Shown piece by piece: positions 1 through 64,000 of a stretch of 64,000 bases of DNA (within the stretch, counting starts at the first letter, position 1; every line of letters begins with the position of its first letter). The stretch is from Verrucomicrobiota bacterium. Lineage in GTDB: Bacteria > Verrucomicrobiota > Verrucomicrobiia > Limisphaerales > J093. The translations under genes were made by a program, and so were the position numbers. The notes under the pieces were generated by a model. It saw nothing but the letters and a program-made list of their open reading frames with translations, did no database searches and had not been told where the DNA came from. The DNA is taken from contig VHCO01000003.1 of the NCBI GenBank assembly GCA_016871715.1, forward strand, positions 1-64,000, written 5' to 3'.

Positions 1-382
1 CCACGGCATCGAAGGTGTGGGCGGGCCGGTGAGCGGCGCTGAGTCGCTGGTGGTCCTCCGGCGTGAGGGTGACTCCTGTGAAGATCTCGAGGGTCCGCAC
101 GCGATAGAACTGGCTGGCTCGTGAAGGCGTGGCGACACTGACCGTGACGGGCGCTCCCGAGCCAGCGATCGGTTGGCACCACTGCCAAGCTCCGCGGGCG
201 AGTTCGTCTCGCTGTTCCACCAGGTAGTCGCTGCCGGGTCGGGTCTGGAACTCGAAAACCAGTCGATCTGCTGCCAGGCGCGAACCGAGGAGGGCGATGG
301 TTTCCGGCTCGCCCGATCGGGCTGCTGGACCAGGGACCGCCAAGAGCAGAAGCGCCAAGGCTAGCTCCGATGGCCCCGCCAC
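1..382 (-). CDS. Secreted protein, N-terminal part only (runs off the left edge)
   Basis: An open frame on the minus strand runs without a stop from about position 537 to the window edge. I prefer the GTG at 382 because it opens a good signal peptide: a short polar start, a Leu/Ala-rich core (ALALLLLAVPG) and a small-residue cleavage area near PAARS. An ATG at 537 is in the same frame and would add about 50 arginine-rich residues. After the signal comes a module with the pattern LVFEFQTRPGSDYLVEQ, then W-Q-W, then QFYRVR. A related module closes the proteins ending at 8771 and 33243. The C-terminus and function lie outside the window. An AGGAGG-like sequence at 428-434 lies about 45 bases upstream of the GTG, so the start remains uncertain. 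Confidence 0.55.
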   Translation of the reverse strand, partial: MAGPSELALALLLLAVPGPAARSGEPETIALLGSRLAADRLVFEFQTRPGSDYLVEQRDELARGAWQWCQPIAGSGAPVTVSVATPSRASQFYRVRTLEIFTGVTLTPEDHQRLSAAHRPAHTFDAV

Positions 383-638
383 CCCGCGGCGTGCTCGGGC
401 AAAGAGATCGATGTTCGCGGATCGCTGCCTCCTTGAGCCCGGCGCCTGGCCAGCCAAGCCAAAGTCGAGGTTTGCCACTCGATCGAAAGGCGCCGTTTTG
501 TGCGGGAGGAGACGACGCGAAGGTGCAGGCCGGGTCATCCGACTGCAGGTCTTCATAAGGGATATGGATATGGATCGCAGAGCTCTATTGCAGAGCTAGC
601 CAAAAGCTGTCAAGAAGAACGCGGCCAGGCAACGAGGC

Positions 639-3600
639 ATGAAGCGACACGCGGCAAAATCGGGGCTCCCTGCGGGGGGCAGAGACATCGAGCCGAAGGC
701 GGAGGCCAACGGCCGTGGGCCGGCCCTGCCCCCGCGCACGCCTCGGGACGCGCGATTCCTCGCGCTGTTGGCGGCCGCGTGGGTGGGTGTGGGCGCTATG
801 CTCAGCGTGGACGCGCTCTGGCTTCCCGTGGCGGTCGGGTTCGCCGTGGCTGGGGCGCTTTGGGTGGGGCGACGCCAGCCGATCTTCCTGCGCGTCCTGG
901 TATTGCTCGCCTTGGTTTACCCTGCATGGCGAATCGTGCAACCAGGCCCGAGCCGACCGAGGGCTGCGAGTGGCGAAGGTGCGGCCCAACCCGCACCCGC
1001 TTCTCAGGCACAGAGCGACGACGCGCTTATCGGCGCGCTGGTCACGGCCGAGGAGACGCACTTGGCCCTGAGCCCGAAACTGAATGCGCTCGCCGAAGGG
1101 TTGCTCGATCTGCGGTTGCCTGGACCCGCCACGGCCGCCCGGCAGGCGTTCGCGCCTGCGGTGACCGTAGTCGACCTCGCGCCTGCGGCTGCCCCGACGG
1201 GCGCCGGCGCAGCGGTGGTCGAGTCGCACGCATGGCCGCTGGCCACCCCGGCGCAGCGCGGGGTCGAGCTGGATCTGTGGCGGCCGCTCTTGGACGGGGT
1301 GGCGTATTTCGAGCACGCCCGGTTCTTCATGCTCGAGGGAGAGCACCCGGGGGGCGACATGCTGCGGTACGAGTCGGCGAGCGGTTTCGAGGGCTTAGCG
1401 TGGATGAAGTCGGGCGAATGGCGGTCGTTGCATGCCCGCATGGGGATTGCTTGGGAACGGGAGCAGGCTGCGGATGGCCAGGTGGGCGCGTGGCAGATCG
1501 CCGCCTGGAGGACGGAGGAGATGTATTGGCACGCGAGTCCGAAACGGTTTTTCGTCGAGGCGCTGGATCGGGCGCTGCGGGCGCCGGCGCATCCGGCGGC
1601 GTTGCGGCGCTCGCAGCATTATGAAGCCACGCTGGCCTATTACCGGGAGGGCATGCAGAAGCTGCCCCATCCCTATTTCGCCCCCATCTCGGTGAATCAG
1701 AAGGAGGGCCTGGCGGTGGCCGACATCAACGGGGACGGCTTCGACGACATCTACATTACGGTGCGGCTGGGCAAGAACCTGCTGCTGATCAACCAAGGCG
1801 ATGGGACGTTCAGCGAGGAGGCAGCGGCGTACCGGCTCGACCTGCCCGGTCACACGACCTGCGCGATCTTCGCGGACTTCGACAATGACGGCGATTTGGA
1901 CGCGATGTTGGGGCGCAGCTTGTTACGGTCGAGTTACCTGGAAAACCGGGCGGGCTTGTTCTATCAACATCCGATCCCGAAGTATATGCCGATGGCGGTG
2001 ATCTCGATGGCGGCAGCCGATTACAACGGCGACGGGCTCCTGGACATCTACCTCTGCACCTATCGACCGGCGGCCCCGGCCGGCGCCGGGACCTCGGGCG
2101 GCTACGCCCAGGCCGCCAAACAAGCCGACTTCGATTGGCCAGACGAGTTCTTCTCTCCGGAGTTGGCGAGGGAGTTCCGCCGTCGAGTGCAGGAACACGA
2201 GCAGCAGCACGGGGTAACGGTGCTGGACCAACTGGGCCCCCCGAATGTTCTGCTGGTCAACCGCGGCGGCGGGCAATTCGAGCCGGCGCCGGAGAACGAC
2301 ACGGTGGGGTTGTGGCGCAACTCGCTGCAAGCGACCTGGTGCGATTACAACGGGGACGGCAGGCCGGACCTCTACGTCCCCAACGACTGGGGCCTGAACG
2401 TGCTGTTTCGCAATGACGGACCGGCGGGGTTCACGGACGTCACCGCCGAAGCGGGCCTAACCTGGTACGGCTTCTCGATGGGGGCTTCGTTCGGAGACTA
2501 TGACAACGACGGCCGCGACGACCTTTACATCTCGAACATGTACAGCGAGGCGGGCCGGCGCCTGACGGCACGCATTCCCGGGCTGAACAAACTGTTTGCC
2601 GAATCCGCCATGGGCAACTGGCTCTATCGCCAGGGACCGGATGGGACCTTCAAGCAGGTGGCTGGCTGGGAGCCGCCGGCGTTGACCGTGATGAAGGTGG
2701 GGTGGTCTTGGGGCGGTTGTTTCACCGATTACGACAACGATGGCTTCCTGGATCTCTACGTGCTCAGTGGCTATTACACGGCCCCGCGAGAACTGGCCTC
2801 CGGTCTGGATCTCGAGAGCAATCTCTGGCGCACCATGGTTCGCGCGGACGAGAACCTCGCGCGATCCACGTTTCGGTTTTCTCCCGAGTGGAAACGCACC
2901 CCAGCCCCCGATCGCCTCGGGCCGCAGATCGATGCGCGACTTGCAGGGGTCGAGCGCCAGGGCGAACGGATCCGGGTCCATTCCCTGCACGGCCACGAAC
3001 GCAACCGTTACTTCGCCAACCGCGCCGGCCGGTCCTTTGTCGAGATCTCGGCTCTCACGGGCTTGGATCATCCGGCAGACAGCCGTGGGTTTGCGGTGCT
3101 GGATTACGATCGCGATGGCTGGCAGGACCTCGCGATGGTGAACGCCAACCAACCGCTGTTCAACCTTTACCACAACCAAATGCCCGCGGCGGGATTGGCG
3201 GGCGGCATGATCGCCCTCCGCTTCGTCGGTGGCAATCGTGCCCCGGCACCCTCGAGCCAGTACGCTTGCCGCGATGGCTACGGCGCACGGGTGGTGGTGG
3301 AGTTGGGCGAGAACAAGTTGGTGCGGGAACACCGCTGCGGGGAGGGTTGGTCCACCCAGCATTCGTCCACCATGATCGTGGGGGTAGGCGCACACGCCAC
3401 CGTGGCATCGGTCTCCGTGCGCTGGCCCTCGGGCCTGACAGCCTCGACCTCGGCCGTGCCGGAGGGCACTCTCCTCACCGCCTATGAAAACCCCGCCGAC
3501 TCACCGTCCGGCCAGGCCTTCACGCGCGAGTCTTATCGTCGCCCACCGCCGTTGCCTCCGCCCAGGACCCATGCGAGTTCGGTCTTCGCGGTGCGGATGC

Positions 3601-4004
3601 TGGACCCGGCCGCCAAACCGGCGCGGCTGCGTGCTTACACCACTTTCGCCAGCTCGGCGCCGGCCTGGACGACAGATCTGATCGTGGTGCAGCGGTTGAA
3701 GGAGGCGTTGGGTTCCGAGGGTGTGGACATCGTGGCGGTGCCGGTCGATGCGGCTGACGACACCGCGAGGCTGGCGGCCTACGCCCAGCAATGGAAACCC
3801 ACGGCCCGCTTAGCTCAAATCGCTCCCGCCCAACGCGCCGAAGCCGCTGCAGCTTACGCGCGACTCTTGGGTCCAGATCCGCCTCTGCCTTCCACCGTCG
3901 TGACGGACGATTCAGGGCACATTCTCACCGCTCATGTCGGGGTGCCGAACCTCTCGACGCTGCGGAAGCTGCTGCTATCGGACTTTCGAGACGCGACCCC
4001 TTGA
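639..4004 (+). CDS. Membrane-anchored CRTAC1-like protein (FG-GAP repeats, ASPIC/UnbV domain, thioredoxin-fold tail)
   Basis: A protein of 1,121 residues. Residues about 39-98 hold two or three hydrophobic stretches, so the N-terminus is membrane-anchored and the rest is probably exported. From about residue 356 to 830 there are at least seven calcium-loop FG-GAP-type repeats (DINGDGFDD, DFDNDGDLD, DYNGDGLLD, DYNGDGRPD, DYDNDGRDD, DYDNDGFLD, DYDRDGWQD), expected to build a beta-propeller. An ASPIC/UnbV domain follows at about 880-947 (GYGARV ... VRWPSG). The last 140 residues resemble a thioredoxin or SCO-like fold (the segment around TTFASSAPAW, and a C-terminal TDDSGHIL strand), but the usual active-site cysteines are absent. 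CRTAC1 family members in this phylum are extracellular and of unknown substrate. The neighbours downstream on the same strand are also large exported proteins. No strong ribosome-binding site precedes the ATG. Confidence 0.85.
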   Translation: MKRHAAKSGLPAGGRDIEPKAEANGRGPALPPRTPRDARFLALLAAAWVGVGAMLSVDALWLPVAVGFAVAGALWVGRRQPIFLRVLVLLALVYPAWRIVQPGPSRPRAASGEGAAQPAPASQAQSDDALIGALVTAEETHLALSPKLNALAEGLLDLRLPGPATAARQAFAPAVTVVDLAPAAAPTGAGAAVVESHAWPLATPAQRGVELDLWRPLLDGVAYFEHARFFMLEGEHPGGDMLRYESASGFEGLAWMKSGEWRSLHARMGIAWEREQAADGQVGAWQIAAWRTEEMYWHASPKRFFVEALDRALRAPAHPAALRRSQHYEATLAYYREGMQKLPHPYFAPISVNQKEGLAVADINGDGFDDIYITVRLGKNLLLINQGDGTFSEEAAAYRLDLPGHTTCAIFADFDNDGDLDAMLGRSLLRSSYLENRAGLFYQHPIPKYMPMAVISMAAADYNGDGLLDIYLCTYRPAAPAGAGTSGGYAQAAKQADFDWPDEFFSPELAREFRRRVQEHEQQHGVTVLDQLGPPNVLLVNRGGGQFEPAPENDTVGLWRNSLQATWCDYNGDGRPDLYVPNDWGLNVLFRNDGPAGFTDVTAEAGLTWYGFSMGASFGDYDNDGRDDLYISNMYSEAGRRLTARIPGLNKLFAESAMGNWLYRQGPDGTFKQVAGWEPPALTVMKVGWSWGGCFTDYDNDGFLDLYVLSGYYTAPRELASGLDLESNLWRTMVRADENLARSTFRFSPEWKRTPAPDRLGPQIDARLAGVERQGERIRVHSLHGHERNRYFANRAGRSFVEISALTGLDHPADSRGFAVLDYDRDGWQDLAMVNANQPLFNLYHNQMPAAGLAGGMIALRFVGGNRAPAPSSQYACRDGYGARVVVELGENKLVREHRCGEGWSTQHSSTMIVGVGAHATVASVSVRWPSGLTASTSAVPEGTLLTAYENPADSPSGQAFTRESYRRPPPLPPPRTHASSVFAVRMLDPAAKPARLRAYTTFASSAPAWTTDLIVVQRLKEALGSEGVDIVAVPVDAADDTARLAAYAQQWKPTARLAQIAPAQRAEAAAAYARLLGPDPPLPSTVVTDDSGHILTAHVGVPNLSTLRKLLLSDFRDATP

Positions 4005-4088
4005 CGAAGCCGGGTGATTCGGAGCCGCCGCTTGTTGGGCTCGGAACTTGCGCCGACGGGCGACACGCGGGAGAGTAGGGCACGAGTC

Positions 4089-7000
4089 ATGAAAGCGAAC
4101 ACGCTCAGGCGGATGGCTGGCTTGGCGTTGGGGATCTTGTTCAGCGCAGGGCTCGCCCATGCCGGCAACGGCGCCCTGGAGCTTCGCAAGGGTTATTTTT
4201 GGGATCCGCAGCAAGGCGATTATTTCCTGGCCCGTGGCATGGCCTACCAGACCTGGAACCCCCCGGTCGGTGCCGATCAATCGGTCGACCAACTCCGCGC
4301 CGACTTGGTCGAGTTCAAGAAGCTGCACTGCAATTCGGTCCGGTGCGAGATGGTCTGGAGCCAGGTGGAACCGCGCGCTGGCGAATTCGATTGGACGCGA
4401 CCGGATGCGTTGGTCCGGACGGCGGAGGAGTTGGGTTTGAAGCTATTCGTTTTGGTGGGATTCAATTATGCGCCGGCGTGGTTTTCCTCCGACTGGATGG
4501 CGGTGAACAGCCTGAACCGCACCTCGGTCGTGCTCAATTACGAGCATCCGGAGGTCAGGCGCACCTACGCGAACTACATTGCCAAGGTGACGGGGCGCTA
4601 CCGGGACAGCACGGCGGTCGGGGCGTGGATCCTGGGCAACGAATACGCCTACTTCGATTTGTGGAACCCCGACCACCGTTTTCTGGGTTACGATCCTCAT
4701 TCGCTGAGGAGCTTCCGCACCTGGCTGGCCGGGCGCTATAGCGGAGACATCCAGGCGCTCAACGAGGTCTGGGAGACGGCTTATGCCGGGTTCGAGCAGG
4801 TGGCGATGCCGCGGGTGTATCCTGCGGACCGCCATAGTCCGGCTTACCACGACCTGATCCAGTGGCGCGAAGCGAGCATCGGGGAGTACGTCGCCGTCGG
4901 TGCGGTCGCGGCCCGTGCGGCGGATCCGAATCATCTGCGGACCTACTCGATGATCGGCGGCCTGTTTATCGGGTACGACTCGGTGTACACGTGCGAAGAT
5001 GCCCGGACGATTGTCGAACACTGCGCGGCGGCCGGGGCGCCGCTGGATTTCTGGTCGATCAACAACTACGCCTGGGCCACGCTCAGCTCGGAGATGCGGC
5101 TGGGGGATTTTGGCATCAGCCGGCATCGGACCGATTCCGGTCTGCCGGTTTTCATTTCGGAGACGGGCCATAGCACGACCGATAACTTGATCCCGGGCGC
5201 GGCGGCTCGGCAGGGCGATGCGCTGCCCGCCCAGATGTGGGAGGCCTTCATGGCCGGGGCCATCGGTACCCACTTGTTCACTTGGAACGACCGTGAACTC
5301 TTTGGCGGGGTCTTCCAGCGCGAGCGCGGTTTAGGCGTGGTCCATCAGAATCGAACCCCGAAGAGCCCGGCCTACGCGAACCTGACCCGGATGTTCCAAC
5401 GGATGGAGGAACTGCGGGTGGAACGGCTCTTCGCCGAGTCCTCCGACCCACCGGCCAACCTCGGTCTGTTCTGGCCCAAGGCGGCCAAGATGGGGTGGCC
5501 GCGCGCCAACCAGGAGAACGCAATGCTCTGGAACGCCCTCAAACGCCTCGGGTACGAACCGCGGGTGCTGACCGATGCCGCCTTCGAGCGGGGTGAAGCG
5601 ACCGACCAGCCGGTCCTGATCCTCTCGCGCTGTTACCAGATGGAGCCGCAGGATCTGGACCGGTTAAGCCGCGAGATTCTCCCCGCCGGCATCCATCTGC
5701 ACGCCAACGCGGATTTGCCGGGCCGCTTCGATGCCCGCCACCGGCTGAACCCGGCCTGGCCTCGCGCCATGGACACACTGTTCGGGCTCGAGGTCACCCG
5801 TGCCGTGCCCGCTTGGGACGCGGGCGTGCTCGAAGAAGATCAGATGCGCACCTACCGCAAGCTTTTCTTGCAGGTCGTTTCCGATCTCGGGCCGCTGCAG
5901 GCCGGGTTCACCGACTCGATTCGGACCTGGAAGATCTGGCAGGATGTGCGGACCACCCGCGGCACCACGGTCGCCACCCATACCGGGATCGAGGGTGGTC
6001 ACCCCCCCCACCCCGGCGCTGCACCTCACCACCGGGACCGCGCGCACCGCGGTCAACACCTTCGCCCTCGCAGATCTGCTGGTGGTGGATGCCGACCAAC
6101 TTCCGCCAACTCACGATTGGGACCACCGGTACCGCTGGCTGCGCGCCATCTACCGCGACCATTTCGGGTTGATCCCGCCCATCGACCTCAGTGGGCCGGG
6201 GGCCCAATACGTGATGTCGGACACTCGCCACTGCAGCAATGGCAGCCTGTTGGTTTCCCTGCTCAACGGGCACACCAATGCCGCGCAGGTCACCCTAAAC
6301 GCTCCCGCGCTCCTGCGCGGTTGGACCGTGGAAGATCTCCTGCGGGGGGGCGTGATCGAGTCCGACTCCGACGGCGTCCTCCAACTCAACCTGAGCGCTG
6401 ACCAATACGTGCTCCTCCACGCGTACCCGCGTGTCGATGGCCAAGACGGTTCGCGCATCAATCCGAATCCGAACAAACTCTGGCTCGAGACCGCGCCAGC
6501 CACGGTTTGGCCCAACGACGCGGGGCACACGGTTCGCGTCGGTCACCATACGGTCGCGCCCCTCCAACTGACGCTCGCCTTCGAGCGGCTCTCATGGCCG
6601 CCTCAGACTCTGCGGCAGACTGCGCCTCTGACCATCCACGGGCGTGGGACGCGGGATCTGTGGATCGAGGTCCCAGACGCCGACCCCGCGGACATCCACC
6701 ACCGGTCCACCGCGGAGGGTGGGGTTTATCGGTGGCGCGCTCGACTGTGGCAGGCCGGGCGAGCGGTCGCGGAGGCGGAGCTACCGGTGCGGCTGCTGTG
6801 GGGCGTGCGACCCCGGGTGGTGCCACCCGCGACCGTCCACGCCGGCCAGGCTTACGCGATCGAATTGGAGTGGCAAGACCTGCCGGCCTACGAACCCGAC
6901 CAGGCCGGCCTGCCGTTGAGCCGCACGGCCCACTGGGAGCGCTGGGCTCAAGCGCGTCAGCACTACGATGTCGCCCTCCAGATGCTGGACCCCAGGGCAA

Positions 7001-8771
7001 CGTCCTCGCTCGCAACCACGCACTCACTCGGGAGGGTTCCGGCAGCCGCACGGCGCATCTCCAGGCGCCGCCGACCTACACTGGCCCGGTCCAATGGCTG
7101 GCGTACTTGCGGCCCGCACCGGGCGTTTCCGTGGATGTGACGGACGACTTCGAGAATCGCGGCCCCGGGGGCCAGGCACCTGAGTTTCTCCGGCTGTGGG
7201 TACCCTATGCGTATGCCGAAGTCACAGGCCAGGTGCGGTATCTGGACAGCGGCGTGGGCGTGCCGGAGGGCCGGTTTGTCGGCGAGCAATTCGGCTTCCT
7301 GGTCTATACCAATGCCGCCACCAGCGGGCGCTGGGCCGGCTTCGGCCTCTACTACACTTACCCCCAGCTCTGGGCGCTGCCCGCCGACGCCCACCAGTGG
7401 TCCCAGTTCACCTTCTCGGCCCGGTTCCGCGAACCCACCCATCTCCCGTGCGTGGTCGAACTCCAGTTGACGGACGACCAACGGGTCAACGGCGAGATCG
7501 GTACGTTGCTTTACACCAACCGTTACCTCCCGGGACCCGATGGTTGGATGAACCTCGCCGCCACCCTCGACCAGTTCCGGCCTGCTCCCTTCGGCCCACG
7601 CTTTATCCCGGGCCGAGTCCACAAACTGGTGGTCAACATCCTCATGCTCGAACAGGGGACCACTTACGTCGGGCAGTTTGACGACATCCAATTCGATGGA
7701 CCGGAACTGGCGCCACCCACGGCCTGGTCTTCCGACGTGAGGGAGGGTTTCGAGAACCGCAAACCGGGCGCGCAAAGCGGTTCCCTCGAACCGCTCCTTG
7801 CTCCCTGGGGCGGGTATGCCTATTCCGAAACCGGAACCGTCATCAAGCTGGACGAGGGCGTTCATCTGAATCCGTCCGAAGGTTCCCAGTCCGCCTTCCT
7901 CGTCGTCACCAATACCCTCAACTCCGGCAACTACGCCGGGTTCGGCCTCTTCTACGTCTTCCCGGAGGAATGGGCCCTGCCGACCGACCCCGCCGAATGG
8001 AGCCAGTACCGATTCGGTTTCGATTTCCAGGAAGCCGAGCAGCGCGCCTGCCAGATCGAGCTGCAGGTCAAGTCCGGCGCCAACGATTGGGTCGAGTTTG
8101 TCAGGTCCTACACGCCTGGGCCAGACGGCTGGGACCGCGTGGCCGCGGCGCTGAACGATCCCGGCTGGCGCACGCCCCCTGAAGTGGGCGCGTTCGACCC
8201 GGCGCACGTTCAGTCACTAGCCGTCAACGTTCGCATGCTGGAACGGCCCGCGCTGTACGTCGCTTCGTTCGACCGCATCTCGTTCGACGGCCCCGAGATG
8301 CCACTCCCGCCCGAACTCAGCTACGGCGTCTACCGCAGCGCCAATGACGCCCCCATCGACACCGACGCCGACGGTCTCCCGGACCTGGTCGAGACCGGCA
8401 CTGGGCGCTACCGTTCTCCTTCCGATACGGGCACCCACCCGACGCTCGCCGACACTGATGAGGACGGCATCGCCGATGGCGACGAATTAATCGCCGGCAC
8501 CAACCCGAACGACCCGACCGATGCACTCCGGTTCACGGCGGCAGATCGGCTCGCCGACGACCGCATCCGCCTGACGTGGCAGGCCCAACCCGGCCGCGCC
8601 TACACGGTCCTCGCCACCGACGACACGGACCTCGGCGCAGCGCGGTTTCTGCCCGCGCCCGGCCTCATGCGCCTGGTTCGGCCGGAGGCTGGCGACCTGG
8701 TGGTCGAGGATGCTCCCGGCTCGGGGGCACGGCCTCGGTATTACCGGCTGCGGCTGGAACCGGTGTTTTAG
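4089..8771 (+). CDS. Secreted GH42-like beta-galactosidase-type glycosidase with tandem accessory modules (two apparent frameshifts)
   Basis: Start ATG 4089 gives a clean signal peptide (LALGILFSAGLAHA); an in-frame ATG at 4014 would bury it. Residues 25-450 form a GH-A clan barrel: the probable acid/base Glu185 lies in WILGNEYAYF and the probable nucleophile Glu358 in VFISETGH. A GH42-type trimerisation domain follows (LFWPKAAKMGW, then VLILSRCYQM). The frame breaks twice. In the C8 run at 6002-6009 one extra base moves the reading from frame 0 to frame 1. At the C4 run 6988-6991 one missing base moves it back (MLDP, then QGNVLARN). Read through, the product is about 1,560 residues and continues into two tandem 190-residue modules (7134-8297), calcium-binding repeats (DTDADGLPD, DTDEDGIADGDE) and a closing PGRAY ... 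YYRLRL module. The frame 0 stop at 6399-6401 would otherwise truncate the protein. Two compensating homopolymer indels favour sequence error over decay. The substrate is not determinable. Confidence 0.75.
7134..8297 (+). repeat. Tandem duplicated accessory domain inside the GH42-like gene
   Basis: Copy 1 is 7134-7706 and copy 2 is 7734-8297, offset by exactly 600 bases. Both begin D-V-x-(D/E)-x-FENR, share YAY-x-E-TG, then GFGL(Y/F)Y, then W-x-QF/W-x-QY, then PGPDGW, then (V)-x-N-x-x-MLE, and end FDxIxFDGPE. The arrangement looks like a carbohydrate-binding beta-sandwich repeated twice, but I do not recognise a named CBM family. Protein-level conservation is far higher than the DNA-level match, so the duplication is old. 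Confidence 0.75.
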
Positions 8772-9013
8772 CTCAAATCAACTCTTGTAGGTCACCTTCC
8801 CGGCCTCGGTCACCAGGGCGTGGATGTCCTTGTCTCGCAAAGACGGATCCGTTAGACTCCGCCTTAGCACGTCGCCGCAGCGGGCGCCGACAGCTTCGAG
8901 TGCGCTCGACGCCGGCGGTCCAGCCGGTAAACCATCCAACCACCGTGCACCATACCGGCACGCAGAAGCTCGAGGGGGCGAGTACCCCGAGCGCGAAGGG
9001 GCGCACGCCGATC

Positions 9014-9018
9014 GGAGG
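9014..9018 (+). promoter_or_regulatory. Ribosome-binding site (GGAGG) for the giant gene
   Basis: GGAGG lies four bases before GTG 9023. That GTG opens a signal peptide (CKVALLVCLAAGRF ... HSAQA) in a different frame from the main body, which identifies it as the real start. Confidence 0.5.
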
Positions 9019-9022
9019 ACCG

Positions 9023-12000
9023 GTGCCGACGCTGCTGTGCAAGGTGGCGCTTCTGGTCTGCCTGGCCGCTGGGCGCTTTGGGCCCGCCGGGCACTCCGCC
9101 CAGGCCGAACGACGCAGCGGCACGTCCCCCGAGCCGTCCCCCCCCCGACGGGTCTCACCATGGCCGAGTACGCCGCCCACCTGCGGCAACAACTTCCCGC
9201 GCCACGGATTCACGGAGCCGGGCTGGAGCAAGCCCAGATCGAGGCGCGCCTGCAAGCTGATCGCGATTACCAGCAGTTGACGCGTGAACGGCTTGCGGGC
9301 AACTGGTTCGCCGCGCTCATTTCGACCAACGCCCCGGACGGTGCCGTCGTCCGAGGCCGATTCGACTCGTGGGTCGGATTGATGGAGTATCTGGCTGAGC
9401 GGGAAGTGTTGGTCGAGATTTGGGCGCCTGGCGAAGGTCCCCAGGGCGAGGCGCGGCGGCTGACCGCCGCCGAGTTAAGTCATCGGCAAGGACAACGCCA
9501 CGAAGGCCCCACCTTCGTGACGGTCACCCTCCACGACCCCGCGGTTGGCGAGTTGACGACGTACCGCGTCGAGTTTGGCTTCCAGGCAGCCCAGCGCGCC
9601 CTGGCAACCGTGGCGGCTTACGAGCGGCACCGGCGGCTGCAACTGTTGTGCCGCGAGATCTTAGCGGCCAAGGACTCTTCGAGCGGTCTGCCCGACGCCC
9701 TGGCCCAGTGGGAGAAACTCCAGGCCACCGCGGCTGACCAACGCGTTGCGATCGCCGCGCGCGCGCCTCGCCCACGCAACCGGCAGGATCCCTACGTGGC
9801 CGTCGAGTATCACGTGGACGAGCAAGGTCTGTTCGCGGCGGTCGCCCAGTTCCTGCCTGCCAGCGCGCTGCAACCGCGAGTCCGCGATCGGGCCCAGGTC
9901 CTCGAGCTCAGAGCGGCCCCGGGGCAAACGCCGCGCGAAGCGCTTGGCTTTCAGACGCGGGGTGTGAGCGACCGACTCGAACCGGCCCCTTACCCGATCT
10001 CAGGTTTGGACCCCGTCGAGCTACGGATCCGGGACCCGCGCCAACCGGACCCGCGCCGTTGGAACGTGCTCGAGTTCGGTGAGTCGGCTCTGGTGCGTGA
10101 ATCTGCCCTGGCCCGGTTTGCGTTGCTGAACGCGCACCTGGAATGGCAACGGAAACGCATCGCTGGCAAGCGCGCCAACCTTGCCCTGGTGGCCGAGCCC
10201 TTGATCGCCGCACTGAACATCGGCGGCGGCTTAGCCGGGCTGGGTTTTCCCGCGGGGGAAGCCGGCCGGCTCCTCTATAACGTTCTGGCCTGGCAGCTCA
10301 TCGCCGATGTGCCGCGCCTCAGGCAGATGCGCGAGCTCTTCGCGGTCATGGCCGCGCGCGACCGCCATCCCCAACTGCGCGCCGTCCCGGAGCGGTTCCT
10401 CGCCCGCGAGGATATACGCCAGCTCGAAGCTGCCGGCCGCCAACTCACCGACGTCCAGATCGACGCCTATCTGGCGCAGATGAGCGACGACGACCTGCGG
10501 GCCATGTTGTTGCTGGCACAGATGGGTTTGGTGGACGCCCGCATCACAGGATTCTTGAACCTCCTGACCAGCGCGTTGCGGGTGAGCAAGGTCTCTGAGC
10601 AGCCTGGCGTTTGGCGCGATTTGTTCAATAATGTCCGCTTCGCCCTCAACGGCGAGCTCAACCTCAAGACCTTGGCGGCACTGGCCGCCGGACAGCGTGT
10701 CCTAACGCCTCTGAGCGGCACTTCACTCGAAGACCTGAGCCGCGGCCGCGGGCCTGCGCGGGCCTGGCTGCAGTACCTCGAGGTCAGCGTGGACGTGCGG
10801 GCGATTGTCAACACCCTGGTTCGCCTCACCAAGCCCACCTTCGCCCGCAAAGAACTCGAAAAGCCCCTACCCTACGCGCCGCGTCTGTCGGATCTAGCCG
10901 CCTACGAAATCCGCATCTTCGGCTTCCCACTGTTCCTCTTCTACAAGCGCGGCTTGATCAAGGCCGACCTCGAGGCCTACGAAAACGACTACGCCTATGG
11001 GCTGATCGGCACTCGGTTGGTCGAGCGCTTCCCTACCCGTGCAAGCATGGAAACCGAGATTCGCGCCGGGCGCATGGTCCCGCTTGGCTATGTGCGCGTA
11101 CCCGACGGCCGCGGCGGCTGGAAGCCAACGCACCTGGCCGTCTTCGGCCACCGAATCCCCAGCGGCAAGCACGAAGACAAAACCGCGGTCGTCATCTATG
11201 GCCTCAAGGCGTACCGCGAACATTCTCAGCTTGTCGAACGCGAGCTGGAGCGGCTCCGACAATTCGAGCAGGGCCTGCGCGACGGCGCGGTGATTGAACA
11301 AATCGTCGGGGCTCCCCCCGAAACCGACGTGCCATCCGCCACCCGCGAACCCGAGGTGCACGTCGGCGCCGAGGCGGTCGCGTACCGTTACCAAGCGCGG
11401 CTGGCCCACCTGATCGAGGGGCGGCGCCAAGCGTTGCGCAGCTCTTGGGGCCTAGCCGATGAACCCGAGCTCCGGAGGTCGGAGTCGAACGCGCCGTTTG
11501 CCGAGTGGCCCTCGAATGGGTCCCACGAGGCGGAGTTGGTGGCGGTGGATCGGTTTCATAGCAGCTTCATCTATCGTCGCACGATCGACGGGCAACCCCA
11601 GGAAGTGAAGGTGGTCTTGATCCCCAGTTTGGCGCAGATCGAACGGGCGCAGGAAAAGGCGACGGAGGCAGCGGCCATTGAACAATGGCGGCGCGAGACC
11701 GCGGCGGGCCAGCGGCCGGGCCTCGCACTGCTCAACGAAGCCATCCCCCTCCACGACCGCTGGGAGATGGGGCCGCTGTTGCGCGACGCCAACGGCGCGG
11801 TGGTGGGGGCCGGCGTGCGCGCCGGTCCCGAGGCGTTCGAGGCCATGCTCGATGCTGTGGATCGGTTACCCTGCAGCGAACGCGCCCGATTCCAGTTCAA
11901 TCGGTACGCCGCCACGTTGCTCGAACTGGACCTGGAGGGCGACGGCCAGGCCCAGCGGGTGTTTCTCACCCTCGAGTTCCCCCTCGGCGAGGTCCAACGC

Positions 12001-15000
12001 GAATGGACCCATCCGCTCACCGGCGTACGCCAGACGCTGCGGTTCGAGGACGGCCGCTGGCGGCGCGCGATCAGCGAGGATCGCATCCTCGAGCTCGAGT
12101 ACGACGACCAAGGAACCGAAGTCCGCAGCCGGTCCTTTGCCAACGCGGGCTCGCGCCAGGCGCCGCAGTCCGGCCGCCTAATCGAGGAAACCGTCACAAC
12201 CGACGTTTGGTGGCGCGATCTGAGCAAGCGCGGACTCGACCCGTACGAGCCGAACATCGCCAAGGTCCGCATCAACCATGTGACCGGCCAAGTCACCCAC
12301 GAGACTTACGGGCTGTTTCCCTTGCCTGTCCAAACGGTGGACGAGTTCTTCATCACACGCTCGCGCTACACAGCCGAGGGCCACAATGTCCAGTCGAAGA
12401 TGTGGGACAATGGGGTCGACGCGGCTGATTTTCAGCGGTCGAGGCTCGCGAAACTGCTCGAGCCGATTACCGGACGGCCGCGCTTTGCCTTGGCGTCGCA
12501 AGCGGGCGTGGCGCCCGGGTCAGCCGACCGACCTGGGCTGGGGCGCTGGTTAACTCTCCAACGCGACGACCTGGTCAAGGGCATCACGCAGACCGTGGTG
12601 ATCGACCTCGCCTTGGAGGGACGGACCGTGAGTCAGGGGTTCACCGACCCGTTCGACGGCACCACCAATAGCTTCGCGGTCACGACCGCCTTCGAGTATG
12701 ACGACGCTTTCCACGCCGGACTGGTGCCCGCGCGCTCCATCACCCGAGCAGCGACGGGGTTCGTGCTCACCCGCACAACCACCTTGGCCTACGATCCCGT
12801 CACAGGCCGCCTGACCGCCCGCGAGGTCGAGCACACCGGCAAGGTCCGCACCAACACCTGGCTCCGCCCCTGGCCCAGCCCGGTCGAGGTCCTGACGCAG
12901 ACTCGGCGAACGGTCAACCGCCACAGCCAGCACGATACCCAGCTCGAGGATTTCGTCGGCACCTACGATCCCACCAACCGACTCTGGCACCTCGAGCGGA
13001 CGCCCTGGCATCGGCCCGGCATCCCCCGCGCACCGATCTCTGAAACACGCAGTGCCTTTGGCCGATTAATCGCCCTGCGCGTGGGAGACACCTACGCCAG
13101 CCGCCCTGTCTATGACCAACACGCTGCCGAAGTCAAACGCCTCACTTTCCGTCATGATCCGACGGCTCAAGCGCCCGCGCTCGTGCACCTCGCGGAGGAG
13201 GATTACCGGTGGCTGGACGGACACCGCGACGCACGCATCGTGACGTTCTTCCACGGACGCGAATGGCCCTACGACGAATACCGGCGCCAAACCGACGCCG
13301 ACGGGCGTACGGTCGTAGACGGCATTCGCTCTCTCCCGGGCCTCGAACTCCGTACCGAGCTCACTCACGACGGCCACAGCGACCGCGTGATCCGGTCTGA
13401 GGTTTTCCAGAACGGCCAAAACCGGCTGGCCCTCGAGGCCTTGCCAGAAATCCAGTCCGCGGACGGTGCCTGGCTCCTCCGGTTCCGATCCACTCCCTCC
13501 TGGGGACTGGTCGCCACCAACACCTATCGTGCCGATGATCCGGTCGGTCGGCCGCTCGCGCGCACGTACGAAAATGGAGACAGCGTCCGAGTGCTGGCGT
13601 GGTTCCCGTTTACCGCCCTTGCGCGCGTGTCCGAAGTGCAGGACCGGGAGGGACGCCGGCAAGAGCGGCGGGTGCACGAACTCCGAGCAGGCGTCATGGG
13701 TCTGCCCTACGACCTGATCACGCGCTACACGATCGATCCGTGGGGTGAACCGGCCCTGAGCCGCCGTGAAGGTCTGGTCTGCGGCACCGACATCGCCCTG
13801 TTCGAGGAACACGACGAGAACCAGGTCCTCTTCGATCTGTCCGCAGCGTACCGCGCGCCGCGGTTGGCGGTGGCCGGCACAGGCCGTGCGGGCCGAACGG
13901 TTTGGGTGGCGGGCAGACGGCAGCCGCACGTGACCGACTTGTTCCGCAGCGAGCTGCAAACTCCACCCGCGAACCGTGAAGCCAATAGCCACCCGGAGCG
14001 AGTGCTGATCATCGAGCGAATGGGACTGCGCGGCTTGTTCTACCACCCGGTCCACCGCCAGCGTCTGGATCGGAGCGGGCGCCTGCTCGAGGAAGTGACC
14101 TCGAGGATCCCGGCTTTCGAGGGGGCGACGCCCACGGAACCGGCGCTGTGGGCCGCCGCAGACGGAGCAGCCCCCGAACAGCGCTGGGTCTATCACTGCC
14201 AACCCGGGTATTGGGTCGAGGCATTCGCCGCCCCCAGCGGAGTGTTGACCGCTAGCTTCGCCACGCAACCAGCTCCGGCCCCCACGCGTTCCTGGCCGGT
14301 GAATCATTCCGGCTGGCGCCAGGTGCCTACGGAAATTCTGGGCTATCGCCGCCAGCCCGACGCAACTCCTCAGCGCGGCCCGATCCCACCTCACCCCACC
14401 GCAGACATGCTGTTTCGCCGACAGAGTGCCCCCCGCCTTTGGCAACAGAATCCACACTTGCCCGGTGTCAGCAACGCGTGGATGTCGTGGACCACAACCG
14501 CCTTCGGTGCCGATGGCCAGGCCCGGGCCGAGTCAGACACATTCTTCGACGCCGCCGGGCGGGTGGCCACGACGCTCGTGCGCCAGCCCAACAGCCGGCG
14601 GCAATCAGGCACCCGGCTCGCGTATGTCCTGCCACAACCTGCGCGCGCCTCGGCAACCAACCAAACACCCGCGGCCGGCCCAGCGCAATGGCGCCATCAC
14701 AACCTCGCCGTGGGCGTGGCGGAGATCCCGGTCGAATTGGCTGGGGAGCGAGATGTCTCACGTTGCGATTTCCTGGCGGTCTATTTCCAGGGTCAGGCGC
14801 TCGGCTTACGCCTCACCGACGCGAGGGGTCGGGGCGTTGTGGCGGCCCACCTGACCCGTCATCCCGGTGCGCCAGGCAGCCTCGGGCTCTGGCCCCCGTC
14901 CGCCGCGCACGTGTTGTGGCTGCCGACCCCGATTCTACCCACTCACGGCGCGAGCCTGAGCGCGCCCTACCCGTGGGTAGACCAGGACCAAGTACTTGCG

Positions 15001-16281
15001 GTGGCGGTACCCCACCTGGCCCAAGCGGGCCTGGACGTGCACCGACTGACAAGCGCTACCGTCCTGGGAACGGCCGTCGTCAGGGAACAAGCCGCCGTAT
15101 CGGGCCTGTTCGAGTTGGCCCACGGCGGTCCGGTGCGCTCGCCGGCAACTGACGAAAGACCCCAGTTCCAACACCAACACAACTCCAGCGGTCTGACGAC
15201 ATTCACCACGCGCGTCGTGCCCCGGCGGGGGCTGGGACGCCCATCCACGGCGGGCCAGATCTCGCGCATTGAACACCGCGGCCGCCGCGTCGGCCTGATT
15301 CACCCCCACGCCTGGCAGCGCCAGGCCCCCGTGTTCACTCTCCTCGACGACTCGCCGCCAGACCCACCGCAGCCCCTGTACTCGATCGCCGCGGCCCACG
15401 GCCGGTTCGTCGAGTATTACAGGGCGCACCGGGCCGAAGATACCCACATCTACACCGTGGCACACGGGTTCGGGCCCGCCAAACTCGAGGTCTACCGCAG
15501 CGGCGTGTTGGACGACGAGACTGCGCCCGGGGCATTGGCGTTTGGCGGGGAGAACCTCGTGAGCCTGCCGCTCGATAAGGCGGCCGGCGCGCTGGCGGGA
15601 AGCTTGGCGACATTGAAGAACCGCTGTGCCGCCAGCGTATTCACCCTCTGCGGCGAGCGACTCCTCGGCCGTTGGTTCGCGCCCAGCCCACGCGCCCCTC
15701 AGTTCGCCGAGTGGACGCGCCGAACGGAGACCGCAGCCGCGCAAGCGGCTGAGGTGCGGCGGTTGCCGATGCTCGCCAGTGCGTTGTTGCCGCTCCAAGA
15801 GCTGCCCGAGTCGGCACTGGTGCCCGGCCAAACAGCCGGCACGAGTCCGCCCGCACCCTTGGCCGTCCGCACCGCTTCGCTCAAGGCCTACCTGAACTTA
15901 TTATCGGCTCGTTACCCGCGCACAGGCCTGATCCCGACCAGCCTCGGAACCGCTGCGGAACCGTTTGTCGACACGGTGGGCGAAGCCCAGCTCATCAAGC
16001 TGGCCGTGCAGTTGCGCGAACCCTCCCTGGCGGGGGCGTTGCTCAGCTTCTACTGGGAACGCTCCCAAGGGGGAACCCAGCGCCTCCACGCGGCGTATGA
16101 CGCCCGTCACGGCGCCGCACTAACCCTGGATCCGGCGTATCCGCGTCCGATCGATGCCGCCCAGACGGCCGCAGCGCACGTGGCCATAGCCGAAGCCGCG
16201 TTCGAGCTCGGACTCGCCACCAGCGACACTCATGCTCTCGAGTTCGGCCAGAACCTAGTCACTTTGCTGCTGGAGCAGTAT
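9023..16281 (+). CDS. Giant secreted protein, periplasmic part with YD-like repeats (probably one gene with the next entry)
   Basis: GTG 9023 with GGAGG four bases upstream gives a signal peptide (CKVALLVCLAAGRF to SAQA). The frame then breaks in the C9 run 9138-9146; one added C would join SPEPSPP to PTGLTMAEYAAHL and the long frame that follows. About 2,400 residues have no confident domain match by eye. The middle (about 12,600-13,600) contains YD/RHS-like segments such as TTLAYDPVTGRL and HDGHSDRVIRSEVF. The last 250 codons (from about 15,870) are helix-rich with a GLIPTSLG...DTVGEAQLIKLA pattern like an alpha/alpha-toroid found in several glycan-active enzymes; this is a weak call. Near 16280 the frame shifts again: LLLEQY in frame 1 continues as IARLHGVTAAEHWGLDW in the frame of the downstream membrane part. 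After 16282 the original frame is Arg/Gly/Pro-rich out-of-frame text up to 16629. I therefore read 9023-21565 as one gene of about 4,180 codons. Confidence 0.6.
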
Positions 16282-19200
16282 CGCCCGGCTCCACGGCGTC
16301 ACCGCCGCCGAACACTGGGGACTGGACTGGGGACTAGCCCTGGATCGACCAGATGCGATCGTTGTGGACCTCACCGCCCGGTTCGCGCGCTTGGCTCGCC
16401 AACTGGGCCAGGTCGGGCTGGCAGAACGCGCCGAGTTGACGTTGCGCGATGTGGGCGACCAGATCCGCTGGCCGTCCGTCCTCACCGCTGCAAGCCCAAG
16501 TTCGCCCCTCCGCACCGGCCAAGGCACCGTGGTCCATCCCCGCATGCCGGGCCACCACGCCGGCCCCGGCCTCGATTGGCCGGAAACTGTGACGGTCGCC
16601 CTCGGGCAGCCTGCGCCCGAGGTGGGTGACTCACAGCCAGCGGGCCAGCCTATCGAGCGGCGCCTCACGCCGGGAAGAGATATCCGCCAGGTCTTCTGGA
16701 CGGCCGCCCTGTTTCACTTGGCGTTGGTGCTGGTCACGCTCTTTTGGTGGTTGCTGAGCTGGCTCAGGCGCCGACGCTCGAGGACGCGACCGCCAGGCAG
16801 CGGTTGTCTGGTGCCCGAGGCCGTGCTGGAGTTGTCCGAGGAGCGCTGGGCCAAACGCGTCTTGGGCGCGCGAGTGCCCGCCACCAGCCCGCACACCCGC
16901 TACTCCAACGGCGCCATTGAACAGAATTTCCATATGCAGTTGCGCGCGTTCTACAAGCTGGCGATCGAGTGGCGGCTCTTGGCCAATGGTTGGCCCGAAA
17001 ACGACCCTCGCTTGGTCGAGGACACCAGCGATCCGTGGCTGAACGGGCTGGATGAGTTCGCGGTGGTGGTCGGCGTCTACTCGCGGTTCGTGGTGAAGGC
17101 CGGGCGCAAGGACGGACGCCGCCGCGCCGACGTCCTGGCCGAGCACGAAGACAGCAATCACATCTGGTCGCGCCTGGTGATGTACTTCTCCGAGTCCCAC
17201 CTCAACCTGCTCGGGCACTTGAAGGAATACAAGCAGGACCCGGTGCAAGCGGAACTCTACGGTGTGAGCGACCACATCGAGCTGGTCCTGCGGCTCCTGG
17301 GCGTGCGCCAGCGCACGCAAGCCCTTGACGCGCGCACCGCCTTCGACGCCCCGGCCAACCCGCAGGCCCTGGACCTGCTCATCCTTCAGCAGCCCGACGC
17401 CACCCTGGCACAAGTAGCCGAGGCGCTCGACCGCAAGCTCGGGATTCCCGTCGAGCATTTCATCCGATTTGTGCGGGGGTACAAGTCCTTCAAGGAACGC
17501 GAGCAACCCGACCCGATCCATCCTTATCTGCTCGAGTTGGCCAAGATCCTGCCCCATTTCCTGCTGATGGGGCTGGTGGGTTTGATCTGGTACAACACCG
17601 ATCTGGGCGGGCTGCGACTCTATCCCGTTTTGCGCGAGCTCGCCCTGGGCCTGGCCTTCGACGTCTTTTCCCTCCTCTGGGCCGGCCCGCTCATCCTCGG
17701 CTTCGCCCTGAGCGTCATCGCCCATTACCTGGGCACCTACCGCTACCGCTGGCGCACGCGCAGCTTCGGCCAGCCCACCCTGGGCGTCGACACGACCGTG
17801 ACCAGCTTCTTCCTCAAACCTGGCCGCGCCGCCACGCCCGCCATGCGCACCGGCCGCGGGTGGAACCCTCGGCTCTACGCGCGGGCAGGTTGGGTGTTGC
17901 GGGCGGTGGGCATGTCGGGGCTGGGGTGGGTCCTGTTGCGAGTCGAGCTGCCGGGCTTTGCGGCGTTCATGTTTGTGAAGGCCTTCCTGGCCACGTGTCT
18001 GTTCGTCGAGGCGGCGGCCATTTGGGTACCGCTGCTGGTCTCGCAGTCGAGCCGATGGCTCGAGGACCGCGTGGCGGGTTGCCCCCACGCGCCTGCGGCG
18101 CTCAAATCTCTCAACCAGTTGAACCTGATCCCCACACGGCCCGCGTCGTTGTTTTGGCTCTCGTTCAAGTACCATTTTCAGCCCTCGGTGCCCAGCGGCA
18201 GTTGGCGGTCTACGACCGGATGCCTGCTCTTCTACTCGGTCTTCTCCGGCGCCTTCTTCCTGGCGGGCAGTTACATGTTCAAGCAAGCCCTCGAGTTTTG
18301 GTTCCTCGAGACCTATCGACTCGGTTGGGATTTGGGCTTGGCGTTGGGCACGCTGATCTTCTGGAACACCATGTACCTGCTGCGCTTCGGCCTGTTTGTG
18401 CTGCTGGCCAGCATCGGCGCCGCCTTCGCCACCTGGCCGCTCAAGAGCCTCGCGGCCCTCGTCAGCCTGGCCTGGATCGGCTGGTGCAGCTCGGGTCTTC
18501 CCCCCGCCGAGTCGGCAGCCGCACAACCCTTGCTGACCTGGCTGCTGCTCGCGCTGGGGCTCGGGCTCTTGGCCAGCGAGGAGACCCTGCTCGCCTGGTT
18601 CCGCCGCGCGTGGGAAAGAACTGGCTCGGCTCGCCGCCGTGCGCGCCACCGCGAGGCGGCGTTAGCCGCTTTCCGGCACGATCCTCAGCGCGCCTTGGCT
18701 GTGGTGTACATGAGCGGCGACGATTTGTCGTTTCACAAGCTCACACCCACCCTGCTGATGGAGCGCGTCAGCGTGTTGCGCGAGCGGCTGAACTCGGGCG
18801 GCCTCGAACTGCTGCGCGGGCTGGGCGTCGTGCCTGACGACGCGACGCTCGGCGCGTGGTTCGGCGAGTTGTACGAACTGGAGAGGCAAGCCGAGACGAC
18901 CCTATGGCACCCGCTGCAACTGGTCGTGGCCGGGACCAGGCCGACGCTGGAGGCGGAGTTGGGGCTGAATCTGACCGTGGCCACCGCCGAAGCGCGCAGT
19001 CGTTTGCTGCGGGCCTGGCACGCGCGGCGTTGGCTGGTGACGATGATGTCGACGGCCGGCCATGCGCAGGACACGGGCATTAACCTGGTGGACATCGCCC
19101 TGCGTTTGGCTCAGGAAGATCTGGGTGCCCGCACCGCCTTTTACCTCATCCAGAACAAGTACGATAACCAAGCCCACAACCGGCCGTCCCAAGTCGACTA

Positions 19201-21565
19201 TGACCGCGGTGAGCTAGGCCAAAGGGAGAAACTGGCGCGCCTGTTGATGGCGGTGGCTCCGGGTGCGCGCGCCTACAATGTCAACGATTGGACCCCGTTC
19301 GGTTTCAAGGCGGGAGGGTTGGTGGGCATGGACCTGGTGCCCGAGGAAAGCCTCAAGCTGACGAATATGCTGGTGCTCGATCGCAACGCCAACGCCCACG
19401 ATCTCGACGCGTTAATGGCCGACGTCAACGAAGCCCTCGCCGACCCGGGCGTCGTCAACGTCATCCCGGGTCGGAGCACAACCAATACCCTCACCCCGCT
19501 CGGGCAAGGCTCGCAACTGATCGAAGAAGGCCAGCGTTTCTTCACTCGCGGGGTGATGGCCCTGGGCGGCACCGGCGCGGAGACGCTCGGCACCGGCTGG
19601 GGCAATATCCAGGCAGTCTATTACGGCCGAGTCCAACGTGCCCTCTGCGATCCCGACAGCCCGAAGTTGCCCCTGACCGCCGCGGCGGGCCGCGGGGCGC
19701 CCTTCGGCGAACGGTGGGAAGGACTCATCGGCTTCGGCCCGCATGCGGATGGCATCTCGGAGGACATTTGGGGCGTCACCCAGGCAACCCATAACGCCCT
19801 CGGGTTGGGCCTGCAACCCAAGTTCCGCGCTTCCCGCACGCTCTGGCACAAGATCCGCGAGAGCTGGAGCCACGCCGAGTGGTTCTCAGCCTTCCCGCGC
19901 TGGTCCGGCGGCTACCTCCAGATGATGCTCGATCCGCTCATGCAGCGAATCAACGACGCCGGGCCCCTGTGTGTGTTCGCCAAGGAACTCCGGGCCCATG
20001 GCGGCCGGTTCTTCCTCAGCTCGCCTTTCGCCTTGTTGAGCATCCTCGCCATGCCCCTGGCCATCATCGCCGACGTCTCCCCGTTCGTGCAGATTATCAT
20101 CCTCCTCTGGAACCTCGGCCTGGTCATGAACCAAGTGCTCACGGTGCTCGGCTTGTTCGCCTGCCTCAAAGCCACCGGGTTCAACCGCGCCACCGCCCTG
20201 GCGGGCGCCATCGCTGCCGGCGCGCCGGCCGCCACCGCCCCAAACCTGGCGCCGGTCGCTCCGGCCCTGGCGGCGCTGGGGTCTTTGGCGGGCGGCTTTG
20301 GCCTGGGGTTGGGGCGATGGCTTTACGCCCGAGGCCGCGACGTGATGCTCTTTGGCCCACAACTGGTCATCCACGCCTTGGGCCAACTCGTGCGCCAAAG
20401 CCTCGAGTTCGCCCTCTCGGGGGCGGCGGCCAACGACGCGCGGACCGTGAACGTAGCCTTTCGCGCCTGGGTCGGCCCGCGTGAGGATCGTCCCTCCGAG
20501 GGGTATGCGAACTTCGTGAACCTGCGCACGGTGGTATGGGGGGTTGGCCTGGTCTCGTTTGGATTGAACCTCTTCGCGCTTTCCCATCTGGATTTCCTCA
20601 ACGTGCTTCTCCTGCTCCCCTCCCTGCTCTTCAGCGTGAGCACGTTGCTTGGCCCGTTTGTCATGAGCCCGAAACCGGGCCGCCACTTGGGTCACCGCGC
20701 CTGGCTGCCCAAGTCGCTGGGGTGGTTGGCCAGCTTCGCCCTCTACGTCCTGGTGGCCGGGTTGGTGACCCGAGGCGGCTGGCTGGGCTGGTCGGGCCTG
20801 CTCCTGTTCGGGTTGGGGGTGGGCTTTCTGCTCGCTTGGGGCGCGCGCTACGTGGGCTATCCCTTCCGCGTTCGCCGCCTGATTCGCCGACTCGAGCAAC
20901 GGCTGACCGAGGCGGGTTTGGCAGCCGCTGAAGCGAGCCGATTGGCCCCTCAAATCGTTCGCCAAGGAGGTGGGAACCCCGACAAAGCTCGAGCGGTCTT
21001 GGACCAAGCAGGCCTCTCGCCAGAGCAGCAAAGGCGCCCCCTGGAGTGCGTCACTCGACAGATCCAGCCGTTGCTCCAACGCCCCGCGGCCGACCACCAG
21101 CACGGTTGGTTTCGGACCCGGCGCTGGGCCTGCGAATGGGGGCGCTCGTTCGTGCTGGGCTTGTTCACGTTGGTCTGGTTCTTCGTGGTCCCGATCCCCG
21201 GCTTGCTCACCGTCACCACCCCGGGGGACTACCGAGTCTCGCTTTCGCTCAGCGCCCTCCTCTGGCTGGTGGGTGGCGCCGTTGGGCTGGCCCTCGCCGG
21301 CCTTAGCGTGAGCCTGGTCCTCGAGCGGTTCACGGTCCGGGGGCTGAGGGGCCACGGCCTTAGCGCGCGCGGGGCTCGCGCCTATCGGCGGTTCACGTTG
21401 CTCAGCCAGCCCCCCGGCCGGTTGAGCGCAGTTCAAACGGCCAGCCTCCATGCCTTGTTCACTGACGCGCAGACTTACTTTGATCAGCGCAGCTACGCCT
21501 ATGCCTGCAGCACCCTGCGACAGATCGAGGAAATGCTCGACCGCGCCGGCCTGGCCCGCGCCTGA
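16280..21565 (+). CDS. Giant protein, C-terminal polytopic membrane half: putative glycan synthase resembling callose/1,3-beta-glucan synthase
   Basis: The open frame reaches back to about 16280 and joins the preceding entry by a single frameshift; as a separate gene it could start only at GTG 16364, which has no clear ribosome-binding site and lies inside the upstream domain. The order is: end of the helical domain; a transmembrane helix at about 16690-16760 followed by an arginine stop-transfer; a soluble segment; a cluster of hydrophobic helices (about 17,540-18,600); a soluble domain (about 18,700-19,960); and a second helix cluster (about 20,010-21,330). The soluble domain has LDRNAN at 19379-19393, a GQRFF ... 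GG stretch, SED followed by IWG at 19757-19771, and PRWSGG from 19895. This order recalls the GT-A 'DxD ... ED ... RW' logic. The SEDIWG region and the two helix clusters around a cytosolic domain particularly recall GT48 glucan synthases, which are known from eukaryotes. The family call is by eye; a divergent GT2-like enzyme is the main alternative. Confidence 0.5.
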   Translation: MARLHGVTAAEHWGLDWGLALDRPDAIVVDLTARFARLARQLGQVGLAERAELTLRDVGDQIRWPSVLTAASPSSPLRTGQGTVVHPRMPGHHAGPGLDWPETVTVALGQPAPEVGDSQPAGQPIERRLTPGRDIRQVFWTAALFHLALVLVTLFWWLLSWLRRRRSRTRPPGSGCLVPEAVLELSEERWAKRVLGARVPATSPHTRYSNGAIEQNFHMQLRAFYKLAIEWRLLANGWPENDPRLVEDTSDPWLNGLDEFAVVVGVYSRFVVKAGRKDGRRRADVLAEHEDSNHIWSRLVMYFSESHLNLLGHLKEYKQDPVQAELYGVSDHIELVLRLLGVRQRTQALDARTAFDAPANPQALDLLILQQPDATLAQVAEALDRKLGIPVEHFIRFVRGYKSFKEREQPDPIHPYLLELAKILPHFLLMGLVGLIWYNTDLGGLRLYPVLRELALGLAFDVFSLLWAGPLILGFALSVIAHYLGTYRYRWRTRSFGQPTLGVDTTVTSFFLKPGRAATPAMRTGRGWNPRLYARAGWVLRAVGMSGLGWVLLRVELPGFAAFMFVKAFLATCLFVEAAAIWVPLLVSQSSRWLEDRVAGCPHAPAALKSLNQLNLIPTRPASLFWLSFKYHFQPSVPSGSWRSTTGCLLFYSVFSGAFFLAGSYMFKQALEFWFLETYRLGWDLGLALGTLIFWNTMYLLRFGLFVLLASIGAAFATWPLKSLAALVSLAWIGWCSSGLPPAESAAAQPLLTWLLLALGLGLLASEETLLAWFRRAWERTGSARRRARHREAALAAFRHDPQRALAVVYMSGDDLSFHKLTPTLLMERVSVLRERLNSGGLELLRGLGVVPDDATLGAWFGELYELERQAETTLWHPLQLVVAGTRPTLEAELGLNLTVATAEARSRLLRAWHARRWLVTMMSTAGHAQDTGINLVDIALRLAQEDLGARTAFYLIQNKYDNQAHNRPSQVDYDRGELGQREKLARLLMAVAPGARAYNVNDWTPFGFKAGGLVGMDLVPEESLKLTNMLVLDRNANAHDLDALMADVNEALADPGVVNVIPGRSTTNTLTPLGQGSQLIEEGQRFFTRGVMALGGTGAETLGTGWGNIQAVYYGRVQRALCDPDSPKLPLTAAAGRGAPFGERWEGLIGFGPHADGISEDIWGVTQATHNALGLGLQPKFRASRTLWHKIRESWSHAEWFSAFPRWSGGYLQMMLDPLMQRINDAGPLCVFAKELRAHGGRFFLSSPFALLSILAMPLAIIADVSPFVQIIILLWNLGLVMNQVLTVLGLFACLKATGFNRATALAGAIAAGAPAATAPNLAPVAPALAALGSLAGGFGLGLGRWLYARGRDVMLFGPQLVIHALGQLVRQSLEFALSGAAANDARTVNVAFRAWVGPREDRPSEGYANFVNLRTVVWGVGLVSFGLNLFALSHLDFLNVLLLLPSLLFSVSTLLGPFVMSPKPGRHLGHRAWLPKSLGWLASFALYVLVAGLVTRGGWLGWSGLLLFGLGVGFLLAWGARYVGYPFRVRRLIRRLEQRLTEAGLAAAEASRLAPQIVRQGGGNPDKARAVLDQAGLSPEQQRRPLECVTRQIQPLLQRPAADHQHGWFRTRRWACEWGRSFVLGLFTLVWFFVVPIPGLLTVTTPGDYRVSLSLSALLWLVGGAVGLALAGLSVSLVLERFTVRGLRGHGLSARGARAYRRFTLLSQPPGRLSAVQTASLHALFTDAQTYFDQRSYAYACSTLRQIEEMLDRAGLARA

Positions 21566-21597
21566 GGTCCGCGCCCCGCGCGGCTCGCCGGCACACC

Positions 21598-21615
21598 CGA
21601 CACCCTGAGGTGTCG
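21598..21615 (+). terminator. Hairpin after the giant gene
   Basis: CGACACC-CTGA-GGTGTCG forms a perfect 7-bp stem with a four-base loop, 33 bases after the stop at 21565. No T-tract follows, so it is a weak rho-independent terminator at best, or an RNA-stabilising hairpin. Confidence 0.35.
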
Positions 21616-21737
21616 AGCCCATGAAGCCTGTGTCCTTGCCCGCACCACCTCCGCCAGCCTCTGTCGCCTGTGCCACACCCCCACGTAAATTGTCCCATCC
21701 CGCCCCATTCACCCCACCGCGCAGCCATCTCCGGCCC

Positions 21738-21977
21738 TTAGTGCGTCACGGCTTCCGGGAGGTCTTCGAGCCGCGTGATATGCAGGATGGAGCAGCGGGT
21801 AACGTACTCAGCAAAGCCGTCAGCGTCCAAGTTCAGGCCGACTTCGACGGTGTTCTTTGTGACGAAGGCCGCGTCGTGGTTGGTGATGTCGTGGTGTGAG
21901 CCATCGGACATGCAGATGCGGAAGGGCCGGAAAGGCTTGGACTCCATGAGATCGCGGATCTGCTTCGCCGTAATCAT
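21738..21977 (-). CDS. Small conserved hypothetical protein (79 aa)
   Basis: The protein begins MITAKQIRDLMESKPFRPFRI and continues MSDGSHHDITNHDAAFV. I recall this pattern (a short N-terminal helix, a PFRPF motif, then 'xxDGxxxxIxxxxxAxV' strands) in many small proteins of Verrucomicrobiota and Planctomycetota, but I know no assigned function. It has no signal peptide or membrane helix, so it is probably cytosolic. Length and start match that type. It lies convergent with the giant gene and apart from the next minus gene. Confidence 0.6.
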   Translation of the reverse strand: MITAKQIRDLMESKPFRPFRICMSDGSHHDITNHDAAFVTKNTVEVGLNLDADGFAEYVTRCSILHITRLEDLPEAVTH

Positions 21978-22052
21978 GCGGTGACGATAGGACCCCGGAG
22001 GCTCCTCTGCAACAGTGCAGGGGAGGGGGAAAAAAACAATGAGGTCAATTCC

Positions 22053-22445
22053 CTATTGTCGAAACCCTGAGCCGCCCCTGAGGTGGTGCCAACCCTCAGG
22101 AACATGAATCCGCAACCGCCGAATCGCCTCCTTCTGTGTCTTTGCATCGAGCAATGGGACCCCCCAAGGGCGGAGCCGACCCGCGCCAGTCCCAGGGGCC
22201 TGACTGAGTAGTTCCAGCAGCCCCTGTCCCTGCAGACTCTGCTGAGCCTGCGGTTCCACCTGTCGCAACGAGCGCCGGTCGACAGAAGGATCGCCTTCGG
22301 ATGCTGCAGGCTGACCCTCCCATTCCGTCCTCGGCCCAATCGCATACTCCGTCTGCCTTACATCACGAGATCCCGAGCGCCAATACAGCCCCCAGATGCC
22401 CAGGAGAGCCAGGGCCAACCCTACTACAGCCCAGCGCGCTTTCAT
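22053..22445 (-). CDS. Single-pass membrane protein of unknown function (130 aa)
   Basis: The ATG at 22445 is chosen because it is followed directly by a membrane helix (KARWAVVGLALALLGIWGLYW). The frame is open back to 22529 but those residues look untranslated. The helix is followed by a polar Gln/Arg/Glu-rich domain (SLRQVEPQAQQSLQGQGLLELL) and ends with a segment around IRRLRIHVPEGW. I recognise no family. The topology suggests a small anchored periplasmic or cytoplasmic accessory protein. Confidence 0.4.
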   Translation of the reverse strand: MKARWAVVGLALALLGIWGLYWRSGSRDVRQTEYAIGPRTEWEGQPAASEGDPSVDRRSLRQVEPQAQQSLQGQGLLELLSQAPGTGAGRLRPWGVPLLDAKTQKEAIRRLRIHVPEGWHHLRGGSGFRQ

Positions 22446-22732
22446 TCTCTTTGGCTGTTCCAGAGGGTTGGTTGAAAAGACGTGAAAACAGACGACTCGT
22501 AGTCGTTGATACCCGGGTGTTTTGACCAAGTGAGGCTAATCGGCTCGTCCGCAGTGGGGTCCAGCGTTGCACCGTCGCTCTTGTCACGTGCGTAACACCA
22601 AAGAACAGCCGAACGAGTCCGCTTGGGCCAGTTGGGAACACCCACCTTTAGGTGGCTTCGAACAACCTCGGGAGGGGCTGCCTGCCTTACCCCGTCTAGA
22701 AGGCCACCTGCCGAGTCGCTGACGGGACTAGC

Positions 22733-22930
22733 GTAATCGGTCTCTCCAGTATCGGTAAGGGGTGTTGCCGTTGCGGTCCTCGGAATAATCGGGCAACCCA
22801 TCGTGGTCGGTGTCGGTCGGCGCACCGTCGGTGGTGGCCACGTAGTGGAGTCCGATGTCCACTGGGGTGCCCGCATCCTCCTTTCCGAGGTCGTTGTTGG
22901 CGGTGTAGTGGTAGAGGCCAGCGGCCGCCG
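22733..22930 (-). pseudogene. Remnant of a large repeat protein (calcium-binding tail); rest of the 22446-23310 gap unassigned
   Basis: Minus-strand translation gives LYHYTANNDLG, DIGLHYVATTDG, then DTDHDGLPDYSEDRNGN and a stop. The next frame continues with DTGETDYASPVSDSAGG. The 'DxDxDGLPDYxEDRNGNG ... DTGETDY' pattern is typical of the C-terminal tail of large RHS/YD-type or calcium-binding proteins in this phylum. The frames are broken and no upstream body can be followed between 22930 and 23310, so this looks like a decayed end fragment. Nothing else recognisable was seen in this 865-bp stretch. Confidence 0.45.
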
Positions 22931-23310
22931 CGCGCGCGGCGCGACCGCTCCACCGATTCCGCTGGCCCTGAGCCTCAGCCCACCTGACACCGGCTGCGAG
23001 GGCGGATCTGTGGGCCTATGTATTGTCCCTCTGAGCTGGGTCGTCGGCCCAGCGGATTGGACGACCTTCGCCTCGCAAGGCGCCGGCTGGTTGGACCCGC
23101 ATCGAGGGCGGAACCCTCATCGTGGGGCAACCTCAGGCCCTCGGCGCCGCCACAAACAGCATGCTTCTCGACGGCGGTACCCTGCGACTGCTCAAGCTGC
23201 TGCCGCCGGGGATGACCTCCCCAACGCTGTTGTCGTCCTTGGCGGTGAAGACCATCGCCCGGTCTGAGCCCTCGTGCTGGGTCGCCGCGAAGGTAGTCTA
23301 TGGTCGAGGC

Positions 23311-25284
23311 TCAGTTCGCCACGGCCGCGCGAATCACCACCGAACCGACCACCCCTTCCGTCCCATCAGGGAACGACACAACAACCACGTTCTCGGCCTT
23401 CAGGGCATTCGGTTCCAGAGCGATGCACTTCGTGCTGGCGTATTCGCGGTCGGTGAAGCGCTCTGCGCTGTCCTCCAGCGGCGTCACGAGCGATTGTCCG
23501 TTCAGCGTGACCGTTGGCGATCGGCTCCGATCAGGCGGACGCGTCAGGCCGATGCGCAGGATGGCGTAGTCAATCGGCTTGGTGACGGGCACCTTGACCT
23601 TGAACACGGCGTTGCTGCCTGGCCGCGTCACCGCGTCGCCGTAGCATACCACTTCATCGACCGCCTGCGCTTGCTTCACGGGCGCGCCGAGATCAGCCAC
23701 CACCACGACGGCCTCGCGGCCGGCCAGTTCCAGCCGCTCCGGAGTGGGCAAGGTCTGCTTAGAGAAAGACGAGGTGAAGTCGGGGTTGCGTCCGAAGCGC
23801 CGCAGCTCGACCTGCGTTGGCGCGATGCCATGCAAGGCCACCGTTTCTGGTCGGGCGCTCAGGTTGTTCACCGCCAGATAGAGCTTGCTGCCACTGACGA
23901 AGGCGCGCGCTTGCAGGTCCGGGTCGGTGCACAGCGCCTTGACCCGCCGCCCCGAGACGCCTTGGAAGAGCCTGTAGAAATCCATCAATGGCGTTTCCAC
24001 CCAGCGGGAGTTGTCCGTGTAGTCGTAGGGCACATACAGGCTGGCGTAATACTTGGGGTTCCAGGACCACGTGTTGAAGAGGAGAAACAGCACGGCTTTT
24101 TGGACGGTGTGCGGGTGGTCCATGAACGACAGGGTGTTGGCGATGATGCTGCTGACGTGGTTGAGCGCGACAATCGAGCGCTTCTTCATTTCACGCTCGA
24201 AGCCGGTGACGTGGGGGAAATGTCTTCGGGCGATTTCCTCGGCAGCAGATTCGCCGTCGAACTCGCCCTTGGGCTGGCTGCCGTCATAGCCGCCGTGCTC
24301 GCTGATCACCATCGCGACCTCCTTGCCGAACGCGTTGATCGCGTAGTTCGGCACCAGGTCCAGCGTGTTCTCGAGCGCCAGGCCCGACTGGATTCGTCCC
24401 CGGTACTCGCCATTGGTCCAGCGCAGGTAGTCGTAAACGTGAAACGAGTAGAAGTCCAGGCGACCGCCCGTGTTGTCCATGAAGTCCTTCAGCCCGTCGA
24501 ACGCCCGGTAATTGTCCCGGAAGAAGTAGGAGACGGACATGCACAGGCCGCCCACCTTGACCTCCGGGGTGGCGGCGTGCACGGCCTGCATCGTTTTCAA
24601 GTGCCAGTCCGCGAAGGGTTGCAGCTTGAAGAACGACCAGTGCGGCTCGTTGACCGGCTCGTAGAACCGCGGGCGGTCGAAGTCGGTGTAGTTGTATTTC
24701 AACACGGCGGCGGACAATTCCGCGGCGGCCTCGATGTTCCTGGGGAAGTACTCCGCATGCGTTCCGGCACGGGACTCCTTGGTATCAAAGCGGCCCATGA
24801 ACTCGGGAAAGGCGTTGTGCTTGCCATGCGCTGCCACGTCGAGATTCGCACCGAAGTCGGCGCGCATCCGTTCGCTGACCGGCGGGTGCTGGCGCTGTTG
24901 GAGCGCCGTCAGGTCTGCATAACCCGGTCGGTCGGCTCGTTCCTTGATCAGGTGGCTCACGGCCTTGACCGTGCCGAGTTCGCGACCAAAGGCCACGCCC
25001 AGGTTCCGCACGAGGTCTTCATACATCGCATCGTCTTTGACCCGTTGCTCGAAGCCTTTCCCCGGATCGCACAGCCCGAAGTAGCGTTTGCGGACCAGTT
25101 CCGAAACGCCCTGGATGGCGCGAGTCGTCTGCGGTTCGACGACAAGGGAAGGCTGCGACCAATCAACGGCGCTGGCCGTTCGCGCCCCGGCCGCTCGGGA
25201 TTCGGACGAACATCCAGCGACGGATGCCAGGAACAACAGGCACGGAAGCAACCGCAGTTCGGATGGGAGGCAGACGTTTCTCAT
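23311..25284 (-). CDS. GH86 family beta-agarase/porphyranase-like lipoprotein
   Basis: ATG 25284 is chosen because it gives a lipoprotein signal (CLLFLASVAGC); an in-frame ATG at 25362 would add 26 residues in front. The mature protein of about 635 residues has a GH-A clan barrel: probable acid/base Glu213 in EPVNEPHW and probable nucleophile Glu329 in MVISEHGGYD, with supporting motifs FYSFHVYDY and LFNTWSWNP. Beta-sandwich domains follow (VALHGIAPTQVELRRFG, then TRPPDRSRSP). These features match GH86 enzymes, which cut agarose or porphyran. Lipid anchoring suggests action at the cell surface. It lies on the same strand as the GH16 remnant and the apiosidase-like gene, from which it is separated by a plus-strand ATPase gene. 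Confidence 0.85.
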   Translation of the reverse strand: MRNVCLPSELRLLPCLLFLASVAGCSSESRAAGARTASAVDWSQPSLVVEPQTTRAIQGVSELVRKRYFGLCDPGKGFEQRVKDDAMYEDLVRNLGVAFGRELGTVKAVSHLIKERADRPGYADLTALQQRQHPPVSERMRADFGANLDVAAHGKHNAFPEFMGRFDTKESRAGTHAEYFPRNIEAAAELSAAVLKYNYTDFDRPRFYEPVNEPHWSFFKLQPFADWHLKTMQAVHAATPEVKVGGLCMSVSYFFRDNYRAFDGLKDFMDNTGGRLDFYSFHVYDYLRWTNGEYRGRIQSGLALENTLDLVPNYAINAFGKEVAMVISEHGGYDGSQPKGEFDGESAAEEIARRHFPHVTGFEREMKKRSIVALNHVSSIIANTLSFMDHPHTVQKAVLFLLFNTWSWNPKYYASLYVPYDYTDNSRWVETPLMDFYRLFQGVSGRRVKALCTDPDLQARAFVSGSKLYLAVNNLSARPETVALHGIAPTQVELRRFGRNPDFTSSFSKQTLPTPERLELAGREAVVVVADLGAPVKQAQAVDEVVCYGDAVTRPGSNAVFKVKVPVTKPIDYAILRIGLTRPPDRSRSPTVTLNGQSLVTPLEDSAERFTDREYASTKCIALEPNALKAENVVVVSFPDGTEGVVGSVVIRAAVAN

Positions 25285-25594
25285 GGTTCGGTTCTGATTG
25301 TCGCGAGATGTTCTCCAGGATTTCGGAAGGTGATACTGATGCCCAAACGCGTCCACGGCCACATTCTAAAGGGAGCCGGCGGAAAGGTCGCGGAGGAATT
25401 TCAGTGTGCCGTGCTCGCCGGCTTGGCGGAGCTTTCAGTCAGGGGCACCATACCAGCCGCCAAGTGGCCACCGGCACTCTGTTTTGAGAAATTCCCGTCG
25501 CTTCATGGTCTGCACTTTCTTTCGAGGTGGCTCATTGATCTGAGCATGTCACCCGACCGCAGGCGGGGAGGTACTACGAAATCTTCCATTGCTG

Positions 25595-25621
25595 TTGTAA
25601 GTATGCATTGCATTATTACAA
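25595..25621. promoter_or_regulatory. 27-bp dyad (operator-like) upstream of the AAA ATPase gene; notes on the 25285-25642 gap
   Basis: The sequence reads TTGTAA-GT-ATGCA-T-TGCAT-TA-TTACAA, so 22 of 27 positions are arranged as exact inverted repeats around a central T. It lies 21 bases before ATG 25643 in the most AT-rich stretch of the area. It could be an operator for a dimeric regulator or an RNA hairpin in the leader. The rest of the 358-bp gap between the divergent genes at 25284 and 25643 shows no gene; it must hold the GH86 promoter. Confidence 0.55.
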
Positions 25622-25642
25622 TACCGCTGTGATTATGCACGC

Positions 25643-26827
25643 ATGACCGATTCGACGATCGTCCCACGTTTGTTGAACTGTCCGAGCCGCTCCTTCTTTC
25701 TCTTTGGCCCCCGCGGTACTGGCAAGAGCACCTGGCTCAAGCAGGTTTTGCCTGACGCGCCACGGATGGACCTGCTCGATACGGCCTTGCACTTGGAGTT
25801 GTGTCGCGCGCCCCATGGGCTGGAGGCCCTCGTGGGTAACCGCCCGGCCAATTCCTGGGTGGTACTCGATGAGATTCAGAAGGTTCCCGCCTTGTTGGAT
25901 GAGGTTCACCGCCTGATGGAATCGCGCCGGTGGCGATTCGCTCTCTGCGGTTCTTCGGCGCGCAGATTGCGCCGGGGCGGGGCCAACCTGCTGGCCGGGC
26001 GGGCATTGACCTTGAACATGGAAGGATTCTGTTCCGCCGAGTTGGCGCGAGACTTTGACGCGCAGTTCGGCCTGGAATGGGGCACCTTGCCATCTGTCCA
26101 AACCGACCGGGAGCAGGGGGCCGATATCCTGGGGGCTTACGTGAACACGTACCTGAAGGAAGAAATCCGAGAGGAAGGCTTGGTGCGGAACGTACCGCCC
26201 TTCTTGAGGTTTCTGAGCGTGGCTGGCCAGATGAATGGACAGACAATCAATGCCCAGAACATCGCCAGGGAAGCCGCCGTGCCCCGGAGCACGGTGGATA
26301 CCTACTTCGCGATTCTGACCGACACCCTACTGGGACACTTTCTTCCCGCGTGGCGGCCAGGTCTCAAGGTGCGTGAAGTCGCGCATCCCAAGTTTTACTG
26401 GTTCGATCCCGGGGTGGCCCGCGCCGCCGCCGGGTGGCTCCGCGATCCGGTGGACCGGTTATGGCAGGGCACTGCCTTTGAAACACTGGTGTTCCACGAG
26501 CTGCGCGTCTTCAACGAGTCGAGCCGCAAGCTTCGGCCCCTGGCTTACTATCGCACCAGTGCCGGCGCCGAAATTGACTTCGTGATCGAAACGCGCAAGC
26601 GCCAATCTGCGCATCCGCCCCATCTTGTGGCGGTGGAAGTCAAACTGGCTGACAAATGGAACCGTAGCTGGGAAAAGTCCATGCGCGACCTGGCCACGCA
26701 ATCCGGTGTCCAGGTGGACCGGATGTTCGGCGTGTACTGCGGCACGCGCAGTTACCATTTTGGGGAGGTGGAGGTGCTCCCGGTCACCCAGTTTCTCCGC
26801 TGCCTGCATCGCGGGGAGGTCTTCTGA
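25643..26827 (+). CDS. AAA ATPase with DUF4143 C-terminal domain
   Basis: A protein of 394 residues. Walker A is GPRGTGKST at residues 22-30 and Walker B is VVLDE at 73-77, followed by the sensor-like ALCGSSARRL. The C-terminal half has a winged-helix stretch (NAQNIAREAAVPRSTVDTYFAIL), then the DUF4143 nuclease-like core: GTAFETLVFHEL, YYRTSAGAEIDFVIE and VAVEVK. Full length for the family. Proteins of this type are widespread, laterally mobile and functionally unassigned; links to toxin-antitoxin or defence roles have been suggested. It is the only plus-strand gene inside an otherwise minus-strand polysaccharide locus and has its own dyad upstream, which suggests an insertion. No clear ribosome-binding site precedes the ATG. 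Confidence 0.85.
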   Translation: MTDSTIVPRLLNCPSRSFFLFGPRGTGKSTWLKQVLPDAPRMDLLDTALHLELCRAPHGLEALVGNRPANSWVVLDEIQKVPALLDEVHRLMESRRWRFALCGSSARRLRRGGANLLAGRALTLNMEGFCSAELARDFDAQFGLEWGTLPSVQTDREQGADILGAYVNTYLKEEIREEGLVRNVPPFLRFLSVAGQMNGQTINAQNIAREAAVPRSTVDTYFAILTDTLLGHFLPAWRPGLKVREVAHPKFYWFDPGVARAAAGWLRDPVDRLWQGTAFETLVFHELRVFNESSRKLRPLAYYRTSAGAEIDFVIETRKRQSAHPPHLVAVEVKLADKWNRSWEKSMRDLATQSGVQVDRMFGVYCGTRSYHFGEVEVLPVTQFLRCLHRGEVF

Positions 26828-27017
26828 GCCCGGAGTAGGCCCGCTACTCCGTGAACCGGGCGCCAGCCCAGACCGCATCGCATGGTCGGAATTGATGCTC
26901 ATTGCCGGCATCGGTGGTTTTTAGGCGCAGGTGTGGATGAGGCCGACCCACAGCGGGGCGCAGGCAGTCTGGTTCATGCGGTTCGGCTTGAGGGTCATCG
27001 GGATGGGGACTGCGTTT

Positions 27018-27440
27018 TCAGCGGGCTGCTGGTTGGTCCACCGGCTCCCACGTCCGCACCCAGTCATACCGGGTGGTTCTTTGGTCCCAGGTGCCGGTGT
27101 CCACCAGGCCGCCGTCGTCGGGGATGGGATTCCAGTCGTAGGTTTCGATCGCCATGTGGATGAACGAGGGAGCGTCCCAGGCGACCTTGGGCTCGACGTT
27201 TTCGGCCCGAAACAAACCCGGCGCACGGCCATACCAGCCCCAACCATTGGCGGTCGGATCGGTTTGCCATTTGGCGCGGTCGAGGGTTTCGCCGTCGAAC
27301 TCATCCGACAGGAGGGCGACTGGCCTCCAGACTATTCCGGCCGGCTTGGGATCCTCCCCTTGAAGAAAAGTCGGCTGCGCAGAGCCCACACCAACGGCGG
27401 GGCAGACGATCAAGAACCAAAGGAATCGAGGTCCGTTCAT
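27018..27440 (-). pseudogene. GH16 family agarase/porphyranase-like gene with the catalytic core deleted
   Basis: ATG 27440 gives a signal peptide (FLWFLIVCPAVGVGSAQ). The N-terminal GH16 part is clear: SDEFDGETLDRAKW, then GWGWYGRAPGLFRAENV. It jumps at once to the typical C-terminal part: FIHMAIETYDWNPIPDDGG, then TTRYDWVRTW. The whole middle, including the ExDxxE catalytic motif, is missing. The 140-residue product compares with a usual GH16 length of about 280 or more. The deletion is in frame, so the remnant stays open, but it cannot be an active GH16 enzyme. It lies between the GH86 and apiosidase-like genes on the same strand and probably belonged to the same agar/porphyran locus. An assembly deletion is the alternative. 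Confidence 0.75.
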
Positions 27441-27520
27441 GGCGTTTCTGGTTGGCTTGCACTTCGCCGCCATGGGAGGCCACAAGCTTCGGCGTAGCGG
27501 CGCGTCGTTGCGGCCGTCAC

Positions 27521-29143
27521 CTAGGAGGAAGATTGTTTGTCGGCGACGACGCTGAGCCGGAGGTGCAGCACGACCGGCGTGCTTCCCCAGTGCGCCGGCG
27601 GGGTGAACGTGGCCGTGCCGTTGCGGAACGTCCCTGCGGCGGTGCGCCGGCCGGTGTGCGGATGGAACCACTCGGCCTTAAGCGGGGCGGCTGCGCCCGC
27701 GATCTTGAGCGTGAATTCACGGGGCACGTTCTGGAACGCGACGTATTCGCGGCCGGGATTCGCCAGACACCAGCCTTCGCTCACCAGGCCCTCCGAGGGC
27801 TCGAGCATCCAATAATCGGTCGCTCGCCAGAAATCGCCGAAGTGCTTGTAGTAAAGGTAACCGGGGGGGACATGGAGCGGCCGGATCACATCCCAAGCGG
27901 TGTAGGTGTAGTAGTAAGCCATGTAGCCGCCAGCCAGGGCGATCTCCCAGGCACGGCGTAGGCTTTCCTCGGGCGTCGAGTGGCCTCCACCGTAGGTCTT
28001 GTCCTCCAGACCGCCCGGGCCGGGCTCGTACTGAAATTCGACATTGACGACCGGCCACTGCCGCAGCGCGCGCTGTTTCAAGGCGGTTTCGCGCCACTTG
28101 CTGTGCTGTTGGTCGGCGCGGTAATCGCACAGGTTGTCGTACGCCCCGCTGTCGTAGGCTGCGTTGTCGTCATGCACGGTCCGGAGATGACGGTAGGGAT
28201 CGGTTTCGCGGAGGTATTTCAGCCAGCCCTGCTTGTAGGCGAGGTCCTTCTCGTTGTGGGCTTCTTTCGAGAAATCCCAGATCAGGTTCGGATACGCGGC
28301 GTAGCGGGCGACCAGCCAGCGGAAGTACAGGCTTTCCTCTTGGCTGCCGTGCGCCGGCCATTTGACCTGCTTGTTGTACACCTTGATCAGCATATGCGCC
28401 TGCATGCCGCGCTCGCTCAACGCGGCCATCACCCGATCGTAGTGCCGCCAATAGGCGAGGTTCATCCGGCGGTGATCGGGTTGCTCGTTCGAGCCCTCCC
28501 AGGCGTAAAGCGCCGGCGGGCCGTAATCGTCTGGGCCGGTCTTGCCCTTCCGCCAGCCGGTGTCGTGGGCGTAGGCGTTGAGGATCACGTAGTTGAAGCC
28601 GTGACGAGCCAGGATATCGAGCGACTTCTCCACGGTGGACACCCCCGGCTGGCCCAAGTCCAGCGCCCAGAGCCAGTCATATTCGTAACCCTGGAGGAAG
28701 AAGCGCGTGCCGTCGTCAAAGACAAAATGCCGCGGATGCGCTTGGTCCACGCGCAGGACGCCGTGAACGTTCGGATTCGGGTTCTTCCCGCAGGTGAAGC
28801 TGGCCGTCCGACCGTCGAGTTCCTGCAGGTCAGATTGGGTGACGAGCGTCCACGTGCCTTCCACCGTCGGTGCACAGCGGATCTTCCACGTGCCGTTGCC
28901 GTCGAAGAATCCTGGTAGGGTGAATTCCCTGCCGTCCGGCCCTTTGACCGCGGCGGCGAAACCTACCAGGAACGGATTCGGCGGCTGAGCCTGGGCGGCA
29001 AAGGTGAAATCGTGCGGCTGCCAGCGCGGAACCGCTGCTGGCGCGGCGGGTGGTGCGGAGGGGGCTGCGGCAGCCAGTGCCACCGGGAGCGCGGCCAAAA
29101 CGAAACAATGGACGAGGCAGTAGTGCGGGGTTCTGGACTTCAT
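27521..29143 (-). CDS. Secreted DUF5060/DUF4038 apiosidase-like glycoside hydrolase
   Basis: ATG 29143 is chosen because it starts a signal peptide (HCFVLAALPVALAAAAP); the frame extends back to 29353 in arginine-rich untranslated-looking sequence. The mature protein of about 510 residues has an N-terminal DUF5060 beta-sandwich (NPFLVGFAAAVKGPDG ... GFFDGNGTWKIR ... GTWTL), a TIM barrel of the DUF4038/apiosidase-like type (FFLQGYEYDWLWALD, YVILNAYAHDTGW, LIWDFSKEAHNEKD, and VVNVEFQYEPG with a probable catalytic Glu), and a C-terminal putative collagen-binding-type domain (NPGREYVAFQNVP ... WFHPHTGRR). It probably removes side-chain sugars from an algal or plant polysaccharide together with the neighbouring GH86 enzyme. 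The substrate cannot be read from the sequence. Confidence 0.8.
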   Translation of the reverse strand: MKSRTPHYCLVHCFVLAALPVALAAAAPSAPPAAPAAVPRWQPHDFTFAAQAQPPNPFLVGFAAAVKGPDGREFTLPGFFDGNGTWKIRCAPTVEGTWTLVTQSDLQELDGRTASFTCGKNPNPNVHGVLRVDQAHPRHFVFDDGTRFFLQGYEYDWLWALDLGQPGVSTVEKSLDILARHGFNYVILNAYAHDTGWRKGKTGPDDYGPPALYAWEGSNEQPDHRRMNLAYWRHYDRVMAALSERGMQAHMLIKVYNKQVKWPAHGSQEESLYFRWLVARYAAYPNLIWDFSKEAHNEKDLAYKQGWLKYLRETDPYRHLRTVHDDNAAYDSGAYDNLCDYRADQQHSKWRETALKQRALRQWPVVNVEFQYEPGPGGLEDKTYGGGHSTPEESLRRAWEIALAGGYMAYYYTYTAWDVIRPLHVPPGYLYYKHFGDFWRATDYWMLEPSEGLVSEGWCLANPGREYVAFQNVPREFTLKIAGAAAPLKAEWFHPHTGRRTAAGTFRNGTATFTPPAHWGSTPVVLHLRLSVVADKQSSS

Positions 29144-29682
29144 AGCAGTAGCTGGAATCACTGCGAGGAACGCTAACGCGTGAGGCGTCCCCGCTGTCCA
29201 TGTGACTTTGCGTTTTTCTCTTGTGCTTTTGCGTCGGTCCGGCGGCGCCCGTTCGATTGAACGTCGTTCACCGCCGCGTCGCTGTTGTCCGAGTCGCTGG
29301 GGGACCTTAGGTCGAGCGGGATATTGAACATGATGCCGCGTTGGCGCGCGCACCCCCGGTTCGCCTCTTCGAAGGCGGCTTGCCTGCGCCTTGGTCGCTT
29401 GCCTTTGTCGTCCACCTTTGTCGACCGCCTTTGACGGAGAGTCGCCCAGGGCTGACGCGGTTTGACTGGCCGGGAGGCAGCGGGCGAGACGCCCGCTCTC
29501 CGTTGGATGGGGGTGCGTGTCAGCAGGGCTTCAGGTCCCGGTGCCGTCTGCCGATGAGACCGGTTAGCGAACCTGTTTGTGGCCGATCGCCGCCGAGATC
29601 GTTGACCCACGTGGGTCCACCGCGAGTCCTGGCAGGTTGCCTTTGGAGGAACGACGTTGGCCAGAGAGGTGTGCGAACACAG
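29144..29682. other. Intergenic region between divergent genes (539 bp)
   Basis: Must carry promoters for the apiosidase-like gene (minus) and the 29683 gene (plus). I see no convincing -10/-35 pair. The stretch around 29370-29440 is repetitive in CCTTTGTCG/CCTTTGACG-like words, and a strong hairpin lies at 29479-29497. No gene was recognised. Confidence 0.4.
29479..29497. repeat. REP-like palindrome
   Basis: AGCGGGCG-AGA-CGCCCGCT is a perfect 8-bp stem with a three-base loop. GC-rich 'gcgggcgagacgcccgc' palindromes are, as I recall, frequent intergenic repeats in verrucomicrobial genomes. Only one copy was noticed in this window. Confidence 0.5.
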
Positions 29683-32600
29683 ATGAACAAGGTGCTGGTC
29701 ATCAAGTATTTCGCCGCTCGGTTGACCCGGCGCGTGCCCATCGGGGCGTGGACGTGCGGGTTGAGCCTGCTCATCGGCTCTAGTGCTGCAGGTCAGCCGG
29801 CAGACGAGACCGTCACCTTCGAGGGCCTGAGCGATGGCGAGCTCGTCCAACACCAATACGCCGACCGCGGCGTGTTCTTTGTCAGTGGCCAGGGCCAATT
29901 GCTGCCGGTCATTGTTCGAATTCCCAATCCGAATCCATGGTTCGCCCCGAACCACGTCGCCAATTTCGGCGTGGGGGGTGGTGAGTTCTACACGCCGAGC
30001 GCCAAGGGCGTGTTCACCACGAGCCGCCAACGGGTTGGGCTTGCCGTGGGCTACCTCGGTTACGCTGAACCCGGGAACGAAACGGCCCAAATCACCCTGC
30101 GCGCGTTTAACGCCCAAGGCCAATTGCTCGCCCAGACCGGCCCGGTGACGGTCCATGCCGGCCGAGGGGTCAGCACGCCGTTGCAGGTCGAATCGGCGCA
30201 ACGCGATATCGCCGCCTTCGAAGTTCGCGGTCAGCCTAGTCTCGATAGCAACAAACCGCTGGCTTTCGACAATCTCACCTTCGATGTGCCCCCAGCGCCC
30301 TTGCCGCCGGACTTTGGGCTGAGCACGGAATTGTCGGTTGTACTGGGCCAAGGCGGTTCCGTGAGCGTTCCCATCTCGATCAACCGGCTCAACGGTTCCG
30401 TCGGTGCCCTTCAGTTTTCCGCGGCGGGATTGCCAGGGGGGGTGACGGCGGCGTTTTCGCCTAACCCGGCGGACGGCCAGCAGGTGTTCCTAACGCTCAC
30501 CGCCACTGAATATGTCCTCCCGAATGGCGCCGACCCCGCCGCCGTGACCATCAAGGCCTCGCCGCTCGATGCCAACGCAGGCATGGCCGAGCGCACCGTG
30601 CCCCTGCTGGTCTTCCTACGAGCCAATTACACCCTCACCATCGAGGGAGCCGACACGGTCGAGGTGGGCCCGTGTTTGGCGAACCAGGTCACCGTACGCG
30701 TGACTCGCGATCACACTTTCCAGGGCGCAGTCACGCTGGCGGTCACGCGCCTGCCGCCCCTGGTAGAGGCGAACTTCCAGCCGCCGCTGGTCGACTTCCA
30801 GAACGGGAATCTCATGAATACCAGCGTCCTGCGCTTCGCCGTCGCTCCCGGGGCGAACTTCCAAGACGCCTGGGTGGTCGTCGAGGCCAGCAGCGGCAAC
30901 CTGCTGCCCACCCGAGCAGTGGTGAAACTGGTCCAAGCCAACGGTGAGATCGTCAGCTTTCGACCCAACCGCGGCGAGGCGCCGTATGCATTGCGTCCGG
31001 GCACCGAGGTCAGCCTCGCGGGCCGGGGTTTCTGCCCAGGGGCCGTCGTCCGTTTTGGGAACACTGACGCGCTGGCGACGCCGACCTTCGTCAGTCCTGA
31101 CGGCACGGAGTTGCGGGTGCGCGTGCCACGACTGGCTACCGATGGCCCGCTGGTGTTGCTGAAGCCCGACGGCAGCCAACTTGTGTCCGCGGAGAGCTTC
31201 CAGGTCCGCAGCTTCCGCAATACCTTGGCTTATGCGTTCGTTAATTCGGCCGATTTCCAGTCTGCCGTCGGTGGCTACGGCTTCAACGAAGTCCAAGAAC
31301 TCTTCGGCTACGACCAAACGCATGTCGCCTTCCCTAACCCGCTCTGCCCTTGGATCTGCCCGGACATCGTGGTCGAGGACCCGTTCGCCCATCTCTTGGC
31401 CAGTATCGCCAGCGAAGTGTTGGACCAAGGACAATGCCAGGGCTTTGCGCTCTCGAGCCAGCGGCTCTTGCACGGCGATCGCACCTTAACCGACTTCCCA
31501 TTCCAGGCCAACGCCGCCGAGCCGACTCTTTGGAACCTCCAAGGGCCCGAGGACTTGGGTGGACCTTCGGCAGCCTTGTCTCATTTCATTCACCTCGAGC
31601 ACCTGGCGCAGTTGGGTGCTGAGTATCTCCATCATTGGCTGACCACGGCCGCTTGGAACCTGACGCAAGCCAATAGCCGCACGATCTACCAGGATTTGAT
31701 CGAGGCGCTCAACGCCGGCGAGTATCCGATGCTGGCGATCCGAGACGGCATCAGTGGCCATGTGGTGGTCGCCTACGACCTCGAGGCGATTGGCTTCAAT
31801 GAATACCTGGTTCATGTCTACGATCCGAACCTGCCCTTCATCGCCGCCGAGAACAACCTGCTCGGCGGCCTCCACCGCGACCGCGAAGAACGCAGCCGCA
31901 TTCATGTCACCGCCAACAACCGCTGGTCGAAGTGGCACAACGACCGCTTTTGGAGCGGCAGCTTCGATACCCTGGTCATCGTCCGTTACCAGGACGTTCC
32001 CTTGCGTCCCTCCTTGCCCACCTCCCTGAAGGGACTGACCACCCTCATTTTTGGGGGAGCCGTCCAAACGACCCAACTTGCTGACGATGCCGGGCGCACT
32101 TGGCTCGGGGCCGACGGCCACCTGAACCTCGAGCCCGCCACTCGGCTACCCGAGGCGACCCAGTTTGCGCCCCTGGCCGGCCCAGCGGTCGGCGGCGCAC
32201 AGATCGTCCTGCTTGGCGCCGAAGGGACTTACACCCACACGGTTCGCGGGACCGGCGCCGGCAGCTACTCGACGACTCTCCTCGGCTTCCATTACGTGGC
32301 GCGGCTCCTCGACGTGCCGGTCCACCTGGACCTCCACGACACGGTCCGTTGGGATACCGATCGTCCCGGCATTCAGTTCGTCGCCGAGACAACCGGCAAA
32401 CCGTTGACGCTCGAGGTCACCGTGCGTGCGCCAGACGGCGCAGTTCGCACCGCCCGCTTGACCACTACCAGCTCGAGCGGCGACCTCAACACCCTCGCTT
32501 TCTACGACTCCGAGCGCGCCCAGGCCACGTACCGGCACGGCGGCCCGGCAACCTCCTGTTCGCTGACGCTCACCCAGGCGGACGCTTGGGGTACCACCAG

Positions 32601-33243
32601 GGCCTTCACCGCTTCACCTCTGTATGTCGATGCGGGAGGCACAATCGACATCGCACCGGCCGATTGGACTGACTTGGCCACCGGCGTTGTGACCTTGACT
32701 TACACGGACGGTGCCGGCCACCAGCGGGAGGAAGTCTACGGTGGCGCTGGCCCCGCTGAACTACCTTCGATCCGCAGCCAACCGCATAGCCACACTGTTG
32801 ACGAAGCTGCCGACGCAACCTTCGCGGTCCGTGCCACGGGGACAACCCCGCTCGCCTACCAATGGCAATTCAACGACACCGACTTGGCCGGCGCCACCGA
32901 CCCAACTCTCGCGCTGACTCAAGTCACCGCCGCCCACGCTGGCGCTTACCGTGTCCGGGTTAGCAACTCGGCTGGTTGGGTGATGAGCGACCCAGCGACG
33001 CTCTTCGTGCGTGCTGCCCCAGTCGAGGTCATCCGGATCGAGGTGCAGCGCCTGGGCACCGGCCTCGAGCTCGCCTTCGAAGCCGTCCCTGGCCGGAGGT
33101 ACGTGGTGGAATGCTCCGAGCACTTGACCGCTGGTTCCTGGCGTGTCCTGCAAGAAGTACCCGCGGTAGCCCTGGCTCAACAGTTGGCGATCAGCGACGG
33201 TCTCAGCGAGGGCGTTCGGTTCTACCGCGTGTTGGCGCGCTGA
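29683..33243 (+). CDS. Large secreted multidomain protein with a papain/transglutaminase-like centre, TIG and Ig-like domains
   Basis: ATG 29683 is chosen because it precedes a signal peptide (GAWTCGLSLLIGSSAAG); the frame is open from 29341 without coding character. The 1,186-residue product begins with a DUF642-like or beta-sandwich domain (TVTFEGLSDGELV, then AFDNLTFDVP). Two Ig-like segments, a TIG/IPT-type domain (about 420-510: LRPGTEVSLAGRGF) and a cysteine-peptidase-like domain follow. The latter has Cys585 in DQGQCQGFALSS, His693 in SGHVVVAYD and Asp714 in HVYDPN, the order expected of a papain or transglutaminase fold. Further beta domains, an immunoglobulin domain (about 1026-1105: TPLAYQWQFND ... 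HAGAYRVRVSNSAG) and the PGRRYVVE ... FYRVLAR module close the protein. Role unknown; an extracellular peptidase or a non-catalytic adhesin both fit. Confidence 0.75.
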   Translation: MNKVLVIKYFAARLTRRVPIGAWTCGLSLLIGSSAAGQPADETVTFEGLSDGELVQHQYADRGVFFVSGQGQLLPVIVRIPNPNPWFAPNHVANFGVGGGEFYTPSAKGVFTTSRQRVGLAVGYLGYAEPGNETAQITLRAFNAQGQLLAQTGPVTVHAGRGVSTPLQVESAQRDIAAFEVRGQPSLDSNKPLAFDNLTFDVPPAPLPPDFGLSTELSVVLGQGGSVSVPISINRLNGSVGALQFSAAGLPGGVTAAFSPNPADGQQVFLTLTATEYVLPNGADPAAVTIKASPLDANAGMAERTVPLLVFLRANYTLTIEGADTVEVGPCLANQVTVRVTRDHTFQGAVTLAVTRLPPLVEANFQPPLVDFQNGNLMNTSVLRFAVAPGANFQDAWVVVEASSGNLLPTRAVVKLVQANGEIVSFRPNRGEAPYALRPGTEVSLAGRGFCPGAVVRFGNTDALATPTFVSPDGTELRVRVPRLATDGPLVLLKPDGSQLVSAESFQVRSFRNTLAYAFVNSADFQSAVGGYGFNEVQELFGYDQTHVAFPNPLCPWICPDIVVEDPFAHLLASIASEVLDQGQCQGFALSSQRLLHGDRTLTDFPFQANAAEPTLWNLQGPEDLGGPSAALSHFIHLEHLAQLGAEYLHHWLTTAAWNLTQANSRTIYQDLIEALNAGEYPMLAIRDGISGHVVVAYDLEAIGFNEYLVHVYDPNLPFIAAENNLLGGLHRDREERSRIHVTANNRWSKWHNDRFWSGSFDTLVIVRYQDVPLRPSLPTSLKGLTTLIFGGAVQTTQLADDAGRTWLGADGHLNLEPATRLPEATQFAPLAGPAVGGAQIVLLGAEGTYTHTVRGTGAGSYSTTLLGFHYVARLLDVPVHLDLHDTVRWDTDRPGIQFVAETTGKPLTLEVTVRAPDGAVRTARLTTTSSSGDLNTLAFYDSERAQATYRHGGPATSCSLTLTQADAWGTTRAFTASPLYVDAGGTIDIAPADWTDLATGVVTLTYTDGAGHQREEVYGGAGPAELPSIRSQPHSHTVDEAADATFAVRATGTTPLAYQWQFNDTDLAGATDPTLALTQVTAAHAGAYRVRVSNSAGWVMSDPATLFVRAAPVEVIRIEVQRLGTGLELAFEAVPGRRYVVECSEHLTAGSWRVLQEVPAVALAQQLAISDGLSEGVRFYRVLAR

Positions 33244-33458
33244 AAGCTCGGGGTGGTGGGTCAGGTTGAGGGGTTAGGTTGCGGAAGAGGCAATCGGCTG
33301 GAATTCGGCGACTGATTCGTGACAGAATGTCGCCGCACATGAAAACGGCCCCTTGCTGCCTGAGCCGGACCCACCATCCCACTCCGTCGCCGGAGCGTTG
33401 CCTGTGGCGGGCTGCCCACCCCCTCTCCGCTCAGCTCTCGGGCGGCCATGACGTTCGC

Positions 33459-36329
33459 GTGCGGGCCTCCGCTGCGCCATCTCGGTCCGTAGCCGACCGG
33501 CTAGGCCCGCGGCTGCCTGCGCCCAGCCGGTTGCAGTTACGACTGGGCGTTGCCCTGGTGCTGGCAGCTTGGGCGGGCGCGGCGGGAGGCCAGGAAGAGG
33601 GCGCCGTGGCCGCGGTGGTCGAGGGCTCGCCAGAGTCCAGCGCGCGTCCGTCGCTGGTCGAGCGATGGGCGCAGCCGCCTGCGGCCGGGCGCATCGCCAA
33701 GATCATCCATAACTGGCCGGACGCTCCGCAAGCGCAAGACGCCCTGATCGAGAGACTGGTCGCGCAGGGCTTCGGCGGCGTGGTGTGCAATGTGCATTCT
33801 GACCAGTATCTCGAGAGCGAGGCGAAATGGGCCGCGTTCGGGCGCGCAGTCCGCGCCGCCCGCGCGGCGGGTCTGGCCCTTTGGCTCTACGACGAACGAG
33901 GCTATCCCTCGGCCAACGCCGGGGGACTAGTCTTGCGCGATCATCCCGAGTGGCAGGCGCGCGGCCTGCTGATTGCGGAAGTGGAAGGCGGCGGTGAAGT
34001 GGTCTCGCTGGCCGTGCCGCCGGGCGAGCCGTTTCTGCGGGCGGCCTTTCCGGTGCTGGCTGGAGAGATCCAACTCGAGGGCAAAGTCGAGCTCTCAGAC
34101 CGGGTGGTGGCCGGCCGGTTGTCTTGGCAACCGCCCGCCGGTCGTTGGCGCGTGTTGGCGATTAGCGAAAGCCCGCTTTACGAAGGCACGCACGCCGAGC
34201 TGAATCTGCATGCGAAACTGCCGTATCCGAACCTGCTGTTGCCGGAGCCCACGGCCCGGTTTCTCGAGCTCACCCACGACCGCTACGCGCGTCATCTGGG
34301 CGAAAACCTCGGTCAGTGGTTTGTCTCCACGTTCACCGACGAACCCTCCCTGATGAGCGTTTTCCTGCGGCGCATGCCCTATCGCGTCTTGCCCTGGGCA
34401 CAGAATCTCGCGGCTGAATTCAAGCAGCGTCGCGGCTACGCCCTCGAGCCGTTCGTCCCGGCGTTGGTGGCCGAGGCGGGCGCGGCCGGGCGCAAGGCGC
34501 GCCATGACTACTGGCGGACGGTGGGTGAACTGGTGTCGCAGAATTTCTTCGGCCAAATCCAACAATGGTGTGCTCGGCACCAAATCCCCTCGGGGGGTCA
34601 TCTGTTGGCCGAGGAGAACCTGTCAGCCCATGTGCCGTTGTACGGGGATTTCTTCCAGTGCGTCCGCCGCCTGGACGTGCCGAGTATCGATTGCCTGACC
34701 AGCTTGCCGCCGGAGGTGCCGTGGCACATCGCCCGACTCGTGAGCAGCGCGGCCGAAGTGGAGGGTAAATCGTTGGTCATGAGCGAAACCTCGGATCACG
34801 CCCAGCGTTGGCGCGCCGCTGGTGACGCGCGCCCGGTTCGCAACGTGACCGAAGCGGAGATCCGCGGGACGTGCAACCGTTTGTTCGTCAGCGGCGTGAA
34901 CCGCATCACCAGTTACTACAGCTACGCCGGCTTGAGCGACGATCAAGTCCAGCGTCTCAACCAATGGGTCGGCCGCTGCGCCACGCTCCTGACGGGGGGG
35001 CATCAGGTGGCGGACGTGGCCGTGGTTTACCCGGTCGAGAGTCTCTGGCTGCGGTTCTTCCCGAGCCGCCTCTGGGCCCAGGAAGCGTCCGAGGCGGTGC
35101 GGGTCGAGAACGTCTTCCGCTCGGTGGCGGACGGGCTGTTCGCCGCTCGACGCGATGTCACCTTCGTGGACGGCCAGGCGCTCTGCCAGGCGCGCCCAGA
35201 GAACGGCACGCTGGCGCATGGGTCGCTGCGCTGGCGGGTGATCGTGTTGCCGATGGCCGACACGCTGCCGCTGGCGGCGTGGGAAAACCTGGCCGCCTTC
35301 GTGCGCCAAGGCGGTGTGCTCGTGGCAGTCGGGGCCCTGCCTGCCCACAGCGAGCGCGAGTTTCCAGCGCCGCGCGTTCAAGCGCTGGCGCGGGAGTTGT
35401 GGGGTGAACCTGGCGACCGCCCTTGGGTGACGGCTAACGGCGCCGACGGCGCAGGGATCTACTTGCCCGAGGGCGCCGCGGGTCTTCTGCCGGGCCTGCT
35501 CGATCGGGTACTCGAGCCCGACGTGCGCGGCGTGGACCGACGCGCCCCGCTGCGCGTCACTCACCGCCGCATCGATAACCACGAGGTTTACTTCCTCATC
35601 AACGACAGCGCCGAACCGTGGTCGGGCCAAGTCGAGTTATCCGTCAGTGGCCCCGGCGAGCAATGGAATCTGGCCACGGGTCAAGTCGCGGCCTTGGCTG
35701 CTGGCAGCCGCTGCCGCATCCACCTGGACGCCTACGGCGCCACCCTCCTGCGGTTCCCCGCCGCCCGCCCCGGTCATCGTCGACCGTTGCGCACCGGGGC
35801 ACTGCCGAGCCTGAAACTCGAGGAGCTGCCGGTGACCGACGTGGCGCTGGCAGGAGGCGAGTTCGTGCGTCACGAATGGAGCGCCGCCGGCCCGCCAGGT
35901 CCATCGGCCGGCTCGACTAGGGGGTGGCACGCGCGGGCGACGCTGACCAAGTCCCACGTGGACACCTTCTTATTCGTGCGCTTGGCGCATCCGCCGGGCT
36001 ACGACTTGAGCGGGGCGGATCTGCTGGTTTTCGAGAGCGTGGTGCCGGCGGGCCAGCGGACACCGACGCAACTGTTGGTCATTCTGCGCGAAGCCGATGG
36101 CAGCGATTACCTGGCGAGCACCGGCCGGGCCTTGAGTGCCCCTGGCCACAGCCAAACCTTCCTTCCGCTAAGCCGCTTCCAGGTGGCCGGCTGGTCCCAG
36201 GATGAAAATGGCCGCCTCGACCCCGCGACCGTCTCCGAGATCCGCATCGGATGGGGTGGCTACCTGGGCGCCCAGGACGAAGTGGTCGAGTTCAGTCTGT
36301 TGAACCTGCGCTGCGGTCGGGAGCCGTGA
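33459..36329 (+). CDS. Secreted GH106-like glycosidase (alpha-L-rhamnosidase type)
   Basis: The frame is open from 33279, with ATG codons at 33279, 33327 and 33339. I favour GTG 33459 because the hydrophobic signal core (LRLGVALVLAAWAGAAGG) sits 80 residues or more after the ATGs but about 30 after this GTG; the start is uncertain. The body of about 930 residues has the features of large GH106-like proteins: IAKIIHNWPDAPQAQDALIERL, ALWLYDERGYPS, VSTFTDEPSLMS, SGGHLLAEENLSAHVPLYGDFF, then SYYSYAGLSDDQ and a beta-galactosidase-like Rossmann segment (VADVAVVYPVESLW ... VLPMADTLPL). The C-terminal 150 residues form an accessory beta-sandwich. GH106 enzymes release rhamnose from pectic or other rhamnose-bearing glycans; the actual substrate is unknown. 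Confidence 0.7.
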   Translation: MRASAAPSRSVADRLGPRLPAPSRLQLRLGVALVLAAWAGAAGGQEEGAVAAVVEGSPESSARPSLVERWAQPPAAGRIAKIIHNWPDAPQAQDALIERLVAQGFGGVVCNVHSDQYLESEAKWAAFGRAVRAARAAGLALWLYDERGYPSANAGGLVLRDHPEWQARGLLIAEVEGGGEVVSLAVPPGEPFLRAAFPVLAGEIQLEGKVELSDRVVAGRLSWQPPAGRWRVLAISESPLYEGTHAELNLHAKLPYPNLLLPEPTARFLELTHDRYARHLGENLGQWFVSTFTDEPSLMSVFLRRMPYRVLPWAQNLAAEFKQRRGYALEPFVPALVAEAGAAGRKARHDYWRTVGELVSQNFFGQIQQWCARHQIPSGGHLLAEENLSAHVPLYGDFFQCVRRLDVPSIDCLTSLPPEVPWHIARLVSSAAEVEGKSLVMSETSDHAQRWRAAGDARPVRNVTEAEIRGTCNRLFVSGVNRITSYYSYAGLSDDQVQRLNQWVGRCATLLTGGHQVADVAVVYPVESLWLRFFPSRLWAQEASEAVRVENVFRSVADGLFAARRDVTFVDGQALCQARPENGTLAHGSLRWRVIVLPMADTLPLAAWENLAAFVRQGGVLVAVGALPAHSEREFPAPRVQALARELWGEPGDRPWVTANGADGAGIYLPEGAAGLLPGLLDRVLEPDVRGVDRRAPLRVTHRRIDNHEVYFLINDSAEPWSGQVELSVSGPGEQWNLATGQVAALAAGSRCRIHLDAYGATLLRFPAARPGHRRPLRTGALPSLKLEELPVTDVALAGGEFVRHEWSAAGPPGPSAGSTRGWHARATLTKSHVDTFLFVRLAHPPGYDLSGADLLVFESVVPAGQRTPTQLLVILREADGSDYLASTGRALSAPGHSQTFLPLSRFQVAGWSQDENGRLDPATVSEIRIGWGGYLGAQDEVVEFSLLNLRCGREP

Positions 36330-36489
36330 ACGGCGGCAGACCCCGGGCTCGGGTCCGTGCCGAGACGAATTCCGAGCTCGCTACTGGGCGTTTGGCTCGC
36401 TGGCCAGGCGCGCCGAGACACAGCGCCGCCCCGGGTACCCAGCCAAATCCACCTTTACAGGCTGGCGCCGGTTCGTTAAGGCTTCGGCC

Positions 36490-36873
36490 ATGTCAACGGT
36501 CGTGAGCAGGCTACTCCTCGGGTGGGTCGTGCTCGCCCTGGCGGGCTGCGCCACCACGCCGATTACTAACGTGACGCCGCGCCAGTGCGTTCGCACCCCG
36601 CAAGGCCTCTGCTTGGTCGAGGCCCGCTGGGACGCCGAGGGCTTCAACGTGAAGAAGGACAGCATCCAGGCGCAGGTGATGGTCGGCTTGGACTTCTACC
36701 CGATGCAACGCGTCCCCAAGACCGTCAATCGCTGGGAAGCCTTCGTGCCCGTGCCGGCGGATCAGCGCTTCCTGAATTACCGCTACAAGTTCGACTACGA
36801 GTATAACACCCGCCTCCGCCGCACCTACGACAGCAAGCTCTCGCCCACCTACCAGTTGGAGGTCCTACCGTAG
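36490..36873 (+). CDS. Small lipoprotein of unknown function (127 aa)
   Basis: The protein has a lipoprotein signal (LLLGWVVLALAGC, cysteine 20) followed by a domain of about 100 residues with the pattern VEARWDAEGFNVKKDSIQAQ, VGLDFYPMQRVPKTVNRWEAFVPV and LNYRYKFDYEYN. The fold looks like an Ig-like or starch-binding-type beta-sandwich. I recall similar short lipoproteins in Verrucomicrobiota without assigned function. The start ATG gives the standard lipobox spacing. Its end overlaps the convergent YfhO gene by nine bases. Confidence 0.7.
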   Translation: MSTVVSRLLLGWVVLALAGCATTPITNVTPRQCVRTPQGLCLVEARWDAEGFNVKKDSIQAQVMVGLDFYPMQRVPKTVNRWEAFVPVPADQRFLNYRYKFDYEYNTRLRRTYDSKLSPTYQLEVLP

Positions 36874-39192
36874 CGCCGTGCCCACTGCCTCCTCCTCCCG
36901 TAGCGTCCCTTGAGGCGTCCGTCGAAGGCGCCAGGCCAGCGAGGCCACCGCCAGGATACTGATCGACGACACCACCGCACCGGCGCGGAACCAGCGATCG
37001 ACATACCGCAATCGCACCGAGCTGGCGCCGGCGGGCACGGCCAGGGCCTGGAACCCGACGTTGGCCGGCCAGAGGCGGGCGGCTTGCCCGTTCACCTGCG
37101 CTTGCCAGCCAGGATAGAAGGACTGGGCGATCACAACCCACGCCGGCCGCTCCGTCTCGACCTCGAACTCGATCAGGTGAGGCCTCCAACGCTGGGACCG
37201 AACGGTCGCCCCGGCGGACTCGACGGCGGGCTCGACGCTCGCCTCGGGAGGCAGGTAAACCGCCTGGTCGGGCGCCACGGCGGCCCAGCGCCGAACGGCC
37301 TCCTCCGGCGCGCTGAAGACCGGCGGACGGCCGGCGGTAATCAGGGGTTGTGCCCCCAGCCGCGTCGACCAAGCGAGCGCTTTTCCCTCGGCGGTCGCGT
37401 GGGACACGCCCAGGAAGTTCAGCAGCCCGGGCAGGTGACCGTTGGTCGAGCCGTACAGCAGGTGAACCACTTGAGCCGTCGCCCGCGGGTACAACGAGAA
37501 GAAGCCGTCCACTTTGGGAATGCCCTCCAACAAATTACAGTTGGCAAACAGGCCCAGCCGACTCGAGAGGTAATCCTCCGTCGGTGTGGGCAAGTTCCAG
37601 TGGTCAAGTCGTCGTTCTGCGGCGGCGGTTACGAACGCGCGTGACTCGCCGGAGCGCGGCCGTGGAGCCAGTTCGGCCAGCCCAGGCTCAAGGGTCCAGT
37701 TGGGCACCGTGGGGTTTTGCCAGGGCACATGGGTGAGCAGGTCGCCCGCCGACGTGACCAGCAGCAGCAGGCCAAGTAACCAGCGCCGCCGGACCGTGCG
37801 CGCGCGCACCAGGCCCAACCAGAGCGCCACTGCGCCCATCAAGAACAGGAGCCGGCTGAGCCCGTTCCATAGCGTTGCCGGAGCGTCGTCGGTAGCCAGG
37901 GGACGGGCCGCCGCCCACCAGAGAAGCCCGCCGATGGCGGCGCATAGCAGACCCGCAAGGAGACCCAACAGTCGCTGCCGCGCACCGGATGCGCCCTCGG
38001 GCTGCGTTTGGCATTCCGCCACGGCAAACGCGCCCAACAACGGCATCGCCCAGGCGGTTAACACCACAAACTTGATCGGAAACCGCATGAACCCCAGCCA
38101 CGGCACCGCCGCCCGCAGCCAACCATAGAGACCGCCGGCCTCGCCCAACGCCAACCATACCCCCGCGCCCCCCACCACTGCGAGCAACCACACCCTGCCC
38201 CGGCGGACGCACGCAACCGCCCACAGCCCGAGTACCACGAGTCCGACTCCAAGGTAGTAGGAGGCGACCCAGTATTGATCCACTTGCGCAAAGACGCCCT
38301 GGTATGACCGGAAACAGCGGAACAACGGCACGAGGAAATTGGCCCAACCCCAACTCGGCATGGCCCAAGTGGCCACGCCGTATTGCACATCGCGATGGGA
38401 CTCGCTCAAGAGCTCGAAGAAGGGCAGCAACTGCGCCGCGCTGAGCCCGGCAACCAGCAAAACCATCCCCGCGAACCGCCCCGCACTCGCCCCACACACG
38501 CGCCAGGCCCCCCCGTTGCTCCTGACCCTCACCAGGTGCGCCACCCACAGGGCGGCGACCACGCCCCAGGTCAACGCGATGAGCTCGGGCGTTCCCGCCA
38601 ACATTTGCATGGCCCCCGCCAGTGTGGCCCAGAGCCACGCTCGGCCACCCTCACGCCAACCATGCTCGGCGAGCCAAACGACCCAGGGCAGCCAACCCAA
38701 CACCGCGATGTTGTTCGGCCACTTCAGACTACTGAGCATCAGCCCGCTCAACGCGTAACCCAGCCCAGCCAGACTGGCGCCCAACCCGCTCCCGGTCCAT
38801 GCCCGCGCCAAGTAGTACATGCCCAGCCCACCGAGGAACTGATGGGCCAGACAGAAGAGGTTGAGCGACCACGGCAAGGGTAGGCCCAGATAGAGCAGCG
38901 CACCAGGGTAGAGGGTCATCGTGTTCCACTGCGCCAGAAAAGGTAGCCCGCAGGAGCTGAGCGGATTCCACAAGGGCAGTTCCCCGCTCCAGACCGACGC
39001 TCGGTGGTAATGCGCCAGCGGGTAGCCGAAAACCCCAAAGTCGCGGAAGTAGAAACTCTCCCCGCCCACCAGCACCGGCCAGAAGGCAACCGTCAACACC
39101 AGTGCGAGGTACGCCGAAAACCAACCCGCCGTGAAGCCTGCCACGGAGGCGCCTGCCGACCGATCCTCGCCGTTGCTCATCGGCTCCTTCAT
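36865..39192 (-). CDS. YfhO-family polytopic membrane protein (second of a tandem pair)
   Basis: ATG 39192 is chosen because it lies 17 bases after the upstream paralogue ends; the open frame extends back to 39687 inside that paralogue. An alternative ATG lies at 39180. The 775-residue product has about 12 membrane helices separated by the family's typical loops (FYFRDFGVFGYPLAHYH, GELPLWNPLSSCGLPFLAQ, MRFPIKF, then LEGIPKVDGFFSLYPR) and ends in a periplasmic beta domain (PAWVVIAQSFYPGWQAQVNG) and a final helix. YfhO proteins resemble GT-C fold membrane glycosyltransferases and have been linked to glycosylation of envelope polymers in Gram-positives. Here a lipid-linked sugar transfer to an exported glycan is plausible but unproven. 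Confidence 0.8.
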   Translation of the reverse strand: MKEPMSNGEDRSAGASVAGFTAGWFSAYLALVLTVAFWPVLVGGESFYFRDFGVFGYPLAHYHRASVWSGELPLWNPLSSCGLPFLAQWNTMTLYPGALLYLGLPLPWSLNLFCLAHQFLGGLGMYYLARAWTGSGLGASLAGLGYALSGLMLSSLKWPNNIAVLGWLPWVVWLAEHGWREGGRAWLWATLAGAMQMLAGTPELIALTWGVVAALWVAHLVRVRSNGGAWRVCGASAGRFAGMVLLVAGLSAAQLLPFFELLSESHRDVQYGVATWAMPSWGWANFLVPLFRCFRSYQGVFAQVDQYWVASYYLGVGLVVLGLWAVACVRRGRVWLLAVVGGAGVWLALGEAGGLYGWLRAAVPWLGFMRFPIKFVVLTAWAMPLLGAFAVAECQTQPEGASGARQRLLGLLAGLLCAAIGGLLWWAAARPLATDDAPATLWNGLSRLLFLMGAVALWLGLVRARTVRRRWLLGLLLLVTSAGDLLTHVPWQNPTVPNWTLEPGLAELAPRPRSGESRAFVTAAAERRLDHWNLPTPTEDYLSSRLGLFANCNLLEGIPKVDGFFSLYPRATAQVVHLLYGSTNGHLPGLLNFLGVSHATAEGKALAWSTRLGAQPLITAGRPPVFSAPEEAVRRWAAVAPDQAVYLPPEASVEPAVESAGATVRSQRWRPHLIEFEVETERPAWVVIAQSFYPGWQAQVNGQAARLWPANVGFQALAVPAGASSVRLRYVDRWFRAGAVVSSISILAVASLAWRLRRTPQGTLREEEAVGTALR

Positions 39193-39209
39193 CGCCTCGA
39201 TCGCCCGTC

Positions 39210-41537
39210 TCAGGCCCCCTTTCCCTGGCCCGCGTGGATCCAGAGGATCCCGCAAACCAGCACCGCCAGCACGGAGGCGCCCGCCCCGGGGAGCAACCAG
39301 CGTTCGCGGTAGATCAACTCGAGTCGGTGCCGGCCCGCCGGCAGAGCCACTGCTTGAAAGGCGTAATTCGCGCGTTCGATCTCGGCGGGTTGCCCATCCA
39401 CCAAGGCACGCCAACCCGGCGCGTGCGTCTGCGCAATGACCACCCATGCTGGCGCCTCGGCTTCCAGCTCGACATCGATCCGTTCCGCGGAGAACCGCTG
39501 CCGCAGCACCCGGGCCGTGGCAGCGTTTGTCGCCTGGGCAGCGCGTGCGGCCGTGAGCGGCAAGTACACCACCTCGCGCGGTTCGAAGTCCGCGGCGAAC
39601 AACGCCGCCAGGGTTTGCCGGCCGTCGGCGAACACGGGCCGCGCGCCCGCCGTGACCAGCGGTCGAGGATCGGGCGCCACCACCCACTCGACCGGGTTCA
39701 CCGGCGAGGACTGGTGTGACACACCCAGGAAACGCAGCAGGCCAGCGGGCGGTGGGTTGGTCGATGCGTACATCGTGGCCTCGAGCTCGGCTTGAGCCCG
39801 CAGCCGCAAAGTGGCGGCCCCATTCACCTTAGGGATGCCCTCGAGCACATTTAGGTTCGACCACAAGGCCAACCTGGAACCAAGGAAGTCGTCCAGGAAA
39901 CTGGGCAGCGTGCGGGTGCTCAGCAGGCGCTCGGCGCGCGGCGTAATCAAGACGCGGCTCTGCCCAAGCTCCGGCCCTGGCTCGAGTTCAACCACGCCGG
40001 GTGCGTAGGCCGCTGCCGACAGAGTGGGCGTCAGGACCGGCGTATGGATGCGCAGGTCTGCCCACAACAGCGCCAGCAACCCTATGCTCGCCCAAAGGCC
40101 AGGCCGCCGCCTACACGCCAGCAGCGCCAAGACGCCGCCCCCCAAGAAGGCGGCGCGCGCGAGGCCGCTGCGCAGCGTCGCCGACCATTCCTCGTTCGGC
40201 GACGGATCACCGTACGCCATCGCGAGGAGCGCACTGATCGCCAACACCCCGCCTAGCGCGATCCACTGTAGGCCGCGTTCGACGCGGCGCGGCGCAGTCC
40301 CGGACACGCCCTCGGACTCCCCCAACACAGCGCGCAAACCGTAGGCGGCCAGAAACGGCGTTAGGCACGCCGTCAAATACACGAACTTGACCGGGAACCT
40401 GATCGCCCCGACGGCTGGGACCAAGGCCTGGAGCCAGCCATGCAATGGCGTGCCCTCCCCCATGGCCAGCGCCAGGCTCAGGAACCACAACCCGCCCAAC
40501 ACCCCAACGCGTCCCGTGCGTGGTCGCCAGAGGGCCAGGGCCGCCAGCGCGAGCACGGCGATCCCGGGATAATACGAGATGAGAAATGCCTGGCCCGATT
40601 GCAGGAAGACGCCCTGCGGCGTCGCGTAACAGTGAAACAGCGGCACCAGCAGGTTCGCCCATCCCCAACGCGGCAGGCTCCACAGGGTGCCACCGTATTG
40701 GGCACTCCGCTGCGCCTGCGCCAAGAGATCGAGGAAGGGCGCGAGTTGCACCGCCGCCAACCCAGCCACGAGGATAACCACCAGACCCAAACGGCCTAGC
40801 GAGATCAGCCCGACACGACCCCGCGCCACGTCGACTGCCCAGAGCGCCACGATCAACAACCAGGTTTGCAGGATCAACTCCGGCGCCCCTGCGAGCATCT
40901 GCAGCGCCCCGACCACCGCAGCCCAAACCAGCAACTGGCCCCCGGTGCGCCAGGCCCGCTCGCTGAGCCAGACCACCCAAGGTAGCCAACCCAACGCCAC
41001 CAAGTAATTCGGATAAACATGGCTCGCGAGCGTCGCACCGCCGAACACCAGGGTCACCCCCGCCACCGCCGCCCCCAGCGGACTGCCCGTCCAGTGTCGA
41101 GCCAGGAAGAAACCGCCCCAACCCGCAAGCCACAAGTGCGCCAAGCAAAACAGATTCAGTGACCAGGGTAACGGCAGCAACAAGTACACCAGCGCGCCAG
41201 GATACAGGACGAGCGTGTTCCATTGGGCGAAGAACGGCGTCCCGCAGTGACTGAGCGGGTTCCAACACGGCAGTGCGCCTTGCCAAAACGCCTCTCGTTG
41301 ATAGTGGATGAAGGGATACGCCAAGGTCCCATAATCGCGAAAGAAGAACGAACTCGAGCCGAATAACACCCCGGGAAAGCTCACCGCCAACAGCGCCGCC
41401 ACCAACCAGCCCACCCGCCCCGCAGTGAACCACTCCTCCCCGTGGGTGGCCGCCGCGGGAGCGGCGTGCCACGCCGGTCCGTCCGGCTCACCGGGCGCGG
41501 TGGCTGGCGGCAGCGAACTCGCAGGCTCCGATTCCAT
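39210..41537 (-). CDS. YfhO-family polytopic membrane protein (first of a tandem pair)
   Basis: A 775-residue protein, the paralogue of the downstream gene and nearly the same length. Shared landmarks are SSFFFRDYGTLAYPFIHYQ, CWNPLSHCGTPFFAQWNT, GLPLPWSLNLFCLAH-like helices, RFPVKFVYL, VLEGIPKVNGAATLRLR and PAWVVIAQTHAPGWRALVDG. About 12 membrane helices are followed by a periplasmic domain and a last helix. The N-terminal 36 residues are a Pro/Ala-rich cytosolic extension absent from the paralogue. The two genes are 17 bases apart and probably co-transcribed. The GT-C-like fold suggests polyprenyl-phosphate-sugar-dependent transfer, possibly as a heterodimer; this is inference. Confidence 0.8.
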   Translation of the reverse strand: MESEPASSLPPATAPGEPDGPAWHAAPAAATHGEEWFTAGRVGWLVAALLAVSFPGVLFGSSSFFFRDYGTLAYPFIHYQREAFWQGALPCWNPLSHCGTPFFAQWNTLVLYPGALVYLLLPLPWSLNLFCLAHLWLAGWGGFFLARHWTGSPLGAAVAGVTLVFGGATLASHVYPNYLVALGWLPWVVWLSERAWRTGGQLLVWAAVVGALQMLAGAPELILQTWLLIVALWAVDVARGRVGLISLGRLGLVVILVAGLAAVQLAPFLDLLAQAQRSAQYGGTLWSLPRWGWANLLVPLFHCYATPQGVFLQSGQAFLISYYPGIAVLALAALALWRPRTGRVGVLGGLWFLSLALAMGEGTPLHGWLQALVPAVGAIRFPVKFVYLTACLTPFLAAYGLRAVLGESEGVSGTAPRRVERGLQWIALGGVLAISALLAMAYGDPSPNEEWSATLRSGLARAAFLGGGVLALLACRRRPGLWASIGLLALLWADLRIHTPVLTPTLSAAAYAPGVVELEPGPELGQSRVLITPRAERLLSTRTLPSFLDDFLGSRLALWSNLNVLEGIPKVNGAATLRLRAQAELEATMYASTNPPPAGLLRFLGVSHQSSPVNPVEWVVAPDPRPLVTAGARPVFADGRQTLAALFAADFEPREVVYLPLTAARAAQATNAATARVLRQRFSAERIDVELEAEAPAWVVIAQTHAPGWRALVDGQPAEIERANYAFQAVALPAGRHRLELIYRERWLLPGAGASVLAVLVCGILWIHAGQGKGA

Positions 41538-41834
41538 GGCTGGAACTCTGCAACAACCCCGTGCAAACCCAAGTGAGAAATCGCACCCGGCTCAGCCGAC
41601 CCAGAGTCGTGTGACTTCCGAGTCGCCGAGAGGGACGACCGGTCGGCGGTACGGCCGGTCCATGGGGAGTCTTGGGCGGGCAGACGCACAGTTGTCAGGG
41701 AGACTCGAGTCCGGTAGGCTGGCGCGTCGATTCTTTGATTCTGGCTTGATTCGGGTCGCGCGGGAAGCGCGGTCGGGGTGACGGTTGGGCGGACAACACG
41801 ACGAGCGGACTGGGAACACGGCGCGGCGAGTATT
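41538..41834. other. Divergent intergenic region
   Basis: About 297 bases between the YfhO operon (minus) and the pseudopilin gene (plus). It should hold both promoters. A TTGATTCTGGCTTGATTC stretch at about 41735 is the only AT-richer part. No gene or strong hairpin was seen. Confidence 0.3.
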
Positions 41835-42698
41835 ATGAAGACATCTGTGACTGAACCTCGACCGGAGCGGTCGGGATTTACGTTGATCGAGTTGCTGGTG
41901 GTGATCGCGATCATTGCGATTTTGGCGGGCATGCTGTTGCCGGCGTTGTCGAAGGCCAAAGCCAAGGGCCAAGGCATCTCGTGCATGAACAACACGCGGC
42001 AATTGTCCTTGGGCTTCCTGCTTTATGCGGACGATTTCAACGAGACGTTGTTGGCCTGCCTGGACGGTTTGCCGGGTCGGGTGAACTGGATCCAGGGCGG
42101 GTTGTCGGGTTGGGACGCCGAGGCGGCCAACATGCGCTACATCACCAACTCGCCCTTGTTCAAGTACGTGGGCCAGAGCGCGGCGATCTTCCTGTGTCCG
42201 GCGGATAAGTCGGTCGTGCGTGTGGGGGGCAACACGGTCCCGCGGATTCGGAGCAACTCGATGAGCCAGGTGTTTGCCTGGGGCGATTGGCTGGATGGCT
42301 CGGGCACGGGTCGCAACCAGACGCGCTGGCGCACGTACGGGAAGGCCTCGCACATCGTTCAGCCCACCAAGACGTTCGTGTTCGTGGACGAACACCCGAA
42401 TAGCATCAACGACGCCGCCTTCGCCACGCAATGCACCGGCGCCGACGCCTTCAACACCGCCCGGATTATCGACCTCCCGGCCAATTACCACAACGGCGCC
42501 TGCGGTTTCTCGTTTGCGGATGGGCACTCGGAGATCAAACGCTGGCTGAGCATCAAGTCCGGACATAGCACGGGCCGGGGACTGCTGAACATGCCGGTCT
42601 ACTTCACGGGGGCGCAGAACCTGAGCCTGAACTTCGCCGCGCGCGAAGCCTGGCTCGACTCGAAGTGGATGGCCGACAATAGCACCGTCCTCCAGTAG
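41835..42698 (+). CDS. Type II secretion pseudopilin-like protein (prepilin N-terminal cleavage motif)
   Basis: ATG 41835 is chosen so that the class III signal sits at the N-terminus; an upstream in-frame start at 41778 would add 19 residues. The motif is [20 protein letters not shown]: cleavage after Gly14, Phe15 as the first mature residue and Glu19 as the conserved +5 glutamate. The hydrophobic helix is followed by [22 protein letters not shown], a globular domain, and a C-terminal [13 protein letters not shown] that recalls the H-x9-DG motif of the DUF1559 class. Such proteins occur in many copies in Verrucomicrobiota and Planctomycetota, often away from any secretion operon, and are thought to be processed by a prepilin peptidase. 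No pilus or secretion gene is adjacent. Confidence 0.85.
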
Positions 42699-42759
42699 CG
42701 ATAGCGGGCGCGGCAGCGCCGGGGTGGCGACCACGACCGGACGGCACGCCCTCGGGTGG

Positions 42760-44244
42760 TCAGGCGCGTTCGGGCGCGTGGGGGAGCGGCGGTTTTTCGC
42801 GGTGCCAGGACGTGGCCTGTTCGTAAGCGTAAGCCAGCCGGAGGAGGGTGGCCTCGCCAAAGGGTTTGCCCAAGAGCTGTAGCCCGATGGGCAGGCGCGG
42901 CTGCCGCGTGAACCCGCAAGGCAAGCTCAGGCCGCAGATCCCCGCCAAGTTGCACGAAACGGTGTAGATGTCCTCCAAGTACATCCGGAGCGGATCATCG
43001 GATTTCTCGCCTAACGGGAACGCCGCGCTCGGCGTCGTGGGCGTGAGGATGGCATCGACGGTCCCGAAGGCCTCTAAGAAGTCCTGGCGAATCAGCGTGC
43101 GCACCTTCTGCGCGCGCAAGTAGTAGGCGTCATAGTAACCGCTGCTCAGCACGTACGTGCCCAAGATAATCCGCCGCTTCACTTCGGGCCCAAACCCAGC
43201 CCCCCTCGTCCGCTGGTAGAGCTCGAGGAGATCGGCACCCGCCACCCGGGATCCGTAGCGCACCCCGTCGAAACGCGCCAAGTTCGCGCTGGCCTCCGCC
43301 GGGGCAATGATGTAATAGGCGGCAATGGCATAGTCCGTGTGGGGTAGCGAGATCTCGATGGTCTCCGCGCCCAGTTGCTGGAATTGCGCCACGGCCGCCT
43401 CGACGGCGGCTCGCACCTCGGGGTCCAGACCGCCCACGAAGTACTCCTTCGGCAAACCGAGCTTGAGCCCCCGCACACCCTGTTCGAGCGTCGCGGTGTA
43501 ATCCGGCACCGGCTGGGGCACGCTGGTCGAGTCCCGTGGGTCATGGCCGCCGATCGCCCCCAGAAGCGTGGCGGCATCCCGCACATCCTTGGTGAGCGTA
43601 CCGATTTGGTCCAAGGACGATGCGTACGCGACCAGACCGTAGCGCGAGACCCGGCCGTACGTGGGCTTGAGGCCGACCACGCCGCAGCAGGCAGCCGGTT
43701 GGCGAACCGAACCGCCGGTGTCCGAACCAAGTGCCGCCGCGCATTCGTCCGCCGCCACCGCCACGGCGGACCCGCCGGAAGAACCGCCCGGGATGCGGCT
43801 CGGATCCCAGGGGTTGCGCGCCGGACCGAAGCCAGAGTTCTCCGTCGAGCTGCCCATGGCGAACTCATCCAGGTTGAGCCGTCCGAAGAGGACGGCTCCG
43901 GCAGCGCGCAGTTTCTCGGTCACGGCGGCGTCGTAGGGGGAGACAAAATTGGCCAAGAGCTTCGAGCCACAGGTCAGGGGTTGTTCTCGGACGGCAATGA
44001 TGTCTTTGAGCGAGATGGGCACGCCCAACAGGGGTTGCTCGCGGTGCGTGGCGCCTGAGGCCAGAGCGCGATCGGCCGCCTCAGCCTGAAGCCGCGCCTC
44101 CGCGATGTCGCAGCTCAAGTAGGCATGCAGGACCGGGTCGACTTGCTGGATTCGGTCCCAGCACGCGGCCAGGGCTTCGCTGGCGCTCGTTTCACGCTGC
44201 GCCAATCGTTGGGCGAGTTCGGTGAGGGTCAGGCGATTCCACAT
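42760..44244 (-). CDS. gatA: Asp-tRNA(Asn)/Glu-tRNA(Gln) amidotransferase subunit A
   Basis: A 494-residue amidase-signature enzyme. The catalytic triad is visible: Lys80 in VPISLKDI, cis-Ser155 in PGGSSGGSA and Ser179 in [12 protein letters not shown]. GatA releases ammonia from glutamine and feeds it to GatB, which amidates mischarged Glu-tRNA(Gln) or Asp-tRNA(Asn) in the cytosol. Length is typical. gatC lies 21 bases upstream on the same strand; gatB is not in the window. The start ATG follows a weak ribosome-binding region. Confidence 0.95.
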
Positions 44245-44265
44245 GGCGGTTTGGCCCCCAACGAT

Positions 44266-44553
44266 TCACTCGACGATCTTGGGCACGACGAAGAGGCCGT
44301 CATTCGACGCAGGGGCGTTGCGCAGGGCATCGGCGTTGGACAGGGAGGGCCGGATTTCATCGGGCCGAGTGACATTGGCCAAGGGCACCGCGTGGGCCGT
44401 AGGCTCGACCTGAGCAACGTCGAGTTCTTCAAGTTTGGCCATGTAGGCCAGGACTTGCCCGAGCTGGCGTCCGAGGCTCTCGGCTTCGGCGGAGGCTAAC
44501 TCGAGTCGGGCGAGATGCGCGACGTAAGACACATCGAAATCCTTCTTAGCCAC
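44266..44553 (-). CDS. gatC: Asp-tRNA(Asn)/Glu-tRNA(Gln) amidotransferase subunit C
   Basis: The GTG at 44553 gives a 95-residue protein of normal GatC length beginning VAKKDFDVSYVAHLARLEL; the open frame continues back to 44616 but those residues are not GatC-like. Family landmarks are HLARLELA near the start, then LGQVLAYMAKLEELD, and PTAHAVPLANVTRPDE with the 'R-x-D' tail that wraps around GatA. It stabilises the GatCAB complex. It lies directly upstream of gatA and 100 bases downstream of the HPr gene. Confidence 0.92.
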   Translation of the reverse strand: MAKKDFDVSYVAHLARLELASAEAESLGRQLGQVLAYMAKLEELDVAQVEPTAHAVPLANVTRPDEIRPSLSNADALRNAPASNDGLFVVPKIVE

Positions 44554-44653
44554 AGTCGGTTCCACGAGTTGAAAAGGGTTGGAGGTTGGCTGGCGCAAGG
44601 TCCCGTGCACCCTCAAGTTCGCAAGCTAAAGCCTTGTCCCTGAATGCCCTCGG

Positions 44654-44947
44654 CTAGTCTTCATCGAACTTTCGGTTCACCAGGGCCTCGAGTTCGTTGA
44701 CCACCGTGTGGGCGTCCTTTCCGTCGGCCTGGATTCGGATCTTCGAACCGGGCCCGGCGGCGAGCATCATCAGGCCCATGATACTCTTCCCGTTGACTGT
44801 CTCACCGTCTTTCTCAACCAGCACGTCACAGCCGTAGCGGTTCGCGACCTTCACGAACATGGCCGCCGGCCGGGCATGGATGCCGAGCTTGTTCGTGATC
44901 GTCAGGTCGAGCGCTGCGTGGCTGTCTGGCGATTTCTTCGCACTCAT
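44654..44947 (-). CDS. ptsH: HPr-family phosphocarrier protein
   Basis: A 97-residue protein. The active-site histidine is His24 in KLGIHARPAAMF, and the regulatory serine equivalent is Ser55 in VNGKSIMGLMML. ATG 44947 is fixed by a strong GGGAGG at 44955-44960, seven bases upstream; a TTG codon just before it is in frame. HPr accepts phosphate from PEP through EI and passes it to PTS IIA proteins or, in genomes with partial PTS systems, acts in regulation. The serine suggests control by HPr kinase. No EI or IIA gene is adjacent. It may be co-transcribed with gatC and gatA. Confidence 0.92.
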   Translation of the reverse strand: MSAKKSPDSHAALDLTITNKLGIHARPAAMFVKVANRYGCDVLVEKDGETVNGKSIMGLMMLAAGPGSKIRIQADGKDAHTVVNELEALVNRKFDED

Positions 44948-45364
44948 CAAATCGCCTCCCAGTCTACGGCAGCCCCCACCCTTGGCCAGCCATTAATTCG
45001 GCCGTCGCCCCCGGTCCCCCGGTCCGGTCGCCCGAGGCCCATGACAATGGCGATGGCGATGCCGGCCAATGACGAAGGCCGCCGATGGCCAATGGGCAGC
45101 CGCGCAGTAAGCCACCACGCGCCAGGTGCCGGCGCAGGCCCGGGGGCCCAGGGCAAGTCTGTCAACAATTATAAACCCGATATATTGCACTGCGAGTGTC
45201 AACTACTAAGACCCTGTTACATTGCACGCAAGGCCCAGAACCCAAAGGCATTGGCGTTGGCGAGTCGGCTCAGTCTGGGTTGGGCTAACGGGCTACCGCA
45301 GTACCGCACGCAGGAGGAGGAGAGAGCGAGAGCGAGTGGAGTGAGCTGAGCGCGTCCGCGTTGG
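44948..45364. other. Intergenic region upstream of the HPr gene (417 bp)
   Basis: This stretch separates the HPr-gatC-gatA group from the end of the exporter operon; all of these genes are on the minus strand. An AT-rich island at about 45160-45235 contains the candidate promoter elements described separately. The remainder is GC-rich with no recognisable gene or tRNA. Confidence 0.4.
45168..45202 (-). promoter_or_regulatory. Candidate promoter for HPr-gatC-gatA
   Basis: On the minus strand TTGACA (45202-45197) and TATAAT (45173-45168) both match the sigma-70 consensus, but the spacer is 23 bases, longer than the usual 16-18. The TATAAT may work with another upstream element. It lies about 220 bases before the HPr start. 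Confidence 0.3.
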
Positions 45365-46714
45365 CTACTCGTAGCGCAAGGCCTGAATAGGGTTGAGGCG
45401 GGCGGCGCGCACGGCGGGATAGATGCCCGCAAGGACGCCGACGGCGGCGCTGAAGGCGACAGCCAGGAGGAGGGCCCAGGCGGTAACGACCGGGGCGTTG
45501 GCGCTGGGGCTCATAAGGGACAGGATCTGCACCAGGCCGTAGGAGGCGCCGACGCCGAGGAGTGCGCCGACGAGGGCGATGACGACGCTTTCGACCAGGA
45601 TTTGAGTGAAGACGGCCGGGGCGGAGGCGCCGACGGCCTTGCAGATGCCGATCTCGCGGATTCGTTCGTTGATGCTGGCGAGCATGATGTTCATGATGCC
45701 AATGCCGCCCACCAAGAGGCTGATGCCGGCGATGATGCCCCCGCTCAAGCGCGCGTTGCGGATTTGTTGGTTGATGTTGTCCAGGTTGTTTTCCTGAGTC
45801 CGGAAGCTGAAGTCCTCGATGCCGCGATGGGTGAGCATCAAGACGTTGCGCGCCTGTTGAAGGGCCGGCTCGAGTTCCTCGAGACTGGCCACCTTGAGGT
45901 CGATGTCGGAGAGGCGCGGGTCGGGGATGTTGTTGTAACCGGAGGCAGCGCGGAAGCGGATCCAGGCGGTGTTGAGGGGCATGTAGACGGTGAGGTTCTT
46001 GCGCCGGAACGCCCAGTTACTGTGTCCCCAACCGCGTCGGCGGTCGGGTCCGGCCTGGGGTCGGGCGGGTTGGTTTTTGGCGAGTTCGCGCGCTCGCTTC
46101 TCTTGCTCGCCTTCGTAGTGGGCGAACATGCCGACGATGGTGAAGGGTTGGCGATTGATGTTGATCAACTCGCCGACGGGGACGATCTCGCGGCCGGTTT
46201 CCTCGGGCGAGCCGAACAGCGCGTCGCGGATGCCGGTGCCGATGACGCAGACGGGCGCGGCAGTTTCTTCGTCGAGGTCGGTGAAGAAGCGACCGTGTTC
46301 GAGGGTATGCAGGTTCATGTCGATGACGGCGGGCCAAACGCCGCAGCACTCCTCGGGGCGGACGTATTTGCCTGCGCGGGAGAGCAGGACCTCGAGTCGC
46401 ATCTCGGGGGAGACGACGCGCAAGAGCGGGGCGCTGCGGCGGAGGGCTTGCACGTCGACCATGGTGCGGCCCGGGGCTTGGTCGGCGAGGTGTTCTTGAT
46501 AAGAGGGGACGTCTTGATCGTCGAGCAGGACTTTATCGGCGCCGCCCATGGCGATCATGGTCTCTTTCATGCCGTTTTCCATGCCCTTGATGATGGCGGC
46601 CATGCCGACGAGGCTGGCCACACCGAGGATGATCCCGAGCATGGTCAGGAGGGATCTGAACTTGTGTGCCCAGACCTCCTTGAGGCCGACGAGGATGGTG
46701 TTGAACAGGTTCAC
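45365..46714 (-). CDS. MacB-like ABC transporter permease (second copy)
   Basis: A 449-residue permease with an N-terminal helix (HKFRSLLTMLGIILGVASLVGM), a large periplasmic MacB_PCD domain (about 45-320), and three C-terminal FtsX-type helices (ISLLVGGIGIMNIMLASI, ILVESVVIALVGALLGV, ALLLAVAFSAAVGVLAGIYPA), ending NPIQALRYE. It lacks the ATPase domain that MacB proper carries at its N-terminus. It is the last gene of the minus-strand operon and a clear paralogue of the preceding permease, with the same ends and the same HRGIEDFSFRTQE loop. The two probably form a heterodimer driven by the single ATPase in a MacAB-type mechanotransmission exporter of the inner membrane. The cargo is unknown. 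Confidence 0.88.
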   Translation of the reverse strand: MNLFNTILVGLKEVWAHKFRSLLTMLGIILGVASLVGMAAIIKGMENGMKETMIAMGGADKVLLDDQDVPSYQEHLADQAPGRTMVDVQALRRSAPLLRVVSPEMRLEVLLSRAGKYVRPEECCGVWPAVIDMNLHTLEHGRFFTDLDEETAAPVCVIGTGIRDALFGSPEETGREIVPVGELININRQPFTIVGMFAHYEGEQEKRARELAKNQPARPQAGPDRRRGWGHSNWAFRRKNLTVYMPLNTAWIRFRAASGYNNIPDPRLSDIDLKVASLEELEPALQQARNVLMLTHRGIEDFSFRTQENNLDNINQQIRNARLSGGIIAGISLLVGGIGIMNIMLASINERIREIGICKAVGASAPAVFTQILVESVVIALVGALLGVGASYGLVQILSLMSPSANAPVVTAWALLLAVAFSAAVGVLAGIYPAVRAARLNPIQALRYE

Positions 46715-46809
46715 GCCGGGAAGACCTCGAGCGGAGCGAGCGGCATGGCGCTGGCCGGCGCTGGCGGGTTCGCTGACGAGAGGGTGGGAAGGTTCATAGC
46801 TGACCGGGG

Positions 46810-48276
46810 CTATTCATAGCGGAGGGCCTGGATGGGGTTGAGGCGGGCAGCTTTGACGGCCGGGAACAGGCCGGCCAGGACGCCGACCAACACACTGAAG
46901 CCGAAGGCCACGCTCAGGGCCAAGACGGTGATGATGGGGGCATTTTCGGTCGGTGAGAAAGAGGAGATGAGGCGGACGAGGGCGACGGAGGTGAGCAAAC
47001 CGGCGAGGCCGCCGAGCATGGCGATGAAGACGCTCTCGACCAAGATTTGGATGAAGATGTCGGCGGTGGCGGCGCCGACGGATTTGCGGATGCCGATTTC
47101 GCGGACGCGTTCGGAGATGCTGGCGAGCATGATGTTCATGATCCCGATGCCCCCGACGAGGAGGCTGATGCCGGCGATCAGGCCGCCACTGCGTCGCGCA
47201 TTGCGGATGAAGGCATTGATATTCTCCGCCCATTCTTCCTGGGTACGGAACGAGAAGTCCTCGATGCCGCGGTGCGTGGTCATGAGCACATTACGGATTT
47301 GCTGGAGGGATTCGGCGAGGCGGTCGACACTGTGGATCTTGAGTTCGAGGGAGGAGAGGCGGGGGTCGCCGATGTTGCCCTCGCCACTGCTCGAGCCGCG
47401 GAAACCGGAGTAGGTGATACCGGAGCGGAATTTCATGTAGGCGGTGTTGAGCGGCATGTAGATGGTGGCGTTCTTGATCCAGAAGGCGAAGTTGCTCCCG
47501 CGGCGGCCTCGGCCCCGGTCGCGGGCTGGACCGGTGGCTGCGGGGGCGTTGGTGCTTTGGAGGGCGGCCTGTTGGCGAGCCAGTTCACGGGCCTTACGCT
47601 CCTGTTCGCTCTCGTAGTGTGGGAACATGCCGACGATGGTGAAAGGGAGCCCGTTGACGTAGAGGGTCTCGCCCAGGGGAACGATCTCGCGGCCGACTTC
47701 CTCCGGGGAACCCCAGAGTTCGTTGCGGGTGCCGGTGCCGATCACGCAGACGCTGCGGGCCATTTCGTCGTCCAGTTCATTGAACATGCGGCCGTGGGCG
47801 ATGACATGCTCGGTGAGTTCGAGGGCGACTGGCCAGACCCCGAGGCACATGAACGTACGGAAGTTTTTGCCGTTGGCGGAGGCGGTGGCGGGGATGCGGA
47901 TCTCCGGGGAGATGCGCTTGACCAAGGGGGCGCTGGCCTGGAGGGCGTAGACGTCGTTGATGGTGATGCCGACGGCTTGCTCTTGCAGGTGGCGCTGTTC
48001 GACGGGCAGTTCCTGGGGTTCGACGCGCACCTTTTGCAGGCCGCCGACGGCGATGAGGGCCTCTTTGGCGCCGACCTCCATGCCTTTGACCAAGGCGGAC
48101 ATGGCGACGAGGCTCGAGACGCCCAGGATGATGCCGAGCATGGTCAGCAAGGAACGGAATTTGTGGGCCCAGGTCTCGCGGAGGCCGACGCCGACGGTCA
48201 TCCAGAGGTCGATGCTACCGTGCGCGAGGGGCACGGTGGCGGCCGGGGCCTGGGCGGGCGTGGGGGCGGACCTCAT
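46810..48276 (-). CDS. MacB-like ABC transporter permease (first copy)
   Basis: A 488-residue permease, with its start overlapping the ATPase stop by four bases (ATGA), which supports ATG 48276 despite a Pro/Ala-rich first 24 residues. Topology matches the next gene: N-terminal helix (HKFRSLLTMLGIILGVSSLVAM), periplasmic MacB_PCD domain, three C-terminal helices (ISLLVGGIGIMNIMLASI, ILVESVFIAMLGGLAGLL, ALSVAFGFSVLVGVLAGLFPA) and the NPIQALRYE end. The periplasmic part carries an extra Gly/Arg-rich insertion around GPARDRGRGRRG not found in the paralogue. It acts with the adaptor and ATPase encoded upstream. Confidence 0.88.
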   Translation of the reverse strand: MRSAPTPAQAPAATVPLAHGSIDLWMTVGVGLRETWAHKFRSLLTMLGIILGVSSLVAMSALVKGMEVGAKEALIAVGGLQKVRVEPQELPVEQRHLQEQAVGITINDVYALQASAPLVKRISPEIRIPATASANGKNFRTFMCLGVWPVALELTEHVIAHGRMFNELDDEMARSVCVIGTGTRNELWGSPEEVGREIVPLGETLYVNGLPFTIVGMFPHYESEQERKARELARQQAALQSTNAPAATGPARDRGRGRRGSNFAFWIKNATIYMPLNTAYMKFRSGITYSGFRGSSSGEGNIGDPRLSSLELKIHSVDRLAESLQQIRNVLMTTHRGIEDFSFRTQEEWAENINAFIRNARRSGGLIAGISLLVGGIGIMNIMLASISERVREIGIRKSVGAATADIFIQILVESVFIAMLGGLAGLLTSVALVRLISSFSPTENAPIITVLALSVAFGFSVLVGVLAGLFPAVKAARLNPIQALRYE

Positions 48277-49001
48277 GGGGCGAGCACGGCCGGGGCGGGC
48301 GGTCGATCCAAGCCTGCCAGGGTCAGGTCCACTTTTTCTGCGATCTTGCCGTCGCGGATCTCGATGCGCCGGGGTGTGACAGCGGCGATCTCCGGGTCGT
48401 GGGTGACCAAGACGATGGTGCGGCCTTCTCGGCTGAGGCGTCGGAACAGGGCGAGGATGGCTTCACCGGTGTGGGAGTCGAGGTTACCGGTGGGTTCATC
48501 GGCGAAGATGATTCTGGGGTCGTTGACCAGGGCGCGAGCGATGGCGGCGCGCTGTTGTTGGCCGCCGGAGAGTTGGCTGGGTCGGTGTTTGGCGCGATTG
48601 GCAAGGTCGACCGCCTGCAAGGCGCCGAGGGCGCGTTGGTGGCGCTGTCGGGTGGCGATGCCGCTGTAGATCATGGGCAACTCGACGTTCTGGAGGACGC
48701 TGAGTTTGGGGAGCAGGTTAAAGAACTGAAAGACGAAGCCGATCTTGCGGTTGCGGATGGCCGCCAACTCGCGTGTGGATGCGTCCTGGATCATCCGGCC
48801 GTCGAGCTGGATGGTGCCGTGGGTGGGCGAATCCAGGCAGCCGAGGATGTGCATGAGGGTGGACTTGCCGCTGCCCGATGGGCCGATGATCGAGATGAAT
48901 TCACCCTCGTGAATGTCCAGGCTGACGTCGTCGAGGGCGCGGATTTCCTCGCCGCCCAGGTGGTAGATCTTGCTGACGCTGCGTAGTTCAACCAGGGCCA
49001 T
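48273..49001 (-). CDS. ABC transporter ATPase, MacB/LolD type
   Basis: A 242-residue ATPase. Walker A is GPSGSGKST at 40-48, the Q-loop lies at VFQFFNLLP, the signature is LSGGQQQR at 144-151, Walker B is IIFADEPTGNLDS from 164, and the H-loop is VLVTHDPE. The FNLLPKLSVLQNVELPM stretch and overall length are typical of the MacB/LolD subfamily. It energises the two permeases downstream; translational coupling is suggested by the four-base overlap with the first permease. A 20-residue Pro/Ala-rich tail extends beyond the domain. Confidence 0.93.
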   Translation of the reverse strand: MALVELRSVSKIYHLGGEEIRALDDVSLDIHEGEFISIIGPSGSGKSTLMHILGCLDSPTHGTIQLDGRMIQDASTRELAAIRNRKIGFVFQFFNLLPKLSVLQNVELPMIYSGIATRQRHQRALGALQAVDLANRAKHRPSQLSGGQQQRAAIARALVNDPRIIFADEPTGNLDSHTGEAILALFRRLSREGRTIVLVTHDPEIAAVTPRRIEIRDGKIAEKVDLTLAGLDRPPAPAVLAP

Positions 49002-49111
49002 GGTTAGAGTGCGTGGAGTGGGAGGAGTCTAGGCCAAGCGGCTGCGGTCCGGGCCGACCGCAGGTCGTGACGTGATGCCGCAGCGGCGCACCGGTGGGGT
49101 TAGCGGTGCCC

Positions 49112-50428
49112 TCATTTGGCGTTGCCATTTCCATTGGTTCCCGCGCCTCCATTGCCGCCGGTAGGCCGCTGGGCGGCCGCTGCGGTTGCGGGCGCGGCTG
49201 CTGCGCTCGGCGGTGGGGCAGGCGTGGGCGTGGGGGCGGGCGGATTGGTCTGGGCGATCGAGGTTTCTTGGGGGCGCGCGCCTGGGCTGGCGGCTTCGGC
49301 CACCGGGGCGAGCGCGGCCAGGTTCTGGGGGATTCGGATGCGGTCTTCTTTGGGGAGTTCGAGCGAGACGATTTCATTTCCGACCAGGCCCTGCTGGACT
49401 TCGGCGTAGAAGAAATCCGAGACGCCGATTTGGACGATGCGCTTCTCGAAGGTGTTACCCCGCTGGACGTAGACGAACCGTTCGAGGCGGTCCGTCTCGG
49501 GGTTTTTCTCGGTGAAGACGGCGGCCAGGGGCACGGCGCGCACGTTATGGGCGGAGGCGACGGGGATTTTGATATTGGCGGTCATGCCGGGGCGAACGCG
49601 GCGGTCGACGTTGGTGAGCAAGACGCGCGCGGCGAAGCCTTTAATGTTGTTGCGGATGGTGGCCTGGGGCGCGATACGTTCGACCAGGCCCGTCACTTTG
49701 AGTCCGGTGACGGCCTCGACGGTGACCTCGACCTGTTGGCCGACGGTGAGGCGGGGGACATCGGCTTGGTTGACATGGGCGTTGATGACCATCGAGTTGA
49801 GGTCGGCGATGGTGAGCACCTCGGTCCCGCTGTTGAATCCGCCCGAGCCCGACACCGCCTGGCCCATCGAGATGGGCCGGGTGAGAATGGTGCAGTCGAA
49901 GGGCGCGCGCACCTCCGTCTTGGTCAACCGCTCTTCGAGGATGGCCAGTTCGCGCTGGGCACGGTCGAGGGAGTTTTTCGCCAGCTCGTAAACGGTTTTG
50001 GTGTTGTCGAACAGTTCCTGGGAAATCAAGTTCTCGTCGCGCAGTTGCAGGGCGCGTTCGTAGTCGCGCTGGGCCTTGGCCAATTCGAGTTTGGCACGTT
50101 CGATGGCGGTTTGGCTCGAGGCGCGCTGTTGCTGCAATTCCTTATCGTCCAGCTTGAACAACAACGCGCCCTGCTGAACGGTGTCGCCGATGTCCACCGG
50201 CAACCGTTCGATCTTGCCGTTGATTTCGGGCCGGACGGAGACCTGTTCGGCGGGGGTGATTTCGCCGGCGGCATTGACGGCGAAGTTGATGTTGGTGACC
50301 ACTACCGGTGCGGTGGTGGAGCGGGCTGGGCCGCCAGCCGCCTGCGCTTGGCTCCGCCACGTCTGCCATTGCCGGTAGCCGAGGTAACCGGCTGCCAGCA
50401 CCAAGACCACGATGATCCACTTCTTCAT
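49112..50428 (-). CDS. Periplasmic adaptor protein, MacA/HlyD type
   Basis: ATG 50428 is chosen because the membrane anchor follows at once (KKWIIVVLVLAAGYLGY); the open frame extends back to 50944 through repeat-containing leader sequence. The 438-residue product has a lipoyl half-motif (EQVSVRPEINGKIERLPVDIGDTVQQG), a coiled-coil hairpin (about 100-180, from QQQRASSQTAIERAKLELAKA), the second lipoyl half (TEVRAPFDCTILTRPI), a beta-barrel (DVPRLTVGQQVEVTVEA) and a membrane-proximal domain. It ends in an 80-residue Pro/Ala/Gly/Asn low-complexity tail. MacA-like adaptors link the MacB-type inner-membrane pump to an outer-membrane channel; no TolC-like gene is present here. Confidence 0.9.
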   Translation of the reverse strand: MKKWIIVVLVLAAGYLGYRQWQTWRSQAQAAGGPARSTTAPVVVTNINFAVNAAGEITPAEQVSVRPEINGKIERLPVDIGDTVQQGALLFKLDDKELQQQRASSQTAIERAKLELAKAQRDYERALQLRDENLISQELFDNTKTVYELAKNSLDRAQRELAILEERLTKTEVRAPFDCTILTRPISMGQAVSGSGGFNSGTEVLTIADLNSMVINAHVNQADVPRLTVGQQVEVTVEAVTGLKVTGLVERIAPQATIRNNIKGFAARVLLTNVDRRVRPGMTANIKIPVASAHNVRAVPLAAVFTEKNPETDRLERFVYVQRGNTFEKRIVQIGVSDFFYAEVQQGLVGNEIVSLELPKEDRIRIPQNLAALAPVAEAASPGARPQETSIAQTNPPAPTPTPAPPPSAAAAPATAAAAQRPTGGNGGAGTNGNGNAK

Positions 50429-50471
50429 AGCTACAATCCCGCAAACGTAGATGCCCGTCAGCCACGGCGCA

Positions 50472-50507
50472 ATCCTTACCGACATCCTTACGAACATCCT
50501 TACGGAC
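50472..50507 (-). repeat. Three tandem 12-bp repeats upstream of the adaptor-ABC operon
   Basis: Plus-strand units are ATCCTTACCGAC (50472-50483), ATCCTTACGAAC (50484-50495) and ATCCTTACGGAC (50496-50507). Read toward the operon, each carries GTAAGGAT at a 12-bp period. They lie 44-79 bases before ATG 50428, in the leader or promoter region. They resemble an array of binding sites for a regulator; no other copy was noticed in the window. Confidence 0.6.
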
Positions 50508-50638
50508 CTTCGGTCGCGCCCGCTGGACATGAGGCACGACCGGGGCGGGGCAGGGGGGGCGGTATTGGCGGGGCTTGAAATGGCAGGGTTAGCCCGGTAA
50601 AACTCGGGGCGCACGTGGTTCACGAAAGCTGCATGATC

Positions 50639-51728
50639 ATGAAAACGCAACGTTGGGAAGCTGTTCCGCGTCGTCTCGGTTACCTGGGTGCTGAGCGTGG
50701 CGGGCGGGTGGTCGGGCGGGGCGGCGGCGCTGCCGGATCCGGCGGTGGTGAAGGCCCAGTTCATCTCAGATCGTCCGCCGGTGCCCTCGAGCCACGCCTC
50801 GACGATCTGCGAGACGCCCGCGGGTTTGTTGGCGGCCTGGTTTGGGGGCACGCACGAGGGCGCTGTGGATGTCGGCATCTGGCTGTCGCGCAACGCGGGT
50901 GGCCGGTGGTCGGAACCGGAGGAGGTCGCCAACGGCTTCGACACGGCGCGGCAACGCCGGTTCCCGTGCTGGAACCCGGTCCTTTTTCAGCGCCAGAATG
51001 GCGATCTATTGTTGTTCTACAAGGTGGGCCCCAGCCCGGCGACTTGGTGGGGGATGATGCGGGTGTCCAAAGACCATGGCCAGAGCTGGACGGATTTGCG
51101 GCGCTTGCCCGACGGCATCGTGGGGCCGGTGCGCAGCAAGCCGATCGAGCGGTGGGACGGGAGCCTACTTTGCGGCTCCAGCTCGGAGGACAAGGGTTGG
51201 CGGGTCCACATGGAAACCACGGACGACCCGATGAAATGGTGGAGCAGTTCGGGTCCGCTGAACGCGGCGTTTACGGTGGGGGCGATTCAACCCACGGTTT
51301 TGGCGCATGGGCTCTACAAGTTCCAAATCCTGTGCCGCACCAAGCAGGGTCGCATCTACAGTTCGTGGTCGACCAACAACGCGGCGTCGTGGGGCGAGCT
51401 TAAACGGACCGCGCTACCGAACCCGAACAGCGCGATCGACGCGGTGCGGTTGCAGGGCGGCCACATGTTGTTGGTGTACAACCACTCGAGTGTCGACCGC
51501 AGCCGGCTCAACGTGGCGGTCTCGTTGGACGGGCAGATTTGGATGGCCGCGATGGAGCTGGAGAACGAGCCCGGCAGCGAGTTTTCCTACCCGGCCGTCA
51601 TCCAGGCCAAGGACAATCTGGTGCACGTGACCTACACCTGGAAACGCCAACGCATTAAGCACGTCGTGATCGACCCGGCCAAGGTGATGCTGCGCGAGAT
51701 ACCCGAGGGGCGCTGGCCGGCACCCTAG
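50639..51728 (+). CDS. Secreted sialidase-like BNR-repeat protein (frameshift in the signal peptide)
   Basis: The main frame opens at GTG 50688. Upstream in the same frame, KRNVGKLFRVVSVTWVLSVAGGW forms a perfect signal peptide that would follow ATG 50639 if the AAAA at 50642-50645 had one A fewer (Met-Lys-Arg-Asn). I therefore place the start at 50639 with a one-base insertion. The mature domain of about 330 residues is a BNR_2-type beta-propeller (SHASTICETPAGLLAAWFGG, WNPVLFQRQNGDLLLFYK, and the Asp-box SKDHGQSW). Members are annotated as exo-alpha-sialidases, but many family members in this phylum act on other sugars or are uncharacterised. Its end is 17 bases from the convergent O-antigen ligase gene. 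Confidence 0.75.
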
Positions 51729-51745
51729 GCGGCGGCTACAGCCAA

Positions 51746-53350
51746 CTACTGCGGGCGGGCGAGACAGACGCTGATGGCGCACAAGACCAGGAAGAGCAGC
51801 AGTAGCGAGTAGATTTGGAAGGGGAAATCGAAGCGGGCGTGGAAGAGGCACCCGGCCAGGGCGAGCCAGATCATCGTCGCCAGGTCCCAGCGGCAGGCGA
51901 TCCCGTCGCGCCACCACCAGCGTGCGAAGGCGTGGGCGAGCATCAGCACGATGAGAGCGAAGCCGAGCCAGCCGAAGGTGATGACGGTCTGGAGCCAGTC
52001 GTCGTGGGCATAGGCGGCCCAATCTTCACGGGGGCTGGCGCGATAGAGTTGGTACATGGTGCCGAAGGTGCCGGGGCCGGTGCCGAAGAGGGGATGGTCG
52101 ACGGCCATCTTGCGCGCGTTCTGGTAGATCTCGACGCGGTCGCCGAGGTCGTCCATGAAGGCGTTACCGAGGCCGCCTTGGATTTGGCTCCAGCCGAGGT
52201 AAGCCACGAGCAAGATCGCCAGAACAAAGGGCGCGGCCATGGCCGCCCGGGTGCCGGAGGTGGCGCTCCAGTTGGCCGCCAGCAACACCGCCAACGCCCC
52301 CACCGCCAGCCCGATCGCAATGACCACTCCACCGCTGCTCGCCGAGATGATGGGACAGGCGATCTGCACCAACACACACGGCAGGAGCACCAGGTGCGGG
52401 TTGTTCCCCAGGCGGGCCGGGCCGGTTCGCACGGTGCGACTGGCGTGGAAGAGCGTCCACCAAAAGGCCAGACTCACCGGCCACAGCAGGTTGAAATACT
52501 GGGCGCCATTGCCCCGGTAGGTGAACGGGCCGAAATGGAAGTCGGCACCGCCGAACCGCGGCAGCAACACCCACAGGAGTCGGTCGGTGCCGTCGAGGCG
52601 CTGCAGAATGGCGACTGCGCCGAGCAGTGTCCCGTTGAGGCAAAGCACCCACAACAGGCGCGACAACCGCTCCGGCAGACCGGTGGGCGCGCGCGGCGCG
52701 ACTTCGGGAAAGACGGCCTCCTCCTCGCCGCTCTCGCGCGGGGTCTTGCCCAGCAGCCAATCGCGCGTGGCCCAGAACACGCAAGCCAAGGCGAGGTATT
52801 GCCAGCAAGCGAACCAGGTTGCGCCGCCAGCGTAGCTGTGGGGCAGCCAGGGGAGATAGCGTTCGTTGAATCGGGGCACTGGCTCGCCAAACCAGGCGCG
52901 GGCATTGGCCGCGCTCAGGAAGCCGTAGCCCAAGACCAGCACCGTCAGCAGCGCTAACGACCGAGTCAGCCAGCGAGCGCACTTGGTATGGGGGCGGAAG
53001 AGGGCCGGTTGGCCGGGTTGGGCCACCTCCTCGCCCCAGCGCGGTGGGCAGTAACCGGTCCGGACGCGCAGCCAGCGCTTGCACAGCCAGAGGCAACCGA
53101 GGGCGTAGCCGATGGTGTTCAGGGTCCAGATGGCCCATTCCTGCGTCGTACCGAACGCCCAGGGGGACAAGACCACCGCCGCCCCCAGGAGCAGACCTGT
53201 CGCCCGATCGCAGAATCGATACGAGCTCGGTGTGGTGGGTGGCGCCGGATCGCCTGGGTCGTGGCCGGGACCGTCCGGTGAGGCCCGCGGCACTTGGGGC
53301 TCGCTGGGCAGGGCCGCACTTGATCCGCCGCGGGAATCCATCGGCCCCAT
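51746..53350 (-). CDS. O-antigen ligase/Wzy_C family membrane protein
   Basis: A 534-residue polytopic protein with about 12 helices. The Wzy_C periplasmic loop and its landmark are clear: DRVEIYQNARKMAVDHPLFGTGPGTFGTMY, then AYAHDDWLQTVITFGWLG. Members transfer or polymerise undecaprenyl-linked glycans at the periplasmic face (WaaL or Wzy). The sequence alone does not separate ligase from polymerase. It is the last gene of a tight minus-strand operon beginning with the serine palmitoyltransferase-like gene, and lies 29 bases after the transglutaminase-like gene. The first 45 residues are a Pro/Ala/Ser-rich cytosolic leader; ATG 53341 is an alternative start. Confidence 0.85.
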   Translation of the reverse strand: MGPMDSRGGSSAALPSEPQVPRASPDGPGHDPGDPAPPTTPSSYRFCDRATGLLLGAAVVLSPWAFGTTQEWAIWTLNTIGYALGCLWLCKRWLRVRTGYCPPRWGEEVAQPGQPALFRPHTKCARWLTRSLALLTVLVLGYGFLSAANARAWFGEPVPRFNERYLPWLPHSYAGGATWFACWQYLALACVFWATRDWLLGKTPRESGEEEAVFPEVAPRAPTGLPERLSRLLWVLCLNGTLLGAVAILQRLDGTDRLLWVLLPRFGGADFHFGPFTYRGNGAQYFNLLWPVSLAFWWTLFHASRTVRTGPARLGNNPHLVLLPCVLVQIACPIISASSGGVVIAIGLAVGALAVLLAANWSATSGTRAAMAAPFVLAILLVAYLGWSQIQGGLGNAFMDDLGDRVEIYQNARKMAVDHPLFGTGPGTFGTMYQLYRASPREDWAAYAHDDWLQTVITFGWLGFALIVLMLAHAFARWWWRDGIACRWDLATMIWLALAGCLFHARFDFPFQIYSLLLLFLVLCAISVCLARPQ

Positions 53351-53379
53351 TCAAGCCAAGGCCCCTGCCGCTCACAAGC

Positions 53380-54843
53380 CTAAAACCCGAGCTCGCGCCA
53401 TTCGAGTTGGTAGGTGAACTGGTCGAAGTACACATTGCGGCCGTTGACCTCGAGTTCGCCTCGCTGGAAGTCCACCGGGTCCGACCGGAGGCTGGTCTTG
53501 GCTGGGCTGAGGAGTTGGTTGTGATCGGCGTTTGCGGCCAGGCGATACGCCGAGAGGCCGCCGAAGTAGAAGTCGCGCAGTTCGATTCGCTCGGCAGCGG
53601 TGAGGTTGCCGCCGTACTGCCGGGCGAAAATGCCTTGGTACGGATCGACCGGCACCCAGCCGTAGGGCGCGAGGAAGATCTCGCACCAGTCGTGGATGGT
53701 CTGGGCTCCCGGGAAGAGGCTCCAGCCCGACTGCCAGCGCGCCGGGATGCCGCTCAACCGGCACAGGGTGATGAAGAGGAAGGCTGCCTGACCACAGTCG
53801 CCATACCGCTGTTGCAGGCAATAGGCACCCAGATCCGGCACCGTCGAGTACTCGCGAGCGTAGCTGTATTGGATGTGGTCGGCGATCCAGTCGTAATAGC
53901 GTTTGGCCAGGCGGGCCGGGTTGGCTTCCCCGGCCCCGAGTTCGCGCGCCAGGCGCCGCATGGGCTCGGCGAACTGCACGTGCGGCGCTTCCGTCAAGTA
54001 GGGCTGGAGAGCGGCGTCGCCGGCGTCCCCAGCACGAACCCGCACCGGGTCGACTTCGATCCATACTCCGTACGCGGTATAGGCGTATTGGATGCGGAAG
54101 CGCGTGGGGGCGGCCTGGGCGGCCGGTTGCTCGAGGTAGGCCGAGCGAATTGGACTCGATCGATGCCCAAGCTGCGCCCCGGCCGGCTCGCTGGTCACCC
54201 ACTCGAAATCGGTCTGATAGGGGTATTCGCGCGGAATCGGAATCCAGGCGCGGATCCGTTCGCCTGCGGTGGCGGCGCCTTCGTGGACGCCGATGGTCAT
54301 CGTCACCGCCAGTCGGCGGGGGAGCACGTAGGGGTGAGCCTGGGCACGAGCAGCAGCGCGGATGGCGCGCGCGTCCGCCAAGTAAGCCGCCGGCAACGCG
54401 TCGGTCCGGGGTGGATTCACGCGCCGCGCCTCAAGTTCTGGGTGGCGGAAGAACAGGTTGCTGACGCTGGGACCGATGAACCTGTGCACCCCATCGATGG
54501 TGCGGCCGTCGAACCAACCTTGGGCCAGCCACCGCTCGAATTCCTCCTCCGCCAGGTCGCGGACGGACTGCCGGAGCGCGTCCCACAACGCCGCTCGGGT
54601 GAGCCGGTAGTCCTTCCGAATGCGAATCAGCCGCTCGTGCTCGAAGGCGAGGCGCGCGCGCTCGGGGTCGGTCAACGATGCGTCCGAGAGCGCGGCGGCG
54701 AGGAGGGCCTCGGCTTGGGCGAAGAGTCCCTGGTCGGCGAGGGCCGCGACTCGGTGCAGCGTGGCGGTGGGCGCCACGGGGTTTGCGGCGAGCATGGGGG
54801 CGGCGGTCATGACGATCAAGCAGAGCAAGAACGATGCATTCAT
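53380..54843 (-). CDS. Secreted transglutaminase-like protein
   Basis: ATG 54843 starts a signal peptide (FLLCLIVMTAAPMLAANP); the longer open frame to 55227 lies inside the upstream gene. The 487-residue protein has a helical N-terminal region, a beta domain (RLAVTMTIGVHEGA ... RAWIPIPREYPYQ) and a C-terminal Transglut_core fold with Cys350 in YGDCGQAAFLF, His384 in TIHDWCEIF and Asp400 in VPVDPYQG, a complete triad. It could cleave or crosslink a cell-envelope peptide or polymer. The position between a PAP2 protein and an O-antigen ligase suggests a role in envelope assembly; this is inference. Confidence 0.8.
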   Translation of the reverse strand: MNASFLLCLIVMTAAPMLAANPVAPTATLHRVAALADQGLFAQAEALLAAALSDASLTDPERARLAFEHERLIRIRKDYRLTRAALWDALRQSVRDLAEEEFERWLAQGWFDGRTIDGVHRFIGPSVSNLFFRHPELEARRVNPPRTDALPAAYLADARAIRAAARAQAHPYVLPRRLAVTMTIGVHEGAATAGERIRAWIPIPREYPYQTDFEWVTSEPAGAQLGHRSSPIRSAYLEQPAAQAAPTRFRIQYAYTAYGVWIEVDPVRVRAGDAGDAALQPYLTEAPHVQFAEPMRRLARELGAGEANPARLAKRYYDWIADHIQYSYAREYSTVPDLGAYCLQQRYGDCGQAAFLFITLCRLSGIPARWQSGWSLFPGAQTIHDWCEIFLAPYGWVPVDPYQGIFARQYGGNLTAAERIELRDFYFGGLSAYRLAANADHNQLLSPAKTSLRSDPVDFQRGELEVNGRNVYFDQFTYQLEWRELGF

Positions 54844-54853
54844 GATGGGAACC

Positions 54854-55786
54854 CTACGGGTGCGGACCGGGGCCGGCGTGCTCGTGGAAGCGCCGGTAGA
54901 GCCGATGCCCGAGGGGCACGAGGAGGGCCGCGGTGAAGGCGCCGGCAATGACGTCGATGACGTAATGATACCGGCAGTAGACCGTCGACGCGCACAACAG
55001 CAATGCGACTGCCAGATGGAGCCAGCGAATGGGCCGTAGGTACAGGAAAGAAAACCAGACGGTGCACAAGGCCACCGCGACGTGGCTGCTGGGGAAGGCG
55101 GCCCCCGGTGCCTCGAAGTTGCGGTAGATCCACGCCATGAGTTGGAAGAACGGCCCGACCTTGATGGCGTCCGGGTAGGTCGGGTTGCCAGCGTACGCCT
55201 GGATTTCGACGGGGAGATCGAAGCCATCGATCTCGCGGAAGAACGCTCGGGGTCCCATCACCGGCAGGAGGATATAGGCCAAGTAGCAGAGGTAGAAGAC
55301 AAACGACACAATCGAGACGAAGTGGAAGAAGTGCGGGCGATTCCGGATCAGCAGCGCCAGCCCCACACCCGCCACCATCACGTAGTAGGAGAAATAGGAG
55401 GCATAGAAAAGCTCGCTCACTGCCAAGTACGGCAGCGCGTCCATGAACTCCAGGCAAGGTTGGGCGCCGAAGAGCCGCTCCTCCGCCCAGATGAAGTGCG
55501 CGTCCAGGTAGTCCGGCACAAACATCCGGTTCAACGCGCCGGTCTCCCGGTAGAAACCCGTGTAGAGCAGCACCGGATAGAAGTGGCGCAGGAAACCCAG
55601 CACCCCCGCCTGGCGCCAGCGCGCGTGCCCGACAACGAGGCCATGCACCAGCAGCAGACAAGCGCCGTGCGCCGCCAGCAGCCAACCCCAGTAGGGCACT
55701 GTCGAGTTGTGGAATCCCAGGATCAACAACCCCACCACCACCACGTATCCCTGGGTTGCATAATCGATGAAGATGTAGTGCTTCAT
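54854..55786 (-). CDS. PAP2-superfamily membrane protein, candidate inositol-phosphorylceramide-synthase-type transferase
   Basis: A 310-residue protein with about seven or eight helices. The PAP2 catalytic motifs are FPSSHVAVA (His235) and CRYHYVIDVIAG (His274, Asp278). The arrangement, with both motifs in the last third and no KxxxxxxRP block at the usual place, matches the PAP2_3 branch that contains Aur1-like inositol-phosphotransferases and bacterial IPC synthases. It lies 10 bases after the reductase gene and two genes after a serine palmitoyltransferase-like gene, which makes a head-group transferase for a sphingolipid-like product plausible. A plain lipid phosphatase is the alternative. 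Confidence 0.65.
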   Translation of the reverse strand: MKHYIFIDYATQGYVVVVGLLILGFHNSTVPYWGWLLAAHGACLLLVHGLVVGHARWRQAGVLGFLRHFYPVLLYTGFYRETGALNRMFVPDYLDAHFIWAEERLFGAQPCLEFMDALPYLAVSELFYASYFSYYVMVAGVGLALLIRNRPHFFHFVSIVSFVFYLCYLAYILLPVMGPRAFFREIDGFDLPVEIQAYAGNPTYPDAIKVGPFFQLMAWIYRNFEAPGAAFPSSHVAVALCTVWFSFLYLRPIRWLHLAVALLLCASTVYCRYHYVIDVIAGAFTAALLVPLGHRLYRRFHEHAGPGPHP

Positions 55787-55795
55787 GTAGGTGCG

Positions 55796-56776
55796 TCACC
55801 GCCAACCCTCGGCCCGATACCAGCGCAAGGTCCCTTCGAGCCCCGAGCGCAGGCCGGTCGGGCAGGATAGTTCCGCCTCGAACCGCAACCGCCGCGTCTC
55901 CGCCACCCACCCGGGCGCAGTCAGCTCCCGACATTTGCCGTTCGCCAAGATACTCGCGCGGCCGGTCCAGCGGCTCACCATGCCCGCCGCCAAACACAGC
56001 GGCCGCCACGCCGCGTTCGGCAAGACCAGGCGTCGAGCCGACACCCCCAATTGGCGAGCGATTTCCTCGCCTAAGCCTCGCGCGGTCACGACTTCATCGG
56101 CGGCGACGTGATAGGGGACGCCGAGCGGGATGGGTCGCGTGAGGGTCTGCACCACGACCTCGGCGAGATCCCGAGCGTAGACCAGGCTTAATTCTTGGCG
56201 CCCGCCGCCGAAGCAGGGCAGCCAACCGGATCGAACCGCCCGAACCAGCGCCAACAACTCCGCGTCGCGCGGTCCGTAAACGGCGCACGGGCGCAGGATC
56301 AGGAAGGGCGCCCGACAGGCCGCATATTCCCGCTCGGCCGCCGCTTTGCTGTGCCCGTAGACCGAGACGGGGCGGGGCGTGGCGGACTCACGGGCGGGTG
56401 CCGCGGCGGTGCCTGGGCCCGAAACCGCCAGGCTCGAGAGGTGGACCACGCGTTCGATGTGGGCGGCGTGGGCGTTGAGCGCAACGACCAGGTTGCGGGT
56501 TCCGCCCTGGTTCACGCGGAATAGCTCGGACGGCCGCACGGCTTTGGTCAGGCCGGCACAGTGGATCGCGTGGGTGACTCCGTCCACCGCACGCACCAGG
56601 CCGTCGGGCTCGGTGATCGAACCCTCCCGCAGCTCGACGCGATCCGCCTGGGCGGCGATGAACCGGCGTGAGCTGGTGGAACGGACCAGAGCGACCGTGG
56701 CGATGCCCCGGGCACAGAGCGCATCGAGGATGTGGCTACCCACGAAGCCGGTTGCGCCTGTCAGCAACACCCTCAT
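55796..56776 (-). CDS. NAD-dependent epimerase/dehydratase-family reductase (candidate ceramide reductase)
   Basis: ATG 56776 is chosen because the Rossmann motif follows immediately; the open frame extends back to 56905 in non-coding-like sequence. The 326-residue extended SDR has GATGFVG at 7-13, the catalytic Tyr140 and Lys144 in YGHSK, and serine in HLSSLA. The C-terminal half is of the substrate-binding type. Family members act on nucleotide sugars, sterols or 3-keto lipids. Caulobacter CerR, which reduces the sphingoid intermediate, belongs to this superfamily. The operon context with a serine palmitoyltransferase-like gene favours that role over sugar metabolism, but the assignment is by context. 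Confidence 0.7.
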   Translation of the reverse strand: MRVLLTGATGFVGSHILDALCARGIATVALVRSTSSRRFIAAQADRVELREGSITEPDGLVRAVDGVTHAIHCAGLTKAVRPSELFRVNQGGTRNLVVALNAHAAHIERVVHLSSLAVSGPGTAAAPARESATPRPVSVYGHSKAAAEREYAACRAPFLILRPCAVYGPRDAELLALVRAVRSGWLPCFGGGRQELSLVYARDLAEVVVQTLTRPIPLGVPYHVAADEVVTARGLGEEIARQLGVSARRLVLPNAAWRPLCLAAGMVSRWTGRASILANGKCRELTAPGWVAETRRLRFEAELSCPTGLRSGLEGTLRWYRAEGWR

Positions 56777-56911
56777 GGCGCTCACCGCGGCAGGAGTCGA
56801 AAGGGCGGCCGGCTCAGCGCCGCCGCACCACCGGCGCCGCCCACGCAGGGCCGGGTCTCGAGGCACAGGTTGGGCGGACGCTCCCGCACGGCAGCGCCGG
56901 GGCAAGCCCGG

Positions 56912-58243
56912 CTAGATGAGGCCGAGCTCGCGGCCGACGCGGCCCATTTTTTCGAGGGCGAAGTCGATCTGGGAGTCGGTGTGGGTCGCCATGAGGCTCA
57001 GGCGCAGCAGTTCCTGCCCGGGCGGCACGCCGGGCGACACCACCGGGTTAACGAAGACCCCTTCCTCTTCGAGGCGTTTGCAGAACTTGAAGGTCCGCAT
57101 CAAATCCCGGCAGTAGACCGGCAAGATGGGGGTTTGGGATGCGCCGAGGTCGAACCCGAGCGACAGCAACCCGCGCTTGAGCCGATCGGTATGATGCCAC
57201 AACTGCTGGATGCGCTCCGGCTCCGAGGCCATGATCTCGAGTGCCGCCAGCACCGCGGCGGCGTTGGCAGGGCTCATGCTCGCGCTGAAGATCAGCGCCT
57301 TCGAGTGATGTTTGAGATAGTCGATCGTCTCGAAATCCGAGGCGATGAACCCGCCCAGGCTCGCCAGGGACTTGCTGAAGGTGCCCATGATGAGATGCAC
57401 CTGATCGGTCAGCTCGAAGTGGGCGGGCGTGCCGGCCCCTTGCGCCCCGAGCACGCCGACGGCGTGCGCGTCGTCTACCATCACCACCGCTTCATATTGG
57501 CGCGCCAACCGGCACAGCTCGGGCAGTTGAATGATGTCCCCCTCCATGCTGAACACCCCGTCCACCACGATGAGCTTGCCCGCGTCCGGCTCGATCAGGC
57601 GCAACCGGTTCTCGAGGGCGGCCAGGTCTTTGTGGGCGAACCGGACGAACTTCCCCTGCGAGAGCAGACAACCCTCGACGATGCTGGCATGGTCGCTCTT
57701 GTCCGCGATGGCGTATTCGCCTTTGCCCACCAAGGCGCTGATCACGCCCAGATTCACCTGAAACCCCGTGCTGTAGAGCAGGACGGCTTCCTTCCGCACC
57801 AACCGCGCCAACGCCTGCTCGAGCTCGAGGTGGATGTCCAACGTCCCATTCAGAAAGCGCGAGCCGGCACACCCCGTGCCGTACTTCTCGACCGCCGCGC
57901 GCGCGGCGGCCTTGATTTTGGGATGGTTGGTCAGCCCTAGGTAACTGTTCGACCCGAGCATCAGCACCCGTTTGCCGTCGATGATGACCTCCGTGTCTTG
58001 GGCGGAGGAAATCGTCCGGAAATACGGGTACAAACCCAGGGCGCGCACCTGGGCAGCGCTCTTGAATTGCCGCACCTTGTCCAGCAGCCGCGGCCCGCCC
58101 CCCGTCCGCCGCCGGCCGCTGACCTCGGGTCGCAGCCCCTCCTGGCCGTCGCCCGGCACCCCGCCCCTCCGCGCTGCGGGCCGGACGGTCGTCCGGGCGG
58201 GTTCTGGCGTTACCACCGTTCCAGTATGATCGTTGCCTTTCAT
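56912..58243 (-). CDS. PLP-dependent alpha-oxoamine synthase, serine palmitoyltransferase-like
   Basis: A 443-residue fold-type I aminotransferase of the KBL/BioF/SPT class. The PLP lysine is Lys291 in [12 protein letters not shown], with Asp257 in VMVDDAH and His185 in DKSDHAS. The stretch [19 protein letters not shown], then [14 protein letters not shown] and [14 protein letters not shown], resembles Bacteroidetes serine palmitoyltransferases more than BioF or KBL as I recall them. The expected reaction is serine plus a fatty acyl thioester to 3-ketosphinganine. The first 50 residues are a Gly/Arg-rich extension of doubtful reality. It is the first gene of the minus-strand operon; no bio genes are near, which argues against BioF. 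Confidence 0.75.
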
Positions 58244-58446
58244 GGCCGCCTTCGCCAGCCGCTGAGCGATCCGTCATCTTTCCCCCCCGCGACAGTGGGT
58301 CGGCTGGGACAACACTGTGGCCCGTGATGATGGCGCGAACCGGGTAGGACAGTTATCAGTTCCAAAATGTGGCAAAAGCCTCAAATCAAGCCCGGGCGCC
58401 TGTCAAGCGGTTTGTAACCGCGCCCGCCGCCCGCCGGGAAATAGGA

Positions 58447-58476
58447 TTGCCGCTGACCCGCGCGGGATGCTATGCA
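58447..58476 (+). promoter_or_regulatory. Weak candidate promoter before the CxxC protein-rnc pair
   Basis: TTGCCG (58447-58452) and TATGCA (58471-58476) with an 18-base spacer lie about 60 bases before ATG 58538. Matches to sigma-70 are partial. The surrounding 58244-58537 region separates divergent genes and shows nothing else. Confidence 0.2.
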
Positions 58477-58537
58477 GAGGGCACGCGTGCGGCCGCTCTG
58501 CCGTCGAGCCGGCTGCACCGGACGAACCGAAGGTATC

Positions 58538-59248
58538 ATGGAATGGAACATCCAGTCGCGCGCCCACGCTTGCCAGGAATGCGGGCGCGGTTTCCGCGAC
58601 CGCGAGCGCCTGCATACGCTGCTGTTCGACGAGCGCCAGGGCTACCGGCGCTTCGATGTCTGCGCCGACTGCTGGGAGGCGCAGTACGGCCAGGGAGCCA
58701 ACCATCGCAAGGGCTTCGTCTCCCATTGGCAAGGCGTTCATGAAGTGCCCACGCCCAAGCCGGAGCCGATCCAGAAGGAGACGGCCGAGACCCTGCTGCG
58801 CAAGTTGGCCGAGCGGAATCAACCGGAGCATCGAGCCGCCTGTTTCATCCTGGCCGTGATGCTCGAGCGCAAGCGCTTGCTCCGGGTCAAAGCGGAGAAC
58901 CTCACCGCGGGCCAGCGCTTCTTCCTCTATGAGCACGCTCGTAACGGCGATCTGTTCACCATCCTGGACCCCAACCTGCAACTGGATCAGCTCGAAGTCG
59001 TCCAGCGCGAAGTCGCGCAACTCCTTGAACAGGGCCTCCCTGCCCCGCCGAGCTCCGATCCCTCGCCACCTGTGCCAGACCCGCCCCACGCGGCGGCGCC
59101 AACCCTCACCGCGCCCGTCCCGGCCGAGGCCAGCGGCGGTTCTGATGAGCCAGCCAACGCGCCAGCCACCGAGCCGCCTCCACCCGACGCGACGGCGGCA
59201 ACCTCGGCAGTCGCCCGCGACGGACAAACGCCCGACGCTCCCACATGA
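58538..59248 (+). CDS. Conserved CxxC zinc-finger-like protein, translationally coupled to rnc
   Basis: ATG 58538 follows GAAGG at five bases and matches the start of related proteins (EWNIQSRAHACQECGRGF). The N-terminal 45 residues hold CxxC (CQEC) and, later, CADC, a probable zinc ribbon. A helical domain follows (KETAETLLRKLAERNQPEH, then FILAVMLERKRLL and YEHARNGDLFTILDPNLQLDQLE), with a Pro/Ala/Ser-rich tail of about 60 residues. I recall homologues in Verrucomicrobiota and Planctomycetota without known function. The stop overlaps the rnc start by four bases (ATGA), so the two are probably co-translated, hinting at a link to RNA processing. Confidence 0.75.
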   Translation: MEWNIQSRAHACQECGRGFRDRERLHTLLFDERQGYRRFDVCADCWEAQYGQGANHRKGFVSHWQGVHEVPTPKPEPIQKETAETLLRKLAERNQPEHRAACFILAVMLERKRLLRVKAENLTAGQRFFLYEHARNGDLFTILDPNLQLDQLEVVQREVAQLLEQGLPAPPSSDPSPPVPDPPHAAAPTLTAPVPAEASGGSDEPANAPATEPPPPDATAATSAVARDGQTPDAPT

Positions 59249-60006
59249 ACGAGGCCGGCGGACCAGACGAGGCCAACAGCGGGGTGGCGCTCGGCGCGGC
59301 GCGGATGGACCTCGAGTTGGGGTATGCGTTCCAGGAACCGACGCTGCTGCGACGCGCGCTGACGCATCCATCCGCTTCCGGCGAACCCGGCAGTGGCCTC
59401 GATCATAACCAACGTCTCGAATTCCTGGGCGACGCCGTGTTGCAGTTGATCCTGACTGAAGAGCTTTACCAGCGGTTCCCGCGCTGGGGAGAAGGGCTGC
59501 TCACCAAAGCCCGGGCCCGACTGGTCAACCGCCATTCGCTCGCCGCGCTCGGAGCCCAACTCCAACTGGGCCGACACCTCATCCTGAGCCGAGGCGAAGA
59601 GCGCTCTCGCGGACGCGAGCGGCCGTCGGCCTTGGCGGATGCCTTCGAGGCGGTGCTGGGGGCGGTTTATGTTGATGGCGGCTACGGCGCCGCACGCACC
59701 TTTGTCTTGCGACAGTACGCCGCCCCACTCGAAGAACTCACCCGCGGACCGGATGTCGACAATCCCAAAGGTGAGCTGCAAGAGCTGCTTCAGGGCGGTT
59801 CTCTCGAGCTGCCGCTCTACCGCCTCGAGCAAGCCAGCGGCCCTGACCACGACCGCGACTTCGAATGCGCGGTGTATCATGGCGGGGTCGAGCTCGGGCG
59901 CGGTCGCGGCAAGAGCAAACGCGCGGCGGAGACGGATGCGGCCTTGGACGCCCTCGCGCGGCTGCGCGCGGCCGGCCTGACCGCCGCCGCTTCCAACAAC
60001 GTCTAG
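59245..60006 (+). CDS. rnc: Ribonuclease III
   Basis: A 253-residue cytosolic endonuclease for double-stranded RNA (rRNA and mRNA maturation). The catalytic domain has the signature NQRLEFLGDAVL with Glu59 and Asp63, and the second metal site Asp132 and Glu135 in ADAFEAVLGAVYVDGG. A double-stranded RNA-binding domain follows from about residue 170 (NPKGELQELLQ ... GRGKSKRAAETDAA). The first position of the signature is NQR rather than NER, a variant also found in other bacteria. The start overlaps the upstream gene by four bases. Confidence 0.95.
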   Translation: MNEAGGPDEANSGVALGAARMDLELGYAFQEPTLLRRALTHPSASGEPGSGLDHNQRLEFLGDAVLQLILTEELYQRFPRWGEGLLTKARARLVNRHSLAALGAQLQLGRHLILSRGEERSRGRERPSALADAFEAVLGAVYVDGGYGAARTFVLRQYAAPLEELTRGPDVDNPKGELQELLQGGSLELPLYRLEQASGPDHDRDFECAVYHGGVELGRGRGKSKRAAETDAALDALARLRAAGLTAAASNNV

Positions 60007-60041
60007 CTTTGCGGATGAGATTGAGTCCATCTAGGTGACCC

Positions 60042-60962
60042 ATGACTATGAACACACGTGAGTGGCGGCCCTTTGGGCTGGTCCTGTTGTTGGCCTCGTT
60101 GGCTGGGGGGTGCCAAACGGAGCGGAGCCCCTCGGCCGCGCCTCCGAGCCCGGCCCCGGGTGCACAGCGGGCCTTCCAGGTCCGAGGCGTGGTCCAAGAA
60201 GTCCGGGCGGCCGACCGCTCGGTGCGGGTGACGCACGAGGAAATCCCGGGTTACATGGCAGCGATGACGATGCCGTTCGACGTCCAGGACCCCGCCGAAC
60301 TCGACGGGCTCAGCCCCGGCGATCGCATCGCCTTCCGACTCAACGTCACCGAGACCGAAGGTTGGATCGACCAGGTCAAGGTCCTCGAATCCGGCCTGAT
60401 GCACTTCCAGCCGGCGGTGACCCCCGGGGCGCGCCGCGCCCGCGACGTCGAGGAGCTGGCTGAAGGGGATCTGCTGCCGGACTATCCGTTTATTAGCGAA
60501 CAGGGGCGGCGGGTGCGCCTGAGCGAGTACCGTGGACAGGCCCTCGGGCTGACCTTCATCTACACCCGATGTCCCTACCCGACCTTCTGCCCGCGACAAT
60601 CCCGCCAGTTCGTCCAGGTCTGCCGCATCCTGGCCCAACAAGCCGGCGCGCCCGACAATTGGCGTCTGCTCTCGATTACCTTCGATCCTGCTTTCGACAC
60701 ACCCGCACGACTCCAACAATACGGCCGCGGTTACGGTCAGGACCCCAGCCGCTGGAGTTTCCTGACCGGCGAACTCATCGACATCGACGCGATCACCGAG
60801 CAGTTCGGCATGTTCTTCGGCCGCGACGGCCAAGGCTTCAGCCATAACGTCCGCACCGTGGTGGTGGACGCTACCGGCCGCATCCAGCGCATCTTCGTGG
60901 GCAACGATTGGACGGCGGAGGAGGTGGCGGCGGAGTTGGTCAAAGGCGCCGCCCAACGCTGA
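60042..60962 (+). CDS. SCO1/SenC-type copper lipoprotein with CusF-like domain
   Basis: A 306-residue lipoprotein (LASLAGGC, cysteine 24). Residues 47-115 form a small copper-binding domain of the CusF-like type with the motif EEIPGYMAAMTMPFDV, rich in Met. Residues 140-300 are an SCO-type thioredoxin fold with Cys177 and Cys183 in TRCPYPTFCP and the copper-ligand His268 in FSHNVRTVVVD. The cysteine spacing is the CPxPxFC variant often seen in fused SCO proteins. SCO proteins deliver copper to the CuA site of cytochrome oxidase or act as redox partners in the periplasm. No oxidase gene is near. Confidence 0.9.
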   Translation: MTMNTREWRPFGLVLLLASLAGGCQTERSPSAAPPSPAPGAQRAFQVRGVVQEVRAADRSVRVTHEEIPGYMAAMTMPFDVQDPAELDGLSPGDRIAFRLNVTETEGWIDQVKVLESGLMHFQPAVTPGARRARDVEELAEGDLLPDYPFISEQGRRVRLSEYRGQALGLTFIYTRCPYPTFCPRQSRQFVQVCRILAQQAGAPDNWRLLSITFDPAFDTPARLQQYGRGYGQDPSRWSFLTGELIDIDAITEQFGMFFGRDGQGFSHNVRTVVVDATGRIQRIFVGNDWTAEEVAAELVKGAAQR

Positions 60963-61035
60963 GCCGCAGGACCGTTGCCGGCGCAACTCGCATTGACCTT
61001 CCGGCCGCGAACCGTTATCACAACGGCCGCCTGAT

Positions 61036-62373
61036 ATGAAACACACCCGCTCGTACTCTCACGCACCTTACCTGGTTCGCCTGGTCCGGCTGGCCCGCAG
61101 TGGCGGTTGCCTGCTCGCCACCGCGCTCCTGGCGCAACCGCAGCCGCCCGCCGGCTTCACCGCCCTGTTCAACGGCCAGAACCTGGCGGGTTGGCGCGGC
61201 GGCGAGACCTTCGACCACCGAAAGCTGATGGCCTTGCCCGCGGAGCAGCGCGCTGCGCAGATCGCCAAATGGACCGCATCGATGCAGGCCCATTGGCGAG
61301 CCGAAAACCAGGAACTCGTCAACGATGGCCAAGGCGCCTATGCCACCACGGAAAAGGACTTTGGCGACTTCGAGTTGCGGCTCGAGTATCGGACCGTGCC
61401 CAAGGCCGATTCGGGCATCTACCTGCGGGGGGTGCCCCAGGTCCAGATCTGGGACTCGACCGAACAGGCCAAGGCCAGCATCGGCGCCGACAAAGGCTCC
61501 GGCGGCTTGTGGAATAACAGCCCAGGCGCACCCGGCAAAGATCCGCTGGTGCTGGCTGACCGACCGTTTGGCGAATGGAACTCGTTCCGCATCCTGATGG
61601 TGGGAGCGCGCGTATCGATCTGGCTCAACGACCGACTCGTGGTCGATCACGCCCTGCTGGAAAACTACTACGACCGCAAGACTCCCGTTCCCGCCAAGGG
61701 TCCCATCCAACTCCAAACCCACGGCGGCGAAATCCGGTGGCGGAACCTCTTCATCCGCGAAATCGGCTCAGCCGAGGCCAACCAGATCCTGGCGCGTCAC
61801 GGTCAGGAAGGGTTCCAGGCGATCTTCAATGGTCGCGACTTCACGGGATGGGCGGGACCGGTGGAGGAGTATGAAGCGATCGAGGGTGGATTGCGTTGCC
61901 GCCCCGGCAAGGGCGGCACCATCTACACGAAGGATACCTACGCGGATTTCCAGGTCCGCCTCGAATTCAAACTGCCGCCCGGCGGCAACAACGGCCTGGC
62001 CATCCGGTATCCGGGCCGCGGCAACGCCGCCTACGCCGGCATGTGCGAACTCCAAGTCCTAGACAACGATGCCGACCAGTATAAGGAACTGGATCCGCGC
62101 CAATACCACGGATCCATCTATGGCATGATCCCAGCCCACCGAGGCTACCTCCGCGCTCCGGGCGAGTGGAACTTTCAAGAGGTCACCGTCCGCGGCTCGC
62201 GCATCAAAGTCGAACTCAACGGGACGGTGATCGTGGACGGCGACGTCGCAACCGTGAAGGAGTTCATGGGGAAAACGCCCCACCCGGGCAAAGACCTCCC
62301 CAGCGGGCATTTCGGTTTTGCCGGTCATAACGACCCGGTCCAATTCCGGCAGATCCAGCTCAAGCGCCTCTAA
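61036..62373 (+). CDS. Secreted protein with two DUF1080 (3-keto-disaccharide hydrolase) domains
   Basis: A 445-residue protein with an N-terminal signal (GGCLLATALLA). Domain 1 (about 40-242) begins FTALFNGQNLAGWRGG and carries FGDFELRLEYRT, SGIYLRGVPQVQIWD, then HGGEIRWRNLFIREI. Domain 2 (about 255-445) begins FQAIFNGRDFTGW and carries YADFQVRLEFKLPPGGNNG and YAGMCELQVLD. DUF1080 is a concanavalin-like beta-sandwich; characterised members cleave 3-keto-glucosides. Multiple copies are a hallmark of Verrucomicrobiota and Planctomycetota. Whether both domains are active here cannot be read. Confidence 0.9.
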   Translation: MKHTRSYSHAPYLVRLVRLARSGGCLLATALLAQPQPPAGFTALFNGQNLAGWRGGETFDHRKLMALPAEQRAAQIAKWTASMQAHWRAENQELVNDGQGAYATTEKDFGDFELRLEYRTVPKADSGIYLRGVPQVQIWDSTEQAKASIGADKGSGGLWNNSPGAPGKDPLVLADRPFGEWNSFRILMVGARVSIWLNDRLVVDHALLENYYDRKTPVPAKGPIQLQTHGGEIRWRNLFIREIGSAEANQILARHGQEGFQAIFNGRDFTGWAGPVEEYEAIEGGLRCRPGKGGTIYTKDTYADFQVRLEFKLPPGGNNGLAIRYPGRGNAAYAGMCELQVLDNDADQYKELDPRQYHGSIYGMIPAHRGYLRAPGEWNFQEVTVRGSRIKVELNGTVIVDGDVATVKEFMGKTPHPGKDLPSGHFGFAGHNDPVQFRQIQLKRL

Positions 62374-62423
62374 GCCCAAGGCGCGGCCTAGCACGCCCGG
62401 GCTCGACCACCCAGTCGGCACCG

Positions 62424-62446
62424 CCCTCTCCGGCGACAGGAGAGGG
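62424..62446. repeat. REP-like hairpin downstream of the DUF1080 gene
   Basis: CCCTCTCC-GGCGACA-GGAGAGGG is a perfect 8-bp stem with a seven-base loop, 51 bases after the stop. It may serve as a terminator-like RNA structure, but it lacks a T-tract and looks like a common intergenic palindrome. Confidence 0.5.
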
Positions 62447-62497
62447 GACGTGGTGGTGTGATCGGTTCTCCAGGGCCGCGCGGGCCACACATCAGGC

Positions 62498-62594
62498 TGG
62501 CGGAGGTGGATGGGAATCGAACCCACCTGAGACTTTGTTGAGCCTCACGCTGGTTTTGAAGACCAGGAGCGCCACCAGGCCGCCTGACACCTCC
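62498..62594 (-). tRNA. selC: tRNA-Sec (anticodon UCA)
   Basis: Read on the minus strand from 62594, the 5' acceptor strand GGAGGTG pairs with CACCTCC at 62502-62508, followed by G and an encoded CCA (62500-62498). The anticodon stem CTGGT/ACCAG (62562-62566 and 62550-62554) holds the loop CTTCAAA with anticodon TCA (62559-62557). A long variable arm (TGAGGC ... GTCTCA) and the T-loop TTCGATT follow. The length of about 97 bases, UCA anticodon and extended variable arm identify a selenocysteine tRNA rather than a serine or suppressor tRNA. It inserts Sec at recoded UGA with SelA, SelB and SelD, none of which lies in the window. Confidence 0.92.
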
Positions 62595-62799
62595 GCACGC
62601 TCCCTCCGCCGCCACCCCTGCGAGCGTGTTCCGGCAAGGACCGCAGCCCCAGCCCGCAAGGGCCACATCGCCTTCGCGCTGCGGCCGCCATTTAGGCCAA
62701 CCGCAGCCGCCTTAGCAAGCCGCAAACTGCTGTGGACATGGGAGGGCGACTCGCCGAGGACCGCGCGCCCACCACCCAGTTGTCCTCCGGTTCGGCGGC

Positions 62800-63402
62800 T
62801 CAACGGGATGCTCCGTCCTCGGCTCGAGGTGGGCTCGCGCCCGTTCCAACCAACGCGCGTTCGGCGGCTCGAAGAACGCGCCATTGACCAGGGCACAAGT
62901 CCCCTAAGCTCAACTGCCCCATCTGCACCCGCACTAACCGCAGCGTTGGGTGACCCACCGCCGCCGTCATGCGCCGCACTTGTCGATTGCGTCCCTCGGT
63001 CAGTTCGAGTCCGATCCACCCATCCGCCACCGACCGACGATAGCGGATCGGCGGGTCGCGCGGAGGCCACTGCGGCTGCGGATCGAGCCACCAAACCCGG
63101 CACGGAAGCGTGGGCCGACCCTGCAGGACCACCCCGCGAGCGAGCAGGCGCAACGTCTCCCCTGTGGGGATCCGCTCGATCTGCGCCCAATAGATCCGTG
63201 GGTGTCCTCGGCTCGGATGCAACAAACGCTGGTTCCACTCGGGTTCATCCGTCAACAGGAGAAGCCCCTCCGAATCGGCATCCAATCGCCCCACCGGATA
63301 CACCCGTGGAGGAAAGCCAAATTCCGCCAACGTCCGGTGAGGCGAGGCCTGGGGTGTGAACTGGGACAGCACACCGTAGGGCTTATGGAACAGTACCAGC
63401 AC
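62800..63402 (-). CDS. rluE: RluE-like 23S rRNA pseudouridine synthase
   Basis: A 200-residue protein of the RsuA/RluB/E/F family without an S4 domain, as in RluE. The catalytic aspartate is Asp41 in YPVGRLDADSEGLLLLT. Further motifs are FHKPYGVLSQFT at the start, ELTEGRNRQVRRMTAAVGHPTLRLVRVQMG near the end (in two parts), and a GQWRVL closing strand. RluE modifies one uridine in 23S rRNA domain V in Escherichia coli; the exact site here is inferred. The start ATG gives the family's usual first residues. Confidence 0.88.
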   Translation of the reverse strand: MLVLFHKPYGVLSQFTPQASPHRTLAEFGFPPRVYPVGRLDADSEGLLLLTDEPEWNQRLLHPSRGHPRIYWAQIERIPTGETLRLLARGVVLQGRPTLPCRVWWLDPQPQWPPRDPPIRYRRSVADGWIGLELTEGRNRQVRRMTAAVGHPTLRLVRVQMGQLSLGDLCPGQWRVLRAAERALVGTGASPPRAEDGASR

Positions 63403-63413
63403 CAGACCCGCGG

Positions 63414-63992
63414 TTAGCTGCTGAAGACTTCATCCGCCAACGCCATGATCTTGCGGCCAGAGAGCCGAACCCGCAACACCCGGCGCAACCACGACCTGCG
63501 GTTCCGTCTCGAGTACTGGAAGTTCTTCAACTCCATCGAGACACCCTCCAAGTCACGGGTCCCGGCCAGCCATCGGATCAGCTCGAAATCGTCCGCGAAG
63601 TACCTGGGCCGCACCCAACGAATCAACAGCGCCAACGGGAAGGTGTGCGGATACAGACACAGCCAGAACATCGACTTCTCGAAGCGAGCTGGAGTATGAT
63701 GGTAGACTCGGCAGAACCGTTCCTGGAAGGTCGGTTCGTCTTCCACCACCGCCCCACCAGTCTGCACCCCATACCCTGACCGCTCGCGACCCCGCCCGCG
63801 CGCATCGCTCTGCCCATTTCCAGGAGTCGCATCCTCACCCACGGCTGGACCGGCAGCAGCGGCCACATGCAGCGACGAACCGCCCCAACCCTCAAACAAC
63901 CGATGTCCTACCGGCTCAGCATGCCCCCCAGCGTTGCCTCTCTCCAACTCGCTCGCGCGGCGCGGCGCCCGAGACTTGGTCGAGACAGTCAA
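63414..63992 (-). CDS. Conserved hypothetical protein
   Basis: The start ATG 63992 lies at the very edge of the window, so a longer version upstream cannot be excluded. The first 80 residues are Gly/Ala/Arg-rich and poorly ordered. The last 110 form a compact domain with ERFCRVYHHTPARFEKSMFWLC, YPHTFPLALLIRWVRPRYF, DDFELIRWLAGTRD and LRVRLSGRKIM. I recall this domain in Verrucomicrobiota proteins of unknown function. Its end is 12 bases before the rluE-like gene start on the same strand, so the two may form a unit. Confidence 0.6.
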   Translation of the reverse strand: MTVSTKSRAPRRASELERGNAGGHAEPVGHRLFEGWGGSSLHVAAAAGPAVGEDATPGNGQSDARGRGRERSGYGVQTGGAVVEDEPTFQERFCRVYHHTPARFEKSMFWLCLYPHTFPLALLIRWVRPRYFADDFELIRWLAGTRDLEGVSMELKNFQYSRRNRRSWLRRVLRVRLSGRKIMALADEVFSS

Positions 63993-64000
63993 GCTCTCCA

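Follow-up and report, generated by a model that had tools for sequence, protein, structure and literature searches.

To our knowledge, the GT48 synthases are known only from eukaryotes. Their relation to GT2 has been recognised through structure, not sequence, and FKS1 and BcsA are relatives in this structural sense. The GT2 synthases are characterized by the motif set DD, DxD, KAG, ED, QxxRW, and FxVTxK (PMC11658790). In FKS1, DAN (D1102-A-N1104) is located where other GT-A enzymes have DxD, the ED motif corresponds to E1221/D1222, and UDP-glucose is contacted by K1082 and N1085. The chain is arranged in the order of accessory domain, TM1-6, GT domain, and TM7-17 (PMC12715860). A further point of comparison is Cgs (PMC10901819), a very large single polypeptide joining a GT2-like domain with other domains, all soluble domains of which are cytoplasmic and which has 6 helices.

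We analyzed a 64,000-nucleotide stretch of Verrucomicrobiota DNA (the window), which contains a gene of a giant protein family. The protein appears to join a membrane sugar-polymer synthase to an exported part of 2,500 residues. It has about 4,400 residues, is carried by a rare group of uncultured bacteria, and resembles nothing in protein family libraries. The likeness to Cgs lies in the very large single polypeptide. By contrast with Cgs, the additional module is N-terminal and would be exported, and there are ~18 or more helices.

Membrane half and its conserved soluble domain

The features of the window copy are listed in Table 1. As the preliminary description had proposed, a first membrane helix was located near 16.7 kb by hydropathy averaged over six members, and two hydrophobic clusters around a soluble domain were recognized by hydropathy and charge. 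The helices that separate the soluble domain from the first helix are even in number, with positive loops inside. If the N-terminal half is exported and the soluble domain lies inside, the positive loops are cytosolic, and this topology is consistent with both hydropathy and charge.

Table 1. Coordinates of the features in the window copy
Feature	Position	Strand	Basis
Signal-peptide-like N-terminus, frame 2 (VPTLLCKVALLVCLAAG...HSAQA); leaves frame at the C9 run	9023-9140	+	Translation, sequence
C9 run, coding frame changes from 2 to 1	9138-9146	+	Sequence; three-frame translation; L038 homology in frame 1 from 9160
Conserved N-terminal region, predicted exported, ~840 residues, no known family	9172-11691	+	Alignment A4
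Region of ~1,080 residues, few YD-like motifs	11629-14883	+	Alignment A5, motif counts
Second variable region, then start of helical domain, cut by deletion at 16281	14800-16281	+	Alignments A6, A8
Junction; ~150 residues absent relative to all intact relatives, with frame change	16274-16281	+	tblastn HSPs (L038 2474/2625 = 16281/16274); alignment
Open frame of C-terminal half, 1,733 aa from GTG 16364	16364-21565	+	ORF list
Initial membrane helix, following the exported half (aa 109-131)	16688-16756	+	Mean hydropathy of six family members
Conserved charged domain, cytosolic by topology (aa 132-388)	16757-17527	+	Alignment A7; topology
First hydrophobic cluster, ~8 membrane helices (aa 390-746)	17531-18601	+	Hydropathy, charge
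Soluble GT-A-like domain, ~470 residues, cytosolic by topology (aa 747-1217)	18602-20014	+	Alignments, dN/dS, motif chain
KAGG (K982), place of GT2 KAG; KSAG in L040	19307-19318	+	Alignment; in register with GT2 KAG (profile alignment)
LDRNA (D1006-R-N1008), place of GT2 DxD and FKS1 DAN; invariant in family	19376-19390	+	Alignment; PMC12715860
SED[IT] (E1133, D1134), place of the catalytic ED motif of GT2 and GT48	19757-19768	+	Alignment
PRWSGGYLQ, place of GT2 QxxRWxxGxxQ	19895-19921	+	Alignment
Second hydrophobic cluster, ~9-10 membrane helices (aa 1218-1653), and cytosolic C-terminus	20015-21322	+	Hydropathy, charge

Within the protein, conservation is highest in the soluble domain, with 60-76% identity to the window in the alignments. 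The blocks GFKAGG, LVLDRNA, GTGWGN, GISED[IT]W, and FPRWSGGYLQM are invariant or nearly so, and the motifs quoted in the preliminary description were confirmed in the sequence. S1132-E1133-D1134 is invariant in the family; the ED motif is not specific to GT48 because it is common to GT2. In the family motif [AS]-F-P-R-W, an A or S stands where QxxRW has its first Q, with R-W and GxxQ kept. The gating-loop motif FxVTxK was rejected as a further match to GT2 since it is not conserved: F-x-x-x-P-K was found in some members only, and FxVTxK was also absent from four of seven GT2 controls.

K-A-G, D-R-N, S-E-D, and R-W-x-x-G-x-x-Q follow one another in the order of the motif chain of membrane GT-A synthases. 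We searched for this chain with a pattern written after inspection of the sequence (KAG-like / hD-x-[DN] / ED / RWxxGxx[QE], with spacing limits). When the window domain was shuffled 300,000 times, the pattern never occurred, and of the 579 frames in the fetched DNA it was matched by those of the family and of true GT2 proteins alone. L040 fails the pattern because of its KSAG. The motif chain and hydropathy support the earlier proposal of a synthase-like C-terminal half with a two-cluster layout.

Gene structure, intact relatives, and the N-terminal half

The gene had been described as a single open frame from 9023 to 21565. In the window copy this was ruled out by two breaks. The frame of GTG 9023 reaches a stop after 85 codons, and the stretch is full of stops when read in one frame. 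The ORF list instead contains 8824-16629 (frame 1) and 16364-21565 (frame 2), each with start codons, and the coding order runs from frame 2 (9023 to ~9140) to frame 1 (~9150-16281) and again to frame 2 (to 21565). In the tblastn HSPs, 9160-16281 (frame 1) corresponded to residues 56-2474 of the intact 4,407-codon relative L038 and 16274-21538 (frame 2) to its residues 2625-4399, with residues 2475-2624 skipped. This frame-wise homology indicates two defects in the window copy: one base has slipped at a homopolymer, and ~150 codons have been deleted, with the frame changing at that point. When the missing ~150 residues were sought elsewhere in the window's own genome, including other contigs, only weak matches were obtained (E 0.007 or worse). 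As assembled, the window copy is disrupted, through real decay or assembly error.

In relatives, the proposed single polypeptide was confirmed by uninterrupted open frames of 4,407 (L038) and 4,444 (L040) codons; further frames, cut by contig ends, extended over 3,731, 3,440, and 3,323 codons. The C-terminal half was found as an open frame in 7 of 58 relatives or was fused in frame with the N-terminal half in L012-L015, L038, and L040. Within the window's order, the search with the catalytic region (A1) detected the family in 10 of 320 genomes and that with the N-terminal region (A4) in 11 of 313. Both halves co-occurred in the same 9 genomes. One relative is a groundwater MAG labelled Verrucomicrobia bacterium. 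Outside the order, a sample of 388 genomes of the phylum gave one weak match only, in G384 (L037; E 7e-4 over 388 genomes), which was judged to be chance. Plasmids and viral contigs were also searched, and no relative was found.

The family is under purifying selection. Between G016 and G621, dN/dS was 0.105 over 2,085 codons, with values of 0.04 for the catalytic region, 0.12 for the helical domain, and 0.16 for the first helix cluster.

Several copies are incomplete. Compared with L038 from G669 of the same genus, the copy L022 (G145:C6, 8337-19361) is without internal pieces of ~1,145, 550, and 546 nt; together with the window copy, no fewer than two MAGs thus have this gene broken by internal deletions, through either decay or an assembly artefact. 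A divergent copy of ~32-35% identity, L018 (G048:C266, 2702-5764), comprises the helical domain and the first helix cluster, contains two TAG stops, and does not continue beyond this part; no catalytic domain was found on the contig stretch read. In the A4 search, N-terminal-half fragments were found in G252 on two contigs (L137 and L138, with frame breaks and stops) and in G608 (L139, ending at the contig end). Neither genome gave a match in the catalytic-region search.

The N-terminal half comprises ~2,500 residues. The signal-peptide-like start noted earlier at GTG 9023 was confirmed by translation in frame 2, and L014, L015, and L038 have signal-like N-termini at the corresponding position, supporting the proposed export of this half. 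The A4 region is 45-50% identical within the family and gave no PDB match beyond chance. The adjacent region (11629-14883) is, to judge from its sequence, probably beta-rich, and no PDB or Pfam family was found for it. The "YD-like repeats" described previously held up poorly: each protein has 1-5 copies of the motif where 0.4-0.7 would be expected, and the RHS repeat models gave no match. These copy numbers and the absent Pfam match do not support an RHS/YD-repeat array.

Database searches and comparison with GT48 and GT2 synthases

Profile searches of every part of the protein against Pfam, NCBIfam, PADLOC, and PDB gave no match, and no Pfam match was found anywhere in two full-length members, including the GH94 phosphorylase and GH144-like domains of GT84 cyclic glucan synthases. 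With the GT48 model PF02364 (Glucan_synthase), 7 family genomes were searched at E<=10 without a match; hmmscan of all members likewise gave neither PF02364 nor a Pfam GT2 match.

In a low-threshold hhalign comparison with GT2 synthases, KAG, LDRN/FDAD, and RWxxGxxQ were in register and the ED motif was misplaced; of 60 block-shuffled controls, one scored higher (P=0.038). Against GT48, P was 0.39-0.73. For a few pairs, local alignments to GT2 reached z values of 2.9-3.8, with 1-2 of 200 shuffles scoring as well, and the rest were near chance. Those to FKS1 and callose synthase remained at chance level (z below 1.4); the FKS1 fragment was taken letter for letter from PDB, and the callose synthase fragment is approximate. 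FKS1 and BcsA themselves gave a z of only 0.7, indicating that sequence alone cannot decide at such a distance. AlphaFold2 models reached a pLDDT of 34 for the GT region (from two sequences only, the window and one relative) and of 47 for the helical domain (from two sequences only, L011 and the window), the predictions being too poor because of too few sequences. A TPR-like fold for the helical domain was set aside, as the matches were weak and came from the pLDDT 47 model.

The family resembles FKS1 (yeast, 1,876 aa, PDB 7XE4) and callose synthase in its giant size and, as judged from hydropathy on the family side, in the order of cytosolic accessory domain, helix cluster, GT domain, and second large cluster. 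D-x-N at the DxD site and an [NS]ED motif (SED[IT] in the family) are also common to both. The K-D-ED-Q spacing of the family (24/127/53) is nearer to that of FKS1 (20/119/48) than to that of BcsA (20/96/47). However, there is no detectable sequence similarity to these proteins, and the family is bacterial and has KAGG, RWxxGxxQ, and the N-terminal half. In addition, K-x-x-N of FKS1 (K1082, N1085) is K-x-x-G in the family, where K982 is followed by A-G-G (S-A-G in L040) with no N. With the processive GT2 synthases (BcsA, CesA, and HAS), the family shares KAG, ED, and RWxxGxxQ in the same order and a weak profile signal. It differs from them in having D-x-N (D-R-N in all members) for DxD, QxxRW without Q, no conserved FxVTxK, approximately twice as many helices, and an exported N-terminal half. 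Given the GT48-like D-x-N, ED, order, and spacing, the GT2-like RWxxGxxQ and KAG, and the lack of a PF02364 match, we filed the family under neither GT48 nor GT2. Its sequence shows a weak affinity with GT2 and no detectable one with GT48, and it most likely works like both.

The neighbouring genes examined encode hydrolases, HSP70, an ABC transporter, Dus, and a class-III aminotransferase. No gene family was common to the neighbours of different loci and no sugar-pathway neighbours were conserved; therefore, no partner gene points to a substrate. In the window, glycoside hydrolase-like genes (GH42-like, apiosidase-like, and GH106) are located at 4014-6401, 27521-29353, and 33279-36329, as in a polysaccharide-using organism. 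An 836-codon open frame without a Pfam match lies downstream of the giant gene (23122-25632), and on the minus strand a pair of neighbouring open frames that overlap (36865-41537) both match the membrane protein family YfhO (PF09586). Other giant frames with GT2 (PF13641) matches were noted in G000 (one match, G000:C277:2446-2997, inside 2,940 codons) and G016 (three matches, G016:C271:11910-15206, inside 2,213 codons); they are apparently unrelated to the family.

Proposed function and alternatives

We favor the view that the family is a new GT-A membrane glycan synthase, fused in a single chain to a giant periplasmic module, with a probability of approximately 0.6. The ~2,500-residue N-terminal half would be exported via the signal peptide, and the chain would then cross the membrane and pass through the cytosolic domain and the first cluster of ~8 helices into a cytosolic catalytic domain with a putative GT-A fold. 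This domain would use a nucleotide-activated sugar as substrate, possibly processively, through K982 and D1006-R-N1008, with the ED motif (E1133/D1134) as the predicted catalytic base and the acceptor held near R1179-W1180. After passage through the second helix cluster, the product would encounter the giant exported half, and this half may bind, modify, or guide it. Our confidence is lowered because no library or PDB profile recognizes the family, D-x-N replaces DxD, the first Q is lost, and FxVTxK is not conserved. It is also lowered by the hhalign P value for GT2 with ED misplaced, the mostly near-chance pairwise GT2 scores, the low pLDDT of the GT region, the absence of conserved sugar-pathway neighbours, and the post hoc choice of the motif chain.

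The preliminary description pointed to GT48. A true bacterial member making 1,3-beta-glucan, like the callose / 1,3-beta-glucan synthases, would explain SED[IT], D-x-N, the FKS1-like spacing, and the two helix clusters with a cytosolic accessory domain. This membership was not upheld, and we regard it as highly improbable: PF02364 found nothing in the 7 genomes, the FKS1, callose synthase, and hhalign scores were those of chance, RWxxGxxQ and KAG are GT2-like, and the N of K-x-x-N has become G. A highly divergent synthase of the GT2/GT84 clan that acquired a giant exported N-terminal half, with no special link to GT48, is a possible reading that overlaps our preferred one and differs in ancestry only. 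KAG, ED, and RWxxGxxQ argue for it, as does the best weak sequence signal, which was to BcsA-like GT2. We consider it less likely than not, as DxD is absent, there are many more helices than in BcsA, and the E-values were never significant.

The protein might instead be another kind of membrane protein, such as a transporter, flippase, scaffold, or sensor, its GT-like motifs being coincidental or inactive relics. The lack of significant homology, the altered catalytic motifs, and the lack of a sugar-gene context fit this view. It is nonetheless unlikely, given that conservation is highest and dN/dS lowest in the domain that bears the motifs and that neither shuffles nor non-GT frames contain the ordered chain. 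For the window's own organism, the two long frames with start codons could be read as two separate working proteins, one exported and one in the membrane. This is very unlikely: the gene is fused in relatives, and with the break inside the conserved helical domain and ~150 residues gone, both products would be truncated.

Beyond the preferred reading of a GT-A membrane glycan synthase, we put forward, as a conjecture with the odds against it, that the family is a new glycosyltransferase family bridging GT2 and GT48. In this case, a bacterial chain of ~4,400 residues would synthesize a polysaccharide in the cytosol, pass it through its own membrane channel, and process or anchor it by its own 2,500-residue periplasmic module. 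If true, this would be an unusual case of glycan synthesis, export, and processing within one chain. A bacterial family that combines D-x-N, ED, and RWxxGxxQ within a single domain would help in asking how GT48 arose from GT2-like enzymes. Whatever its function, a conserved family of 4,400 residues without any recognized domain marks a clear gap in protein family libraries.
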